A stretch of 51,484 bases of DNA, taken from NCBI GenBank assembly GCA_949282305.1, contig CASDPB010000006.1, forward strand, positions 1-51,484, written 5' to 3'. Below are positions 1-51,484 of the stretch, piece after piece. The notes beneath the pieces were generated by a model, which saw nothing but the letters and a program-made list of their open reading frames with translations, did not search any database and was not told where the DNA came from. Each line of letters begins with the position of its first letter. Positions within the stretch are counted from its first letter, which is position 1. Both the position numbers and the translations under genes were made by a program. Origin of the DNA: an uncultured Lentisphaeria bacterium. GTDB taxonomy: Bacteria; Verrucomicrobiota; Lentisphaeria; Victivallales; UBA1829.

Positions 1-627
1 CGGGGAGAACCAGCTCTTTATGATGCCATCTATCCGCTGCTTTCCATTGCGCTGATTGAACGTCATAGAAAAGCTGTTGAACTCTTGAACGATAAAAGTG
101 AGTTGGCAAAGTATGATGTGGAACTGAAAAATCTGGCAACCAAAGAGGAGCAGCTTCATGAAATGTTTCTGGATGGTCTTGCCACGGAGGAGCAGTTGCG
201 CAATCTGCTGACGCGAAACAAAGCAAGGCGTTGCGAATTACTGAAAAAAGTGACTCTTTTGAAAAGCAGCAGTCTGAATGATGAGACTTTACAAAGTCTG
301 GAAAAGCATATTCTTTCAGACCAGTTCAATGATCTTGCGAACAAGAATCTCACACAAGGCATCTATGAAAGGTTATTGAATGATGCTCAAATTACTGCAA
401 CGAGTTATGCTGACCGGGTGGAGTTCAATACTCTCTACGGGAAAGTGACTTTGCCGCGTATCCGTTCCACAAACCGCCTCTGGATGCCAAAATGGGAAAT
501 ATCTTTGCTCAATAAAGGAACGAAGAAGTGTGTCATAGATAAAAATACGCAGATTACTGCGACCTATTTTACGGGAACAAAAGCGGAACTGGCGGATTTC
601 GGCAACTTGCGCATTGTCAGCCAATAG
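1..627 (+). CDS. Large serine recombinase, C-terminal part (cut by window start)
   Basis: The reading frame is open from base 1 and ends at TAG 625-627, giving the last 208 residues of a protein whose start lies outside the window. It aligns by eye over its whole length with the C-terminal third of the complete recombinase at 31648-33330: both begin this part with RGEPALYDAI, then carry the KEEQLHEMFLDGLAT coiled-coil stretch and end in ADFG-L-IV. In LSRs this region follows the zinc ribbon and forms the coiled coil that controls synapsis and directionality. The two proteins are clearly paralogous but diverged, so they come from two related elements rather than a recent duplication. A 12-bp-stem hairpin follows the stop. 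The catalytic domain cannot be seen, so activity cannot be judged. Confidence 0.88.
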   Translation, partial: RGEPALYDAIYPLLSIALIERHRKAVELLNDKSELAKYDVELKNLATKEEQLHEMFLDGLATEEQLRNLLTRNKARRCELLKKVTLLKSSSLNDETLQSLEKHILSDQFNDLANKNLTQGIYERLLNDAQITATSYADRVEFNTLYGKVTLPRIRSTNRLWMPKWEISLLNKGTKKCVIDKNTQITATYFTGTKAELADFGNLRIVSQ

Positions 628-636
628 AAGCCGGAA

Positions 637-669
637 AAACTTTCCCGGAACAACAGACCGGGAAAGTTT
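637..669. terminator. Hairpin after the recombinase gene
   Basis: Perfect 12-bp inverted repeat (AAACTTTCCCGG / CCGGGAAAGTTT) with a 9-nt loop, starting 9 bases after the recombinase stop. The T residues lie inside the stem and no T-run follows, so it is terminator-like rather than a textbook intrinsic terminator. It could also serve the opposite strand. Confidence 0.55.
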
Positions 670-734
670 CAGGCTAAGTGCAATACTGCTTACTTTAAGT
701 AATACAGCATTCATGCGGAACAGTATTGGATAAA

Positions 735-1110
735 AAATCCTGTTTGATGTTCCATCCTTCGATTTTGCGTTTTACTGCCCGTTCTTCTCGTGTAGTCCCG
801 CGAGAAGAACGGGCAGTTGCCGCCGCAATCTCCTGAATAATTGCTTCGCGGATATGCTCCATTTCCTGTGATTTGAGAAGGAAAATCGGAAAAGAACGGA
901 TAGCAATCAAAGCCGCGATCAGCAAGTTGCAGCATATCCTTTTGCAGAAGCGGCAAAAGTTGTTTACCTTGAGTATTCTCCTCCTTAGAGTAGCCCCATG
1001 GAGTGCACCAAGAATCGCACGCATACCGATTTCAACTAAAACTGTCATGCGGAAATGCGGTTTCCCTGCGGGAGCATGGAGGACGGTCCCAAAACAATCA
1101 TGATTCCTCT
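735..1110 (-). pseudogene. IS4-type transposase remnant
   Basis: Minus-strand pieces in two frames read like one IS4-family DDE transposase. They are GTVLHAPAGKPHFRMTVLVE and GMRAILGALHG (about 1102-976), then in another frame LLQKDMLQLADRGFDCYPFF (about 956-885), which resembles the family's second-Asp motif 'LLADRGF', then back in the first frame HIREAIIQEIAAA and AVKRKIEGWNIK (about 870-740), resembling the family's C-terminal 'VKRKMS' segment. At least two frameshifts and internal deletions are needed to join them, so it is dead. Family assignment is by motif memory only. It directly follows an unrelated transposase remnant at 1132-1390. Confidence 0.55.
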
Positions 1111-1131
1111 GCTCATCCGGTAGATCAAAGA

Positions 1132-1390
1132 CTTCCCAATATCCTTTTACTCTGACATGAGGTGTGGCATAATTGTTTTTCAAATCTGAGTTGACTCGCT
1201 CAACAGTTGATTGTTTCCACCAGTGAACTTTTTTAGCTGGAGAAAGTTCAACAGCTCTGCCTCGTCTAAGATTAGGATCAATGAACGGAACATGTCCCTG
1301 CCTTTCCGAAGCAGCCTTGATTTCCTCCGCATCATAGGCGTAATCTGCCAAATCATACAGAATTGTTATCCATTCCGAAGGTATTTTCAT
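1132..1390 (-). pseudogene. IS5/DDE_Tnp_1-type transposase remnant, C-terminal part
   Basis: The minus strand encodes LADYAYDAEEIKAASERQGH, then IDPNLRRGR, then QSTVERVNSDLKNNYATPHV and RVKG. This is the usual order at the C-terminal end of IS5-like or DDE_Tnp_1 transposases: 'D-AYD', then 'ID-N-RRG', then the catalytic Glu in 'STVERVN-LK'. The N-terminal half with the first catalytic Asp is absent, and the frame runs on into IS4-like residues, so the gene is a truncated remnant. It lies immediately upstream of the regulator promoter at 1413, so it may mark where foreign DNA joined the cassette. Confidence 0.6.
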
Positions 1391-1412
1391 TAAAAATTTT
1401 TGGTTTTACCTC

Positions 1413-1440
1413 TTGAATTTACGAGAAAGCAGAGTAGAAT
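1413..1440 (+). promoter_or_regulatory. Predicted sigma70-type promoter of the GntR-family gene
   Basis: TTGAAT (1413-1418), 16-bp spacer, TAGAAT (1435-1440). Transcription would start near 1447, inside the inverted repeat at 1441-1463, about 30 bases before the ATG. Inferred from consensus similarity only. Confidence 0.5.
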
Positions 1441-1463
1441 TTAGTTACCTAATAGATAACTAA
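1441..1463. promoter_or_regulatory. Candidate operator (inverted repeat) for autoregulation
   Basis: TTAGTTA (1441-1447) and its exact reverse complement TAACTAA (1457-1463), separated by 9 bases. CTAATAG also recurs directly at 1449-1455 and 1460-1466, 11 bases apart. The site starts immediately after the predicted -10 box, where a bound repressor would block transcription. The regulator encoded 13 bases downstream is the obvious candidate binder. Confidence 0.5.
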
Positions 1464-1475
1464 TAGAGAGCATTT

Positions 1476-2498
1476 ATGAATATGAAGAAATATAGCTTGC
1501 GCATGATTATCCGGCGGTATGTATTGGGATTACTGAACAGCCATCCGAATGAAGAAATTCGAATTCCGTCTTATAATGTACTGGCGAAACAATTCGGAAT
1601 GGCACGAGCAACGGCACAAGCGGAATTAAAAACATTAGTAGATGAGGGGTATCTAGTCACAAAACCTGGAATCGGGACATTCGCCAATGTAATGCGGGTC
1701 AAAGATTCACCTCCTACAGTCATCGTGACAATGCTTTACGGCAGTGGTGATTATGTATATGATAATTATTATGCATGGGCACACAAAAGTTTTCTGGGGA
1801 TTGAAATTGCGAAGTATCCTGCAAATTTACAGGCTCTAACGCTTTCGGTTCGGAATAACGATAATATGCTGAAGGAGTTAAGCAATCTTCAAACATCCGC
1901 TCTTATCTGGATTGATCCACCCGCTGACAAGTATGATATGATCCGCGAAATTGAAAAACGAATGCCTGTATTGACAGTCTTGAAACAAATTGATGAGATT
2001 CCCTCCGTCTGTTGGAACAATGAATCGCTTGGATATCAGATCGGTAAGGAGCTGGTAAATCAAAATCGCTTCCGTTTTATGTATTTGGAAAGTGCTGTCA
2101 CAGATTATCAATTCTGGAACGGTTTTGTTCAGGCATATGCAGAAGCCGGGCATAAATTGGAAAATCGTTTTCTGCTGTGTTATGAAGACAATCATGCAAA
2201 TGTGGAAGCTCTCTTGGACAGTGGATTCCGTCCTGATGCAGTTTTTTTTCGTGATGCGGATAGCCGCTATGCACTTGATGTAATGAACCGTTACCAGATT
2301 GATCTGAATGATGAATGCCGGCTGGTTTCCGTTAATTGTAAACCCTATATTCTGAAAGCCCCCATACTTTTAGCAGAACTCCCTTTTCAAAAATTTGCGG
2401 AATTGGCTGCATTTCAATTGTTCCAGATTCTGGACGGAAACCCGTTGTCGGAAAAACATGTTGTTTTTGCGCCTGAACTGAATTTAAAAACTATTTAA
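1476..2498 (+). CDS. GntR-type DNA-binding / LacI-type sensor transcriptional regulator
   Basis: A 340-residue repressor-like protein. Residues about 5-72 form a GntR winged helix: RIPSYNVLAKQFGMARATAQ, then the wing segment LVDEGYLVTKPGIGTFA. Residues about 78-335 look like the periplasmic-binding-protein fold used by LacI regulators to sense sugars (repeated beta/alpha pattern, late LLAELPFQKFAELAAFQLFQ helix). This GntR/LacI hybrid (AraR-like) layout usually controls carbohydrate genes. ATG 1476 follows GAGAG with 5 bases of spacing; ATG 1482 is possible but spaced less well. The gene leads a same-strand set with a pseudopilin (2660) and a giant GH2-like protein (3437), the likely targets. 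Effector unknown. Confidence 0.85.
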   Translation: MNMKKYSLRMIIRRYVLGLLNSHPNEEIRIPSYNVLAKQFGMARATAQAELKTLVDEGYLVTKPGIGTFANVMRVKDSPPTVIVTMLYGSGDYVYDNYYAWAHKSFLGIEIAKYPANLQALTLSVRNNDNMLKELSNLQTSALIWIDPPADKYDMIREIEKRMPVLTVLKQIDEIPSVCWNNESLGYQIGKELVNQNRFRFMYLESAVTDYQFWNGFVQAYAEAGHKLENRFLLCYEDNHANVEALLDSGFRPDAVFFRDADSRYALDVMNRYQIDLNDECRLVSVNCKPYILKAPILLAELPFQKFAELAAFQLFQILDGNPLSEKHVVFAPELNLKTI

Positions 2499-2514
2499 GG
2501 AGAAAGGAGATGAT

Positions 2515-2619
2515 ATGATAAATAACGGACGTTCGCGGTTTCTGCTTGCTGCATGTAATTTACGGCAATTGACTGACACGTTGGAAGCGGACACGACCAG
2601 ACTGAATATTATAAAATGA
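2515..2619 (+). CDS. Possible 34-residue peptide between regulator and pseudopilin
   Basis: A short frame, starting MINNGRSRFLLAACNLRQL, opens at ATG 2515, five bases after a good Shine-Dalgarno sequence (AAGGAG 2504-2509), and ends at TGA 2617-2619. It sits between the regulator stop (2498) and the next gene's own ribosome site. No family is recognised. It may be a genuine small protein, a leader peptide, or the surviving start of a longer deleted gene. The good ribosome site is the only support. Confidence 0.35.
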   Translation: MINNGRSRFLLAACNLRQLTDTLEADTTRLNIIK

Positions 2620-2659
2620 GGTGCCTCAGCGATGATGGCAACCGTGGAAAGGAGAACAT

Positions 2660-3424
2660 ATGAAACTAGCTAAAGACAGAGAAACAGGTAAAATATTTTT
2701 CACTATTATAGAGCTTCTTGTAGTTATATCAGTTTTGGCTATCCTTATTGCGCTGTTGTTGCCGGCGTTGAAAAAGGCTCGTGACAAAGGGCAGGCAATT
2801 CATTGTCTCTCCAACCTTCGACAATGTGCTATGGGGCTTAACAACTATGCAAATGATTATGACAGCACAGTCATGTTTGTCTGCCAGAACAATACGGAAG
2901 CCCCGGTATGGAGTACACTGTGGGTAAAGTTAAACTATATTCCACAGAATGTGATTTCCTGCCCGATGGCGAATAAGGATCCCAGAAATTCCCAGTCCTG
3001 CTACAGCAGTTATCTAAGAACAAACGACGGTACTCTGCAATGGTACTGGACCTCAAGACCACAATCATCACTTCAAGGTTCCGAACAAAGCGGTGGTTGG
3101 GAATTTTATCTCTCACTGAAAAAGCCCAAACAACCAAGTAAAGGAATGTTTGCTTTTGACGGAATCTACTATAATGCAGCAAAAGGCGGCTGGTGGCAGG
3201 ATTTGCAGGCATCCCTTGGCAATACCGGCCTGGAAGTTACAAAAGCGCACTTTCGCCACACAGGTATGGTTCAATCCTCTTTCTGGGATGGGCATGCGGC
3301 TTCCGTAAATCCACAAGACTGGAAAGACAATATCTTTCAAGGCTTTTTGGAAACAAACAATACAGAAACCGTTATCGGATTCGATATAAACTACCGTGAA
3401 ATTTTAATTTTCTTAAAAAAATAA
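2660..3424 (+). CDS. Pseudopilin-like protein (prepilin N-terminal motif, H-x9-DG end)
   Basis: 254 residues. A short positive leader is followed by FTIIELLVVISVLAILIALL at about 14-33: the class III prepilin signal with Glu at +5 and a hydrophobic helix, processed by a PilD-type peptidase. The body carries SNLRQCAMGLNNYANDYD and a late H-TGMVQSSFW-DG motif (H, nine residues, DG), the hallmark of the type II secretion G-like family expanded in PVC bacteria. Such proteins should sit in the inner membrane or assemble into a periplasmic pseudopilus; their exact role here is unknown. ATG 2660 has AAAGGAG six bases upstream. The gene is 12 bases from the GH2-like gene and probably co-transcribed. 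One of four such genes in the window. Confidence 0.88.
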   Translation: MKLAKDRETGKIFFTIIELLVVISVLAILIALLLPALKKARDKGQAIHCLSNLRQCAMGLNNYANDYDSTVMFVCQNNTEAPVWSTLWVKLNYIPQNVISCPMANKDPRNSQSCYSSYLRTNDGTLQWYWTSRPQSSLQGSEQSGGWEFYLSLKKPKQPSKGMFAFDGIYYNAAKGGWWQDLQASLGNTGLEVTKAHFRHTGMVQSSFWDGHAASVNPQDWKDNIFQGFLETNNTETVIGFDINYREILIFLKK

Positions 3425-3436
3425 GCAGGTTTTTTT

Positions 3437-6400
3437 ATGAACTATCTACTTCTTATCCTTTTTCTGTATTTAAGCAACTCACTCTCTGCGGACATAATAC
3501 GCAACGGAGACAATATTTACCAGAAACACAGCGAGAATTTGCTCAACGCATCGACATTGTATAAAGGAAAAATCAAAGGAATTTCAGTGGGACTGAAAGA
3601 TGGTAAAGCCTTTTTTGCCGTAGAAGGTAACTGGGTATCCTGCTGTAATCGGATTCCGCTTCCGAAAAGCAGTACCGGTAAAAACCGAATGCTGCTAGTT
3701 CGCTTCCAAATGCGGTCCATGGATTGCGTTCGGGGGCGTGATGATTGGCAAAATGCACGACTTGATCTGTTTTTTCTGGACGCTAACGGCAAAAGAATCG
3801 GTCCTTACCTGAAAACCAATCAACTGACCGGAACAAATCCATGGAAAAGCTATGCCGATGTCTATCCAATCCCGAAAAATGCAGCCTTTTTTGATGTTGT
3901 ACCAGCAAATTATGGCAAATCCGGAAAAGTTGAAATGCGAAATATAGAAATTTTCCTGATTTCGGAGCCCATGGATTTGCCGCCTCCGAATGGCAGGAGC
4001 ATTCAGGAGACTTTTTCTCTTGATGATGCATGGCGTCTTTCTACTCCGACAAGAGAAAAAATATCTCTGAACGGACTATGGCAGTTTTATCCCTGCATGA
4101 ATGATGAGAGCCAGAATGCACCTCCGCCTCCTGACTCTGGGTGGGGATGGTTCAAAGTTCCCGGTCATTGGCAGGGAAAACTTCACAACAATGATTGGAG
4201 AGGTAGTGCCACTCCATTTTATTTAAGTTCACACATCCGTCGGAAAATGCCGTCAGTTCTTCATAAGGCATGGTATCGCCGTTATATCACAATTCCACGC
4301 TCTTGGCAGGGAAAACGGCTTCTCCTGAAGCTGGATCTTGTTCAATCGAAAGCAAATATCCACATTGACGGAACGGTTGTCGGCACCATCTATTTCCCCG
4401 GCGGGGAAGTGGATTTAACCCGATACGCAAAACCTGGACAAAGGCAGGAGCTTACTATTCTTCTGGAGGCCAATCCCCGCATTCTGACGATTAACATGGG
4501 AGCAGACCGAGCCTACACAGAAGTTCAGGAAATGGATAATCGGGGACTCTGCGGCGATGCCGAACTAGAAGCGGTTCCCCAAAATTACGACATTTCAGAT
4601 GTTGCAATTCGTACATCCGTAAAAAAGAAAGAAATTGTCTTCGATATCGGGTTCAACAAACTGGAGGCTGGAAATTACCTCGTGGAAGCAGTTGTAACCG
4701 GACCAAATCATTTTCAGAAAAACTTTCCCCCAGCAGAAATAGTGTCCAACGGAAAAGACAAGAGCCGTTTTTTACTTTCTGCCAATTGGCTTGCACCGAA
4801 ACTCTGGGACATCGATACTCCCCAGAATCTATACAAGGCTGAAATCACTCTGAAAAAAACGAATGGTCATATTCTAGACTGCTTTTATCCGGAAGAATTC
4901 GGATTCAGGGAATTTGAAATCAAAGGACAAAATTTTCTTTTAAATGGAAAAATCATTCATCTACGGGCGCTTCCAATTACCAACAGTGCGGCCTCATCTG
5001 TTGCAGATGAAGCCAGTGTAGGCGATCTCATCCGCAAGATGAAAGAATTTCACGTCAACTTTCTGATCGACAGTGTCTATTCTTTTAATCCTGGAACATT
5101 CTGCTACCAAGATACTTATCGAAAAATGACTTCTCAACGGGGAATGCTGACCTCAATCACAATGCCGCGTTCTCTTGATTTTCCCGGTCTGAGTACAGAT
5201 GCGAAAAAGCAGGAGCAATTTATGAAAGTTGCCAGATATCGTCTGCGGCGCTATCAGAATCTTCCCGGACTTGTCATGATGGCCACATCCCATAATTACG
5301 CCGGTTATGCCGATCACCAGAATCCGGTAAAAATCGGCAATGGATTCTCTCCGGAAAAATTTGGCTTTCATACAGCAAAAAGAACAGACGCACTTTATGC
5401 GGAACAGCTTCTGAACAAACTGGATCCTACCCGTCCAGTTTATCATCACGACGGAGGAATGCTCGGATCGGTCCATGCAGTGAATCTTTATCAAAACTGG
5501 GCACCACCTCAGGAACGGAGTGACTGGCTGGAAAACTGGGAGCAAAAAGGAATCGCACCTGTTTTCTTCGTTGAATACGGAATGCCCCATACTGCCAGTT
5601 GGAGCAGTGCGCGAGGTCCAGGATTCATCTGGCGGGAACGCCTCCTTCAATGCTTATGGCTGGATGAATTCAATGCGGAAACGCTTGGAGAACAAGCATA
5701 TTGCATGGATCCCCAAAAACGGACTTTTTTCTCCCGCAAGGATGTTATTATTGAACAGTACAACAATACTCCCCGGTGGTTCGGAAGGCGGGAACTTCCA
5801 CAATTGGACCAAGTCCGTTCTATTTATGTCCGAAAAAATATTGCGGATTTGCGACTGCGGGGTATTTCTGCCATTCTTCCATGGGACAATCATGCGTTTC
5901 ATTCTCCATTGACATTCAAAACTGGACAAATCCTGAATCCGGAACGTTTTCAAAATTTGAAACGTCCCGGTCTTATCCCCGACTACAAAGTTCCTTTTGA
6001 CAATTGCTGTTTCACAGACTCTGTCAATCGTTTCCGTAAAACATTGACAGGAGAAGCGCTTGAGCAATCCTTCCGGGAGATACTTGTAAAAATTGGAGGT
6101 ACCCCCGATTCCTTTACGGAATGTTCAGTAAATTTTGTTCCTGGCGAAATGATCAGTAAATCAATTCAGATTCTGAACGATACCCGCAAGGAACAGGACT
6201 TCCGATGGTCCTGGAGCAAAAATGGCAGAACAGAACAATATGGAACCGTTTCAGTTGCTCCTGGAACAAAAGCTGTAATACCGATCCAGTTTAAATTGCC
6301 AACATCCTCCTCCGGAAAAGATTGCAAAATCGCAGTCATGGTAACTGACAAAAACGGACAGATTTGGGAAGATTCCATAACATTGAACCTAGTTCCATCG

Positions 6401-8152
6401 CAAACAGTCCGCTTGCAAAGTCGTGTCGGACTTTACGATCCGGAAGGAACTGCCGCTCCATTATTGAACCGCTTGGGAGTTTCATATAAAAAGGTAACCG
6501 AAGACAGTGATTTGAAAGACATCCAACTGCTAATTCTCGGTCGTTTTTCTCTTGACAACTTTCCGCTTCATCTTGAAAATGCTTTGAAATGCGGTCTCAA
6601 ACTTTTTCTTATGGAGCAGCGAACGGAAACATTATTCCGGTTGGGTATTCGCAGCAATACACAAGGGCTTCGTACCGTGTTTTCTAATCATCCTTTTTTT
6701 CCGGGACCACTGAAAGACTGGCGCGGAAATTCAACATCACTTCCCCCTTTTTTGGAACAGCCGGAAGGAATATTGCCGTATCCTTCCTATCGCTGGAACG
6801 GTTTCAACAATCTGCATGTATGGAGGGCCGGCAACCGTGGCAATGTGGCAGCCATTCTGCCGGAAAAGCCAAGTGTTGGAAATTGGCTGCCTCTTTATCA
6901 TGGTGGATTCGATCTCCAATTTGCTCCGCTTCTGATGTTTTCGGAAGGTAAAGCCGTTATCCTCTTCTGCCAACTTGAGTTATCAGGCAGGACAATTCCA
7001 GATCCTCAAGCAGAAGCAGTTTTTGCCAAGGCTCTTCATTATCTCGATAAAGTGAATCCTGTTCCGGTCCGAAAAGTCTGGTTTACTGGAAATGAAAAAT
7101 TGCAGAAACAACTGAAAAAGGCAGGAGTAGTCTGCGAAAAACTTATTCCATCCAGATTGTCATCCGATGATTTGCTTGTTGTGGCATCCGGAAACAATCT
7201 ACCGGACAATTTGCAAACTTTAATAAAAAATGGCCTTAATGTTTTAGCATGCGGTCTTTCCGGAAATGAGTTGTCCCGTTTGCTTCCCGATATTAACGCA
7301 GTACCGGGCGAATGGATGAGCGATTATGTGACCGGACTCCAAACTCATCCTGAATATACAGGAATCAGCAATGCCGAACTTCATTTCCGTTATCCTGTCC
7401 GATTTGATGGATTTCCGGAAAATTCTACCGGTGGTATTGCTCTGAACAGTCGTCGAATCGGGAAAGGCACCATGATTATGATGCAACTACCGCCTTGGAA
7501 GTTCGAACGTTCCATTCATGCGTTACGAACAACAGGACGACGAACCGATTTTCTGATGATGCGCCTGTTGGCAAATCTTGGAGCCGACTTTCAAACTGGG
7601 TTCTATCACCTGTTCGATGCGGTAGATAACGGTAACCTGACATTGCCTCTTCCCACTGGATGGAAAGGAACCTTTGATCCACATGGAATCGGTAAAAAAA
7701 GCGGCTGGTATAAAACGGAATATGTTGCCAAAGACTGGCATAAGGTCCATCCAGGCCTCTCTTTCGAGTCCCAGTTTCCTAATTATTCCAATTATAATGG
7801 ATTGTTCTGGTACCGGGTGGAATTTGATCTTCCGGAAATTTTCCGAAACGGAAAATATGAATTGCAAATCGGAGCGGTTGATGATGAATCATGGATTTGG
7901 CTGAATGGACGTTTCATGGGAGAGATCACCGCAAAGACACATCCGAACGATTATTGGAGTCATAACAGGAGAATCCCTCTGAATAAATCGGATCTACTTC
8001 CCGGAAAGCAGGTTTTGACCATTCTCTGTAATGATTTGAGAAATTCCGGAGGACTTCAATCCATTCCCGAAATAGTGCCGAAACGACTTTATTTTTTTCA
8101 TGCAGATCAGCCGGAAGCAGCGGATGATCCATACCGCTACTATCACTGGTAA
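3437..8152 (+). CDS. Giant secreted GH2-like glycoside hydrolase
   Basis: 1571 residues with a signal peptide at about 1-18. Residues about 208-345 match the GH2 sugar-binding jelly roll (ISLNGLWQFY, VPGHWQG, KAWYRRYITIPRSWQGKRL). About 380-490 is Ig-like. About 498-850 resembles a TIM barrel with a likely nucleophile Glu at 713 (PVFFVEYG). The segment where GH2 enzymes carry the 'NE' acid/base reads ATSHNYAGYADHQNP (616-630), so the acid/base is not obvious. About 1000-1090 looks GATase-like, and about 1420-1560 is a second galactose-binding-like module (GLFWYRVEFDLP, DDESWIWLNG). It probably acts on a complex extracellular glycan; substrate unknown. ATG 3437 has GCAGGT seven bases upstream. 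It is the last gene of the cassette led by the regulator at 1476. Confidence 0.82.
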   Translation: MNYLLLILFLYLSNSLSADIIRNGDNIYQKHSENLLNASTLYKGKIKGISVGLKDGKAFFAVEGNWVSCCNRIPLPKSSTGKNRMLLVRFQMRSMDCVRGRDDWQNARLDLFFLDANGKRIGPYLKTNQLTGTNPWKSYADVYPIPKNAAFFDVVPANYGKSGKVEMRNIEIFLISEPMDLPPPNGRSIQETFSLDDAWRLSTPTREKISLNGLWQFYPCMNDESQNAPPPPDSGWGWFKVPGHWQGKLHNNDWRGSATPFYLSSHIRRKMPSVLHKAWYRRYITIPRSWQGKRLLLKLDLVQSKANIHIDGTVVGTIYFPGGEVDLTRYAKPGQRQELTILLEANPRILTINMGADRAYTEVQEMDNRGLCGDAELEAVPQNYDISDVAIRTSVKKKEIVFDIGFNKLEAGNYLVEAVVTGPNHFQKNFPPAEIVSNGKDKSRFLLSANWLAPKLWDIDTPQNLYKAEITLKKTNGHILDCFYPEEFGFREFEIKGQNFLLNGKIIHLRALPITNSAASSVADEASVGDLIRKMKEFHVNFLIDSVYSFNPGTFCYQDTYRKMTSQRGMLTSITMPRSLDFPGLSTDAKKQEQFMKVARYRLRRYQNLPGLVMMATSHNYAGYADHQNPVKIGNGFSPEKFGFHTAKRTDALYAEQLLNKLDPTRPVYHHDGGMLGSVHAVNLYQNWAPPQERSDWLENWEQKGIAPVFFVEYGMPHTASWSSARGPGFIWRERLLQCLWLDEFNAETLGEQAYCMDPQKRTFFSRKDVIIEQYNNTPRWFGRRELPQLDQVRSIYVRKNIADLRLRGISAILPWDNHAFHSPLTFKTGQILNPERFQNLKRPGLIPDYKVPFDNCCFTDSVNRFRKTLTGEALEQSFREILVKIGGTPDSFTECSVNFVPGEMISKSIQILNDTRKEQDFRWSWSKNGRTEQYGTVSVAPGTKAVIPIQFKLPTSSSGKDCKIAVMVTDKNGQIWEDSITLNLVPSQTVRLQSRVGLYDPEGTAAPLLNRLGVSYKKVTEDSDLKDIQLLILGRFSLDNFPLHLENALKCGLKLFLMEQRTETLFRLGIRSNTQGLRTVFSNHPFFPGPLKDWRGNSTSLPPFLEQPEGILPYPSYRWNGFNNLHVWRAGNRGNVAAILPEKPSVGNWLPLYHGGFDLQFAPLLMFSEGKAVILFCQLELSGRTIPDPQAEAVFAKALHYLDKVNPVPVRKVWFTGNEKLQKQLKKAGVVCEKLIPSRLSSDDLLVVASGNNLPDNLQTLIKNGLNVLACGLSGNELSRLLPDINAVPGEWMSDYVTGLQTHPEYTGISNAELHFRYPVRFDGFPENSTGGIALNSRRIGKGTMIMMQLPPWKFERSIHALRTTGRRTDFLMMRLLANLGADFQTGFYHLFDAVDNGNLTLPLPTGWKGTFDPHGIGKKSGWYKTEYVAKDWHKVHPGLSFESQFPNYSNYNGLFWYRVEFDLPEIFRNGKYELQIGAVDDESWIWLNGRFMGEITAKTHPNDYWSHNRRIPLNKSDLLPGKQVLTILCNDLRNSGGLQSIPEIVPKRLYFFHADQPEAADDPYRYYHW

Positions 8153-8558
8153 ATCTCTTCCATTGGTGTATACTCAGTGAGCCCATAGTAAAGGGGATAA
8201 CGGTGATGGAGCTTTGAGAAAATAGAGCAAAGAGAATCAAAATCATCAGCTGAGCCGGTGGCTTGTTCCAGCCCTATAAGGGCATGATACCGGCTTGCCC
8301 CTCAAGGGGCTTTGGATTTGGTCTTCCAGTCGCACCCCCTTTCCCGGACAACTGTTCAAGCAGTGTAAGCGCCCAACCAGCCCCATGGCGCGGGGGAACA
8401 AGGGGAGATTTTTTTGAAGGGGAAATAGTCACAAAATGAATGTCGTCAGACGATGATGACCGCCCGACGGCATTTCCTATTCATAATAATGCGCCTCTCC
8501 CCTAAGCTGGACAACTTTTATTCAAAGATTGATGTAAATGCGCTTGGCTTACTATATC
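8153..8558. other. Gene-free stretch after the GH2-like gene
   Basis: No convincing coding frame. It contains the structured palindromic block at 8253-8310 and a further G/C-rich patch near 8375-8410 with short CCCC/GGGG complementarity. I see nothing else interpretable. Confidence 0.5.
8253..8310. repeat. Nested palindromic element (three stems)
   Basis: An outer 7-bp stem, AGCCGGT (8253-8259) with ACCGGCT (8289-8295), encloses a hairpin GCCC-TATAA-GGGC (8271-8283). A second hairpin, GCCCC-TCAA-GGGGC (8297-8310), follows at once and is trailed by TTT. The shape suggests an extragenic palindromic repeat or RNA 3'-end structure and may act as terminator for the cassette at 1476-8152. Confidence 0.5.
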
Positions 8559-8719
8559 CTATTGTCTGCCGATTGCAAGTGCCGAAATAGACTTCATCCG
8601 GCATCTGATATTGAAGTTTTGGCTGCCGACAACTCTGCCCGAAATCTCAATTTTCCTGTCGGTATTTTCCAGCGTATCATCATCGCGGTAAGTGATGCGT
8701 TCAATGATTTTTACCATAA
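8559..8719 (-). CDS. Possible small protein, 52 residues
   Basis: A minus-strand frame beginning MVKIIERITYRDDDTLENTD has GAGGAAG six bases before its ATG and ends at 8559. It starts about 10 bases after the stop of another minus-strand frame (8728-8890), as in an operon. No family is recognised; the sequence is charged and soluble. The opposite strand has no competing convincing gene here. Confidence 0.35.
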
Positions 8720-8727
8720 AAACTTCC

Positions 8728-8950
8728 TCAATCGGATATGATGCGAATGCAGTTCGCGGGGATTTCCTGCTGCAGGACAACAGCTTCACGGGGAATTTCA
8801 TTCTCCATAACGGGGGCGATATTGAGATAGCCGGTCATATTTTTCCCGCTGGGATCACGAACCAGAGCAAGATCATATGCCTGATTGAGCATACGTTCGA
8901 CAATATCGCGAATCTCGCGGGCGCCGGTTCCTTTTCGGTATAACCGACCA
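8728..8950 (-). pseudogene. Minus-strand coding remnant, unknown family
   Basis: The stretch GTGAREIRDIVERMLNQAYD, then LALVRDPSGKNMTGYLNIAP, ending IPANCIRIISD, has coding-like composition. 'TGAREIRDIVE' faintly recalls the C-terminal sensor segment of Clp/HSP100 ATPases ('TGAR-LR-IIE'), but no ATPase core is present. It has no well-placed start and overlaps a plus-strand frame with predicted membrane helices, so it is best called a fragment. Its real origin is unclear. Confidence 0.25.
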
Positions 8951-8971
8951 GTTTTTTCTGGCCTTGTTGAA

Positions 8972-9157
8972 ATGACCGCCAGGAAGATCAAGCTCGCCGG
9001 ACTGATTGTGTTGGCGTGCTTGTTCGGAAGCATCGCCGCCGGACTGGGGCTGATGTATCTCTGGCTACCGTACGGAATCGCGATGTTCTACATTGCCGGA
9101 ATTGTCTTTCTCGTGTTCTGTTGTGTCCGTGTTTGGCGGTGGTGGGTGAATGGGTAA
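8972..9157 (+). CDS. Possible small membrane protein, 61 residues
   Basis: From ATG 8972 (MTARKIKLAGLIVLACLFGS) the frame encodes two hydrophobic helices, about 8-28 and 32-52, and ends RVWRWWVNG. The ribosome site is weak and its first codons overlap the minus-strand remnant at 8728-8950. It could be a real two-helix inner-membrane protein or a chance hydrophobic frame. Confidence 0.35.
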   Translation: MTARKIKLAGLIVLACLFGSIAAGLGLMYLWLPYGIAMFYIAGIVFLVFCCVRVWRWWVNG

Positions 9158-9166
9158 GTCACATGC

Positions 9167-9194
9167 TTGATTTTCAATTTTGATGAAGTATATT
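9167..9194 (+). promoter_or_regulatory. Predicted promoter of the AAA-ATPase gene
   Basis: TTGATT (9167-9172), 16-bp spacer, TATATT (9189-9194), 25 bases before ATG 9220. The same box pair and spacing recur before the MntA/HepT pair at 33327-33354. Confidence 0.5.
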
Positions 9195-9219
9195 GAACAG
9201 GGACAGGAGACAACATATT

Positions 9220-10779
9220 ATGAAGAATATCACAAGCAGCGTTTATACATTTGAAGATATTGTTAGAGACGATTTTCTTTATGTGGATAAGACGGAATTC
9301 ATCTGGAATCTGATCCGTCAGGGAAAAGCCATGTATTTTCTCTCCCGTCCGCGCCGCTTCGGGAAGTCGCTGACCGTTTCCACGCTCAAGGCCGTATTCC
9401 AAGGGAAAAAAGAACTGTTCAAGGGACTGGCTATTTATGACAAGCCTTATGACTGGAAGCCGTATCCAGTGATCCACTTGGATATGAACGGTTTGGATTT
9501 CAGTTCCGTCGAGGAACTGGAAAGCAGTTTATGCGATTTGATAACGGAAACGGCTGCTTCGCATGAGTTGAGATTGGAATCGGCGAATGCCGCCAGCATG
9601 TTTCGTGCATTAATCAACCAACTTGCCGAACAGGAACAGGTTGTCATTCTTGTGGACGAATATGACAAGCCTATCTTAAACAACTTGGGGAAGCCTCATG
9701 CTCAAAAGATTCTGGATAAGTTGAAAGTATTCTATTCCGTCATCAAGGCATTTGAATCCAAAGAGCGTTTCGTTTTTGTCACAGGAGTCAGCAAATTCTG
9801 TCACGTCTCGCTGTTCTCCGATCTCAACAATCTGACTGATATCACGATGAACCGTGATTACGCCACGATGTTCGGCTATACTCAGGAGGAATTTGAAACT
9901 AACTTTGCCGACCGCATTGATTCAGCCTGCAAACAGCTGAATATGCCGCGCGAGGAACTGCTGCCGGAAATCAAAGCGTGGTATGACGGTTACAGATTTC
10001 ATGCGAAGGCTGAATCTGTTTACAATCCGGTATCGTTGGCTCAGTTTTTTACGAACGATGCCGAATTCAACAACTACTGGTTTTCAACGGGAACGCCCTC
10101 GTTTCTGATGGAACTGATTAAGAAAACTCGTTTTAATTTTGAAGACGTCCTGTCGCGTCCCGTGTCCGCCGTGGCGTTCGAGGCTTTTGAAGTCGATAAG
10201 ATAGATCCTCTGTCCCTGCTGCTGCAGACAGGTTATCTGACGATCAGATCTCTTGAGAAAAAATTCAATATGCCATGGTACTGGCTTGATTTTCCCAATC
10301 AGGAAGTCAGTGTTTCTTTCAATACCTATCTTCTGAACGCTTATGTGGAAAAATCCAGGAGCGATGTGACGAACTTCTGCGAACTTCTGGCGGATTCCAT
10401 GGTCAACGGAAACATTGAACAGTTGCGCAAGGCGCTGGAAGTCTTCTTCGCCGGGATTTCATATGATGTGCATCACAAGGATGAAAGCAATTTCCAAAAT
10501 ATCTTTTTTGCGATTTTCCGATTGCTCGGCTATTATATCAAGGCGGAATCCAGAACAAGCGATGGCCGGATTGACGCCATATGCGAAACAGATCAATGGA
10601 TTTATCTTTTTGAATTCAAACTCAATCATGATGAGTCCGCATTGGAACAGATCAAGAAAAAAGAATATTTCAAACCATATCTGTTTTCCGACAAACGGAT
10701 CATGCTGATCGGAGTCAACTTTGATACCGATACAGGCAAACTGTCCGACTGGAAAAACGAGGAACTTCTGCAAGCTTGA
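9220..10779 (+). CDS. AAA-ATPase-like protein with C-terminal PD-(D/E)XK nuclease-like domain
   Basis: 519 residues. The N-terminal AAA-ATPase_like domain (PF09820 type) has a P-loop variant RPRRFGKSL at 43-51 and a Walker B-like VVILVDEYDK at 141-150. The C-terminal PDDEXK_9-type (DUF1703) domain shows DGRIDAI followed by YLFEFKL, giving D...ExK catalytic-like residues. This two-domain family is common and often multicopy in anaerobes. Its biological role is not established; defence or mobile-element links are conjecture. ATG 9220 is preferred because GGACAGGAG lies 11 bases upstream, whereas an in-frame ATG 27 bases earlier has no ribosome site and overlaps the promoter. The gene stands alone and converges on the GH operon. 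Confidence 0.85.
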   Translation: MKNITSSVYTFEDIVRDDFLYVDKTEFIWNLIRQGKAMYFLSRPRRFGKSLTVSTLKAVFQGKKELFKGLAIYDKPYDWKPYPVIHLDMNGLDFSSVEELESSLCDLITETAASHELRLESANAASMFRALINQLAEQEQVVILVDEYDKPILNNLGKPHAQKILDKLKVFYSVIKAFESKERFVFVTGVSKFCHVSLFSDLNNLTDITMNRDYATMFGYTQEEFETNFADRIDSACKQLNMPREELLPEIKAWYDGYRFHAKAESVYNPVSLAQFFTNDAEFNNYWFSTGTPSFLMELIKKTRFNFEDVLSRPVSAVAFEAFEVDKIDPLSLLLQTGYLTIRSLEKKFNMPWYWLDFPNQEVSVSFNTYLLNAYVEKSRSDVTNFCELLADSMVNGNIEQLRKALEVFFAGISYDVHHKDESNFQNIFFAIFRLLGYYIKAESRTSDGRIDAICETDQWIYLFEFKLNHDESALEQIKKKEYFKPYLFSDKRIMLIGVNFDTDTGKLSDWKNEELLQA

Positions 10780-10955
10780 GTGTAAGACCGAACTCCTGAG
10801 AAATATGCGCCTCCCAATAATTACGTCCTTCGCGTCCCATGGCGTCCTCCTGTCGTTCGGGTTTGCGGAAGAACATAGCATGCCGGCAACAGCAGCTAGA
10901 TGGAGCTAGCTGGACGCTTACCGGAATTGGACCACTCCGGGCGCTCTTCTTCGCG

Positions 10956-12473
10956 TTACAGAACAGCATGCACTTTCCCGGCAGGAGAAGGGGTGCGTGC
11001 CACCTCCTCTCCATCCAGATAGAGGGCGAGCCCGGTGCCGCGCCGGTAGCGGCTGCCGTCGCGGTCGAACTGCAATGCGAGTTCGTGCCCCCGTATGTGG
11101 AGGCCATCGAGCAGAAAGTAATCCCAGCATTCCGGAGGCAGCAGCGGCGCGGCGCGAATCTCTCCGGGGAGATCCGGATTGATGCCGCACAGACCGGTGA
11201 TGATCAGATCGGCGTAGGTCGAATGGCTATAATCCTTGCCTCGTTCCCGGATCAGAGCGTCACTCTGGATTCCGGCCTTCTCCCAGTTCTGCAGAATCGA
11301 GCGGGCCAGCCACTCCCCGGTAAAGGGATCCAGATTTTCGTCGATCCACGGGATGGTGCGATTCTCTTCCCGCAGGTAATGGCTTCGCGTGTAGCAGGAG
11401 AGCGTCTCGAAGTAGGCGCGGTGCCCGACTACCGCGCTCTCCCGCTCGTGGAGCAGCCGAGCGAGGGCGGTCAGGGTGACCGAGGTGGCAAACGGCCAGG
11501 AGGGGCCGTTCCACTGGCACTCGTGTCCGCCGCGGTCCAGCCGGAAGCCGGGGTGGCGCCGCTCTGCAGTGGTCGGTCCGAATGGGGCGGAAAACCCCTC
11601 CGGATCGGTCAGCTGTTTCCAGGCGACATCGAATTTCCGCGCCATGCCGGAGAAGTAGTACCAGGGGGTGTAGCCGTGCAGCTCCCGCACGTCGACGAAG
11701 GCGTCATCCTCCTCGCGCCGGGTCATGAAGAAACGGCTTTTCTCGTTCCATAGCCGGGTTTCGATCAGCCGTCGCAGGCGTTTCGCTTCCCGGTGGAAGC
11801 GGGCGGCTTCTCCGGTTTCTCCGCAGTCGGCGGCGAGCTGCGCCAGCGCATCGGCCTCCGCTGCCATGCAGCTGTTGATGGTGACGCGGAACCCGCTGCC
11901 GCCGATGGAGCACTCCATGCCGTCGCGGTTGTCGCTCTGCCGGAAAAGTCCGGCGGAGGTGAGGTGATTTACCCGCCACTGCTCATAGTTGCGGCGGAGC
12001 GCCGGATAGAGCCGCCGCAACAACGCTCTGTCACCAGTGACCGCCGCGGTGTCCAGCGCAGCGGCGGCGGCTCCGAAGGTGTAGCTGCGGGGAGAGGCGG
12101 CGGCTTCAGGATTCATCCAGAAGGCGAGGTATTCCCCGGCGATGTCCTTGTCGCGAAACCAGCGCGCCTCGCGCAGTTGATGAGCCGCCGGGCAGCTAAT
12201 GGAGTTGAACGCTCCCGCCCACGGCACATCGGGCATGAATTCCAGCAGGATTCTTCCGCAAGGGGTGGTACGGATATGTTTACGGAAACTCCACCAGCGG
12301 AAGTACCAGATTTCCCGGAAGACCGGGGCGGGGCAGTCGAAACGAGGAATCTGTGTTGAAAGAAACTCCTCGGCCTCCGCGTTCGGGATGTCGCCCCGGT
12401 AGAGTTCGGTATCCTGGGCATTGAACCTTCTGCAATACGCGGCGACGATGCGCTGATCGATAAACTTCCGCAT
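10956..12473 (-). CDS. GH63/MGH1-like alpha-helical-barrel glycosidase
   Basis: 505 residues, no signal peptide, probably cytoplasmic. It has the (alpha/alpha)6-barrel signature of the GH63/GH37-like MGH1 group: WFRDKDIAGEYLAF near 115, the RRLYPALRRNYEQW helix, and the hallmark CQWNGPSWPFATS near 340 ('WNGPxWP'), followed by RTIPWIDENLDPFTGEW. Members hydrolyse alpha-glucosidic or related linkages; the substrate here is unknown. The ATG is preceded by AAAAGGAAG with six bases of spacing. It is the last gene of the eight-gene operon, 18 bases after the propeller GH. The DNA is strongly GC-rich compared with the cassettes at either end of the window. Confidence 0.8.
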   Translation of the reverse strand: MRKFIDQRIVAAYCRRFNAQDTELYRGDIPNAEAEEFLSTQIPRFDCPAPVFREIWYFRWWSFRKHIRTTPCGRILLEFMPDVPWAGAFNSISCPAAHQLREARWFRDKDIAGEYLAFWMNPEAAASPRSYTFGAAAAALDTAAVTGDRALLRRLYPALRRNYEQWRVNHLTSAGLFRQSDNRDGMECSIGGSGFRVTINSCMAAEADALAQLAADCGETGEAARFHREAKRLRRLIETRLWNEKSRFFMTRREEDDAFVDVRELHGYTPWYYFSGMARKFDVAWKQLTDPEGFSAPFGPTTAERRHPGFRLDRGGHECQWNGPSWPFATSVTLTALARLLHERESAVVGHRAYFETLSCYTRSHYLREENRTIPWIDENLDPFTGEWLARSILQNWEKAGIQSDALIRERGKDYSHSTYADLIITGLCGINPDLPGEIRAAPLLPPECWDYFLLDGLHIRGHELALQFDRDGSRYRRGTGLALYLDGEEVARTPSPAGKVHAVL

Positions 12474-12491
12474 GACAATCTTCCTTTTTTC

Positions 12492-13409
12492 TTACCAGAG
12501 TTCCGAGTCACGGCGCACGACCAGGCCGATCTGTTCGAAGGACTCTCTTCTGCCGTTGTACCAGAGCAGAAATCCGTCGTTTGCGGGACAGACCGCCGGT
12601 TTGTAGCAGGCGTCGTGGTCCCAGCTCCCTTCGTCCGGGGAAACGATTGGGTTGCCCGGATACTGTTCCCAGCCATCGACGCCGGTTCGGGAGCGGCAGA
12701 GGCAGATGGTCGCCCGCGAATGGCTTTCGAAGCCGATGTAGAACATGTAGTAGAATTCCCCGTGCCTCATGACCTGCGCCGCGGTCACTTTGATAAGTCT
12801 GCCGCCGGGAATTTGTTCCGCCCGGAAGACCGGGGCGGGGTCGGGGGTCTCCCAGAAGAGTCCGTCTCGACTTTCCGCATAGCCGATCGCATCCGGTTCG
12901 TAGTGGATTCCCGGGTTGTTCATGCCGGAGTACCACATCTGGAAGAGGCCGCTTGCCGGGTCGTGGAGCACATGGGGGCACATAACACCGCAGTTTTGCC
13001 AGGCGCCATCGGGAGAGAACACCGCTTCCGGAATCCGGTTCCACAGGATGCCGTCCCGGCTTTCGGCGATGAAGATGGCGGCGTGTTTCGGCGCGGTGCG
13101 GTCCGGCCCCTGCCCGGAGTAGTACATCCGGAATCCACCGTCCGGCAGCGGGACGACGCAGGCGCGATTGATGTGGAACTCCCGCAGGTCCGGCCGGGGG
13201 AAGGCGCCGAGGACGATCCGGAGATCACTCCAACGGATGCCGTCGTCGCTCTCGGTCATGGCGATGGCGTTCTGGGGGCGCCAGCTCAGGTACATCCGGA
13301 ATCGCGGCGCCGGCGGTCTGCACTCCAGAACGAAAGGATCGAAAATCGTTCCCCACTGTCCGGCTGGAATCACCGGATTCCCCGGAAACTTTTCCCATTT
13401 TTTTGACAT
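12492..13409 (-). CDS. Five-bladed beta-propeller glycosidase (GH43/GH32/GH130-like)
   Basis: 305 residues from MSKKWEKFPGNPVIPAGQWG. Blade-like repeats are obvious: FRMYLSW, FRMYYSGQG, FQMWYSGMN, YYMFYIGFE, FLLWYNGRR, each following an 'AxxxSxDGxxW' strand. TIFDPFV near 21-27 supplies the first acidic residue expected in GH43/GH32-type sites. No signal peptide, so probably intracellular processing of imported oligosaccharide; the linkage cannot be told from sequence. The start was chosen because GAAGGAG lies eight bases before this ATG, while an in-frame ATG 96 bases upstream has none. 195 bases separate it from the pseudopilin gene, with a possible internal promoter. Confidence 0.78.
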   Translation of the reverse strand: MSKKWEKFPGNPVIPAGQWGTIFDPFVLECRPPAPRFRMYLSWRPQNAIAMTESDDGIRWSDLRIVLGAFPRPDLREFHINRACVVPLPDGGFRMYYSGQGPDRTAPKHAAIFIAESRDGILWNRIPEAVFSPDGAWQNCGVMCPHVLHDPASGLFQMWYSGMNNPGIHYEPDAIGYAESRDGLFWETPDPAPVFRAEQIPGGRLIKVTAAQVMRHGEFYYMFYIGFESHSRATICLCRSRTGVDGWEQYPGNPIVSPDEGSWDHDACYKPAVCPANDGFLLWYNGRRESFEQIGLVVRRDSELW

Positions 13410-13496
13410 CAAATCTTTCTCCTTCGAGTAACCCTGCTCCTGTTTCAGCCGGGTGGAATATCGCATCCTGTCCGTGAAACTGCGCGTCTGTTGTGA

Positions 13497-13524
13497 ATAA
13501 TACATGTGAAATCGGGAACTGCAA
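13497..13524 (-). promoter_or_regulatory. Possible internal promoter before the propeller GH
   Basis: On the minus strand: TTGCAG (13524-13519), 16-bp spacer, TATTAT (13502-13497). It lies in the 195-base gap between pseudopilin and propeller GH genes and could give the last two genes their own transcript. Consensus-based guess. Confidence 0.35.
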
Positions 13525-13604
13525 ATTGCAAATATATAAAAACGATATTGCTGTACATAGTTAAGGTTCTTCTACCCCGGCCGGCCGTTGGCGGGGAAAC
13601 CGGT

Positions 13605-14408
13605 TTAATAGATCTCATCCCCGTAGAAGAACTGCAGGTTGCCCGCAACCTTCTGACGCATCTCGATGGTGGACTGCGAGGCAACATGCAGATCCGGGAA
13701 GAGGACATTGACCTGTTTGTTGTGGACGGCCCAGTAGCAGGTGCCGCTGAGGCTTGAACTGCCCCAGATCACGCTGGTTCCGCCCAGTCCCGATACTTTC
13801 GCTCCGGAGGTCTTCAGCGTCCCGTACGGCGTGCGGACACAGGCGAGCATCACAAAGGTGCTCGGTGCTTTCTCCGGGATCATTATTTTGAAATCGTCGC
13901 CGCTCTTTGCGCCGATTTCACTGCCGCGATAATACCAGCGCCCCTTCTCATTGCCCCAGCCTTTGGTGCCGCACCAGGCTCCGTGATTTTCCCAGTGACC
14001 ATCGGCATTGGCTCCGTAGGTGTATTCGAAGTAGGCACTGTTCGCGTCATGCGGAATTTTGGATTCTGAACAGACCGTCACCTGATTGTTCGGGTTGGCA
14101 TAACCGACACTGGCCAGAATCTGGCCCCAGATCCCGTAGGTGTACCCCCTGCCGCCGTTCTGGTTGTTGTGGCAGGGCTTGAAATACCATCCCTCCGCCG
14201 ATGGAACCCGCATCAGGAAGTAGCCGTTGAAATCGCTTCCGTACATGCCGATCATCATCCCGCACTGCTTCAGGTTGGAGATGCATTTAGCGGCTCTTGC
14301 GGTGGTGCGCGCCTTGTTCAGTGCCGGCATGAGGAGCGCAGCCAGAATGGCGATGATCACGATCACGATGAGGAGTTCCATAAGAGTAAAAATTGTGTTC
14401 CTTTTCAT
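13605..14408 (-). CDS. Pseudopilin-like protein in the GC-rich operon
   Basis: 267 residues starting [20 protein letters not shown]: a four-to-six-residue basic leader, F+1, E+5 and a long hydrophobic helix, the class III prepilin signature. The body holds [20 protein letters not shown] and, late, [12 protein letters not shown], a slight variant of the H-x9-DG motif with L for G. ATG 14408 is preferred over ATG 14414 because AAGGAG directly abuts the earlier ATG but lies seven bases before this one. The upstream GH50-like gene's TGA overlaps this ribosome site, so the two genes are translationally close. It probably goes to the inner membrane or a type II pseudopilus serving the secreted enzymes of this locus. 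Confidence 0.87.
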
Positions 14409-14410
14409 AT

Positions 14411-16510
14411 TCATCTCCTTGTGTTATGATGGATGCCGATTTCTTCGGGAATCTTCTCCTGGTGGTCACTTTTCCGCTCCGAAACGGATTCCGCTCCGAA
14501 ACGGATGTCGTACATGGTCTCGCTCAAACGGCGGTTGGCCTGTGTCATCTCCGGGTACGGCGTGTCGGTGATGTCCACGAAACCGAAGGGATACGCTTCC
14601 CCTCTGGCATCCCTGCCGGTCACCAGCTGACTGCGGTAGCAGAACCAGCTGGCGCCGACGAGGGCGGGATTGGCGAGAATGTCGCAGAAGACCTGTTGAA
14701 ACACTCCGGCCCGTTCCTTCTGGTCGCGATAAGGCTGCGCCCCCCAGTAGCCGCGGCCGTCCGCCCGGACCGAATACTCCGACAACCAGATCGGCTTCGT
14801 GATGCCGGGCATGCCGAGATCCCGATAGAGCAGATAATAGCTGTTGATGCTCACCACATCACAGTATTGGTTCGCAATGTATGCCACCTGGAGATCGGCA
14901 TCGGGCAGTGGCCGGAGCCGGGAGCCCAGATAGAGATGGTTCGGGGCATTGCGCCGGACCGCGTCCCGGCAGACCCGATAGTAACGGTCGATCATCACCC
15001 GGCCGAATGCCGCCATGTCCGAATGGCTCTTCCGCTTGTCGAACCGGATTTTCCGGGAGCTCATGAAATCGTCGTAATCGGCATAGTCGGCACTCCAGAC
15101 CCGGTTCAACTCGCCGATGGAGGGATATTTTTTCTCCAGAAACTTCCGGAACTCTTTTTTTCCGGGCATGGCGGCCGGAGCCGCCGCCACATGCTCGCCC
15201 AGCTCCACCGGGTTCAGCGTCAGCTCGTTGTGAATGAAATAGCCGATGCACCACGGGTCGTCGATGGTGAATTTCCACTGCGTCTTGAAGGCTTCATCCA
15301 GCGACCGGACGAACGCCGGATCAAATGCATCGTAGAATTTCCGCCCCGGTATCAGCGCCGGTTTCGACCAGTCGAGCAGCACCGGAGTGTAGGCGAAACG
15401 ACCTCCGCGATACACCCGTTTGTCGCACCAGCCGCCCACAGTGTTGAAGCCCCATTTGCAGAGCCGTTCCTGTGCCATGTCGACGGCAGCGGGATTGATG
15501 CTGCCATATTTGATTTTGAGGTTGCGACTGGTGTGATCCTCCAGATGGGTGAACCAGTGGCGGCGAGCTTTTTTGTAGTCGTTCTGACGGAACCGGACTC
15601 CGTTCATCCCCATGCCGAAAAAGAGTTTCCCCTCCGGATCCACCAGAGTCCAGCGGTTGCGATACCGGTCAACCCGGAAGAATCCGGTCGCCCGGAGCGT
15701 CGGCCCGTCCGCCCAGCCGCCGAACCGGGTCCGCCGGGGAATCGACGGTGTCGCCGCCAGAGCCTTGCGCTCCTCGACCGCCCGTGCTTTCAGATCCGCT
15801 TCGGAGCGGACCTTCTCCGGCCAGTCCGCGTGGATGTACTGCCCGAAGTCATCGATGAAGGGGAAGAACTTCTCCGGATGGGCCAGCAGCGGAGTGTATT
15901 GCGGCGGTTTCCCGGTGAGACGGAAGTTGGTGAGTTTGAATTTATACTCCTTCTCCTGGTAGAGTGAAGCGCTCAGAACGCCGAAGTCGACGCTCAGCCG
16001 TTCGCGGAACAAATTGACGTTGCAGTCGACTCCCGCCGGACTCAGGCGAAGCCGGGGATCCAGCGCAATCTGGCTGAAGGGGGCCACGGTCGCGTAGGGG
16101 GCGGTGACCGTGACCTTCGACTGTGCGGGAATTATCTGCCGGAAGTTTTCCGTTGCCCGTTCCACTTTGCTGTGGTGGGTGACGATCCGCACCTGAAAGA
16201 CCAACGGGCGATCGTTGCAGTTCTCCACGTCGACCGCGAAGGCGCCGTAGGAGGCCATGCGGTCGGAGAAGCGGGAGCCCTTCTGAACGATCGCAACCAC
16301 CATGAAAGGCGCTTCGACGCCCGGACGGGACTGGGTCGGCCGGAAAAATACCTCCAGTCCGGATGGCACTCCGGACATTTTGCGGACGACGCAGCGGTTC
16401 TTTTTCGGGTAGATGCGGTATTCATCGTTCTTCCATACCAGCTCCGCCGCAGAGGCCGCCAGCAGGCAGCCGGTCATTCCGCAGACGATTCCCCATTGTA
16501 GCAGATTCAT
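14411..16510 (-). CDS. Secreted GH50/agarase-like clan GH-A glycosidase
   Basis: 699 residues with a signal peptide (hydrophobic 5-20, cleavage near ASAAE). Residues about 30-240 form a beta-rich N-terminal domain. From about 280 a TIM barrel begins with [20 protein letters not shown], then FFGMGMNGV. Likely acid/base is Glu 429 in [10 protein letters not shown]; likely nucleophile is Glu 578 in [18 protein letters not shown] near 525 is typical of GH50 beta-agarases and their relatives. The target is probably a beta-linked galactan or similar polymer, but GH50-like families in gut bacteria are poorly characterised. The ATG follows GAAGGGAAGG with seven bases of spacing and lies 15 bases after the GH39-like gene. 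Confidence 0.75.
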
Positions 16511-16525
16511 TGTGCAACCTTCCCT

Positions 16526-18103
16526 TCAGTTTTGAATTTCATCGAACATCGATGCATCCGCAATGAAAAGCGGACAGTCCATGACCGGAAAGCGGTGAAT
16601 GCGGAGTGCGCCGTAGAAGTTGCCGCCCTCCAGCGTAGGGTGTATCAGCTGTTCGTTCAGCCGCCAGACATTTCGCCGAATCGGGTCGATCACCACCGGA
16701 TTTTCAAACTTTTCCGCATCATCCATCAGCATGTAGATGGAACCGTACACCGCCGGGGCGGAGAGTTCGACGTGTTCCGGATTCCAAACGGCGAACAGCG
16801 GCTTCCCGTTGCGGCGGAAGGCGTGCGCCTCCATCCGGTAGGGCGCCCGTGGTTCGAACGCCTGCCAGTTGTCAGGCCGGAACGCGCAGAAGTTGTCCGG
16901 CGCGTTCTTCAGCCCGTCGAAGAGGAATCCCATCCCCTGCATCGCATAGTAGGCCAGTTTCCCGCAGTTGTTTTTCGCATCGATCACACCGTAATACTGG
17001 TCGCGTCCGTCCGGATAGTAGCAGAGAAAATCGGTCACGGTGAAGATCGAACTCAGCTCCGCGCCGCAGACCAGATCCGCCAGAAATCGGCGGGTCAGGT
17101 ATTTCGCCTGCGCCATCTCCGTCGGGAAGGAGAACAGCATCGACTTGCCGCTGGCCCGCCCGCTTTCCCCCTGCCAGAAGCGGATTTTTTTCGCCGGATC
17201 GGAAGGGCGCAGACAGGCGCGAAGATGGTTCACCCGTTCCCCGATGAACTCCTCCGGCACTGGGCCGTAGAAGTGATAACTGAAGATGTCGATGTGATCG
17301 GCAAGTTTGTTTTCCCCCAGTGCTTTGATGAAACTGGTTCCCGTCTGGGCTGCAACTGCAATTATTTGCGCATCCGGGATTTCCGTATGGACCGCTTCGG
17401 CGGTTTCCGCTACCAGCCGAGTGTAATCGCGCGCCTTCTCCGCCAGAGAGAGTTCGTCCCACAGAGATTTCCCGTTGTGGCACCAGAAGGTCTCCGGCTC
17501 ATTCCAGACCTCGTAGTACCGGACCCGTCCGCGGAAGTGGCGGCAGAGTGCCCGGACATACTGCTTCCAGGCGTTCATGCCCTTTTCTCCATGGTAGAGC
17601 GGAACTTCCCCCACCCAGCCGCGCGCCCAGCCGGGCACGATCTTCCCCGCCGCTTCGCGCCACGCTTTCTCATATGCCGCAGCTGGAGTGTGGACCGGAT
17701 GGCCGAAGCTCAGGCTGAACCAAGTTTCAATACCGATTTCCGCCAGGGAGTTCACCACCTCGTCCAGCCAGGAGAAGTCGTACTGCCCCGGAACTTTCTC
17801 GCACTTCATCCAGCCGGTCTGACAGCGGGCGAACTTCACGCCGCTCTCCGCGAGGAAAGGAACGGTCTTCCGAGGATCGAAGGTGTCACGGTCGAGCGTC
17901 TCGAAGCCGATGCCGAGGATGGAATGTTTTACGTCAACGCTTTTTTTTGACGGGAGGCGGCCCAGCAGTTCCACGCCGGGGAAATGCTCCATCGGATCCT
18001 CCTCCAGATTGAAATGGTTCGGATCAGTCCAAAAATCCTCCCGTGGAACCGGTGGAACAATGATGTCTGCCGCATTCAGCCGTTTTCTCATGTTTTCCAG
18101 CAT
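16526..18103 (-). CDS. GH39-like clan GH-A glycosidase
   Basis: 525 residues, no signal peptide, so probably cytoplasmic. A TIM barrel from about 58 contains VRYYEVWNEPETFW with the acid/base Glu at 202 in the 'NEP' motif, and FWQGESGRAS with a likely nucleophile Glu at 313. A C-terminal beta domain (about 430-510) follows. GH39 includes beta-xylosidases and alpha-iduronidases; nothing here fixes the substrate, though the uronate-like catabolic genes just upstream make an acidic sugar possible. AAGGAG lies eight bases before the ATG. The gene starts 18 bases after the SDR stop in the same operon. Confidence 0.78.
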   Translation of the reverse strand: MLENMRKRLNAADIIVPPVPREDFWTDPNHFNLEEDPMEHFPGVELLGRLPSKKSVDVKHSILGIGFETLDRDTFDPRKTVPFLAESGVKFARCQTGWMKCEKVPGQYDFSWLDEVVNSLAEIGIETWFSLSFGHPVHTPAAAYEKAWREAAGKIVPGWARGWVGEVPLYHGEKGMNAWKQYVRALCRHFRGRVRYYEVWNEPETFWCHNGKSLWDELSLAEKARDYTRLVAETAEAVHTEIPDAQIIAVAAQTGTSFIKALGENKLADHIDIFSYHFYGPVPEEFIGERVNHLRACLRPSDPAKKIRFWQGESGRASGKSMLFSFPTEMAQAKYLTRRFLADLVCGAELSSIFTVTDFLCYYPDGRDQYYGVIDAKNNCGKLAYYAMQGMGFLFDGLKNAPDNFCAFRPDNWQAFEPRAPYRMEAHAFRRNGKPLFAVWNPEHVELSAPAVYGSIYMLMDDAEKFENPVVIDPIRRNVWRLNEQLIHPTLEGGNFYGALRIHRFPVMDCPLFIADASMFDEIQN

Positions 18104-18121
18104 TTCCTGTTTCTCCTTGCA

Positions 18122-18865
18122 TTACGGCGCAAAATATACGCCGCTGTTGATGTTTATCGTCTCTCCGGTCATCGCTCCATAGCGGAGGGAGTTGACCGCC
18201 GCTTCCGCAACCTCTTCCGCGGTGGCCGCGCGATGGAGCGGGAAGCGTTGCAGTTTCCGCTCGATCTCCTCGTCGGAGAGACGATTGTGAATGTTTTCCG
18301 TCTCCACCATTCCCGGGGCCAGCGTGTTGACGGTGATGCCGAACTCTCCCAGCTCCAGCGCAAGACACCGGGTCAACGCATGTATTCCCGCCTTCGAAAC
18401 CGCATACGGCAGCAGCCGCTCCTCCATCCCGATGTGCGCCTGTACGCTCGAAATATTCAGAATCCGCCCCCAGCGGCGGCGCTTCATCCCCTCTTTGACC
18501 GCCTGCGCACAGAGATAGGCGCCGGTCAGATTGACGTTCAGCAGGTGGTTGAACCAGGCGCCGTCGCTCATGCCCGCCGGACGTTTGTAGGGGTCCTGCC
18601 GGGCGTTGTTGACCAGAATGTCGATCTCCATTCCGCCGATCGCCCGATGCACTTCCGACTCATCGGTGATGTCGAAGATCAGCGTGTCGGCGAAGAATCC
18701 CTTCTGCCGTAGATCGCTGCATACCTTCGCCGCCTTTTCCGGCGAGTGGGCGCAGTTGATCAGAACCCGGCAGCCCTGTCCGGCCAGCGCTTCGGCGATG
18801 GCGCGTCCGAGCCCCTGCGCCGAGCCGGTGACGAGAGCCATTCTTTCTGCAAGTTTGTCAGCCAT
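18122..18865 (-). CDS. SDR-family NAD(P)-dependent oxidoreductase
   Basis: 247 residues with the full classical SDR set: cofactor motif TGSAQGLG (13-20), NNA (86-88), catalytic Ser near 140 (NISS) and Tyr154-x3-Lys158 (YAVSK), then the PG motif in LAPGMVETEN. It probably oxidises a sugar or sugar acid, or reduces a uronate, feeding the dehydratase encoded two genes upstream. The start MADKLAERM at 18865 has AGGGAG about seven bases upstream and overlaps the aldolase stop by 8 bases, indicating translational coupling. An in-frame ATG 39 bases earlier lies inside the aldolase gene without a ribosome site. Confidence 0.88.
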   Translation of the reverse strand: MADKLAERMALVTGSAQGLGRAIAEALAGQGCRVLINCAHSPEKAAKVCSDLRQKGFFADTLIFDITDESEVHRAIGGMEIDILVNNARQDPYKRPAGMSDGAWFNHLLNVNLTGAYLCAQAVKEGMKRRRWGRILNISSVQAHIGMEERLLPYAVSKAGIHALTRCLALELGEFGITVNTLAPGMVETENIHNRLSDEEIERKLQRFPLHRAATAEEVAEAAVNSLRYGAMTGETININSGVYFAP

Positions 18866-19502
18866 GTACAATCTCCCTGAGATGAAGTTCAATCTGCCGG
18901 GCAAGGGCGGTCCGGTCCCGCCGTTCCACCGGATCCGGCGGAAAAACCGATGCCCCCGCCCCGACCGCGACCGCCCCGGTCGCCAGCATGGAACGGAGTG
19001 TCTCCGGCGTCACTCCGCCGGTCACGATAAACGGGATATGCGACAGCGGCGCAATCATCGTTTTTACATAAGGCTCCTGCCCCGGAAGAATCGGGAACAG
19101 TTTGACCAGATCCGCACCCGCTTCCCACGCATGCAGAATTTCGTTCGGGGTGAGCGCGCCCGGAATCACGGCCGCCCCCCGGCGGTGCGCCGTCTCGATC
19201 ACGGCCGGAGAACAGGCCGGAGAAACGAGGAATTCCGCGCCCGCGTCCGTCGCCGCCTCCGCCATCGGGACATTGAGCACCGTTCCGGCGCCAATGCGGA
19301 GGTGCGGAAATGCCCGCCGGAGCTCCCGGATCGCGTCTCCCGTATGGCGGAGCGTTTCGGAATCGGAGGGATCGAAGGTGACTTCGAGAAATTTTCCGCC
19401 CTGCGAGGCGAACACTTCCGCGCAGAAGAGAAGCCGGTTCGCCGGAATGTGGCGCAAAATCGCGAGAAAACGCGCCTGCCTGAGCTCTTCAGAAAGTTTC
19501 AT
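18858..19502 (-). CDS. KDPG/KDPGal-type aldolase
   Basis: 214 residues, class I aldolase of the Eda/DgoA family. AILRHIPAN supplies the conserved Arg near 17, LEVTF holds the conserved Glu at 40, GAGTVLN (71-77) is the family glycine turn, and DLVKLFP contains the Schiff-base Lys134. The reaction would be cleavage of 2-keto-3-deoxy-6-phosphogluconate or -galactonate to pyruvate and glyceraldehyde 3-phosphate. No 2-keto-3-deoxy kinase is visible in the operon, so either a kinase lies elsewhere or an unphosphorylated substrate is used. Its ATG lies inside the end of the dehydratase gene (14-base overlap) and its stop overlaps the SDR start. Cytoplasmic. Confidence 0.88.
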   Translation of the reverse strand: MKLSEELRQARFLAILRHIPANRLLFCAEVFASQGGKFLEVTFDPSDSETLRHTGDAIRELRRAFPHLRIGAGTVLNVPMAEAATDAGAEFLVSPACSPAVIETAHRRGAAVIPGALTPNEILHAWEAGADLVKLFPILPGQEPYVKTMIAPLSHIPFIVTGGVTPETLRSMLATGAVAVGAGASVFPPDPVERRDRTALARQIELHLREIVHG

Positions 19503-20676
19503 GTTCCAACCCCTTGAAGTAATAGACCGTGTCGTCTTGCGGACGGATGTCGGTGACGTTCCCGGTGTAGTGGCGCAGGTTGCGCGGTTTGTAAGGATAC
19601 TCCGCGAGGACGGATTCCTCCACTTCGATTCCCAGGCCCGGCCGGTCGGGAATGCGAATACAACCACGGTCGAATTCGACGCATTCGTCGGTGATGCGTT
19701 TCCGGAAACTTCCGTCGGTGAGCATGATTTCGTGGATGAGAAAATTCGGCGTGCAGGCGGCGAGCTGCAGAATCGCCGCATTGGAGACCGGTCCGCTCGG
19801 ATTGTGGAACGAGACCGGAATGTGTTTCGCCTCGGCCATTGCCGCAATTTTCTTCGATTCAAAGAGCCCGCCGGTGTGGAAGATGTCCGGCTGGGCGATG
19901 TCGACCGCATTTCGTGAGAAAAGCTCCTCAAAGCCGAACTTGGTGTAGACCCGTTCTCCGGCGGAAATCGGAATCGGCGACCGGGAACGAATCTCCGCCA
20001 GCACGGCAAGGTTGTCCGGCGGACACGGCTCCTCCATCAGCATGATGTTGTACCGTTGGAGTTCGCGGGCGATTCGCAGGGCAGTGTAAGCGTTGAAGCG
20101 ACCGTGGCATTCGATCATAAGATCGACCTCCGGACCGACCGCCTCCCGGACCGCGCCGACGATTGCGGAGGCGTGACCGAGTTCCCGGTTGCCGATCGTC
20201 ATATGGGCTTTGCCGAAAGGATCCCACTTCAATGCTGTGACGCCGAGCACGATGGTTTTCCGCGCCGCCGCCGCAAACTCTTCCGGACTCCGGGCTCCGA
20301 TGAACCAGGCGTTTGCGTACATCCGCACGGAATCGCGCATTTTGCCGCCCATCAGGGCGTAGACAGGGACGTTGAAGTATTTTCCGATGATGTCCCACAT
20401 CGCCATCTCGATGCCGCTGATTGCGGACATGAGCACCGGGCCCCCCTTCCAGTAGATGTCGCGGTAGACCTCGAAGCACATCCGTTCGATCTCCCGCGGA
20501 TCGCGGCCGATGATCAGCCGTTTCAGGTCTTCGACACAGCCGGTGAGGGCTCCCTCCTGCGTTCCCAGCGAGGCTTCCCCCCAGCCATACAGCCCTTCGT
20601 CGGTTTCCACTTTCACAAAGGTCCAGTTGGTTCGGAAGGCGTCCATGACAAAGGTTTTGACTGCAGTGATCTTCAT
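19489..20676 (-). CDS. Galactonate-dehydratase-like enolase-superfamily enzyme
   Basis: 395 residues of the mandelate racemase group. Expected residues fall in order: metal ligands Glu189 (IECHGRF), Glu215 (LMEEP) and Glu241 (SAGERVY), with general acid/base His191 and His291 (FHNPSGPVS). From recall of E. coli galactonate dehydratase (D183, H185, E209, E235, H285), all five sit at a constant +6 offset, with Glu replacing Asp in the first ligand. That supports dehydration of an aldonic acid to a 2-keto-3-deoxy acid, the substrate of the next gene's aldolase. GGAGAG lies five bases before the ATG. It is the first gene of the eight-gene operon, divergent from the AraC-type regulator. The exact acid sugar is uncertain. 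Confidence 0.85.
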   Translation of the reverse strand: MKITAVKTFVMDAFRTNWTFVKVETDEGLYGWGEASLGTQEGALTGCVEDLKRLIIGRDPREIERMCFEVYRDIYWKGGPVLMSAISGIEMAMWDIIGKYFNVPVYALMGGKMRDSVRMYANAWFIGARSPEEFAAAARKTIVLGVTALKWDPFGKAHMTIGNRELGHASAIVGAVREAVGPEVDLMIECHGRFNAYTALRIARELQRYNIMLMEEPCPPDNLAVLAEIRSRSPIPISAGERVYTKFGFEELFSRNAVDIAQPDIFHTGGLFESKKIAAMAEAKHIPVSFHNPSGPVSNAAILQLAACTPNFLIHEIMLTDGSFRKRITDECVEFDRGCIRIPDRPGLGIEVEESVLAEYPYKPRNLRHYTGNVTDIRPQDDTVYYFKGLEHETF

Positions 20677-20699
20677 GATTCTCTCCGTTTTTACCTTTA

Positions 20700-20734
20700 A
20701 TTATACTTGAATCCGGAGAAAATGTATATATATT
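20700..20734. promoter_or_regulatory. Overlapping divergent promoters, dehydratase operon / AraC-type gene
   Basis: Plus strand: TTGAAT (20707-20712), 16 bp, TATATT (20729-20734), firing toward the AraC-type gene. Minus strand: TATAAT at 20705-20700 with a weaker TATACA 17 bp upstream (20728-20723), firing toward the operon. The boxes interlock, so RNA polymerase can serve only one side at a time, a common arrangement for activator-controlled divergent units. Confidence 0.5.
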
Positions 20735-20757
20735 TCATGCTAAAAGAGAGGAATATT

Positions 20758-21609
20758 ATGCTGAAAACCGACTTTATGGAAAAGTTGCGGCTGTTTTCCG
20801 AGGAACTGAAGACTCTGGGGAAATTTATCGAAAGCGGTTTCGTCTGGCATTTTTCCGACAACGACCTACTGATGAACGTGTTGCGGGAACAGAGCGAGCA
20901 CGCGAATCCCTACTGTCGGATAATCAAGGGCAATCCCTATCGGAAGCTGAACCGCTGCATTCACTTTCATCACGATGAATCGTTTCGGAAACTCCGGCTG
21001 TCGCCGGGATTCCGGATTGCGGAGTGTCATGCGGGCGTGAAGACTCTTGCTGTGGGCATGACGGTTTCCGGGGTTCTGAAGGGGGTGCTGTTCGTCGGCC
21101 CGTTCGCCGGGGAGACGAAACGGCTGATACCGCTGGACCTCCCGTCCGTTTCGGACCGGCAACTGAGTCTGCTGGGGGACTACCTCAAGCAACGGATGGA
21201 TCATCTCTTCGATTCGGAGTGGCTGCCCGGGCAGGAAAAACCGCTTTTGCCCCAGCTCCCCTCTTCGGATCGACGGATTCTCGCTGCAGCCAATTACATG
21301 CGGGACCACTGCTATGATTGGATTACGGCAAAGCAGGCTGCGGAGGTCAGCGGATTGAGTGTCTCCCGTTTTCTGCATCTGTTCCGGATGGAGACGGGAT
21401 ATTCGTTCAGCGATTGGCTGCAGCGGCTGCGAGTGGCCCGGGCCTGCCGTCTACTGGAAGAGTCTCCCTACAAGCTGGCGGAAATCGCCGAGACCGCTGG
21501 GATTCGCGATCAAAGTCGTATGACGGTTCTGTTCCGGCGTTATCTCAACACCACTCCCGGGGAGTACCGGACCTCTTTCCGCCGGGGAACAGGCGGGGTT
21601 GCTGTCTGA
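20758..21609 (+). CDS. AraC-family activator with PocR-like sensor domain
   Basis: 283 residues. The N-terminal part (about 15-150) has CIHFHH and a 'GVLFVGPFAG' strand, resembling the PocR ligand-binding domain (Cys/His-containing, PAS-like). The C-terminal part has two AraC helix-turn-helices: ITAKQAAEVSGLSVSRFLHL, and YKLAEIAETAGIRDQSRMTV ending in FRRYLNTTPGEYR. It most likely activates the divergent GH/galactonate operon in response to a sugar-derived ligand. ATG 20758 was chosen because GAGAGGAAT lies just upstream and because the predicted transcript starts near 20741; upstream in-frame ATGs lie within the promoter. Confidence 0.85.
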   Translation: MLKTDFMEKLRLFSEELKTLGKFIESGFVWHFSDNDLLMNVLREQSEHANPYCRIIKGNPYRKLNRCIHFHHDESFRKLRLSPGFRIAECHAGVKTLAVGMTVSGVLKGVLFVGPFAGETKRLIPLDLPSVSDRQLSLLGDYLKQRMDHLFDSEWLPGQEKPLLPQLPSSDRRILAAANYMRDHCYDWITAKQAAEVSGLSVSRFLHLFRMETGYSFSDWLQRLRVARACRLLEESPYKLAEIAETAGIRDQSRMTVLFRRYLNTTPGEYRTSFRRGTGGVAV

Positions 21610-22005
21610 ACGCCTTGAATGCGGGCTTTTGCTCTAGGGTGTTGGTTAGTAGGCCGAAATGGGTTTCCGAATAATTTTTGTTGGCGTGGTTGCTGATGAA
21701 TGTACCAGAAAATCCGTTTGGTCCCCGTAGCGAAAATGTAGATGAAGGTGCGGGGTTGCTTACGCTGTGTAAGCAACATACTGGGCTTGAAGTTTTTCGC
21801 TCACATCATAGTATTATCATTTTTAGAAAATTATTCGTTATTTTAGGGATATGTTCTTAATTTGTCCAGAGCATTAGGAACTGATACAATACACCGGATT
21901 GGCGAATTTACAATTTCAGAACCAGCGACTTCTCCATAAAAAGTTTTTCCGCAATGGAATGACCCCCATCCTTGCCAACTTTACCGCAGTTTTACCGGAA
22001 AGCCC
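21610..22005. other. Gene-free stretch between two operons
   Basis: No coding frame is convincing. It contains the hairpin at 21755-21777 and AT-rich sequence near 21800-21880 ahead of the LacI-type promoter. Confidence 0.5.
21755..21777. repeat. Perfect hairpin in the intergenic region
   Basis: GTTGCTTAC (21755-21763) and GTAAGCAAC (21769-21777) form a 9-bp stem with a 5-base loop. No T-run follows on either strand, so a protein-binding dyad or RNA end structure is as likely as a terminator. Confidence 0.45.
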
Positions 22006-22034
22006 TTGAAAAAAGAAAGACTTGTATTTATAAT
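22006..22034 (+). promoter_or_regulatory. Strong predicted promoter of the LacI-led operon
   Basis: TTGAAA (22006-22011), 17-bp spacer, perfect TATAAT (22029-22034). Transcription would start near 22041, so translation must begin at ATG 22075, not at a start around 22006. Confidence 0.65.
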
Positions 22035-22074
22035 ACCTCAACCATCAGGAAAAACCTACTGCGGAAATGAAAAC

Positions 22075-23085
22075 ATGGTAACAATCAAAGATGTTGCTGC
22101 ACGTGCCGGAGTGCCGGAAAAGACGGCAATGCGAGCGCTTTCCGGAATGACAATGGGAAAGCGGCGTGACGCAAGGGAGCGTCTGGAACGGGTCATGAAA
22201 GCCGCGGCGGAACTCGGCTATCAACCCTCGGAGATCGCAAAAGCCCTGCGGAAAGGCAGAACCAGAACCATCGGGCTTCTCGTCGGCAGCATCACGAACC
22301 GTTACTTCGCTTCGCTTGCCGAAACGGTCATGGACGAAGCGGAGCAGCATGGATACCGCATGATTCTCGAACTGACCCGCTGGAACGTGGAAAAAAGCAT
22401 TTTCTGCCTGGAGCATCTTCAACGCTCCAGAGTCGACGGAATCTTTTACGCTTCAGGGCACTTCCCGGAAGAACGCCCCTGCCTGGAAAAGCTCCGCAAT
22501 GCGGGACTTCCGATAATCATGCTCTACCGCAACGCTTACGGAATCGCTTCCGTCGGCAGGGATCATTCCGTCTCGCTCCCTCTCGCGGTTCAAAGTCTCG
22601 CCGGAAAAGGCGCCGGAAATGCAACGCTTTCCGTATGGGACAGTCGGACGCCGCAGGATGAAGTCCTCATGGAGCTGTTTCTGAACGCCTGCCGCAAATA
22701 CGGCATTGCCCCCGCTCTGCACCATCCGCATTCGCTGGACGACATGGATGCACTGGCGGACACCGCTCCCCCGGCATTGATCTGTGACGCGCCCTACTGT
22801 CTGAAACATTTCTGTTCCGCCATCCGCGGCAGACAGAACTATCATCCGCATATCATCGGCATTTATGACGAGTGGAACTGGCTGGAACGCCCGGATTCCC
22901 TCTGCGGCGCAATCCTGCTCCAATCCGAAAAACAGATACGGCTTGCGGTTCATGAGCTGATCGGGCAGATCGAACATCATACCGAACCGGATGCCCTTTC
23001 CATTCAGTCCCGCTTCTATTGCAGGGAAAATTTCAACGATATTCCGGCGAAAGACCTCTCCTCCCGGCATCTGTTCCCGTTCTAA
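22075..23085 (+). CDS. LacI-family transcriptional regulator
   Basis: 336 residues. Residues 1-50 form the LacI headpiece: MVTIKDVAARAGVPEKTAMR, then a hinge helix near LGYQPSEIAKALRKGRTRTI. The rest has the periplasmic-binding-protein fold typical of sugar sensing (TIGLLVGSITNRYFASLAET, then VDGIFYASG and VGRDHS). The DNA-recognition turn reads VPEKTAMRALSG rather than the common 'VSxxTVSRVLN', so its operator may be unusual. ATG 22075 fits the promoter at 22006-22034; the Shine-Dalgarno sequence is weak. It heads a same-strand run of U32-like, three 4Fe-4S and one exported protein genes, which it probably controls. Confidence 0.85.
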   Translation: MVTIKDVAARAGVPEKTAMRALSGMTMGKRRDARERLERVMKAAAELGYQPSEIAKALRKGRTRTIGLLVGSITNRYFASLAETVMDEAEQHGYRMILELTRWNVEKSIFCLEHLQRSRVDGIFYASGHFPEERPCLEKLRNAGLPIIMLYRNAYGIASVGRDHSVSLPLAVQSLAGKGAGNATLSVWDSRTPQDEVLMELFLNACRKYGIAPALHHPHSLDDMDALADTAPPALICDAPYCLKHFCSAIRGRQNYHPHIIGIYDEWNWLERPDSLCGAILLQSEKQIRLAVHELIGQIEHHTEPDALSIQSRFYCRENFNDIPAKDLSSRHLFPF

Positions 23086-23152
23086 TTTAGAAAATTTTGA
23101 GAAAAACAGCATTTCCTGCTTTTGCAGACAGTTGACTTTTTTATTTTTTCAT

Positions 23153-23176
23153 ATAACTTATATCGAAGACAGTTAT
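23153..23176. promoter_or_regulatory. Possible operator before the U32-like gene
   Basis: ATAACT (23153-23158) and AGTTAT (23171-23176) form an inverted repeat with a 12-base spacer in an AT-rich gap; a TTGACT box lies at 23132-23137 but no well-spaced -10 is clear. It could bind the LacI-type regulator encoded just upstream. Confidence 0.25.
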
Positions 23177-23200
23177 TATATAAAAAAGGATAAAAAAAAC

Positions 23201-24247
23201 ATGCGCTTCATGATCGGTTACCAGATGGCCGCAGACAACCGTTTTCTCAACGTCATGCTGCGGAACAAGGAAAAGATCGGCGAGGTCTATTTCGCGTGGC
23301 CGGACATTCCCTCCGGGCGCGGCACTATGAAAAGCGGCAAACCGGACAGCCTTTATGCGATACAGGAAAAACTTCTGTCAGACCTGAAGCTTCTCAGTGA
23401 TGCGGGAATTTCCCTGAATCTGCTGCTGAACGGGAACTGCTACGGACGTTACAGCCAGGCGCGCTGCTTTTTTGAGAAAATCGGGGATATTGTCGATTTT
23501 CTTGCATCGGATTTTCTTCTGACTTCGATTACCACTTCCTCGCCTTTGATTGCGAAATTTCTGAAACAGAATTTCCCGAAACTGGAAAGACGCGCATCCG
23601 TCAATATGGAAATCGGCACCATCGAAGGAATGGACTATCTCGCCGCTTTCTTCGATGGCTGTTATCTGCGCCGCGAACTGAACCGGAACATCGAAAAGAT
23701 ACAGGAAATACGCGCATGGTGCCTGCAAAACGGAAAAAAACTCTATGCGCTGGCAAACAGCGGCTGCCTGAACCATTGCTCCGCCCACAATTTCCACGAC
23801 AATCTGGTCGCGCACGAAAATGAAATACGGGAAATGGACAATGCGTATGAATTCTCCGGAATCTGCCGGAGCTGGCTGGAACAGCCGGAAAAACGCCGGG
23901 ATTTTCTGGCAGTAAGCAATTTCATTCGTCCGGAAGATGTCAACCTTTATGAAGGATATTTTGACGGACTGAAGCTCGCAACCCGTGTCAACCGCAATCC
24001 GACGGCAGTCGCGGAAGCGTATTTCACGGGCTGCTGTCACGGCAATCTGCCGGATCTTCTGGAACCGGCTCATACGGAGGTATTCTATCCTGAAATCTTG
24101 GAAAACTCCCTGCTTCCAGCGGATTTCGGTAAACATACGCTTCATTGCAGCCGCGACTGTCGCAATTGTTCCTACTGCCGCACTGCACTGGAAGGCGCAC
24201 TGGTAAATTTGAACGACTGGAATCATCAGCATGAAAAGAGGAGATGA
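23201..24247 (+). CDS. Peptidase-U32-like cysteine-rich protein
   Basis: 348 residues. The overall pattern resembles collagenase-like U32 proteins (the UbiU/UbiV/RlhA group): an N-terminal barrel, then ANSGCLNHCSAHNFHDN around 186-201, matching the family's 'N-GC---C---H' segment. Further cysteines sit at 222 and in a C-terminal cluster Cys316-x3-Cys320-x2-Cys323-x2-Cys326. Several U32 proteins bind a 4Fe-4S cluster and work in oxygen-independent hydroxylation or RNA modification rather than proteolysis, which fits its three iron-sulfur neighbours. ATG 23201 follows AAAAAAGGA. The next gene starts at 24249, a single base after its stop. Substrate unknown; no protease site is seen. Confidence 0.6.
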   Translation: MRFMIGYQMAADNRFLNVMLRNKEKIGEVYFAWPDIPSGRGTMKSGKPDSLYAIQEKLLSDLKLLSDAGISLNLLLNGNCYGRYSQARCFFEKIGDIVDFLASDFLLTSITTSSPLIAKFLKQNFPKLERRASVNMEIGTIEGMDYLAAFFDGCYLRRELNRNIEKIQEIRAWCLQNGKKLYALANSGCLNHCSAHNFHDNLVAHENEIREMDNAYEFSGICRSWLEQPEKRRDFLAVSNFIRPEDVNLYEGYFDGLKLATRVNRNPTAVAEAYFTGCCHGNLPDLLEPAHTEVFYPEILENSLLPADFGKHTLHCSRDCRNCSYCRTALEGALVNLNDWNHQHEKRR

Positions 24248-24248
24248 T

Positions 24249-25316
24249 ATGCTTACATCTGAAATGGTCAAAGAAGCGGCGCTTTCCGCCGGAGCCGATC
24301 TCGTCGGAATCGGTGACATGGCGCGCTTTGAAGGTGTACCTGCGGAAATGGACCCCCGTGCCATTTTCCCCGAAGCCAGGACGGTAATCGGAATGGCGTT
24401 CCGGATTCCGCGGGGTGTCCAGCAGGGAATCGAACAGGGCACCCAGTTCTATCAGTATCCCTCCATGGCTTACGGGGGAATCAATGAAATCTTTGCCCCG
24501 GCGGTCCTGTATCACGTCGGAAAAATGATCGAGGACCACGGATACGAGGCGGCGGTCTACCGCAATACAGGCGCACGCGGCGTGGTTTCCGACATGGACG
24601 GCAGTCCGGGGAACACGCTTTCGCCTGAGGAACAGATCAAAGTCAATGAACAGGCGAAGAACAAGGCGGCGCATCACCGCTCCGTCCAGTTCACGCGCCC
24701 GGCGAGAGAGGGCGGTGTGGCTCCGGATCTCCAGTTTCATTTCCGTCTGGCTGCGGTCGTGTGCGGACTGGGGGAGATGGGTTGGAGCAAGATGTTCCTC
24801 ACGCCGGAGTTCGGACCGCTTCAGCGCGTTGCGTTCATCTTCACGGACGCCCCGCTGGAACCGGACCCGATGTATTCGGGGCCGCCGATCTGCCGCCGGT
24901 GCATGGCATGTGTCCGGGAATGCCCGGGGCAATGCCTGAGCAGGACGGAGAGCATCACGGTTTATGTCGGAGGCAAGAAATGCGAATGGGGCAGACTCGA
25001 CGAATGGAAGTGTTATGCATTCTACACGCACGGTGGGCGCAAATTCAATCCGTTTGTCCCGCGGGAAGTCTGGGACGCCAATGAAAACGGGGACTTGAAT
25101 CTGCTGGAAGGGAAATGCACCGCCAACGAAGCGGAAATCATGAAAGTCTACGGCGCGCTGGAAAAATATTTTCCGTCATGGGTCGGCTACAATATGGCGA
25201 AATGCGGCGGATGCATCCGCGCCTGTGTCAGTATGCTGGAAAAGAAAGGCGGATGCATGGAACACCGCTTCCGGCGGCCGCTGCGCACCGGCAAGGCATG
25301 GGTCATGGACAGGTAG
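24249..25316 (+). CDS. QueG-like 4Fe-4S reductase, paralogue 1
   Basis: 355 residues. The N-terminal half resembles epoxyqueuosine reductase and reductive-dehalogenase-like enzymes (AGADLVGIGDM, ARTVIGMAFRIPRG, then VVCGLGEMGWSKMFLTPEFG). A ferredoxin motif Cys215-x2-Cys218-x2-Cys221-x3-Cys225-Pro follows (CRRCMACVRECPG). A second, shorter group Cys319-x2-Cys322-x3-Cys326 lacks the usual final CP of true QueG. QueG uses cobalamin and two clusters to reduce epoxyqueuosine; whether this protein binds cobalamin is unknown. Three diverged copies in a row make a housekeeping tRNA role unlikely. AAGAGGAG lies five bases before ATG 24249. It lies one base after the U32-like gene. Confidence 0.72.
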   Translation: MLTSEMVKEAALSAGADLVGIGDMARFEGVPAEMDPRAIFPEARTVIGMAFRIPRGVQQGIEQGTQFYQYPSMAYGGINEIFAPAVLYHVGKMIEDHGYEAAVYRNTGARGVVSDMDGSPGNTLSPEEQIKVNEQAKNKAAHHRSVQFTRPAREGGVAPDLQFHFRLAAVVCGLGEMGWSKMFLTPEFGPLQRVAFIFTDAPLEPDPMYSGPPICRRCMACVRECPGQCLSRTESITVYVGGKKCEWGRLDEWKCYAFYTHGGRKFNPFVPREVWDANENGDLNLLEGKCTANEAEIMKVYGALEKYFPSWVGYNMAKCGGCIRACVSMLEKKGGCMEHRFRRPLRTGKAWVMDR

Positions 25317-25325
25317 GAGGAAACA

Positions 25326-26234
25326 ATGCTGACAGCACAGATCATCAAAGAAAAAGCGCTGGAATACGGAGCCGATCTCGCCGGAATCGGTGACATCCGT
25401 CATTTCGAAGGCACGCATCCGCAGCGCGATCCCCGCAGTATCCTGCCCGACGCCACCTGTATCATCGGGTTCGGGTTCAGAGTACCGCGCGCCCTCTATC
25501 GCGTCATGGAATCAAAGGTGCAGTTCTTCAATTATACACAGCTCGGCGTCAAGCTGATCGACGAAGAACTTTCGGAGGTTTTTCTGCTGAAAATGGGCGC
25601 GCTGATCGAGAACGAGGGATACGACGCCTGTCTTCAGCGCAATGTATCCAACCTGAAAATCAAGGGAGACCATACCACCAATCCGGAGCTTGTGGACACC
25701 TATGAACTGAAACATGTGGAAGCCGTGGCGCCGGGAAAACCGCTCCCGGACATCATCTTGGACTTTGCGGAGGCGGCACGAATCTGCGGTCTCGCCTCCG
25801 TCAGCTGCAAGGGCAATGCCATCGCGCCGAAATTCGGGCCGTTCATCCGTTTTGTCTTCATCGTAACCAATGCTTCGCTTGAAACAGACCCGCCGTTTGC
25901 CGGCTCTTTCTGCGACCGGTGCGGGAAATGCGCGGAAAGCTGCCCCGGACACGCCATCGACATGAAAAACGGCCTGGATACCTGGCAGTGCGCCGTTTAT
26001 TACCGCGGGGCGCACCGCTCCAATCCATTTCTGGGAGAAGATTTCCTGAAAGATCATCCTGACCGGGAAAAGATACTGAACGGAGAATTCCGGTTCACAC
26101 GGGAAAGCGCACGCGCGATTTACCCGAAACTGGATTTTCTGCCGTCCCGCGCCACCGGCTATGCGCCGTGTCTCTGCGGCAAGAAATGTGATATCGCCTG
26201 TTACAACCATCTGAAGGAAAAAAATCTGCTATGA
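25326..26234 (+). CDS. QueG-like 4Fe-4S reductase, paralogue 2
   Basis: 302 residues, clearly related to paralogue 1 (GADLAGIGDIRHFEG, CIIGFGFRVPRAL, then the ICGLASVSCKGNAIAPKFGP segment). The ferredoxin motif is CDRCGKCAESCPG (C-x2-C-x2-C-x3-CP). The second cysteine group is CLCGKKCDIACYNHL near the C-terminus, different in spacing from paralogue 1. It lacks about 50 residues present in paralogue 1 between the two clusters. AGGAGG six bases before the ATG gives strong translation. It follows paralogue 1 by 9 bases and overlaps paralogue 3 by 4 bases, so the three are coupled and may form one complex. Reaction unknown. Confidence 0.72.
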   Translation: MLTAQIIKEKALEYGADLAGIGDIRHFEGTHPQRDPRSILPDATCIIGFGFRVPRALYRVMESKVQFFNYTQLGVKLIDEELSEVFLLKMGALIENEGYDACLQRNVSNLKIKGDHTTNPELVDTYELKHVEAVAPGKPLPDIILDFAEAARICGLASVSCKGNAIAPKFGPFIRFVFIVTNASLETDPPFAGSFCDRCGKCAESCPGHAIDMKNGLDTWQCAVYYRGAHRSNPFLGEDFLKDHPDREKILNGEFRFTRESARAIYPKLDFLPSRATGYAPCLCGKKCDIACYNHLKEKNLL

Positions 26235-27190
26235 ATACGCTCAAACAAAAGATCATCGACAGATTCCGCCGGTTCGGAGCCGATCTTGTCCGCTTCGGAA
26301 ATGCGGGCCGCTGCCGTGATCCGAAGGTCCGTCTGCTGATGCCCGAAGCCGAAACCGTGATCTGCGCGGCGTTCCGTCAGCTTCGCGGCGCCCGGCGTGG
26401 AATCGAGGAGGGTTCCACCTATTATCAGTACACCACAAACGCCGTCGAAGTTCTGGAGGAAAACGTGATGCCGATTGCGCTTCTCCGAGTTTCCGCATTA
26501 CTGGAGGACTGCGGCTTCGAAGCGCTTCCGCAACGGCGCAACCAGACCGTCATGCAGGCGGACGACGACACCAACTTCGAGGTGGACTACCGGGAAATCT
26601 ACCGGGGAAGAAAAGCGGAAAACCAGCTTGATTTCGAGCAGTGTGCCGTAGACTGCGGACTCGGGGAACGCGGTCTTTCAGGTTCAATCCTGACCGATGA
26701 ATTCGGTCCCTGCCAGCGTTATGTCTTTCTTCTGACCGATGCGAAAATCGAACCTGATCCGCTTGTCGCGCCGCATCTCTGCGACCGTTGCGGGAAATGC
26801 ATCGCGGCATGTCCCGGGCGCGCATTGAGTCGGGACGGAAAGCGGGACCGCTGGCAGTGTTCCGCCTACTATATCGGCGCCAACATGACGAAAAATCCTT
26901 TCATGCCGCCGGAGGCGTTCGCGGACGATCCCCGGCGTCTCGCGGTCATTACCGGAGAGACAAAACTTTCGCCGGAACGCGCACGGGAGGTCATGGAACA
27001 GATCATCTATTATCCGCCGGTCAAGCACGGTTACTGGGCAAGCATCTGCGGACGCGCCTGCGATACCGCGTGCAGCATTCATCTTGAGGAAAAAGGAGTG
27101 CTGACTCACAAGTTCAACACGCCGTTCCGCAAACGCCCCGAATGGAAACTGCCGCTTTTGCAGGAGGAGAAAAAAGAAAAAACGTCATGA
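26231..27190 (+). CDS. QueG-like 4Fe-4S reductase, paralogue 3
   Basis: 319 residues, third diverged copy (FGADLVRFGNAG, TVICAAFRQLRGARRGI, then DCGLGERGLSGSILTDEFGP). CDRCGKCIAACPG is the 4Fe-4S motif. The second group is reduced to CGRACDTACSIHLEEKG near 275-290, three cysteines only. Paralogues 1 and 3 share the 'GIE-G--YYQY' segment near residue 60, absent from paralogue 2, suggesting functional specialisation. Translation starts at the ATGA overlap with paralogue 2's stop. A lysine-rich tail follows. Probably an electron-transfer or reductive subunit acting with the U32-like protein; the substrate cannot be inferred. Confidence 0.7.
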   Translation: MNTLKQKIIDRFRRFGADLVRFGNAGRCRDPKVRLLMPEAETVICAAFRQLRGARRGIEEGSTYYQYTTNAVEVLEENVMPIALLRVSALLEDCGFEALPQRRNQTVMQADDDTNFEVDYREIYRGRKAENQLDFEQCAVDCGLGERGLSGSILTDEFGPCQRYVFLLTDAKIEPDPLVAPHLCDRCGKCIAACPGRALSRDGKRDRWQCSAYYIGANMTKNPFMPPEAFADDPRRLAVITGETKLSPERAREVMEQIIYYPPVKHGYWASICGRACDTACSIHLEEKGVLTHKFNTPFRKRPEWKLPLLQEEKKEKTS

Positions 27191-27289
27191 AAAACGCAGG
27201 CATTCATTTGCGCAAGGAGGTGCAGTAAGACAGAAACAAACACCCGCCGCCAGAAAATCAATCTCACGTGAACCCGGAAAGGAAACAAT

Positions 27290-27820
27290 ATGAAAAAATC
27301 TGCATTCATGCTTACATTCTGCATCGCTGCGGGGGCATTTGCCGCCGAGCCCTATCAGGATCTCCCCGCCGAAGTCAAAAACGCAAAAATAATGAAACAG
27401 TTCGACGGGAAAATGCTCGGAAAATATACCAACGGGAAAATAGCAAAGGACCCCGTGTCTTCCATGGAGAAAAGCTCCATCTGGGTTCCCAAAGACCAGA
27501 AGCTGCACAAATTCCCGATTCCGCTCGGAATCTGCAACAGGGAAATCAACAGGACGATCTGCCGCATCTATATCAAAGAAGCTCCTGCGGATGAAAAATA
27601 TCATTGGTACAAAATCGGCACGGCAGTCATTGCGAAGCGCAATGTAATCTACGCGGCGGACTGGCACATCAGCATCAACATCAACGATATTTTCCAGGAA
27701 AACGGCGATAACGAATATGAGGTCTGGGCATCCCTCAAAATCCAGGGGCCCGCTTATGTAAAAGGCTCCGCAAAACCCAATGAGCTTGCGCTCGACCGTG
27801 CGGTTCTCATAAAAAAATAA
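27290..27820 (+). CDS. Small exported protein of unknown function
   Basis: 176 residues with a clear Sec signal peptide (MKKSAFMLTFCIAAGAFAAE, cleavage near AFAAE). The mature part is beta-rich and basic, containing CNREINRTICRIYIKEAPAD and ending in an EYEVWASLKIQG-like strand, suggestive of a carbohydrate-binding or jelly-roll fold, but no family is recognised. AAAGGAA precedes the ATG. It lies 99 bases after paralogue 3 and ends 15 bases before a strong terminator, so it is probably the operon's last gene. Its export contrasts with the cytoplasmic redox proteins upstream and hints that the operon handles an imported compound. Confidence 0.7.
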   Translation: MKKSAFMLTFCIAAGAFAAEPYQDLPAEVKNAKIMKQFDGKMLGKYTNGKIAKDPVSSMEKSSIWVPKDQKLHKFPIPLGICNREINRTICRIYIKEAPADEKYHWYKIGTAVIAKRNVIYAADWHISININDIFQENGDNEYEVWASLKIQGPAYVKGSAKPNELALDRAVLIKK

Positions 27821-27835
27821 CACGTCTTCCAATAT

Positions 27836-27876
27836 AAAAAAATCCGTCCGGATATTCAGTCCCGGACGGATTTTTC
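27836..27876. terminator. Bidirectional intrinsic terminator
   Basis: A perfect 10-bp stem, ATCCGTCCGG (27842-27851) with CCGGACGGAT (27862-27871), and a 10-base loop, flanked by an A-run on the left and TTTTT on the right, so it works on both strands. It separates the convergent exported-protein gene and DUF4838 gene. Confidence 0.88.
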
Positions 27877-27894
27877 ATTCCCTGCATTCCTGAA

Positions 27895-30885
27895 TTACGG
27901 AAGTTCCTCCAGCTTCACTTTATCAATCCATGCGGTTCCGGAAGCCAGGTTCTTATGCTTCGTGAAACGGATGTAGACATGTGTTCCTTTTGTCCGTATC
28001 TCCGGTGTTTTGAACTTAAAACTCTGCCGTGTCCACGGCATTGTCCCTTTATAGTTCTGGCGTGCGCCGGGCAGAATGACCGGCTTTCCGTTTGCCAGCT
28101 CCACGCGGACGTAAACACCGGAATCCTGTTTCGTCAGCGGCTTGACGTCCTTTGTCCTGATGTAATAGCTCAAGCGGTATTTCGTATTGGATTTCAACTG
28201 CGGAAGATACTGCCCAACGGATTCATTTTCCGCATTCAGGACAACTGAAACTCCTCCCGTACGGAAGATTTGCACATCCGTCGGCAGCACCTTTCCGGCA
28301 AACCATTTGCCGATAAAGCGTTTTCCCCGGACAGGCTTGTCGAAATCGGGCGTGTCAATCAGATTGTTATCCTCCGGCGCCTGAAAAAGCAGTTCGCCGT
28401 AAGCGGAAATCTTGTGATTGCTTCCCGTGACAAACGGGCTCCATGTGTCATAAGAATTCTTTTCCCCGTCAACCACGCGGTGACGGCAGACATTCGCCAT
28501 GATCGAATCACCGGAAAGCATCCCTGGATTCCTGCGCGGGATGCGGATCTCCAGATCCCAGTATTTACCGGGTTCGACGTGTGTTTTGAACTCCGCGCCG
28601 CCATCCCATTTCCAGTCGGTATAACCGGGACCGAAACGGTTGTCGGAACTGCTTCCGGCGGAATTGATGATGAACTGACAGCCGCTTTCCGCATTCCTCG
28701 CAGGCGCAAGGAAAAGTTCAAGACAGTTGTCCTGCCAGATGTCCTGAGCATCTTTTTCTCTCGACGGAGCGCGGAGTTTCGCCGTTTCCGGTTCCATGGA
28801 ACGGAAAAAGAAGTAAAAATTATCCTTGTCGCGGGCAGCCCTGCAGAGAGTTTGCTGCCGGACCGCCTCATCGTTCGCTCCGTTTTTCGGCACCAGATAA
28901 AACGGTTTCACCTGTTTCCAGAACGATTCCTCCATTTTGCCGTCCACAACGACTTTCTCCCCGGCGGGAACTTCCGGCATGACCGCATTCCAGTCACTGT
29001 TGTCGGAAACCATCTTCCGGTAGTCCGCGGCGGCAGTCATGACAGGTTTCCAGAGTTTTTCATACATGAATTTCACACGGCGGAGAGAATCCGGGTCTTT
29101 GGCTGCCGCCGCTTCCGCAGCTCGGAACAAAGCTTCGATTCTGCCGCATTCCGCCTCGGAATAGATTTCCGTCCAGATTTTTTCGTCCGAAGGCACCACC
29201 TGAGTCGGACCGGTCGGCGTATTGACCTCACTGCCGCAGATTTCATTGATCCAGTGGCGTTCCAGCGTATCATAAAACTCCTTCATCTGCGGAGCCGCCG
29301 CGCCGAACATCAGGCGATGATGCTCGTCCAGCAGTTTCCTGACGTCAGTGTTTTTATCCCACATCACCTTGCCGAAAACATAGTAGTTGAGATAACCGAA
29401 AATCCAGCTGTCGGTTTCCGCCTCCGCAAAGGCGCCGAAAATGTAGGGCGACTGACGCCGGTAGAAATCGCCGAACGCCTGCGGCGCCATATTCGGAATG
29501 CCGCGGACAGACACCCAGTATTTGGAGGGATAAGTCCAGAGATACGTCCTGGCGTTGAGTTTTTTCTGCCAGTCGCGCAGCAGCCGTTCATCTTTTTTCT
29601 GTTGGGATTTGCCTTCATTCCACGGCCCCGTAACCGCCAGCATGACGATCATATTGTCCGGCAGACTGAACGAGGGAATCCCGCGATACTGGCTGTATGC
29701 CATCGTTGTGACGTATCCCGGAATCCCCGCATCCTTGACGCGCTGTGCAATGCCGGACATGAATTTCCAGATATAGTCGGTGGTTTCCTGCGTATAATTC
29801 CCCGCCGTGGAATCTTTGAAGTGCGGCAGGCATTCCGGGCAGCGGCAGAGGTAACAGCTGTCATTGGGCATGACGCAGAAAAATTCGCCCATGGTGTGAA
29901 AGTTATGGAAATTCCTGTGCCAGGCGATTTTCCCATCGCTCCCGAGCATCCCCGCCCGATCCTGCGGACGGTTTTCCAGAACGGCTTTGGCGTCCAGGAA
30001 AACTGAATCGAACAAGCCTTTGGAACTGAAACAGATCTGCCCCGCGGCATCGTTCGGATGCGAATAGTTCATCCCATTCTTGCGCATTCCCTGCGTGTCA
30101 AGCGCGAAGTATTCGGGATGAGTCTTCGCAAAACGTTCTTTCAAGCCGAGCGCCACCAGCCCGTGGCAATTCGGGATGTCGCGCGTCTGCATGCGGCTGC
30201 GCATTTCCGCCAGACGGTACTGCTTCATCGGATCAGGCGCCTCCTCATACCAGACCACGCGCTCTTTCCTGCCGCTGACACGGGGCAGATTGATTGTATA
30301 CATGCGCCGGTATTGAAAATCGGGACGTTCCATAAGATCAATCTTTACAGGCAGTTTCCACTCCTTCACGCGCGGCGTGACGGTGCCGGTCTCGCCGGGG
30401 AAATAGAACCGCACTCCGGCAAAACGCTCCAGAAAATCATAAACGGCAAACAGAGTCGCGCGCTCCGTCCAGGTGGAAATGCGTTGCGGGGAATCGCTGC
30501 CGACAATCAGGACATCATCCCCGATGCTCCGGATGAAAAATCCGTCACGGTCAAGTTTCGATACATCCATTCCATTCTTGAGCGCGAGAGCAGCATCCCC
30601 GACAATCAGTGCAGGCTTCTTCCCGCTTTTCTCGTTCAATATCTCCAGTTTACAGCCGAGAACCTTTCCCAGATGCTCCGCCAGTTCCTCCGCTGCGAAT
30701 TTTGCGGCGGGCGGCGCATTGCGCGGAGTGACGATTTCAAATTGCGGCATGCCGTCCGAAAACAGAATTCGCGTTTCAGATGCGGTGATGCATCTGCGTT
30801 CCGAAACCGGATTCGGCGCAAAACGTCCGGCAAACCCGCAGAACGACAGAAGCGCCGCAGACAAAACAATCAATGTATGTTTCAT
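27895..30885 (-). CDS. Secreted DUF4838 glycosidase-like protein with C-terminal carbohydrate-binding modules
   Basis: 996 residues with a signal peptide (MKHTLIVLSAALLSFCGFAG). Residues about 40-185 resemble the alpha-glucuronidase/GH20-type N-terminal domain (KFAAEELAEHLGKVLGCKLE, then FAVYDFLERFAGVRFYFPGE). The DUF4838 barrel follows (NYSHPNDAAGQICFS, CYLCRCPECLP, then the AYSQYRGIPSF region). Around 650-850 a CBM9/DOMON-like domain starts with EKVVVDGKMEESFWKQV, and the last about 140 residues look like a CBM4-type jelly roll. It is an extracellular glycan enzyme of unknown specificity. ATG 30885 has GGAGG eight bases upstream. It follows a pseudopilin gene (now a fragment) by 17 bases and has probably lost that operon's original promoter. 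Confidence 0.8.
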   Translation of the reverse strand: MKHTLIVLSAALLSFCGFAGRFAPNPVSERRCITASETRILFSDGMPQFEIVTPRNAPPAAKFAAEELAEHLGKVLGCKLEILNEKSGKKPALIVGDAALALKNGMDVSKLDRDGFFIRSIGDDVLIVGSDSPQRISTWTERATLFAVYDFLERFAGVRFYFPGETGTVTPRVKEWKLPVKIDLMERPDFQYRRMYTINLPRVSGRKERVVWYEEAPDPMKQYRLAEMRSRMQTRDIPNCHGLVALGLKERFAKTHPEYFALDTQGMRKNGMNYSHPNDAAGQICFSSKGLFDSVFLDAKAVLENRPQDRAGMLGSDGKIAWHRNFHNFHTMGEFFCVMPNDSCYLCRCPECLPHFKDSTAGNYTQETTDYIWKFMSGIAQRVKDAGIPGYVTTMAYSQYRGIPSFSLPDNMIVMLAVTGPWNEGKSQQKKDERLLRDWQKKLNARTYLWTYPSKYWVSVRGIPNMAPQAFGDFYRRQSPYIFGAFAEAETDSWIFGYLNYYVFGKVMWDKNTDVRKLLDEHHRLMFGAAAPQMKEFYDTLERHWINEICGSEVNTPTGPTQVVPSDEKIWTEIYSEAECGRIEALFRAAEAAAAKDPDSLRRVKFMYEKLWKPVMTAAADYRKMVSDNSDWNAVMPEVPAGEKVVVDGKMEESFWKQVKPFYLVPKNGANDEAVRQQTLCRAARDKDNFYFFFRSMEPETAKLRAPSREKDAQDIWQDNCLELFLAPARNAESGCQFIINSAGSSSDNRFGPGYTDWKWDGGAEFKTHVEPGKYWDLEIRIPRRNPGMLSGDSIMANVCRHRVVDGEKNSYDTWSPFVTGSNHKISAYGELLFQAPEDNNLIDTPDFDKPVRGKRFIGKWFAGKVLPTDVQIFRTGGVSVVLNAENESVGQYLPQLKSNTKYRLSYYIRTKDVKPLTKQDSGVYVRVELANGKPVILPGARQNYKGTMPWTRQSFKFKTPEIRTKGTHVYIRFTKHKNLASGTAWIDKVKLEELP

Positions 30886-30902
30886 CTTATAAACCTCCAT
30901 CA

Positions 30903-31583
30903 TTAAATTTCATTATGGAATAAATAATTCCTATTGCTTCCAAGTATCCGTCTGAGATCAAGAGCTTCAGCGTGCCCGTCAATAAAAAGCAGGTTGCACT
31001 GTTTCCCGTGGCGGAAACGCATCCCCGCATCGGTAGGAAGCGAACCATCTTTGCAGGGATAGGCATTCCCTGAAATAAATTTGTTGGTTCCTCCCCCCTG
31101 AGAGCCGTCAGTCAGATAGCAGGTTTTCCCAGGAAAACGAACCTGCCTCATTGCAAACAACTGTTTATACTCATTATATCCGACATCACAGCTGCGCGTA
31201 TAAAAATTAATGATATAGCTATCCGTCAGACAAGCTGATTTCGTTGCAGATGTTTTGTACATTTCCTCCGTTTCCTTGTCACTCGGACAGTGCATTGCAC
31301 CCGGTTTATCATAGGGCCAGGCAAACGTAACCATTCCGTTTTCCATCAGAATCGGAACTTTCAGATACGGTGCCATGCTATCATACCATCTGGTTCCTTT
31401 ATAGATGTTCGACAACGGGAAGAAATCCTTGTAATCATTTCCATACTGATGCAGTGCAAGCCCTATCTGTTTCTGGTTGGAAAGGCATTGCACGGCATAC
31501 GCTTTCTCTCTTGCCTTGCTCAACGCAGGCAGAAGCATACCCGCAAGAATCGCGATGATCGCAATCACGATAAAGACAACTTG
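30903..31583 (-). pseudogene. Pseudopilin-like gene truncated by the mobile element
   Basis: The minus-strand frame reads [40 protein letters not shown] and the [12 protein letters not shown] motif of this family, ending at 30903. The basic leader, the Phe and the start codon are missing: homology stops near 31575 and a TGA lies in frame at 31584-31586. The 'ELL' of the expected signal is replaced by residues from the neighbouring element (QVVF). The serine recombinase promoter starts at the break, so the simplest reading is insertion of the recombinase element into this gene. The missing 5' end was not found in the window. The DUF4838 gene follows in the same direction. Confidence 0.82.
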
Positions 31584-31620
31584 TCAAATATACTTATATG
31601 CAGTATATTAGCGATGACAA
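31575..31620. other. Element end / candidate attachment site
   Basis: The pseudopilin homology ends near 31575. Inside it lies a compound dyad: TTGTCA-AATATACT (31581-31594), 7-base centre, AGTATATT (31602-31609), then five extra bases and TGACAA (31615-31620). LSR attachment sites are imperfect dyads beside the recombinase gene, so this is the best candidate for one end of the element. The crossover dinucleotide is not identified. Confidence 0.4.
31581..31609 (+). promoter_or_regulatory. Promoter of the serine recombinase gene, overlapping a dyad
   Basis: TTGTCA (31581-31586), 17-bp spacer, TATATT (31604-31609). An 8-bp inverted repeat, AATATACT (31587-31594) and AGTATATT (31602-31609), fills the spacer and -10 box, so a bound protein (perhaps the recombinase) would shut the promoter off. 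Confidence 0.6.
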
Positions 31621-31647
31621 GAAGAAAAGCGGAAGGAGATTTGAGCG

Positions 31648-33330
31648 ATGAAAGCGTTGATCTATGCACGTCAGAGCAGCGGGAAAGATGATTTTTCGGA
31701 GTCTGTGGAAGCACAGATTGCCAACTGCAAGAAACTGGCAGAAAAAGAAAAACTTGAAGTCATTGGCATTTACAAGGACCTGAACTCCAGCGGCGAAACT
31801 TATCCGGTCGGTGCGGAGGAAATTGCCCGGCTTGACAAAGCCTATATGAATTGGAGTCTCACGCAAAGCACGAAAAAGGATTTCCGTCCGGGGCTGAGCC
31901 AGGTATTGCTCAAACTTCTCGAAGTTGATGTCATACTGGTTAATGAACTGACTCGGTTGTATCGTCCGATCAACGGAAGCTTTCTGGAAGGACACATCAA
32001 TCAGCTTCTCAAGGAAAATAATGTCAAAGTTTTGCAGGTTCAGGGTGGAACGATTGATTTGAGCAAGTTCGATCAGCAGTTGATTACGCTGATCAAAAAT
32101 CAGATTCTTTACGAGGATTTGCAGAAAAAGCGGCAGAACAGCATCAACGCTTTTCGGATCAAGAAGGATAGCGGCAGACTTTGCAGCGATGCGAAAATGT
32201 ATGGCATTCGCTATCTCGGCAACGGAAAAATTGAGGTGATTCCCGAATGGGTTGAAATCATCCGCTTCGTCTATGACAACATTTGCGCCTATCGTCCTTA
32301 CCGGGCAATCATCCGGGATTGCAATGAACGCTGGGGGAAGGAGATTTTTTTCTATGAAAGTTCGATTTATGCCATTGCAAAGCAGCCGATTTATTGTGGT
32401 TATCAGTATAACAGCCGAGACGAATTGATCAGGAATGTCCAGATAAGTGGTCAGGAGTTTATTTCATTCGAGCAGTGGCAGGAGGTCCAGAAGATCATTT
32501 CGCAGAAGCGTGCGAAATATCATGTAAAAGCAAAGAAACACTGGCTCCCATTATCAGGTAAACTCTACTGCGGGGAATGCGGGGGCAAATTGATCTGTCT
32601 GCTGGAACATGGGAAAATTTATTATACGTGCAATAAACAGATACTTGATCGGAATCATGCGGATTGCCGTAACAGCCGGATTCGCTTTGAATCCGGTTCC
32701 CGCGGAGAACCCGCATTGTATGATGCGATTTTTCCTTTGCTTTCCATTGCTTTGATCGAACGCTTTCGCAAGGCTTCGGAAGTGCTGAAGGAGAAAAAGA
32801 AACTGGCGGAATATGATGTGGAGTTGAAAAATCTGACGATGAAAGAAGAACAGCTTCATGAAATGTTTCTGGATGGTCTTGCGACAGCGGAGCAGTTGCG
32901 GAGTCTGCTGGCACGCAACAGGGAACGGCGCAACCAGCTTTTGCAGAAAGTCATGGAGCTGAAGAACAGTTCCATGAGCGACAGCAATCTGAAAGAACTG
33001 CAAACGCATATTCTGGCAGCCCAATTTGACGCTCTTGCCGAAAGGACTTTGGACCATGGGTTGTATGAAAGTCTACTGAATGACGCTCAAATCGCGGCGA
33101 CCAGTTATGCAGACCGGGTGGAATTTCATACTCTCTATGGGGATGTGACACTGCCCCGACTCCGTATCCGTAAACGCATCTGGATGCCAAAATGGGATAT
33201 TTCTCTACAAAACAAGGAAAACAACGAATTTTCCACGATCAATGAGAGTTCCCGGATTACGGTGACTTATCACACGGGGAAAGCCGGCATTCTTGCCGAT
33301 TTCGGGCAACTGAAAATCGTCGGCGATTGA
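31648..33330 (+). CDS. Large serine recombinase (site-specific integrase)
   Basis: 560 residues. The N-terminal resolvase domain begins MKALIYARQSSGKDDFSESV with the catalytic Ser around 9-10, and VNELTRLYRP is the conserved segment near 105. The recombinase domain (about 180-320) includes YGIRYLGNGKIEVIPEWVEI. A zinc ribbon follows (CGECGGKL, then CNKQ and CRNSRIRFE), then a coiled coil with KEEQLHEMFLDGLAT. Length and order are typical of phage or ICE serine integrases, which join attP and attB by a double-strand-break mechanism. AAGGAG lies nine bases before ATG 31648. The gene starts about 70 bases from the break in the pseudopilin gene. All key parts are present, so it looks functional. 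Paralogue of the fragment at 1-627. Confidence 0.92.
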   Translation: MKALIYARQSSGKDDFSESVEAQIANCKKLAEKEKLEVIGIYKDLNSSGETYPVGAEEIARLDKAYMNWSLTQSTKKDFRPGLSQVLLKLLEVDVILVNELTRLYRPINGSFLEGHINQLLKENNVKVLQVQGGTIDLSKFDQQLITLIKNQILYEDLQKKRQNSINAFRIKKDSGRLCSDAKMYGIRYLGNGKIEVIPEWVEIIRFVYDNICAYRPYRAIIRDCNERWGKEIFFYESSIYAIAKQPIYCGYQYNSRDELIRNVQISGQEFISFEQWQEVQKIISQKRAKYHVKAKKHWLPLSGKLYCGECGGKLICLLEHGKIYYTCNKQILDRNHADCRNSRIRFESGSRGEPALYDAIFPLLSIALIERFRKASEVLKEKKKLAEYDVELKNLTMKEEQLHEMFLDGLATAEQLRSLLARNRERRNQLLQKVMELKNSSMSDSNLKELQTHILAAQFDALAERTLDHGLYESLLNDAQIAATSYADRVEFHTLYGDVTLPRLRIRKRIWMPKWDISLQNKENNEFSTINESSRITVTYHTGKAGILADFGQLKIVGD

Positions 33331-33354
33331 TTTTATCAAATCTCGCGTTATATT
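33327..33354 (+). promoter_or_regulatory. Promoter/operator of the MntA-HepT pair
   Basis: TTGATT (33327-33332), 16-bp spacer, TATATT (33349-33354). TTGAT-TTT-ATCAA (33327-33339) is a dyad over the -35 box, a plausible site for antitoxin-type autorepression. The -35 overlaps the recombinase stop codon. Confidence 0.5.
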
Positions 33355-33387
33355 AAACTTTGAAAATGGAGTCCTTGGAGATGCATC

Positions 33388-33678
33388 ATGTGTCAGCTTG
33401 ATAATATCATGGCCAAACGTGACATTATACATAAATTGGCGAAAAGACATAAAGTCAAAAAAGTCTTTGTGTTTGGTTCTTGTGCCCGTAAAGAAGAAAC
33501 CGCTACCAGCGATATTGATTTCCTGATGGAATTTGAGCACAATGCATCATTCCGTGATAATATTGAATTTGAGGATGATTTGGAAAAACTTTTTCAACGT
33601 AAAGTTGATGTTGTTTCAAAGCGTGGTCTTCATCCTTTAATTGAGGATGATGTTCTCCGGGAGGCAATCGAAGTATGA
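33388..33678 (+). CDS. MntA-like nucleotidyltransferase antitoxin
   Basis: 96 residues of the minimal nucleotidyltransferase (MNT) family. VFVFGSCARKEETATSDIDF carries the GS-x10-D-x-D signature needed for nucleotide transfer. In characterised pairs, MntA AMPylates the Tyr of the HepT toxin's RX4HXY motif and so silences it. Length is normal. GGAG sits eight bases before ATG 33388. It overlaps the HepT gene by 4 bases (ATGA), the usual arrangement. Located on the mobile element just behind the recombinase, it probably helps the element persist. Confidence 0.85.
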   Translation: MCQLDNIMAKRDIIHKLAKRHKVKKVFVFGSCARKEETATSDIDFLMEFEHNASFRDNIEFEDDLEKLFQRKVDVVSKRGLHPLIEDDVLREAIEV

Positions 33679-34313
33679 GTAAACGGGATGATGCAGTCTT
33701 TCTTTATCATATCTTTGAAGCCTGTCAGAATATAATGACAATGCTGAAAGAGATTACTTTTGCGGATTTTCTGAAAAATCAGGAAAAGCAGGGGGCTGTT
33801 TTATGGAATTTTCAGGTAATCGGGGAAGCAACCAAACAGTTATCTGAAAAGATGACTCAGAAATATTCACGGGTGGAGTGGTCTTTAATGGCCCGTTTTC
33901 GGGATAAGATCGTTCATCATTATTTCGGAATAGAATTTGAGACTGTGTGGAACACGGCAAAAACGGAGTTGCCGAAAGTATTGTCAGAATTGGAACAAAT
34001 TCCTGAACTGATTGAAGTCCGCAAAAAAATGGCGGCAAAACAATTTGCAAATCTTGTTTTTTCCCTTACCGGTTTTACTGAACTGGAAGAACAGGAAAAA
34101 GAATTGCGGCGGCAATTGCGTATCTTGGGACATAACCGATGTTTGGTTGAGCAACCCTCCTCTTATGAGCATTGGATACAAATGACAGTTCCCGAACTGG
34201 TTGATATGCTTCTCAAAATCCCGGAGGAAAAACGTCAGGAAGTGTTACGCAAACATGAGAAAGGCTCTCATATGCCTGCGAGGAAAAAATCACCGCATGG
34301 CAGAGAACTGTAA
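33675..34313 (+). CDS. HepT-like RNase toxin with an unusual C-terminal extension
   Basis: 212 residues; typical HepT proteins are about 110-145. The HEPN domain (about 1-120) includes the catalytic motif R-DKIV-H-H-Y (RX4HXY) in MARFRDKIVHHYFGIEFETV, targeting RNA. From about 125 a second, Lys/Glu-rich segment follows: TGFTELEEQEKELRRQLRIL, then YEHWIQMTVPELVDMLLKIP and EEKRQEVLRKHEK, predicted helical and not part of known HepT. It may be a fused fragment of a neighbouring element gene or a specificity or oligomerisation tail. Translation is coupled to MntA through the ATGA overlap. Cytoplasmic. Confidence 0.78.
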   Translation: MSKRDDAVFLYHIFEACQNIMTMLKEITFADFLKNQEKQGAVLWNFQVIGEATKQLSEKMTQKYSRVEWSLMARFRDKIVHHYFGIEFETVWNTAKTELPKVLSELEQIPELIEVRKKMAAKQFANLVFSLTGFTELEEQEKELRRQLRILGHNRCLVEQPSSYEHWIQMTVPELVDMLLKIPEEKRQEVLRKHEKGSHMPARKKSPHGREL

Positions 34314-34314
34314 A

Positions 34315-34626
34315 CTACTCCGATATGCCCAATACTTCCGGCGTTCTGAGTTCAATTTTCATGCCATCGGCGGGAAAGACAGCCCGGACACATTCGACTT
34401 GCAGATGGGATAGCAAACTCTGTAATGACTCCCGGGAGACAATGAAAAAAAGCAATCCAGAGACAGTGTGCAGTTCGACCATTTTGAGCGACAGGTCTGC
34501 TTTGATTAACGAGATCATGTGCCAGGGGATGAGAAAATGTTCCCCTTCATCGGTCCGGATTCTCAAACGGGGAACCGGAGTTTGAACGGCTTCCCATCCA
34601 ACATGTTTTTGCTGTTCATTGTTCAT
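34315..34626 (-). CDS. Hypothetical element protein, 103 residues
   Basis: Starts MNNEQQKHVGWEAVQTPVPR and ends EVLGISE. It is beta-strand rich (RLRIRTDEGEHFLIPWHMIS, then a VELHTVSGLLFFIVSR strand pair), perhaps a small LytTR- or Sm-like barrel, but no family is recognised. GGAGG lies seven bases before this ATG, which makes it a better start than an ATG 15 bases upstream. It follows the relaxase remnant in the same direction, 28 bases after its stop, so it belongs to the transfer-gene operon. Its stop is adjacent to the convergent HepT gene's stop. Confidence 0.55.
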   Translation of the reverse strand: MNNEQQKHVGWEAVQTPVPRLRIRTDEGEHFLIPWHMISLIKADLSLKMVELHTVSGLLFFIVSRESLQSLLSHLQVECVRAVFPADGMKIELRTPEVLGISE

Positions 34627-34654
34627 TTCGTTGACCTCCATATTTGCTTGTTGA

Positions 34655-36056
34655 TTATCGTTCCGGTCCCTTGCGAATGGGACGCGGTCTGTTCCGTTTC
34701 ATCTCGTTTGTTGTCGCCGAACTTTCCTGTTCGATGATTTGATGTCTCAGCGACATTGCCTGAGCTTCCGCCATTTTCCGTTCCTGCGCCTGTACGTTGA
34801 TTTTCCGCAATTGCCTCTGATATTCCTCCATGCGCGATGCGACATAATTCCTGCGGCATTTACCGGAGAGCTTGAAGTTGATGACGGACAGGGTCGCCTC
34901 CGTCGCCTGCCGTCCGACACGGCGCAGCTTCGCCATTACTCTTTTGAGGTGACAGGAACGCATCAGACGATGCGGATCGGGCTCATACTGTTCCTGAATC
35001 CGCCTGAGATGCTCAAGATCCGGCTTTTCGATTTCACCGGATTTGACCAGATCGGCAACGGAAAGACGCTCCGACGGAATTCGCAACAGCCCCTCTTTGA
35101 AACGCTCCCGGTCGGGCAGATGCAGCGCGAGTTTGAAACGTCCGCGGGAGCAACCGACGTAAAACGCCTGTTTCGACATCTTTTCCGCCGCAACGACCAC
35201 ATGATCGGCGGTCATTCCCTGCGAAGCATGACTGATCATCACCCAGCCGTGCCGGATTCCGTGAAATGACTCCGGCAAACAGACCGTTCCCGTTATCCGC
35301 CGCTCCGCATCCAGCAGACGATATTCATTCGGCGTTGCTGTGGCAATCGCCAACGAACCGTTGCTGATCCTGAATTCCGGAGTTTTCAGATTCACCGTGA
35401 AGCGGACCAAATCGCCTTCGGCAACCGGAAGTTCCGCTGACTTTCCGACATCGACCGCGCTGCGGATTTTGCACGGGTTTACGGTCAAACCATTGGACAA
35501 AACGAGTTCGCCTGACGACTTGACCTGCTCTATCCCGACCATTTCGCCGGGTTTTCCCACACCTTTCAAACGGGTCGTGAAGAAGAGCTTCATTCCCGGC
35601 TGGTAATTTGCAATGTTGCCAAGTTGCGCTTTTGTCCAGCCGAAGGATTGAAATGTAACGATGTTTCGCTCCGTTTTCGCTTTGAGGCGTCCGGCAGCCT
35701 TGAGCTTTTCGCGCAAAATCGCAGTCAGCGCATCACATTCCCGATGCGTCGGGCTGACCGCAATACAGTTCAACGGATTTTTCCCCTGATCCGTCAATTC
35801 CATAAAACTCTCTGCCGCTTCCTCCAGGTATCTGCCCTTGCCCTCCCGCACAAAACCGCCGTGATCCAATGTCTCGAAACCTTCCAGAGCCAGTCCGGCC
35901 GAGGTCAGCTCAATCCCCTTGCGGTATTCCGCTGTCTGCTGGCGGTGAATCTGTGTAAGCATCGCTTTCGGAATCTGTGTATGTTCCTCCAGCAGCCGGG
36001 AAAAGTCGCCGCTCTCCACGGAGTTATGTTGTCTGGCGTCGCCGACGAACAACGCA
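34655..36056 (-). pseudogene. MobF-type relaxase/helicase, C-terminal part, cut by ISL3
   Basis: About 467 residues of a TraA/TrwC-like protein. ALFVGDARQHNSVESGDFSR is the SF1 helicase motif III region of conjugative relaxases, IHRQQTAEYRKGIEL follows, and near the end are ISHASQGMTADHVVVAAEKM and FYVGCSRGR, motifs V-VI (UvrD_C_2/AAA_30 type). A basic tail (RNRPRPIRKGPER) closes it. The N-terminal HUH nickase and the Walker A half are gone: the sequence stops exactly at the ISL3 terminal repeat (36057), and no matching piece is seen beyond the other IS end. The element therefore probably lost its own transfer function. Confidence 0.75.
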
Positions 36057-36083
36057 TCTTCTGCAGTTTGTGTAAAACTCGCC

Positions 36084-37304
36084 TCAAATGATAATTTTGA
36101 TATTGTTGTTCGGGAGATTGAAAATCTTGAGACGCATGTATTCAAGATCTCTGTATCCATATGCCTGTCGAAGCATTGTTCTTACCTTGTTGTTGAAACC
36201 TTCCATGGAGGCATTGGTCATGTTCCCGAAACGCCAGAATCCCAGGATTCCGTCCCAATGCTGCAATATGGTCTTTGCCATTTTGTGCAGTTGATCGGAT
36301 TGGATTTTCTGAGCGGTCCTTACCCATCGAAGCAATGCGTCTTCTGCCTGAGAAACGTTTTGAGCGACAGAATAAATACTTCGCAAAGCTTCTTTCATCA
36401 TGTGAACATCAGCCAACTCCTGAAAGGTCTGCTTGATCTTAGAGAGGTATGCAGTTGCTTCTGAACTCAAATTCTCCTCATTGCGCAAAAGTGTGAAGCG
36501 TTGATTTTTCAAAATGGCACGTTCTTCCGCATCCAGTTTTGCAGCAATTCTTCTCCTGACGAGATCCAGTTTTTCATTCATCAGTTTGATCACGTGAAAA
36601 TGGTCGAAAACAATCTGTGCAGACGGAAGATGTTCTTTTACCCAGTGAACAAAGGCTTTTCCCATATCCATGGCAACCACTTCAATTTCAGCTTTTGACC
36701 TTTGCAGACGAAGTAGAAAATCTTTGAGTGCATTGCCATCCTTGCCCTGATCCACATGAAGGACGGCACCGGAATCCAGATCACGAATGATCGTCCAGTA
36801 TGCCGTTTTTCCTGCCACGGTATGACCGATGGCAATTTCATCAATCCCAATGATTTTGACATGTTTGAGCTTGATCTGTCTGAACTTGTGCTTCAGATAA
36901 CGTTTTTCGCAGGCTTTGACGATGCGCCAGTCAAGATGGAAATACCTGCTGATCGCGTGAATTGTCATTTCCGGACGAAGTTCCAGAATCGTTCGCTCCA
37001 ACGCCTTGGTAATTCTGGCTTTGGGATGGGACAAAAACGGCAGTTCTTCCACAGAGAGAGCTCGACAACGTGGACAATAGATACGGTGAAGTTCCACCTC
37101 AAAATAAAGTGCCATGCTTCCATAGGGAAGCCCCTGAATACGTCTTGTCCGGTAGCGATGCACACTGACAGAACAATGAAAACATTTGGGGCAACGAAAG
37201 TCCTTCCGTTTCAAACGCTGAATCACTTTTCCTTTAGAATATTGAAAAGAATGGTGTTGAAATCCAACAATACCCTGTGTATGGTATGCAAGACTGGTCG
37301 ACAT
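36084..37304 (-). CDS. ISL3-family transposase
   Basis: 406 residues. An N-terminal zinc-binding part (FRCPKCFHC, then YCPRCRALSVEELPF) precedes the DDE domain: IIGIDEIAIGHTVAGKTAYW holds the first Asp, EVVAMDMGKAFVHWVKEHLP the second, and GNMTNASMEGFNNKVRTMLR, with the catalytic Glu, ends the domain. This order and length are standard for ISL3 (DDE_Tnp_ISL3). The frame is intact, so the IS may still be active. The transposase reads in the same direction as the interrupted relaxase gene. Confidence 0.9.
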   Translation of the reverse strand: MSTSLAYHTQGIVGFQHHSFQYSKGKVIQRLKRKDFRCPKCFHCSVSVHRYRTRRIQGLPYGSMALYFEVELHRIYCPRCRALSVEELPFLSHPKARITKALERTILELRPEMTIHAISRYFHLDWRIVKACEKRYLKHKFRQIKLKHVKIIGIDEIAIGHTVAGKTAYWTIIRDLDSGAVLHVDQGKDGNALKDFLLRLQRSKAEIEVVAMDMGKAFVHWVKEHLPSAQIVFDHFHVIKLMNEKLDLVRRRIAAKLDAEERAILKNQRFTLLRNEENLSSEATAYLSKIKQTFQELADVHMMKEALRSIYSVAQNVSQAEDALLRWVRTAQKIQSDQLHKMAKTILQHWDGILGFWRFGNMTNASMEGFNNKVRTMLRQAYGYRDLEYMRLKIFNLPNNNIKIII

Positions 37305-37376
37305 TATGTTCCTCCATGTTTGGTCTCCAAACTAAAACATAGAGTCTGATGGGGCCAGTCGCTTCTCTTTTCCAAC

Positions 37377-37403
37377 GTTTTCCGAAAACTTTTTTCGGAA
37401 AAC
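37377..37403. terminator. 12-bp hairpin in the ISL3 leader region
   Basis: GTTTTCCGAAAA (37377-37388) and TTTTCGGAAAAC (37392-37403) pair perfectly around a 3-base loop. Placed upstream of the transposase, it could block read-through transcription into the IS, as such hairpins do in other ISs, or bind transposase. Confidence 0.45.
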
Positions 37404-37609
37404 ATCACTTCCTCTATTCAGACGGGTTCCCAAAGCTGTCAAGTTTCAAACGGAATAAAAGGGAGCATCGCGACCGATTATGCCGGATTGGAACTTGACT
37501 GCACAGGGGTTCCGGATATTCCCATCCCATTTTTTACACAAAGTGCAGAAGAACCAACTTTTGGTTCAACAACTGACCTTTGACTTCTGACATACGCTGC
37601 TATCTCCGA

Positions 37610-37633
37610 TACCCCGCTGCTTGCGGCGGGGTA
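37610..37633. terminator. Hairpin after the DUF1016 gene
   Basis: TACCCCGC (37610-37617) and GCGGGGTA (37626-37633) form an 8-bp stem with an 8-base loop, three bases after the DUF1016 stop. No T-run follows on the minus strand, so it is a weak or factor-assisted terminator at best. Confidence 0.45.
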
Positions 37634-37635
37634 GT

Positions 37636-38745
37636 TCATTTTGAAAGTTCAGTCTCAATTTCCTCAATGGACGGCAAGGAAGATTTCAACTCGGTCGGTA
37701 TCAAATTGGGGATTTCATATTCAGCTATGCCAATGGGTTTCTGCATATCTTTCAAAGTATATTCGGCAATAATACGATTTTCATTCTGGCAAAGAATCAA
37801 GCCTATTGTCGGATTGTCCGTTTCATGCTTTAGCTGTGCATCTACCAGGTTACAATAAAAATTCATTTTTCCTGCATATTCCGGAAGAAATTTTCCGATC
37901 TTCAAATCTATGACAACGAAACTCCGCAGTTTGAGATGATAAAAAAGCATGTCGATAGCAAAATCCTGATTGTCAACAGACAAGGGATATTGTCTTCCCA
38001 CAAATGCAAAGCCACGCCCTAATTCCAGTAGAAATTTCTGAATATGTTCCGTGAGTTTCGTTTCCAATTCATATTCATTGAAGCGGGGACCAATGGTTAA
38101 AAAGTCAAATAGATATGGATCCTTCAGATTTCGTTTCACCTGTGCAGCGTAATTGCCGTTCAGTTTATCATCAAAATTATTGAGACGATTGCCATTCCGA
38201 GCGTAAGCATCGCTTTTTATCTGTAAACCCAAAAGATCACGACTCCAGCCAAATTCGACAATTTGTCGCATATACCAAAAACGAGCATTCATATCCTTGA
38301 CTTTTTCCATCAGAATAACATTGTGCCCCCAAGGAATGGCAAAAATAAGAGAAATATCCACGTTTTGAGATTTTGCAACACCCTGTTGCAAAATCCCAAA
38401 AGAATCAGTATCATTTAGAATGTGGTCAGACTCGATGGTCAATTTTGCAACAGTCTGTTGCAAAATTGGGTACTCCCGGTAGAATGCAATCATGTAACCG
38501 ATATTACGCTCGGAAAACCCTTTTTGTTCCGGAAAATCATTCTTCAAGTCGGTAGACAATCTGGGAATTACACTTTTTCCCCAACCTTCCTGCTTTTGCC
38601 GTTCAGAAATCAATCGCCCAATGCACCAATACATCTGAAGCATTGTCGCATTTGCAGAATAGAATGCTTTATGCTGTGACTGTACAATCTGCTCTTTTAT
38701 CGAGGCAAGCAAATCATGATATTGTTTCAGTTGTGCATAATTCAT
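37636..38745 (-). CDS. DUF1016/YhcG-family PD-(D/E)XK nuclease-like protein
   Basis: 369 residues. The N-terminal DUF1016_N domain (about 1-190) includes MYWCIGRLISERQKQEGWGK, FSERNIGYMIAFYREYP and the family's IFAIPWGHNVILMEKVKD. The C-terminal PD-(D/E)XK domain has GFAFVGRQYPL, FAIDMLFYHLKLRSFVVIDL and KIGKF, giving D...(E/D)xK-type residues, then the EYAGKMNFYCNLVD segment. Family members occur in mobile and defence-rich regions and are thought to be nucleases; the substrate is not established. Start at 38745 by family alignment (MNYAQLKQYHDLLAS); an upstream in-frame ATG at 38826 adds 27 unlikely residues. It diverges from dnaN at 38973. Confidence 0.85.
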   Translation of the reverse strand: MNYAQLKQYHDLLASIKEQIVQSQHKAFYSANATMLQMYWCIGRLISERQKQEGWGKSVIPRLSTDLKNDFPEQKGFSERNIGYMIAFYREYPILQQTVAKLTIESDHILNDTDSFGILQQGVAKSQNVDISLIFAIPWGHNVILMEKVKDMNARFWYMRQIVEFGWSRDLLGLQIKSDAYARNGNRLNNFDDKLNGNYAAQVKRNLKDPYLFDFLTIGPRFNEYELETKLTEHIQKFLLELGRGFAFVGRQYPLSVDNQDFAIDMLFYHLKLRSFVVIDLKIGKFLPEYAGKMNFYCNLVDAQLKHETDNPTIGLILCQNENRIIAEYTLKDMQKPIGIAEYEIPNLIPTELKSSLPSIEEIETELSK

Positions 38746-38972
38746 ATTATTTTCTCTAGGGTATATGTCTTTTGATTCGAAAACTTGAAGAATAATATAC
38801 CTTTCCTTGAGGGATAAGTCAACCATTCAAATGTTCTTGGAAATGCCGAAACATGAAATATCGTAGCCGTTTTGTTCGGTTTTCGCTTTTCCCTGAGCCG
38901 ATTCCGGCTCCGGCCGCTTGATCGGGTGTCCGAACAAACCGTTTCGAATCAACCATAAAGGAATAAAAGAAA

Positions 38973-40067
38973 ATGAAATGCACCGTAGAAAAAGAACTGC
39001 TGCTGACCCATCTGCAAAGAGTCTGCAACGTGGTGAGCCGGAAAGCCGCTCTGCCGATTCTCAGCATGATCCATGTCAAAGCCGAAAAGGATTCTCTGAT
39101 TCTCAGGACAACAAATCTTGAAATCGAACTTGAATCTACCTTGAAAGCAAATGTCGAGGAATCCGGAACCACCACAATCCCGGCCAAAAGCCTTCTGGCG
39201 CTGGTCTCCAAACTGAATGGAACGGAAGTCTCGTTTCACAGTAACAAGAAATTCCAGAGCACGATTCAATGCGGAAATGCGGAATTCAAACTGCTCGGCT
39301 TGGACCCGAAAGATTTCCCTGAGGTTTTCACGTTTGAAAGTAAACGGAAAATCACCTTGGAACAGAAAGCGCTCTCCCGTATGATCGACTCCGTTGCGTT
39401 TGCCGTTTCCATCGACGACTCCCGCAAGACGCTTCAGGGAATTCTCTTGTCCGTCAAGGATGGAGTTCTGACTGCGGTATCCACGGACGGAAAACGTCTT
39501 GCACTGGTGGAAACACAAATTGAAGACAACACCGCAAACGGGGATATCATCGTTCCGCTGCGAACCGCCCTTGAAATCAGGCGTCAGCTCGGCAAAGAGG
39601 GAATGGTTGAACTCGGCATTGACAACAAAACCATTCGGGTTCAGATTGAAAACACGGTCATGCTGTCCAAACTGATCAAGGGAATTTATCCGAACTTCCA
39701 GCAGATCATTCCGTCCAACTTCCAGAAAGAAGTGGAACTTCCCCGCAATGCCGTGCAGCAGGCACTGGAACTGGTCGCCGTTCCGCAAACCGAGGTCGCG
39801 GACGGAGTGAAACTGACGCTGTACCGGAACATGCTTGAGCTTTACACTCAAAACAGCAGCATCGGCGAAGGCCGGGATATTGTTGACGTCTATTACAGAT
39901 ATGAGGATGAAATCTCGCTGGTGTTCAATACCGCATTCCTGCTGGACCCGTTCCGATATACTGACAAAGAAAATTTCCGTATGAAGATCATTGATCCGAC
40001 CTCTCCGGTCGCGTTGGAAGACGGAACGGGATTTCTCTATGTCGTCATGCCATTGAGAAAAAAGTGA
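38973..40067 (+). CDS. dnaN: DNA polymerase III beta subunit (sliding clamp) on a mobile element
   Basis: 364 residues, full clamp length. It begins MKCTVEKELLLTHLQRVCNV, then VSRKAALPILSMIHVKAEKD, the signature opening of DnaN; TIPAKSLLALVSKL and VSTDGKRLALVE mark domains 1 and 2, and FLYVVMPLRKK is the usual 'VVMP(M/L)R' end, which forms part of the partner-binding pocket. Clamps tether polymerases and repair enzymes to DNA. Its context is mobile (relaxase remnant, IS, nuclease) with no dnaA, recF or gyrB nearby, so this is an accessory copy carried by a plasmid or ICE. AAAGGAATAAAAGAAA precedes the ATG. It leads a run of four further plus-strand genes. Confidence 0.92.
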   Translation: MKCTVEKELLLTHLQRVCNVVSRKAALPILSMIHVKAEKDSLILRTTNLEIELESTLKANVEESGTTTIPAKSLLALVSKLNGTEVSFHSNKKFQSTIQCGNAEFKLLGLDPKDFPEVFTFESKRKITLEQKALSRMIDSVAFAVSIDDSRKTLQGILLSVKDGVLTAVSTDGKRLALVETQIEDNTANGDIIVPLRTALEIRRQLGKEGMVELGIDNKTIRVQIENTVMLSKLIKGIYPNFQQIIPSNFQKEVELPRNAVQQALELVAVPQTEVADGVKLTLYRNMLELYTQNSSIGEGRDIVDVYYRYEDEISLVFNTAFLLDPFRYTDKENFRMKIIDPTSPVALEDGTGFLYVVMPLRKK

Positions 40068-40074
40068 GTTCGGA

Positions 40075-40584
40075 ATGTCCACAAAAGACACCTTGCGTTG
40101 GCTCGTGAAAAACGGGCATTTACGGCGTTTTTCCGCAGATGCCTGGAACGGATTCACCGAAGCACAGATGCTTTACTGGATCTCCAAGGGGTGGAAAAAT
40201 CCGCCGTGCGCATTTACATCCGTCACGATAAAACAGAAAAATCTTTTGCGTTCCTATCACGCACAAGGACTTTTGCGGGGATTTTATCTGAATGATCTCG
40301 ACGATCTGACGGAACGTGAAGCGGCTTTTTTGATTGGATGCGCCGAAGATAACCGCTGGACCTGCGAAAAAGGATATCAGGACTGCCTGCGCAAAACGAT
40401 TTCCGACAATGAGTCTGCCACTCCGAAACAGCTCCGGCAAATCATTAACCTCGGCAAAGCGGGATGCCTGAACCGGATATCGATCAATACCCTGTTGAAA
40501 ATCACCCGTCTCAGCGCCAACCGCCTGATCTGGCGTGGAGAAATAAACCGGAAGGAGAACAAACATGTTTCTCACTGCAAATGA
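40075..40584 (+). CDS. Hypothetical protein with three T-x-x-Q...LT-x-x-EA-x-x-LI repeats
   Basis: 169 residues, unknown. Three tandem units of about 35-42 residues are visible: 4-38 (DTLRWLVKNGHLRRF to FTEAQMLYWISKG), 50-90 (TIKQKNLLRSYHAQGLL to LTEREAAFLIG) and 115-153 (ATPKQLRQIINLGKAGCL to SANRLIW). Each follows T-x2-Q-x3-L, a helix, G-x-L, then (L/F)T-x2-(E/Q)A-x2-LI. The same unit occurs in the next protein. Related short motifs occur in phage and plasmid DNA-metabolism accessory proteins, so a DNA- or clamp-binding role is conceivable but unproven. It starts 7 bases after dnaN and overlaps the next gene by 20 bases. Confidence 0.7.
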   Translation: MSTKDTLRWLVKNGHLRRFSADAWNGFTEAQMLYWISKGWKNPPCAFTSVTIKQKNLLRSYHAQGLLRGFYLNDLDDLTEREAAFLIGCAEDNRWTCEKGYQDCLRKTISDNESATPKQLRQIINLGKAGCLNRISINTLLKITRLSANRLIWRGEINRKENKHVSHCK

Positions 40585-41272
40585 ACACGAAGCCTTTCTG
40601 CGCGGACAGGCGGCGGGATTGATCCCGGAACATATTCCGCTGCCCCGCAATGAAGAGGAAATCAACGGTCTGATTTTACACATCGGACTGCTGTTCAGCG
40701 TAAAAATCGGCTACCGGAACCGGAATATGAAATTCCGAGTCATGGAACTTTCAGCGTTCTCCGAAGATTACCTGAATGATTTGCTTCATCGTCTGCCGCA
40801 AGTCAGGAAAGATGAAGTCCTTGCGCTGACGGAATTCCGGCGGGATGCCTATCCTTCTCCACTGAAGGGCCTGTATCAGTATTTTTCCTTTGGAAAAGAG
40901 ATTGTTGCCGCCGCCGACCTGAATCAACGGCTTGCCGGACACTGTAAGATTTTTTCGGAAGAAGAAATTCTCCGAGGTTTTGATTTCCCCTATACCCCGC
41001 CGGAATCCGCCGGTGGGGCCACCCTTGAGCAGAGAGCGGAACTTTCGGATATGGTTCAGGATAAACGGCTGCCTGCGATCACCCGTCGTACATGGGAACA
41101 TCTGACAGAGGCTCAAGCCGCGGAACTCATTTCGTCAGTCCCGAAGCCGGAGGCGGAACCTCCGGATTCAGTCAAAAACGTGCTTTATGCCGTCGAAAGG
41201 CTGAGTCGGGAGGAAAGAGAACTCGTGAGGGATATCATCAACCAAAAGCGCACATGGAGGAAAAGAGAATGA
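40565..41272 (+). CDS. Hypothetical protein sharing the T-x-x-Q / LT-x-x-EA repeat
   Basis: 235 residues, unknown family. A half-repeat at 4-36 (TANEHEAFLRGQAAGLIPEH to INGLI) and a full one at 151-192 (GATLEQRAELSDMVQDKRLP to LTEAQAAELISSV) match those of the preceding protein. Between them lies an alpha/beta region (YRNRNMKFRVMELSAFSEDY, then SPLKGLYQYFSFGKE). No catalytic motif is seen. GGAGAAC ends two bases before ATG 40565, inside the preceding gene, so the two are coupled. The stop overlaps the next ATG (ATGA). Confidence 0.7.
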   Translation: MFLTANEHEAFLRGQAAGLIPEHIPLPRNEEEINGLILHIGLLFSVKIGYRNRNMKFRVMELSAFSEDYLNDLLHRLPQVRKDEVLALTEFRRDAYPSPLKGLYQYFSFGKEIVAAADLNQRLAGHCKIFSEEEILRGFDFPYTPPESAGGATLEQRAELSDMVQDKRLPAITRRTWEHLTEAQAAELISSVPKPEAEPPDSVKNVLYAVERLSREERELVRDIINQKRTWRKRE

Positions 41273-41577
41273 AAATCGTCAACGGCAGAAAATTTGTATC
41301 CCCGGGCGAGATTGCCGCTTGCCTGAATGCCAGAATTACGGATGAAAGATTCCGTTACGGTGTTCCGGAACTGGTCTGCGCCTGGGCAAACACCCGGAAG
41401 CAGTACTTCCTCACGACGGAGAAACAGGTCGAAGAAGGCGTTCACTACATACAGACAGGAGACGGCGAACAGCTTCTTTCCGAAGAAGCCTGCAAACTGA
41501 TTGAGGAACTTGCCAATGTGGACGGACACAGCATCCCGCTCGTGACCGATGGCGCCGGAGAACTTTTCAAAGACTGA
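41269..41577 (+). CDS. Hypothetical protein, 102 residues
   Basis: Starts MKIVNGRKFVSPGEIAACLN at ATG 41269, overlapping the previous stop by four bases, with GGAGGAAAAGAGA upstream. The opening looks helix-turn-helix-like, and YFLTTEKQVEEGVHYI with LLSEEACKLIEELANVDGHS suggests a compact alpha/beta or DNA-binding fold. No family recognised. Translational coupling places it in the dnaN operon of the mobile element. Confidence 0.6.
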   Translation: MKIVNGRKFVSPGEIAACLNARITDERFRYGVPELVCAWANTRKQYFLTTEKQVEEGVHYIQTGDGEQLLSEEACKLIEELANVDGHSIPLVTDGAGELFKD

Positions 41578-41625
41578 CAGAAGGATTCCGCTACGGCAAC
41601 ATGCCGCGGCGGATGTTGAAAACCT

Positions 41626-42066
41626 ATGATTGAACTTGCCGTTACCATCATCATTATCGTCTATACTCTTTACCGGATTTATTGTTTTGCCATGCGGCAA
41701 TCTGCCAGGGAAGAAGAATTCTGGAACAATCGAAAAATCTTTTATAACGATATTTTCACCAGAATATACGCGATTGCCAAAATCGTTCTGCTGATCATCG
41801 TGATTTTCTGTGTAATCCTGCTTTCTGTCACGCTGGCTTACGGACAGACACCAACTTTACAGGATTTCAGAAATCCGAAATTTCTTGAACTCCTGTTGGG
41901 CGCGAGTATTCTTGCGATCCCGCAATGCGGCATCATCTGGCTGTACCGCCGACTCAAAAAAGGTCAGAGACCGGGACCTGTTGAAATTATGTTCTTTTTG
42001 ATATTCACAGGTTTGATCGGCTTTGCTCTATTCTCCCTCATCTATCTGCTGGTCATTGAAAAATGA
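41626..42066 (+). CDS. Hypothetical membrane protein, four predicted helices
   Basis: 146 residues with hydrophobic stretches at about 3-22 (ELAVTIIIIVYTLYRIYCF), 50-72 (AKIVLLIIVIFCVILLSVTL), 88-105 (LLLGASILAIPQCGIIWL) and 119-142 (EIMFFLIFTGLIGFALFSLI). No known family; an inner-membrane location is clear. It follows the 102-residue protein by 48 bases in the same direction without a strong ribosome site, so it may be the last gene of the dnaN operon. Confidence 0.6.
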   Translation: MIELAVTIIIIVYTLYRIYCFAMRQSAREEEFWNNRKIFYNDIFTRIYAIAKIVLLIIVIFCVILLSVTLAYGQTPTLQDFRNPKFLELLLGASILAIPQCGIIWLYRRLKKGQRPGPVEIMFFLIFTGLIGFALFSLIYLLVIEK

Positions 42067-42249
42067 ATTGAATAACTGGTATGGGAAATCCATACTACGA
42101 TGAAAATCCCGTACAGAAAAGCGTTCTTATCTGGAATCCTGTTCATCGCCCCATTGACGTTTTTTCCAAAATCGGAGAATTATTCAGCTCAACCAAGGTA
42201 ACGAGTTTTTTTACGCACTACGTCACCATAAATTTTCTAGCTTCTTCCT

Positions 42250-42690
42250 TTATTTCTCCGATACTTCCGGAAGAAATATCTGCCGCTCCGTCACTTCCGC
42301 CAGAACTCTCATTTGGGAAATGGCGACACGGTTCAGTTTGAGCCGATGTTTCCCTTGTGAAATCCCATCATTGATGAATACGGCTTGGAAAGCTCACGCT
42401 TCGCGTTCCAGCCGAGCTGTTTCTGCTCTTCCTCTTTTAATCGTTCAAACTCGGTAATTAAATACAGTTTGAACCCAACTGAAATCCATGTAGCGAACTC
42501 GAACGCGATATCCTTGTGTGCATATGTACCGCCATTATATCTGCCTGACTTCGAATAAATCCCTATGGCATTGATCTTTTCCACCCATTGTTTTGTCGTT
42601 AGAACAAATCCATTGCTGCCACTCTCGTTTCTAATACTGCTGAATTCCGTAGTATTAAAAATATAGAAAAGATCAGCTTGACCCCTTGAC
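42250..42690 (-). pseudogene. KilA-N domain gene, truncated and frameshifted
   Basis: The minus strand reads FNTTEFSSIRNESGSNGFVL, then KQWVEKINAIGIYSKSGRYN and GGTYAHKDIAFEFATWISVG, then FERLKEEEQKQLGWNAKREL. These are the conserved core of KilA-N proteins. Much of the usual C-terminal half is deleted: after FHKGNI the frame shifts to LKLNRVAISQMRVLAEVTER, ending at TAA 42250-42252, which matches the family's 'LNKIAIHQMK' tail. The N-terminus is lost where the GntR promoter region begins. KilA-N domains bind DNA and are phage- or plasmid-borne. The gene is dead and marks the ragged right edge of the mobile region. Confidence 0.7.
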
Positions 42691-42714
42691 AACTGATCTA
42701 ATCTGATATATAAT
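42671..42714 (+). promoter_or_regulatory. Consensus promoter with overlapping dyad before the second GntR-type gene
   Basis: TTGACA (42686-42691), 17-bp spacer, TATAAT (42709-42714): both boxes perfect. GATCAG (42671-42676) and CTGATC (42693-42698) form an inverted repeat across the -35 box, and CTGAT recurs at 42693 and 42703. A strong promoter with an operator over it fits repression by the regulator it transcribes. Confidence 0.72.
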
Positions 42715-42743
42715 ATATAGCAATAGGAGATACAAGCAGAGAA

Positions 42744-43775
42744 ATGGTAAGCGACAAAACAAAAAAACAGACCGTTCTGGACGCAATCGGTGCAGAAATT
42801 CAACACGGGGTTTTGAAACCGGGAGACAGGATGCTTGGTATTCGCGAGCTGGCAACCCGATTCGGTGTCAGTTATGCGGTAATCAACGCCGTTTATAACG
42901 TTTTGGAAAAACAGAAGGTTATTATCCGTTATCCACGCAGCGGCACTTATATCAACCCCGCGTTAAAATTCCGTCATACCCGGTTGGTGGCACTGTTGAC
43001 GGATTATGGACGCCAGAATATTGAAAGTTATTTTGAAACCTTTCTGGAAGCGGTATCCGTGGCAGATGTTCTGCCTATTATTCAGACATTGCCACATGAC
43101 AGACCGAACGCTTGGAAAGAATCAATCACACGTGTATTGGAAAGAAATCCGGATCTGATTCTGATCGACGTGGAAGGACGTTTTTTCCCTTTGAAACAGC
43201 TCAGAAAATTACTTAAAGGATGTAATTACCGCTTCGTCAACCGCTGGGAATGGATCGAGCAAAAGCCGGAACGTGCGGTTATTAATGACTATGTCACAGC
43301 ATATGCAGAGGCATTGAAATATCTGAAAAATCACAATCATTCAAAAATTCTGGTGTTCGGATTCCATACGGAGCCACAACCATTCATGAAGATCAATCTG
43401 AAAAAAACGGCGGAAACGGTCGGTCTGGAATTCGGTAAAGAGTTGATTTACAGCTCGCGAAACGGCATGAATGCCGCTCCGGAAGAACTTGCAGAACTCT
43501 ACAAGAAACATCATCCGACCGCAGTCTTTGCCCTGTCCGATTTTCTTCTGATGGAACTCCGGAGATATGCTGCAATTCATTGTCCTCCATTGCAGGCCCT
43601 GGAAAGCGTTGGTATTTTCAATCTCAACTATTCCAATTATCCGGGGAATGAATTCGCGTCGGTTCCGCTTGATTTTGCCAAAGTCTGGAAAATCAGCCTT
43701 GATCCCGGCAACGATCAGTCGGTAGTTACGGTGCCGCCGCTGCCGATATCATTAAAATCAGTTCATGGAAGCTAA
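42744..43775 (+). CDS. GntR-type DNA-binding / LacI-type sensor regulator (second cassette)
   Basis: 343 residues. The GntR winged helix is at about 5-75 (LKPGDRMLGIRELATRFGVS, then the wing PRSGTYINP), followed by a LacI-like sensor (about 85-335; LVALLTDYGRQNIESYFETF, then DLILIDVEG and TAVFALSDFLLMELRRYAA). Same design as the regulator at 1476 but low sequence similarity. The ribosome site (AGGAGA, 42725-42730) is 13 bases from ATG 42744, longer than usual; the frame has no better start. The gene heads a five-gene plus-strand cassette with a 31-base gap to the secreted GH at 43807, its likely target. Ligand probably a glycan product. Confidence 0.85.
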   Translation: MVSDKTKKQTVLDAIGAEIQHGVLKPGDRMLGIRELATRFGVSYAVINAVYNVLEKQKVIIRYPRSGTYINPALKFRHTRLVALLTDYGRQNIESYFETFLEAVSVADVLPIIQTLPHDRPNAWKESITRVLERNPDLILIDVEGRFFPLKQLRKLLKGCNYRFVNRWEWIEQKPERAVINDYVTAYAEALKYLKNHNHSKILVFGFHTEPQPFMKINLKKTAETVGLEFGKELIYSSRNGMNAAPEELAELYKKHHPTAVFALSDFLLMELRRYAAIHCPPLQALESVGIFNLNYSNYPGNEFASVPLDFAKVWKISLDPGNDQSVVTVPPLPISLKSVHGS

Positions 43776-43806
43776 TATCAAAAGTAAAAGTTACACTGGA
43801 GGATTT

Positions 43807-46800
43807 ATGAAGAAAAAACTGCTTATCACTTTTCTGACGGTTTGTGCGGGGCTAGTACAGGCGGATGTCGAACAATTGGTTATACCGATTGCCGCTTCGG
43901 AGCAGATGCCTGTTGTGGACGGACGGATGATACGGGGAGAATGGTGCCGTGCCCTTAAGGTCACCGGACTGGTTGAACTGTTCGGCGGCTCCGTAGCTTA
44001 CCGTCAAAGCGAAATCAATTTTATCGCCGACCCAAATTATCTTTATATTGGGATTAAATGTCCGCAGGTGCCGCTCAACACCGTACCGGAAAGTCTGGCA
44101 GATGGAGAAAAAGAGATGAGCAAGCTGATCAGCAGCAACATTGACCGTTTTGAAATTAATCTTGCGATTTCAGACCAGGGACTTCGCCATTATTTTATCG
44201 TTGATGCCAAAGGTAACAAATACTGCGAGGAAATCGGCACAATTTCAACCCGGAAAGATATTCCATGGGAGTACAAGAGTTCTTATGACACAAAATACTG
44301 GTATGCCGAACTGCGGATAAAAGCCGCTGACCTCGGCATCGCAAAATTCACGGACGGAATGAAAGCAGGACTCAATGTCAGCCGGGTCTGGGCTTTTCCA
44401 TACTCTTATACAGGACTGGTCCGACGTCCGCATGAACTGGTGAAAGTCACTTTTTTAAAAGGTGCTCCGGCCTTTCAGATAGACGGATTCGGAAATATCC
44501 GCGACGGCAAATTGAAGCTGGATTGTTCCGTCCGGGAATATGAGGGGGATACCTTTGTTCCCCGTGAAATGGCATATGATGAAAATGCATCCGGCAAAGC
44601 AGGTAGCAGGACTTCGGGGAACCGTCTGCATCTGAAACTGGAAACGCTTGAAAAGAACGGGCAGATACAGAATCAGAAAAATGCAGAATGCAATATGATT
44701 CCCGGTAAAGTTTTACCACTTTCCATCCGGGAGACGTTTTCTACTATTAAGCCGCAGCATATCCGGATTACGGCGACTCAAAACGATAAGATGATCCTGT
44801 ACTCGGCCGTGCTTCCAGTTTTCTCTCTGCCTTCCGATTTTCAAAAATCGTTGCAGGAACGGCTCAGAAAAGGGACGGTATCGGGATCCTGGCGTCTTAC
44901 CTCGGCATTTTTTCCGTATTGGGAAAAAGCCCGTATCCGCTTTACTAATTTCTCTGAAAAAATTGCGAAAGAAGGAGATTCTGTTCTCATCCGGATTCAT
45001 TCGCCCAATGGATATGACCAGTCAAAAAGCAGCCCGTTGAACGGGATGAGCCCCGTGGAAATCGAATTTTCCATACCGGGGTTGCCGGAAGGTGTTTATA
45101 CGGTCGAGTGCTCAATCGTAGATAGAAACAAAAAAGTCCTGGATAAGAAAAATGATACTTACACTCGGAAAAAGTTCGTCTGGGAACACAATAATATCGG
45201 TAAATCCCGCATTGTTCTGAAACCGTGGACGCCTGTCAAAGTAAAAAATACGAGCGTATCCGTCTGGGAAAGAACTTTCCGTATCAGCGGAACCGGATTG
45301 CCGGAATCCATTATTGTCCGTGGAAAAGAAATTCTTTCATCCCCAGTCGCTTTTTCCGCAAAGGTCAACGGACAGAACGAAACTCTGAGAACACGGCCGA
45401 TATCGTTTCCTGAATTCACGGAAAACAATCCCGATCTGGTCCGCTGGAACGGTCAGGGAAATATCGGCAGCAGTTTGAATGTAAAAATAAACGGTCGCGC
45501 CGAATTCGACGGATTTACATATTATCGTGCGACATTTATTCCAACCGGAACAATATCATTGGATTCACTACAACTGGATATCGAACTGCCAGACGATATC
45601 GCATCGTTGATGCATATGCAGGGACAAGGCGCCCGTGCCAATTTTTCAGGAGCGATTCCATCCGGCAGAGGAGTCGTTTACGATGGACTGCACCAGAAAG
45701 GAACCAGTCACATGACCGGAGCCTTTATTCCGCATATTTGGCTGGGAAATCCGGAACGCGGACTCTCATACTTTGCCGACAGTAATGAAAACTTCCGCAG
45801 TCTGCCCAATAAGGCTGTCAACGAAATTATCCGCAGAGACGGTAAAGTAATCTGCAGGGTCAATATTGTCAGCACTCCGGTCAAGCTTGATAAACCGTTC
45901 AGTATTGAGTTTGGCCTGATCCCGACTCCGGTCAAGCCGCTGTTGCCGCATAAGGATATCGTTACTCGTGCCGTAAACTGGTTAAGCTATGATAACAAAC
46001 GTATTTTCCAGGAGGCCATGTATGCCCCGATCCCCAAGGATTTCGATTACAAACAAGCTACGGAGGAATTAAATAAATGGCCGAATAAAGACGGTGTACG
46101 TCTCTATTTCAATAAGCATGAACTGCCTTATTGTCTGCCGGAAGTAGCGGTTTTTGACTATGAATGGGGAGGCATGGACCCGGAATCCCGCTATACTTGC
46201 GCCATCAACAGGTTCAGCAAGGAAAAAAGCGAGGCGATCAACCGTTACCTGACTGCCAGCCGGATTGATATGTTTGTCTATTACATTGCCGAAATGGTCA
46301 GGAAAACCCCGATGAAAGGAACTTATTGGGACATCACCGGCATTTATGCGGCTCATCCCATGCAGGAAAACGGCTCATCCTACATCGCACCCAACGGGAA
46401 TGTTATCCAGAAATGGAACATTCTCGCCAGCAGGGAATTGTTCAAACGCGTTGCGACGCTTTTTCAGGAAATTCGCCAAGAACCCGACTATATGGAGATA
46501 CATTCTACCAACCACATCGGCATTCCGTTTTACAGTTTCGCATCGGATTTGCTGAATTTCGAATGGCGCTGGCTCAGCAAATCCATGACTGATCCTGACG
46601 GCTATCAGCATGATTATATTGATCTGCGTCCACTGGATGTATTGGCCGCTGAAGGTACTCCGGAACAGTTCGGCATTCGAATCAACGCCATCACCCCCAC
46701 CAGCGAAGACCGTCTTGCCAACCCTGAAGATATGGAAACTTTCCGCAGAATCCTGCGTTCCGCTCGTATTACAGCGTCTTTGCACAATCACTCAGACAAC

Positions 46801-47232
46801 CGTATCTGCTCGCTGGGAGATATCGGCAGCGTTGATTTCATTGGTTATTGGGATGAAGCCGGACGTATCCGCACAAATACTCCGCTGGCACAGTCTGTCA
46901 TCTACCGGAAAGGCAATATACTCGAACTGGTCGTTGCCAATCTAGCCCGCCGCACACAGAAAGTAGAGGTTACGGTGGACCTGAAAAAATTGGGTGCCGG
47001 GAATATGGAGATCATCGAAAACACAAACGAAATTGAAGGCGTGGAAATATCACGAAAGTATCAGACAAAACAGAAAATAAAGGCGCAAAAAATGGAAACT
47101 GCAATGAAAAACGCGGAATATTTCCGCAAACAGAATCCCTATGAAGCTAAATGCGAAAATGGAAAACTGCAATTGAGAGTCCCGATTCAGTTCCATGATT
47201 ACCGTTCTTTCAAACTCAAACTAGTCAAATAA
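43807..47232 (+). CDS. Large secreted DUF6067/GH123-like glycoside hydrolase
   Basis: 1141 residues with a signal peptide (MKKKLLITFLTVCAGLVQAD). Residues about 25-220 form a CBM9/DOMON-like domain (MPVVDGRMIRGEWCRALKVT, then IDRFEINLAISDQGLRHYFI). Residues about 500-720 carry a DUF6067-like beta-sandwich (GRGVVYDGLHQKGTSHMTGA, then FIPHIWLGNPERGLSYFADS). The following barrel (about 730-1060) has acidic candidates in EVAVFDYEWGGMDPESRYTC and TYWDITGIYAAHP. The group includes GH123-like enzymes on amino-sugar glycans, but assignment is by resemblance only. GGAGG six bases upstream fixes ATG 43807; a frame extension overlapping the regulator is unlikely. Next gene 15 bases on. Confidence 0.75.
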   Translation: MKKKLLITFLTVCAGLVQADVEQLVIPIAASEQMPVVDGRMIRGEWCRALKVTGLVELFGGSVAYRQSEINFIADPNYLYIGIKCPQVPLNTVPESLADGEKEMSKLISSNIDRFEINLAISDQGLRHYFIVDAKGNKYCEEIGTISTRKDIPWEYKSSYDTKYWYAELRIKAADLGIAKFTDGMKAGLNVSRVWAFPYSYTGLVRRPHELVKVTFLKGAPAFQIDGFGNIRDGKLKLDCSVREYEGDTFVPREMAYDENASGKAGSRTSGNRLHLKLETLEKNGQIQNQKNAECNMIPGKVLPLSIRETFSTIKPQHIRITATQNDKMILYSAVLPVFSLPSDFQKSLQERLRKGTVSGSWRLTSAFFPYWEKARIRFTNFSEKIAKEGDSVLIRIHSPNGYDQSKSSPLNGMSPVEIEFSIPGLPEGVYTVECSIVDRNKKVLDKKNDTYTRKKFVWEHNNIGKSRIVLKPWTPVKVKNTSVSVWERTFRISGTGLPESIIVRGKEILSSPVAFSAKVNGQNETLRTRPISFPEFTENNPDLVRWNGQGNIGSSLNVKINGRAEFDGFTYYRATFIPTGTISLDSLQLDIELPDDIASLMHMQGQGARANFSGAIPSGRGVVYDGLHQKGTSHMTGAFIPHIWLGNPERGLSYFADSNENFRSLPNKAVNEIIRRDGKVICRVNIVSTPVKLDKPFSIEFGLIPTPVKPLLPHKDIVTRAVNWLSYDNKRIFQEAMYAPIPKDFDYKQATEELNKWPNKDGVRLYFNKHELPYCLPEVAVFDYEWGGMDPESRYTCAINRFSKEKSEAINRYLTASRIDMFVYYIAEMVRKTPMKGTYWDITGIYAAHPMQENGSSYIAPNGNVIQKWNILASRELFKRVATLFQEIRQEPDYMEIHSTNHIGIPFYSFASDLLNFEWRWLSKSMTDPDGYQHDYIDLRPLDVLAAEGTPEQFGIRINAITPTSEDRLANPEDMETFRRILRSARITASLHNHSDNRICSLGDIGSVDFIGYWDEAGRIRTNTPLAQSVIYRKGNILELVVANLARRTQKVEVTVDLKKLGAGNMEIIENTNEIEGVEISRKYQTKQKIKAQKMETAMKNAEYFRKQNPYEAKCENGKLQLRVPIQFHDYRSFKLKLVK

Positions 47233-47247
47233 TCAGGAGGTAAAACA

Positions 47248-47970
47248 ATGAAATGGAATTTACTGACAGCATTATGCGTTCTGGCTGCTGCCAATATTGC
47301 GATGGCCGATTCATGGAAAGACTACCGCCAGAAAGCGGCGACGGAAAAGAAAATCAAAAAAGAAGAGGGAACATTACTGGCAAAAGCATCTTTCGATATT
47401 TGGAAGCAACTTGGAACACGCCGCATTCAGGAAGAAGGAACAGCAAAATTTCTGCGTAGCAAAACTGGTGAAAAGGCGCAGGCCTTGTGCTGGCTTGCAA
47501 TTCCCGAAAACAACGCTGTACAATTATCGTTCCAGATCAGAACAGCCGCTCTGACCGATAAAATCCACAGCGGTCAAGGCGGACTTGCCGGTTTGTCTTT
47601 GGAAGGTTCCAATGGACGGCGAATGAATTTCACTCTCCAGCTTTGTTACGCCCAGGGCGGTTCGTGGTTTTTCAACAGTCTTCCTGACTCTCTCCGGATT
47701 GATGGCAAACCGGCAAAGTTCACCAAGGTGGAAATGGCGCGTGGAGCAGCGGTTTTCGGTCAGGGTGAAAGGGGAGATCAGGAATGGCACGAAACTGTAA
47801 TTCAGCAGGATAAGGCTGGTTGTCTGAGCATCTTGTTTGACGGCTTGTTGATTTTTCAGGTTAAAGAGCCCGGCTTCCGTCTGCAAAAATTTATACTGAC
47901 GCTGATCAATCCCCCTGCTCAAATTGCCCATTTCGATATAACGGAACCAGTTCTTGAAAAAATTGACTAA
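47248..47970 (+). CDS. Secreted LamG/DUF1080-like protein
   Basis: 240 residues with a signal peptide (MKWNLLTALCVLAAANIAMAD). After a charged segment (YRQKAATEKKIKKEEGTLLA), the body is a beta-sandwich with alternating strands (LCWLAIPENNAVQLSFQIRT, then GCLSILFDGLLIFQVKEPGF), the look of a concanavalin-like or DUF1080 fold that binds glycans. No catalytic pair is obvious. A perfect AGGAGGT precedes the ATG, predicting high expression. It lies between the large GH and a pseudopilin, so it probably assists the secreted enzyme as a binding protein. Confidence 0.65.
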   Translation: MKWNLLTALCVLAAANIAMADSWKDYRQKAATEKKIKKEEGTLLAKASFDIWKQLGTRRIQEEGTAKFLRSKTGEKAQALCWLAIPENNAVQLSFQIRTAALTDKIHSGQGGLAGLSLEGSNGRRMNFTLQLCYAQGGSWFFNSLPDSLRIDGKPAKFTKVEMARGAAVFGQGERGDQEWHETVIQQDKAGCLSILFDGLLIFQVKEPGFRLQKFILTLINPPAQIAHFDITEPVLEKID

Positions 47971-47980
47971 AGGACCAAAT

Positions 47981-48012
47981 GTAATGCCCCCGTTTTTCAA
48001 GGGCGGCATTAC
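47981..48012. repeat. Intergenic hairpin in the second cassette
   Basis: GTAATGCC (47981-47988) pairs with GGCATTAC (48005-48012), extended inside by CCC/GGG past a single bulged C. It lies 10 bases after the LamG-like stop. No T-run follows, so it may protect or separate mRNA segments within the operon rather than end it. Confidence 0.45.
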
Positions 48013-48227
48013 GTGGAAGCAGTCAAAAAATGAGGATTTGACGAAAAGCATCATCCATGGCACTGTCCTATTTGCAGGATATGCTTATTCAGAAATGAAG
48101 GTGCATATCTCCAATTTTTCGTATCCGAAATTTTCTGAGTCGCATTATTACTGAACGGAATATCATGCACCCGTAATTCTTGAAAAAGCAAAAGAGTTCA
48201 AATAAAAACAAGAAGAAAGATTTGTTC

Positions 48228-48935
48228 ATGTATAATTCAAAGAAAAAATTTCGGAGAGAGATCAGTAATTTCACACTTATAGAACTCTTGCTCATAATTG
48301 CGATAATTACTATCCTGGTCGGAATGCTGCTTACGTCATTAAACCAGGTGCGCAACCGGGCAAGATCAATACAATGCGTTTCTCAGCTGAATCAGATCGG
48401 TAAAACTTTACAGATGTATATGGATGATTATTCCTACACGCCGTCTGCCATCTCCAACAATACTTATTACTGGTGGTGGGTTCCAGCGGTCTATCTAAAA
48501 TATGTACCGGCTAAAACAAGTTTCGAGGCAACAAACGCTCTCCAACCATTACTGCGGTGTCCTGCGGACACTACTAAGAAAAGCGATGGAACATGGGGAC
48601 CGAACTACGGCTATAACGGCATCTATTCCGACGATGACTCCCGGTCGGACGAAGGTGCGGGAAGACGCAAAGCCGGAAGAATCCGCCAGCCCAGCATGAT
48701 TTTTCAAACCATGGACAGCGGCAGCAATGGCGATTTCTCACTCGGCAGCACTTACAGAATCAGCCGGACAATGATTTCTTTAAGCTTGATTGCAAGCGCA
48801 GCACAGCGTCATCTTGGTTCCGTAAAAGCTCAGTTTATCGATGGACATGTTGGGTCTTTCAAGCAGACCCGCATCATTTACGAATACAATCTTGGCGATA
48901 ACAGCGTATTTTTCGACAAAAAACAAACCTTTTAA
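48228..48935 (+). CDS. Pseudopilin-like protein (second cassette)
   Basis: 235 residues. The leader MYNSKKKFRREISN is followed by FTLIELLLIIAIITILVGML, the class III prepilin signal (F+1, E+5, hydrophobic helix). CVSQLNQIGKTLQMYMDDYS and the late H-LGSVKAQFI-DG motif complete the family pattern. ATG 48228 is chosen with AAGAAAG about nine bases upstream; a TTG start at 48180 would add a very basic tail with no ribosome site. A 257-base gap with a hairpin precedes it, and the GH36-like gene starts 15 bases after its stop. Inner membrane or pseudopilus. AT-richer than the copy in the GC-rich operon. Confidence 0.86.
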   Translation: MYNSKKKFRREISNFTLIELLLIIAIITILVGMLLTSLNQVRNRARSIQCVSQLNQIGKTLQMYMDDYSYTPSAISNNTYYWWWVPAVYLKYVPAKTSFEATNALQPLLRCPADTTKKSDGTWGPNYGYNGIYSDDDSRSDEGAGRRKAGRIRQPSMIFQTMDSGSNGDFSLGSTYRISRTMISLSLIASAAQRHLGSVKAQFIDGHVGSFKQTRIIYEYNLGDNSVFFDKKQTF

Positions 48936-48950
48936 AATCGGAACCAATAT

Positions 48951-50813
48951 ATGACGGATGTTTTTCTCAGGGATGGTAAACTTACTATCAACAACAATCA
49001 AAGCGGCTGGTTTGATATTGAATTCGAGCTGAACGGTCAAATCTGGAATGGACAGAATAAACAACAAAGAATTGAATACGAACACTTCGGCAATGGCGTT
49101 ATCGTTCACCGTTTTATTCGTGGTCCGCTGACCATAGACTCTGTGTCTGACCGATGCCGTGCGGCGTTGAAAGACCAGCATCCGTACACTTTGCGCTGGA
49201 TGCACAGTTCTAATGTCCGGACCGAAAAATATCCTGTTTCACGTCCCGAATATCCCCTGATACGTCCCCTGCCCAACGAACCGGTATGCTTTAATGACGG
49301 CGAGGCCAATCATTTCCCGGCATTCACGGTTTTTGATGCCGCTTATCAAACCATGCTTGTGGAGGGAGACCTGAATCAGACTCAGTTCCGCCGCGTGTGG
49401 GAAGTCGGGCAGATGCTCCAAATCTATCGCGGCATTCAGCGCTATGAATCAGCCGCGTCAAAGCCGGTTCTGGCAAGCGGTGAAGAATTGGAAGTGTCGC
49501 GGGTTTATTACGAAATTCTTCACAATACCCATCCGCAGGATGCCTACAACGGTTATATTGAGGCCCTGCAAAAGTTTCATTCGTTTGCGGGAGTGCATTC
49601 GCCCATGCGTCATGGTGCGGTATTCTGCACGTGGAATTACGGAACCCGCCACCATATCAGCGAGTCGCTGCTACTGACTCGCGCAAAGGCCTTGGCCCAA
49701 CGCATCCCGGAATGTACTCATTTTCTGATTGACGATGGTTATCAGGCCAACAGGAGCTGCCGCTTCGCCGGACTCGACGCCTTTTATCCCGAACCCTCCG
49801 ACGGCTATAACCGGAATCTGTTTCCTTCCGGAATGCACTTTATGGCCTCGGAATTGAAAAAACTCGGACTGACCCCGGCCATCTGGCTGGCTCCGGCACT
49901 TTACCTTGATTCCCGACTTGCCACCGAACATCCAGAGTGGCTGTTGCGTGACGAACACGGCAATACTGCGCTGCTTGGAAATTTCACCTATTTGGATGTA
50001 TCGGTTCCGGAAGCATATGAATTTTTCATAAAGGTACTGGATGTGCTTTTTGTGGAATGGGGCTTCCGTGGACTCAAGTTCGACTTTATGACACAGTGGT
50101 TTCAATTGGAAAATGCCCGTTTCCGCCATGGTTCGGGCGATGAGTGGCGCGACCGCATTTTCGGGGAAATCAGACAACGCATCGGCAGGAACGGCATTTT
50201 CATGACCTGCATTGCCATGAGCATGGGCAATCCCTTTCCGGGACGCTTTGCCGACTGTTACCGCTGTGGTTGCGATATACATGACGGTACCCGGGAAGAA
50301 CAGTTGAAAGCCTGCCGGGCTACTTTGCCCCAGATACTCTTGCCCGGCAAAGAACTGTTTCTTCTCAACATGGACTCCATGGGATTCGGCGACACTCCGC
50401 TTCATGAGCAGCTTGTCCGTCTGAACTGGGTTTTCATAACGCAAGGCATTTTTGAGCTGGGCGGCAAAATCGAGTCTATGCCGGACAGCCAGATTGCCAT
50501 GTGGCGCAAGCTGTTGAAAAACATTGATCGAGGTCAGCGGGTACGTTGTTTGGATGAGGCGGCATTCACTGGTGCCGACCTCCCCGCGGTTCTGCGCAGT
50601 GGTCATTTTACTGCCTTTTTCAACTGGAGCGAAACTCAATCCAGAATCTTCAAACTGGATAACTATTTCCCTTCCGAGGTATTACTTCGCGATTTCTGGC
50701 AGGAGAAAGAACTGAGCGGTAATACCATTGAGTTGTCACCCTTTTCATCCATCTTATTAGAGTCTGTTCACACTATTGAATCGATAATCATAGCGAATAA
50801 AATAAATCCCTAG
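48951..50813 (+). CDS. GH36-like alpha-galactosidase-type glycosidase
   Basis: 620 residues, no signal peptide, so likely cytoplasmic. An N-terminal beta-supersandwich (about 1-215) precedes a TIM barrel with ECTHFLIDDGYQ near 254-265 and FRGLKFDFMTQWF, where Asp378 in 'KFD' is the expected nucleophile; YRCGCDIHDG near 437-446 offers the acid/base Asp442. A C-terminal beta domain follows (about 530-605). Members release alpha-linked galactose or related sugars. Exact specificity unknown. The ribosome site is weak, suggesting coupling to the pseudopilin 15 bases upstream. Its TAG overlaps the stop of the convergent IS5 pseudogene by three bases, so the IS end may have supplied the gene's last codons. 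Confidence 0.8.
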   Translation: MTDVFLRDGKLTINNNQSGWFDIEFELNGQIWNGQNKQQRIEYEHFGNGVIVHRFIRGPLTIDSVSDRCRAALKDQHPYTLRWMHSSNVRTEKYPVSRPEYPLIRPLPNEPVCFNDGEANHFPAFTVFDAAYQTMLVEGDLNQTQFRRVWEVGQMLQIYRGIQRYESAASKPVLASGEELEVSRVYYEILHNTHPQDAYNGYIEALQKFHSFAGVHSPMRHGAVFCTWNYGTRHHISESLLLTRAKALAQRIPECTHFLIDDGYQANRSCRFAGLDAFYPEPSDGYNRNLFPSGMHFMASELKKLGLTPAIWLAPALYLDSRLATEHPEWLLRDEHGNTALLGNFTYLDVSVPEAYEFFIKVLDVLFVEWGFRGLKFDFMTQWFQLENARFRHGSGDEWRDRIFGEIRQRIGRNGIFMTCIAMSMGNPFPGRFADCYRCGCDIHDGTREEQLKACRATLPQILLPGKELFLLNMDSMGFGDTPLHEQLVRLNWVFITQGIFELGGKIESMPDSQIAMWRKLLKNIDRGQRVRCLDEAAFTGADLPAVLRSGHFTAFFNWSETQSRIFKLDNYFPSEVLLRDFWQEKELSGNTIELSPFSSILLESVHTIESIIIANKINP

Positions 50814-51484
50814 AATGCAATATCCAGCTTATCATAACGAGTGAAAATTTTTCGGAAACGCTTTATTCACAAAAAAAAGTGTTCGACAGTATTTCTCCGT
50901 TTATAAAGCTCCTTATCATATTTCCACGGGAGTTTTCCATTCTGCTTTGGAGGAACAACAGGAATATATCCACGATTGATCGCCGGAAGACGAGTTTTAT
51001 CGCCTTCATAGGCTCGATCCATAATCGGATAGCGATGGATTTTATCATAGGGTGTAACGCTCAACAATTTTCGTCCTTCTGGTCCATCGCTTGCATTCCC
51101 GCTCGAAAGTGAGAATGAAACAGTCACACGGTCAGATGCGGTGACCATATGAATTTTTGTTGTGAGTCATCCGCGGGAGCGACCGATTTTTTGTTTTCCA
51201 TTTTTTTATGCGCCAGTTGCATGTGGATGCACTTTGATACTTGTGCTGTCGAGACATAGTGCTTCCAGCTTGATATGTATGTCCCCAGTCACCCCCATGC
51301 CAGAAGTCAGGAGAGCAAAATTTTTGGTCGTGTTTTTTTGCCATTGAATGCGTCAGGACGGATTTTTCGTCTTTGACCGGCAAGAGATGAGGGATTCCCG
51401 TTGAAATCGCTTAGAGGCGCGTTTGCGTGGCTTTCCCGGGATATTTCAACGTGGGTTGAAGATCCCAGTTTTGAGGGAGCAAAG
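50810..51484 (-). pseudogene. IS5-family transposase pseudogene (runs off the window end)
   Basis: Read on the minus strand, one frame gives LCLDSTSIKVHPHATGA, stop, KNGKQKIGRSRG, stop, LTTKIHMVTASDRVTVSFSL, SSGNASDGPEGRKLL, IMDRAYEGDKTRLPAINRGY, RRNTVEHFFL, stop, and finally IKRFRKIFTRYDKLDIAF. This is the classic IS5 (ISL2/IS1301-like) layout with DDE residues in LDST, MDRAY and NTVE. In-frame TAA, TGA and TGA break it, so it is dead although full C-terminal length remains. Beyond about 51300 toward the window end the reading is too decayed to follow. Confidence 0.8.

Follow-up and report, generated by a model that had tools for sequence, protein, structure and literature searches.

The window, meaning the whole stretch of 51,484 nucleotides that was analysed, carries one co-directional block that runs from a LacI-family regulator through a U32-like protein and three paralogues, named here QA, QB and QC, to a small exported protein and a terminator (Table 1). 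A reading made from the sequence only had named these parts, including a Cys-rich U32-like protein, three 4Fe-4S paralogues and a strong terminator, and all of them are present on the same strand. The gaps between the U32, QA, QB and QC genes are 1, 9 and -4 bases, the QC start overlapping the QB stop, and thus fit a single transcript for the four genes. The host genome, of 4.36 Mb and 96% complete, has the module on its contig 6 and holds no additional Q copies. Several points of the sequence-only reading needed correction. It had assumed one strong promoter; a promoter-like site does precede the LacI gene, but there are two signals, the second being an inverted repeat before U32. It had also counted the small exported protein in the operon; the protein is indeed encoded 3′ of the module, but it lies outside it and was not found at the other module loci. 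It consists of one domain, here encoded alone, that also occurs in dozens of 750-950 aa proteins of the family.

Table 1. Features of the module and its surroundings, in positions of the window.
Feature	Position	Strand	Remarks
sigma-70-like promoter	22006..22034	+	TTGAAA-17-TATAAT, 11/12, consensus match only; ends 41 bases 5′ of ATG 22075
LacI-family regulator	22075..23085	+	PF00356 31.4 bits (cut-off 27)
Inverted repeat ATAACT-N12-AGTTAT	23153..23176	.	Probable operator for the U32-QA-QB-QC transcript
U32-fold TIM-barrel protein	23201..24247	+	Model pLDDT 93; 5d88 Z 19.7
QA	24249..25316	+	Class III cobalamin-enzyme fold (model); two predicted 4Fe-4S sites; best-conserved member
QB, second paralogue	25326..26234	+	TIGR02486 45 bits; PceA phmmer 2e-7; own clade, support 99; eight Cys invariant
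QC, third paralogue	26231..27190	+	TIGR02486 40 bits; own clade, support 99; eight Cys invariant
Small exported protein	27290..27820	+	3′ of the module, outside it
Intrinsic terminator	27838..27875	+	Hairpin -21.6 kcal/mol, z -6.0, T run

The LacI gene starts at the ATG at 22075 and not at the TTG at 22006, the promoter-like site lying just upstream of this ATG. A regulator 75% identical to it occupies the equivalent position at a locus of the same genus (L034/L074). When we looked for the dyad at 68 loci, allowing at most one mismatch and a spacer of 12-13, we found it 42-71 bases 5′ of U32 at 7 of them, against a mean of 0.16 after shuffling; five of the 7 have a LacI gene beside it in the contig. 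Because the inverted repeat before U32 is conserved, LacI control of U32 is suggested, and the candidate operator would place U32-QA-QB-QC as a whole under that control. The regulators found elsewhere are a divergent AraC-cupin in Clostridia loci and AraC or IclR types with a simpler, single form of the module described below, and an AraC with a sugar-binding domain is also among the regulators of relatives. The idea of a sugar-type regulator is thus well founded, both on the LacI profile score, which exceeds its cut-off, and on the regulators of related loci.

Carbohydrate genes also stand on both sides of the block. A small sugar-acid locus (18858-21609) adjoins the module, in which a KDPG/KHG aldolase and a galactonate-dehydratase-like enolase (18858-20676, minus strand) are divergent from an AraC protein with a PocR-type domain (20707-21609, plus strand). 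Convergent with the module is a gene for a 1002-aa exported DUF4838/GH67-like protein (27895-30903, minus strand), and a DUF4838 gene lies near the module in L034 too. Further along, a serine recombinase, an AAA protein and a YhcG/DUF1016 nuclease (31648-38826) form a mobile- or defence-like segment amid carbohydrate genes.

At the sequence level the U32 protein is hardly recognizable. Its PF01136 (peptidase U32) score of 14 bits is below the gathering score of 22.4, the profile matches just 4 of 53 U32 relatives, even weakly, and searches of PDB sequences gave nothing useful, its identity coming solely from fold comparison. Judged from its predicted structure, the protein nevertheless has a clear U32 fold, as had been proposed: its best match, 5d88, aligns with an rmsd of 3.1 over 225 residues, and the next match has a Z of 12.7. 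Four cysteines, C80, C189, C193 and C222, are invariant in the alignment of the 53 relatives, with the spacing C-x108-C-x3-C-x28-C, and a C-terminal four-Cys motif (C-x3-C-x2-C-x2-C) is present in 81 of 84 U32 proteins. Known U32 enzymes carry one 4Fe-4S cluster on four cysteines, usually as CX6CX15CX3/4C (UbiU/UbiV; PMC6747719). When we searched 112 proteins for G[SA]xCX6C, taken from that motif, it was absent from all of them, and N[ST]GC-x3-C was found in 111. The protein thus shares the TIM-barrel fold and four invariant cysteines with UbiU/UbiV, RlhA and TrhP but differs from them in its Cys spacing, its extra C-terminal motif, its sub-cut-off Pfam score and its partner genes, which are of the class III cobalamin type. 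Since the spacing is unlike that of known U32 groups, we consider it a distinct one. One genome of the host's family carries a tandem array of five U32 genes that lacks Q genes (L071, 6316-12213).

The three paralogues had been called QueG-like 4Fe-4S proteins. They are indeed three diverged tandem copies, and the QA model shares the QueG fold, but by profile score they are nearer to reductive dehalogenases: QA reaches 46 bits with TIGR02486 (QB and QC are in Table 1), under a cut-off of 160.35, while the QueG profile TIGR00276 gives 23, 30 and 32 bits for QA, QB and QC under a cut-off of 200. No curated family, and so none with a settled role, claims any of the three. The QA model (pLDDT 84) matches PceA, QueG and NpRdhA over nearly its whole length (Z 15.0-16.2, 205-231 residues, rmsd 2.7-3.9), with a nitroreductase-type cobalamin module and a ferredoxin module predicted in one chain, as in the class III superfamily. 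The next fold match, with a Z of about 10, is MMACHC, which raises the possibility that QA, QB and QC are MMACHC- or corrinoid-activase-like proteins for the handling or reductive activation of cobamide on behalf of a B12 enzyme elsewhere. However, a full ferredoxin part with eight cysteines is kept in all three, three diverged paralogues would be hard to account for, and we saw no B12-binding domain or methyltransferase among the scanned neighbours. An Rfam scan of the window gave no match and hence no cobalamin riboswitch, the one elsewhere in the host genome being a sub-threshold match. Altogether such a role seems to us rather improbable.

To compare residues we aligned 303 Q proteins (101 QA, 97 QB, 89 QC and 16 of the single form). 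The eight cysteines of the two predicted 4Fe-4S clusters are invariant in QA, QB and QC, except for one gap in one sequence, and R193, aligned to PceA R305 and NpRdhA K488, is found in 303/303. This active-site Arg/Lys is missing from QueG (PMC4646009; PMC7565698), while a Tyr above the corrin is common to RdhA and QueG (PMC4646009). In the column of that catalytic Tyr (PceA Y246/NpRdhA Y426) all 287 trio proteins have Glu or Asp, namely Glu in every QA and QC and in 96 of 97 QB, the remaining one having Asp, and Tyr is kept in 9 of the 16 single-form proteins. The register of this column rests on profile alignment and helix length, without atomic superposition; the HMMER alignment to NpRdhA is off register near the catalytic helix (it picks G404), and the position was taken from PceA and from the 18-residue distance between the Tyr and the helix-end Gly, which is equal in PceA and NpRdhA. 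The column of PceA N272 (N106) is Asn in QA, mostly Asn, Ser, Ala or Thr in QB, and Arg or Lys in QC. As the electron chain is kept and the pockets differ, we infer that the three are probably specialised subunits and not decayed copies. Because the Tyr position is occupied by Glu, they appear to be neither QueG nor reductive dehalogenases, despite the retention of the cysteines and of Arg/Lys.

The likeness to RdhA (PceA, NpRdhA) extends to the core fold of cobalamin and ferredoxin modules, the two 4Fe-4S sites and the Arg/Lys of the proton-transfer dyad, and a genuine reductive dehalogenase system acting on halogenated natural products would explain the top rank of RdhA among the profile matches as well as the invariance of that Arg/Lys position. 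Against it stand the scores far under the dehalogenase cut-off, the replaced Tyr, the lack of a Tat signal at the QA start and of any RdhB-like anchor that we could see, and the sugar context; the proteins also differ in being about 300-355 aa long and in that a single operon encodes all three alongside a U32 protein. We regard this explanation as very unlikely. A search of the phylum for full RdhA gave no matches, but its control queries were likewise silent, so that the result carries no weight.

With QueG the fold is shared, and hhalign aligns the QA profile with the N-terminal domain of QueG through the first cluster (probability 98.9). The fold alignment ends near QueG residue 253 and does not reach the C-terminal repeat domain, and the DYH motif, which hhalign puts within three residues of E80, is lacking, the corresponding QA segment being G-I-N-E. 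The Arg, absent from QueG, is a further difference. The host has QueH (172 bits) and no QueG; in a sample of 20 genomes from its order, among them the host itself, none had QueG. Queuosine therefore needs no extra reductase, and a tRNA queuosine role for the module is unlikely, in line with the doubt already expressed about housekeeping tRNA work. A queuosine- or TrhP-like RNA-modification module would have in its favour that RNA is the substrate of QueG and of several U32 enzymes, but the missing alignment to the QueG repeat domain, the patchy spread of QA relatives (68 of 338 genomes of the phylum sample) and the sugar-type regulators do not fit housekeeping work on RNA, and we find this very unlikely. 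The dehalogenase, QueG-replacement and MMACHC-like roles were ranked low on these grounds, namely the sub-cut-off scores with the lost Tyr, the QueH of the host and the eight retained cysteines, respectively.

In the same phylum sample, U32 relatives occur in 83 of the 338 genomes and accompany QA relatives in 58 of the 68; where the QA is a close relative, in 24 genomes, a U32 homologue is present every time. The four genes U32-QA-QB-QC were found at 20 loci of the phylum (L034-L053), a few of them cut by contig ends and one (L044) with U32 last. In the simpler form, a single Q protein, 36-41% identical to QA, lies beside a U32 protein of about 40% identity in 15 of 20 loci (L054-L073), with two such Q genes at L068. 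In a neighbourhood check set beforehand among named genomes, the gene set proved to be conserved together in several phyla: among the best 80 of 210 stretches, 62 keep the order and the strand of U32-QA-QB-QC. These 80 are the loci closest to QA, so that the fraction cannot be extended to the family as a whole, and they overlap our coded genome set, the two being not independent. Of the other 18, one carries U32 at the end of the set, and most are either truncated or without a neighbouring U32 gene. Their hosts are Clostridia (43), Lentisphaerota (29), Opitutia (3), Planctomycetia (2), Kiritimatiellia (1) and unplaced (2), which spreads the module over Lentisphaerota, Verrucomicrobiota, Planctomycetota and Clostridia, and they are anaerobes, largely gut-dwelling, from herbivore guts and digesters. 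QA was not found on plasmids in a plasmid search.

A tree built from 61 Q proteins resolves one clade each for QA, QB, QC and the single form (support 98-99); QB groups with QC, and the single form with QA. The inner branching is broadly alike in the QA, QB and QC clades, indicating that the trio moved as a unit. Genome G283, which belongs to the phylum of the window but to a different class, groups among Clostridia in all three clades, and this suggests horizontal transfer. The distances among U32 proteins track those among QA proteins (r 0.72, Mantel 0 of 1000), the correlation being in part shared ancestry.

This comparison bears on the division of labour within the module. The U32 protein could itself be the catalyst, an O2-independent hydroxylase of a sugar or glycoside of the UbiU/UbiV/TrhP kind, with QA, QB and QC as mere electron or cofactor partners. 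Its fold and its four invariant cysteines, which in UbiU/UbiV bind 4Fe-4S (PMC6747719), would suit such a role, as would the pairing of a single Q protein with U32. Yet of the four proteins U32 is conserved least (mean identity 51%, versus 81% for QA), and it has no place beside the trio at L085, which belongs to Oligosphaera ethanolica DSM 24202, or at L104, L123 and L128, so that it may be physically dispensable. It is QA that is nearly frozen (74-91% identical across phyla) with its active-site Arg kept, as a catalyst would be, and the Cys spacing of U32 departs from known groups. We think it unlikely that U32 is the catalyst.

The genes in line with the module in other genomes encode Gfo/Idh/MocA, DUF5696, GH43, GH63-like, aldose epimerase, MFS, EamA and sugar ABC proteins. 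Beyond U32-QA-QB-QC itself we found no constant flanking gene or neighbour enzyme, and since the carbohydrate genes vary from locus to locus, the module seems to have been added to carbohydrate loci of differing content and does not look like a component of a single fixed pathway. Among 25 families listed, sugar families were more frequent in the flanks than in control genes of the same contigs (49 proteins each), which is suggestive only of an enrichment, the sets being small and the controls unmatched for operon context. Genomes that carry the module are rich in carbohydrate genes generally.

The conserved gene set, the fold, the ligand cysteines, the Tyr-to-Glu exchange and the common dyad were observed by computation; cofactor, complex, substrate and reaction type are our proposals. 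We give an even chance to an anaerobic, sugar-induced B12/4Fe-4S reductase unit that would cleave a bond in a carbohydrate-derived compound. In keeping with this reading, the host encodes other B12-domain proteins. LacI would repress U32-QA-QB-QC via the dyad before U32 until a carbohydrate-derived inducer relieved the repression. QA, QB and QC are each predicted, from their fold, to hold base-off cobalamin in the nitroreductase-type domain, to which two 4Fe-4S clusters per protein would pass low-potential electrons. The U32 barrel, with its own putative Fe-S cluster, may form one enzyme or pathway unit with them, and this unit would reductively cleave or rearrange a C-O (or other C-X) bond of a sugar- or glycoside-derived compound, with the conserved Glu that replaces the catalytic Tyr acting on the substrate together with the Arg. 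Against this reading, the fold by itself is no proof of cobalamin binding, and the change from Tyr to Glu could mean altered or lost B12 chemistry. With rather less than even confidence, we suggest that the module may be a multi-subunit class III cobalamin enzyme, made up of three Glu-for-Tyr subunits of the RdhA/QueG fold and an Fe-S U32 barrel, which would use B12 for a reductive step in the catabolism of carbohydrates.

To our knowledge, class III B12 chemistry has so far been established for two reactions only, dehalogenation and that of epoxyqueuosine. The parts belong to known superfamilies; in the open literature searched, which left most subscription journals outside, we found no description of the gene set, of Tyr-to-Glu across three paralogues or of the U32 partner. 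The earlier impression that no system of this composition had been described agrees with this result and with the lack of a curated-family match. If the reading is true, the module would be a third class III cobalamin branch, near-unchanged across phyla, that extends B12 chemistry to carbohydrate metabolism and links cobamide supply to plant-fibre breakdown, and an uncharacterised U32 group would gain a testable partner and role.

Some loci depart from the usual arrangement. A small cupin-like protein with a WHH motif and no Pfam match (L143, 9062-9427) has eight similar ORFs; all of these nine except the L138 copy, which is downstream, sit between QA and QB in Clostridia loci. At one Clostridia locus a radical SAM-SPASM gene is inserted between U32 and QA (L147, 7057-7983). 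Finally, in genome G092 the genes of the module (at L038, 7833-8855, and elsewhere) show in-frame TGA/TAG within the aligned stretch, which may reflect degenerate copies, match overrun or assembly error.
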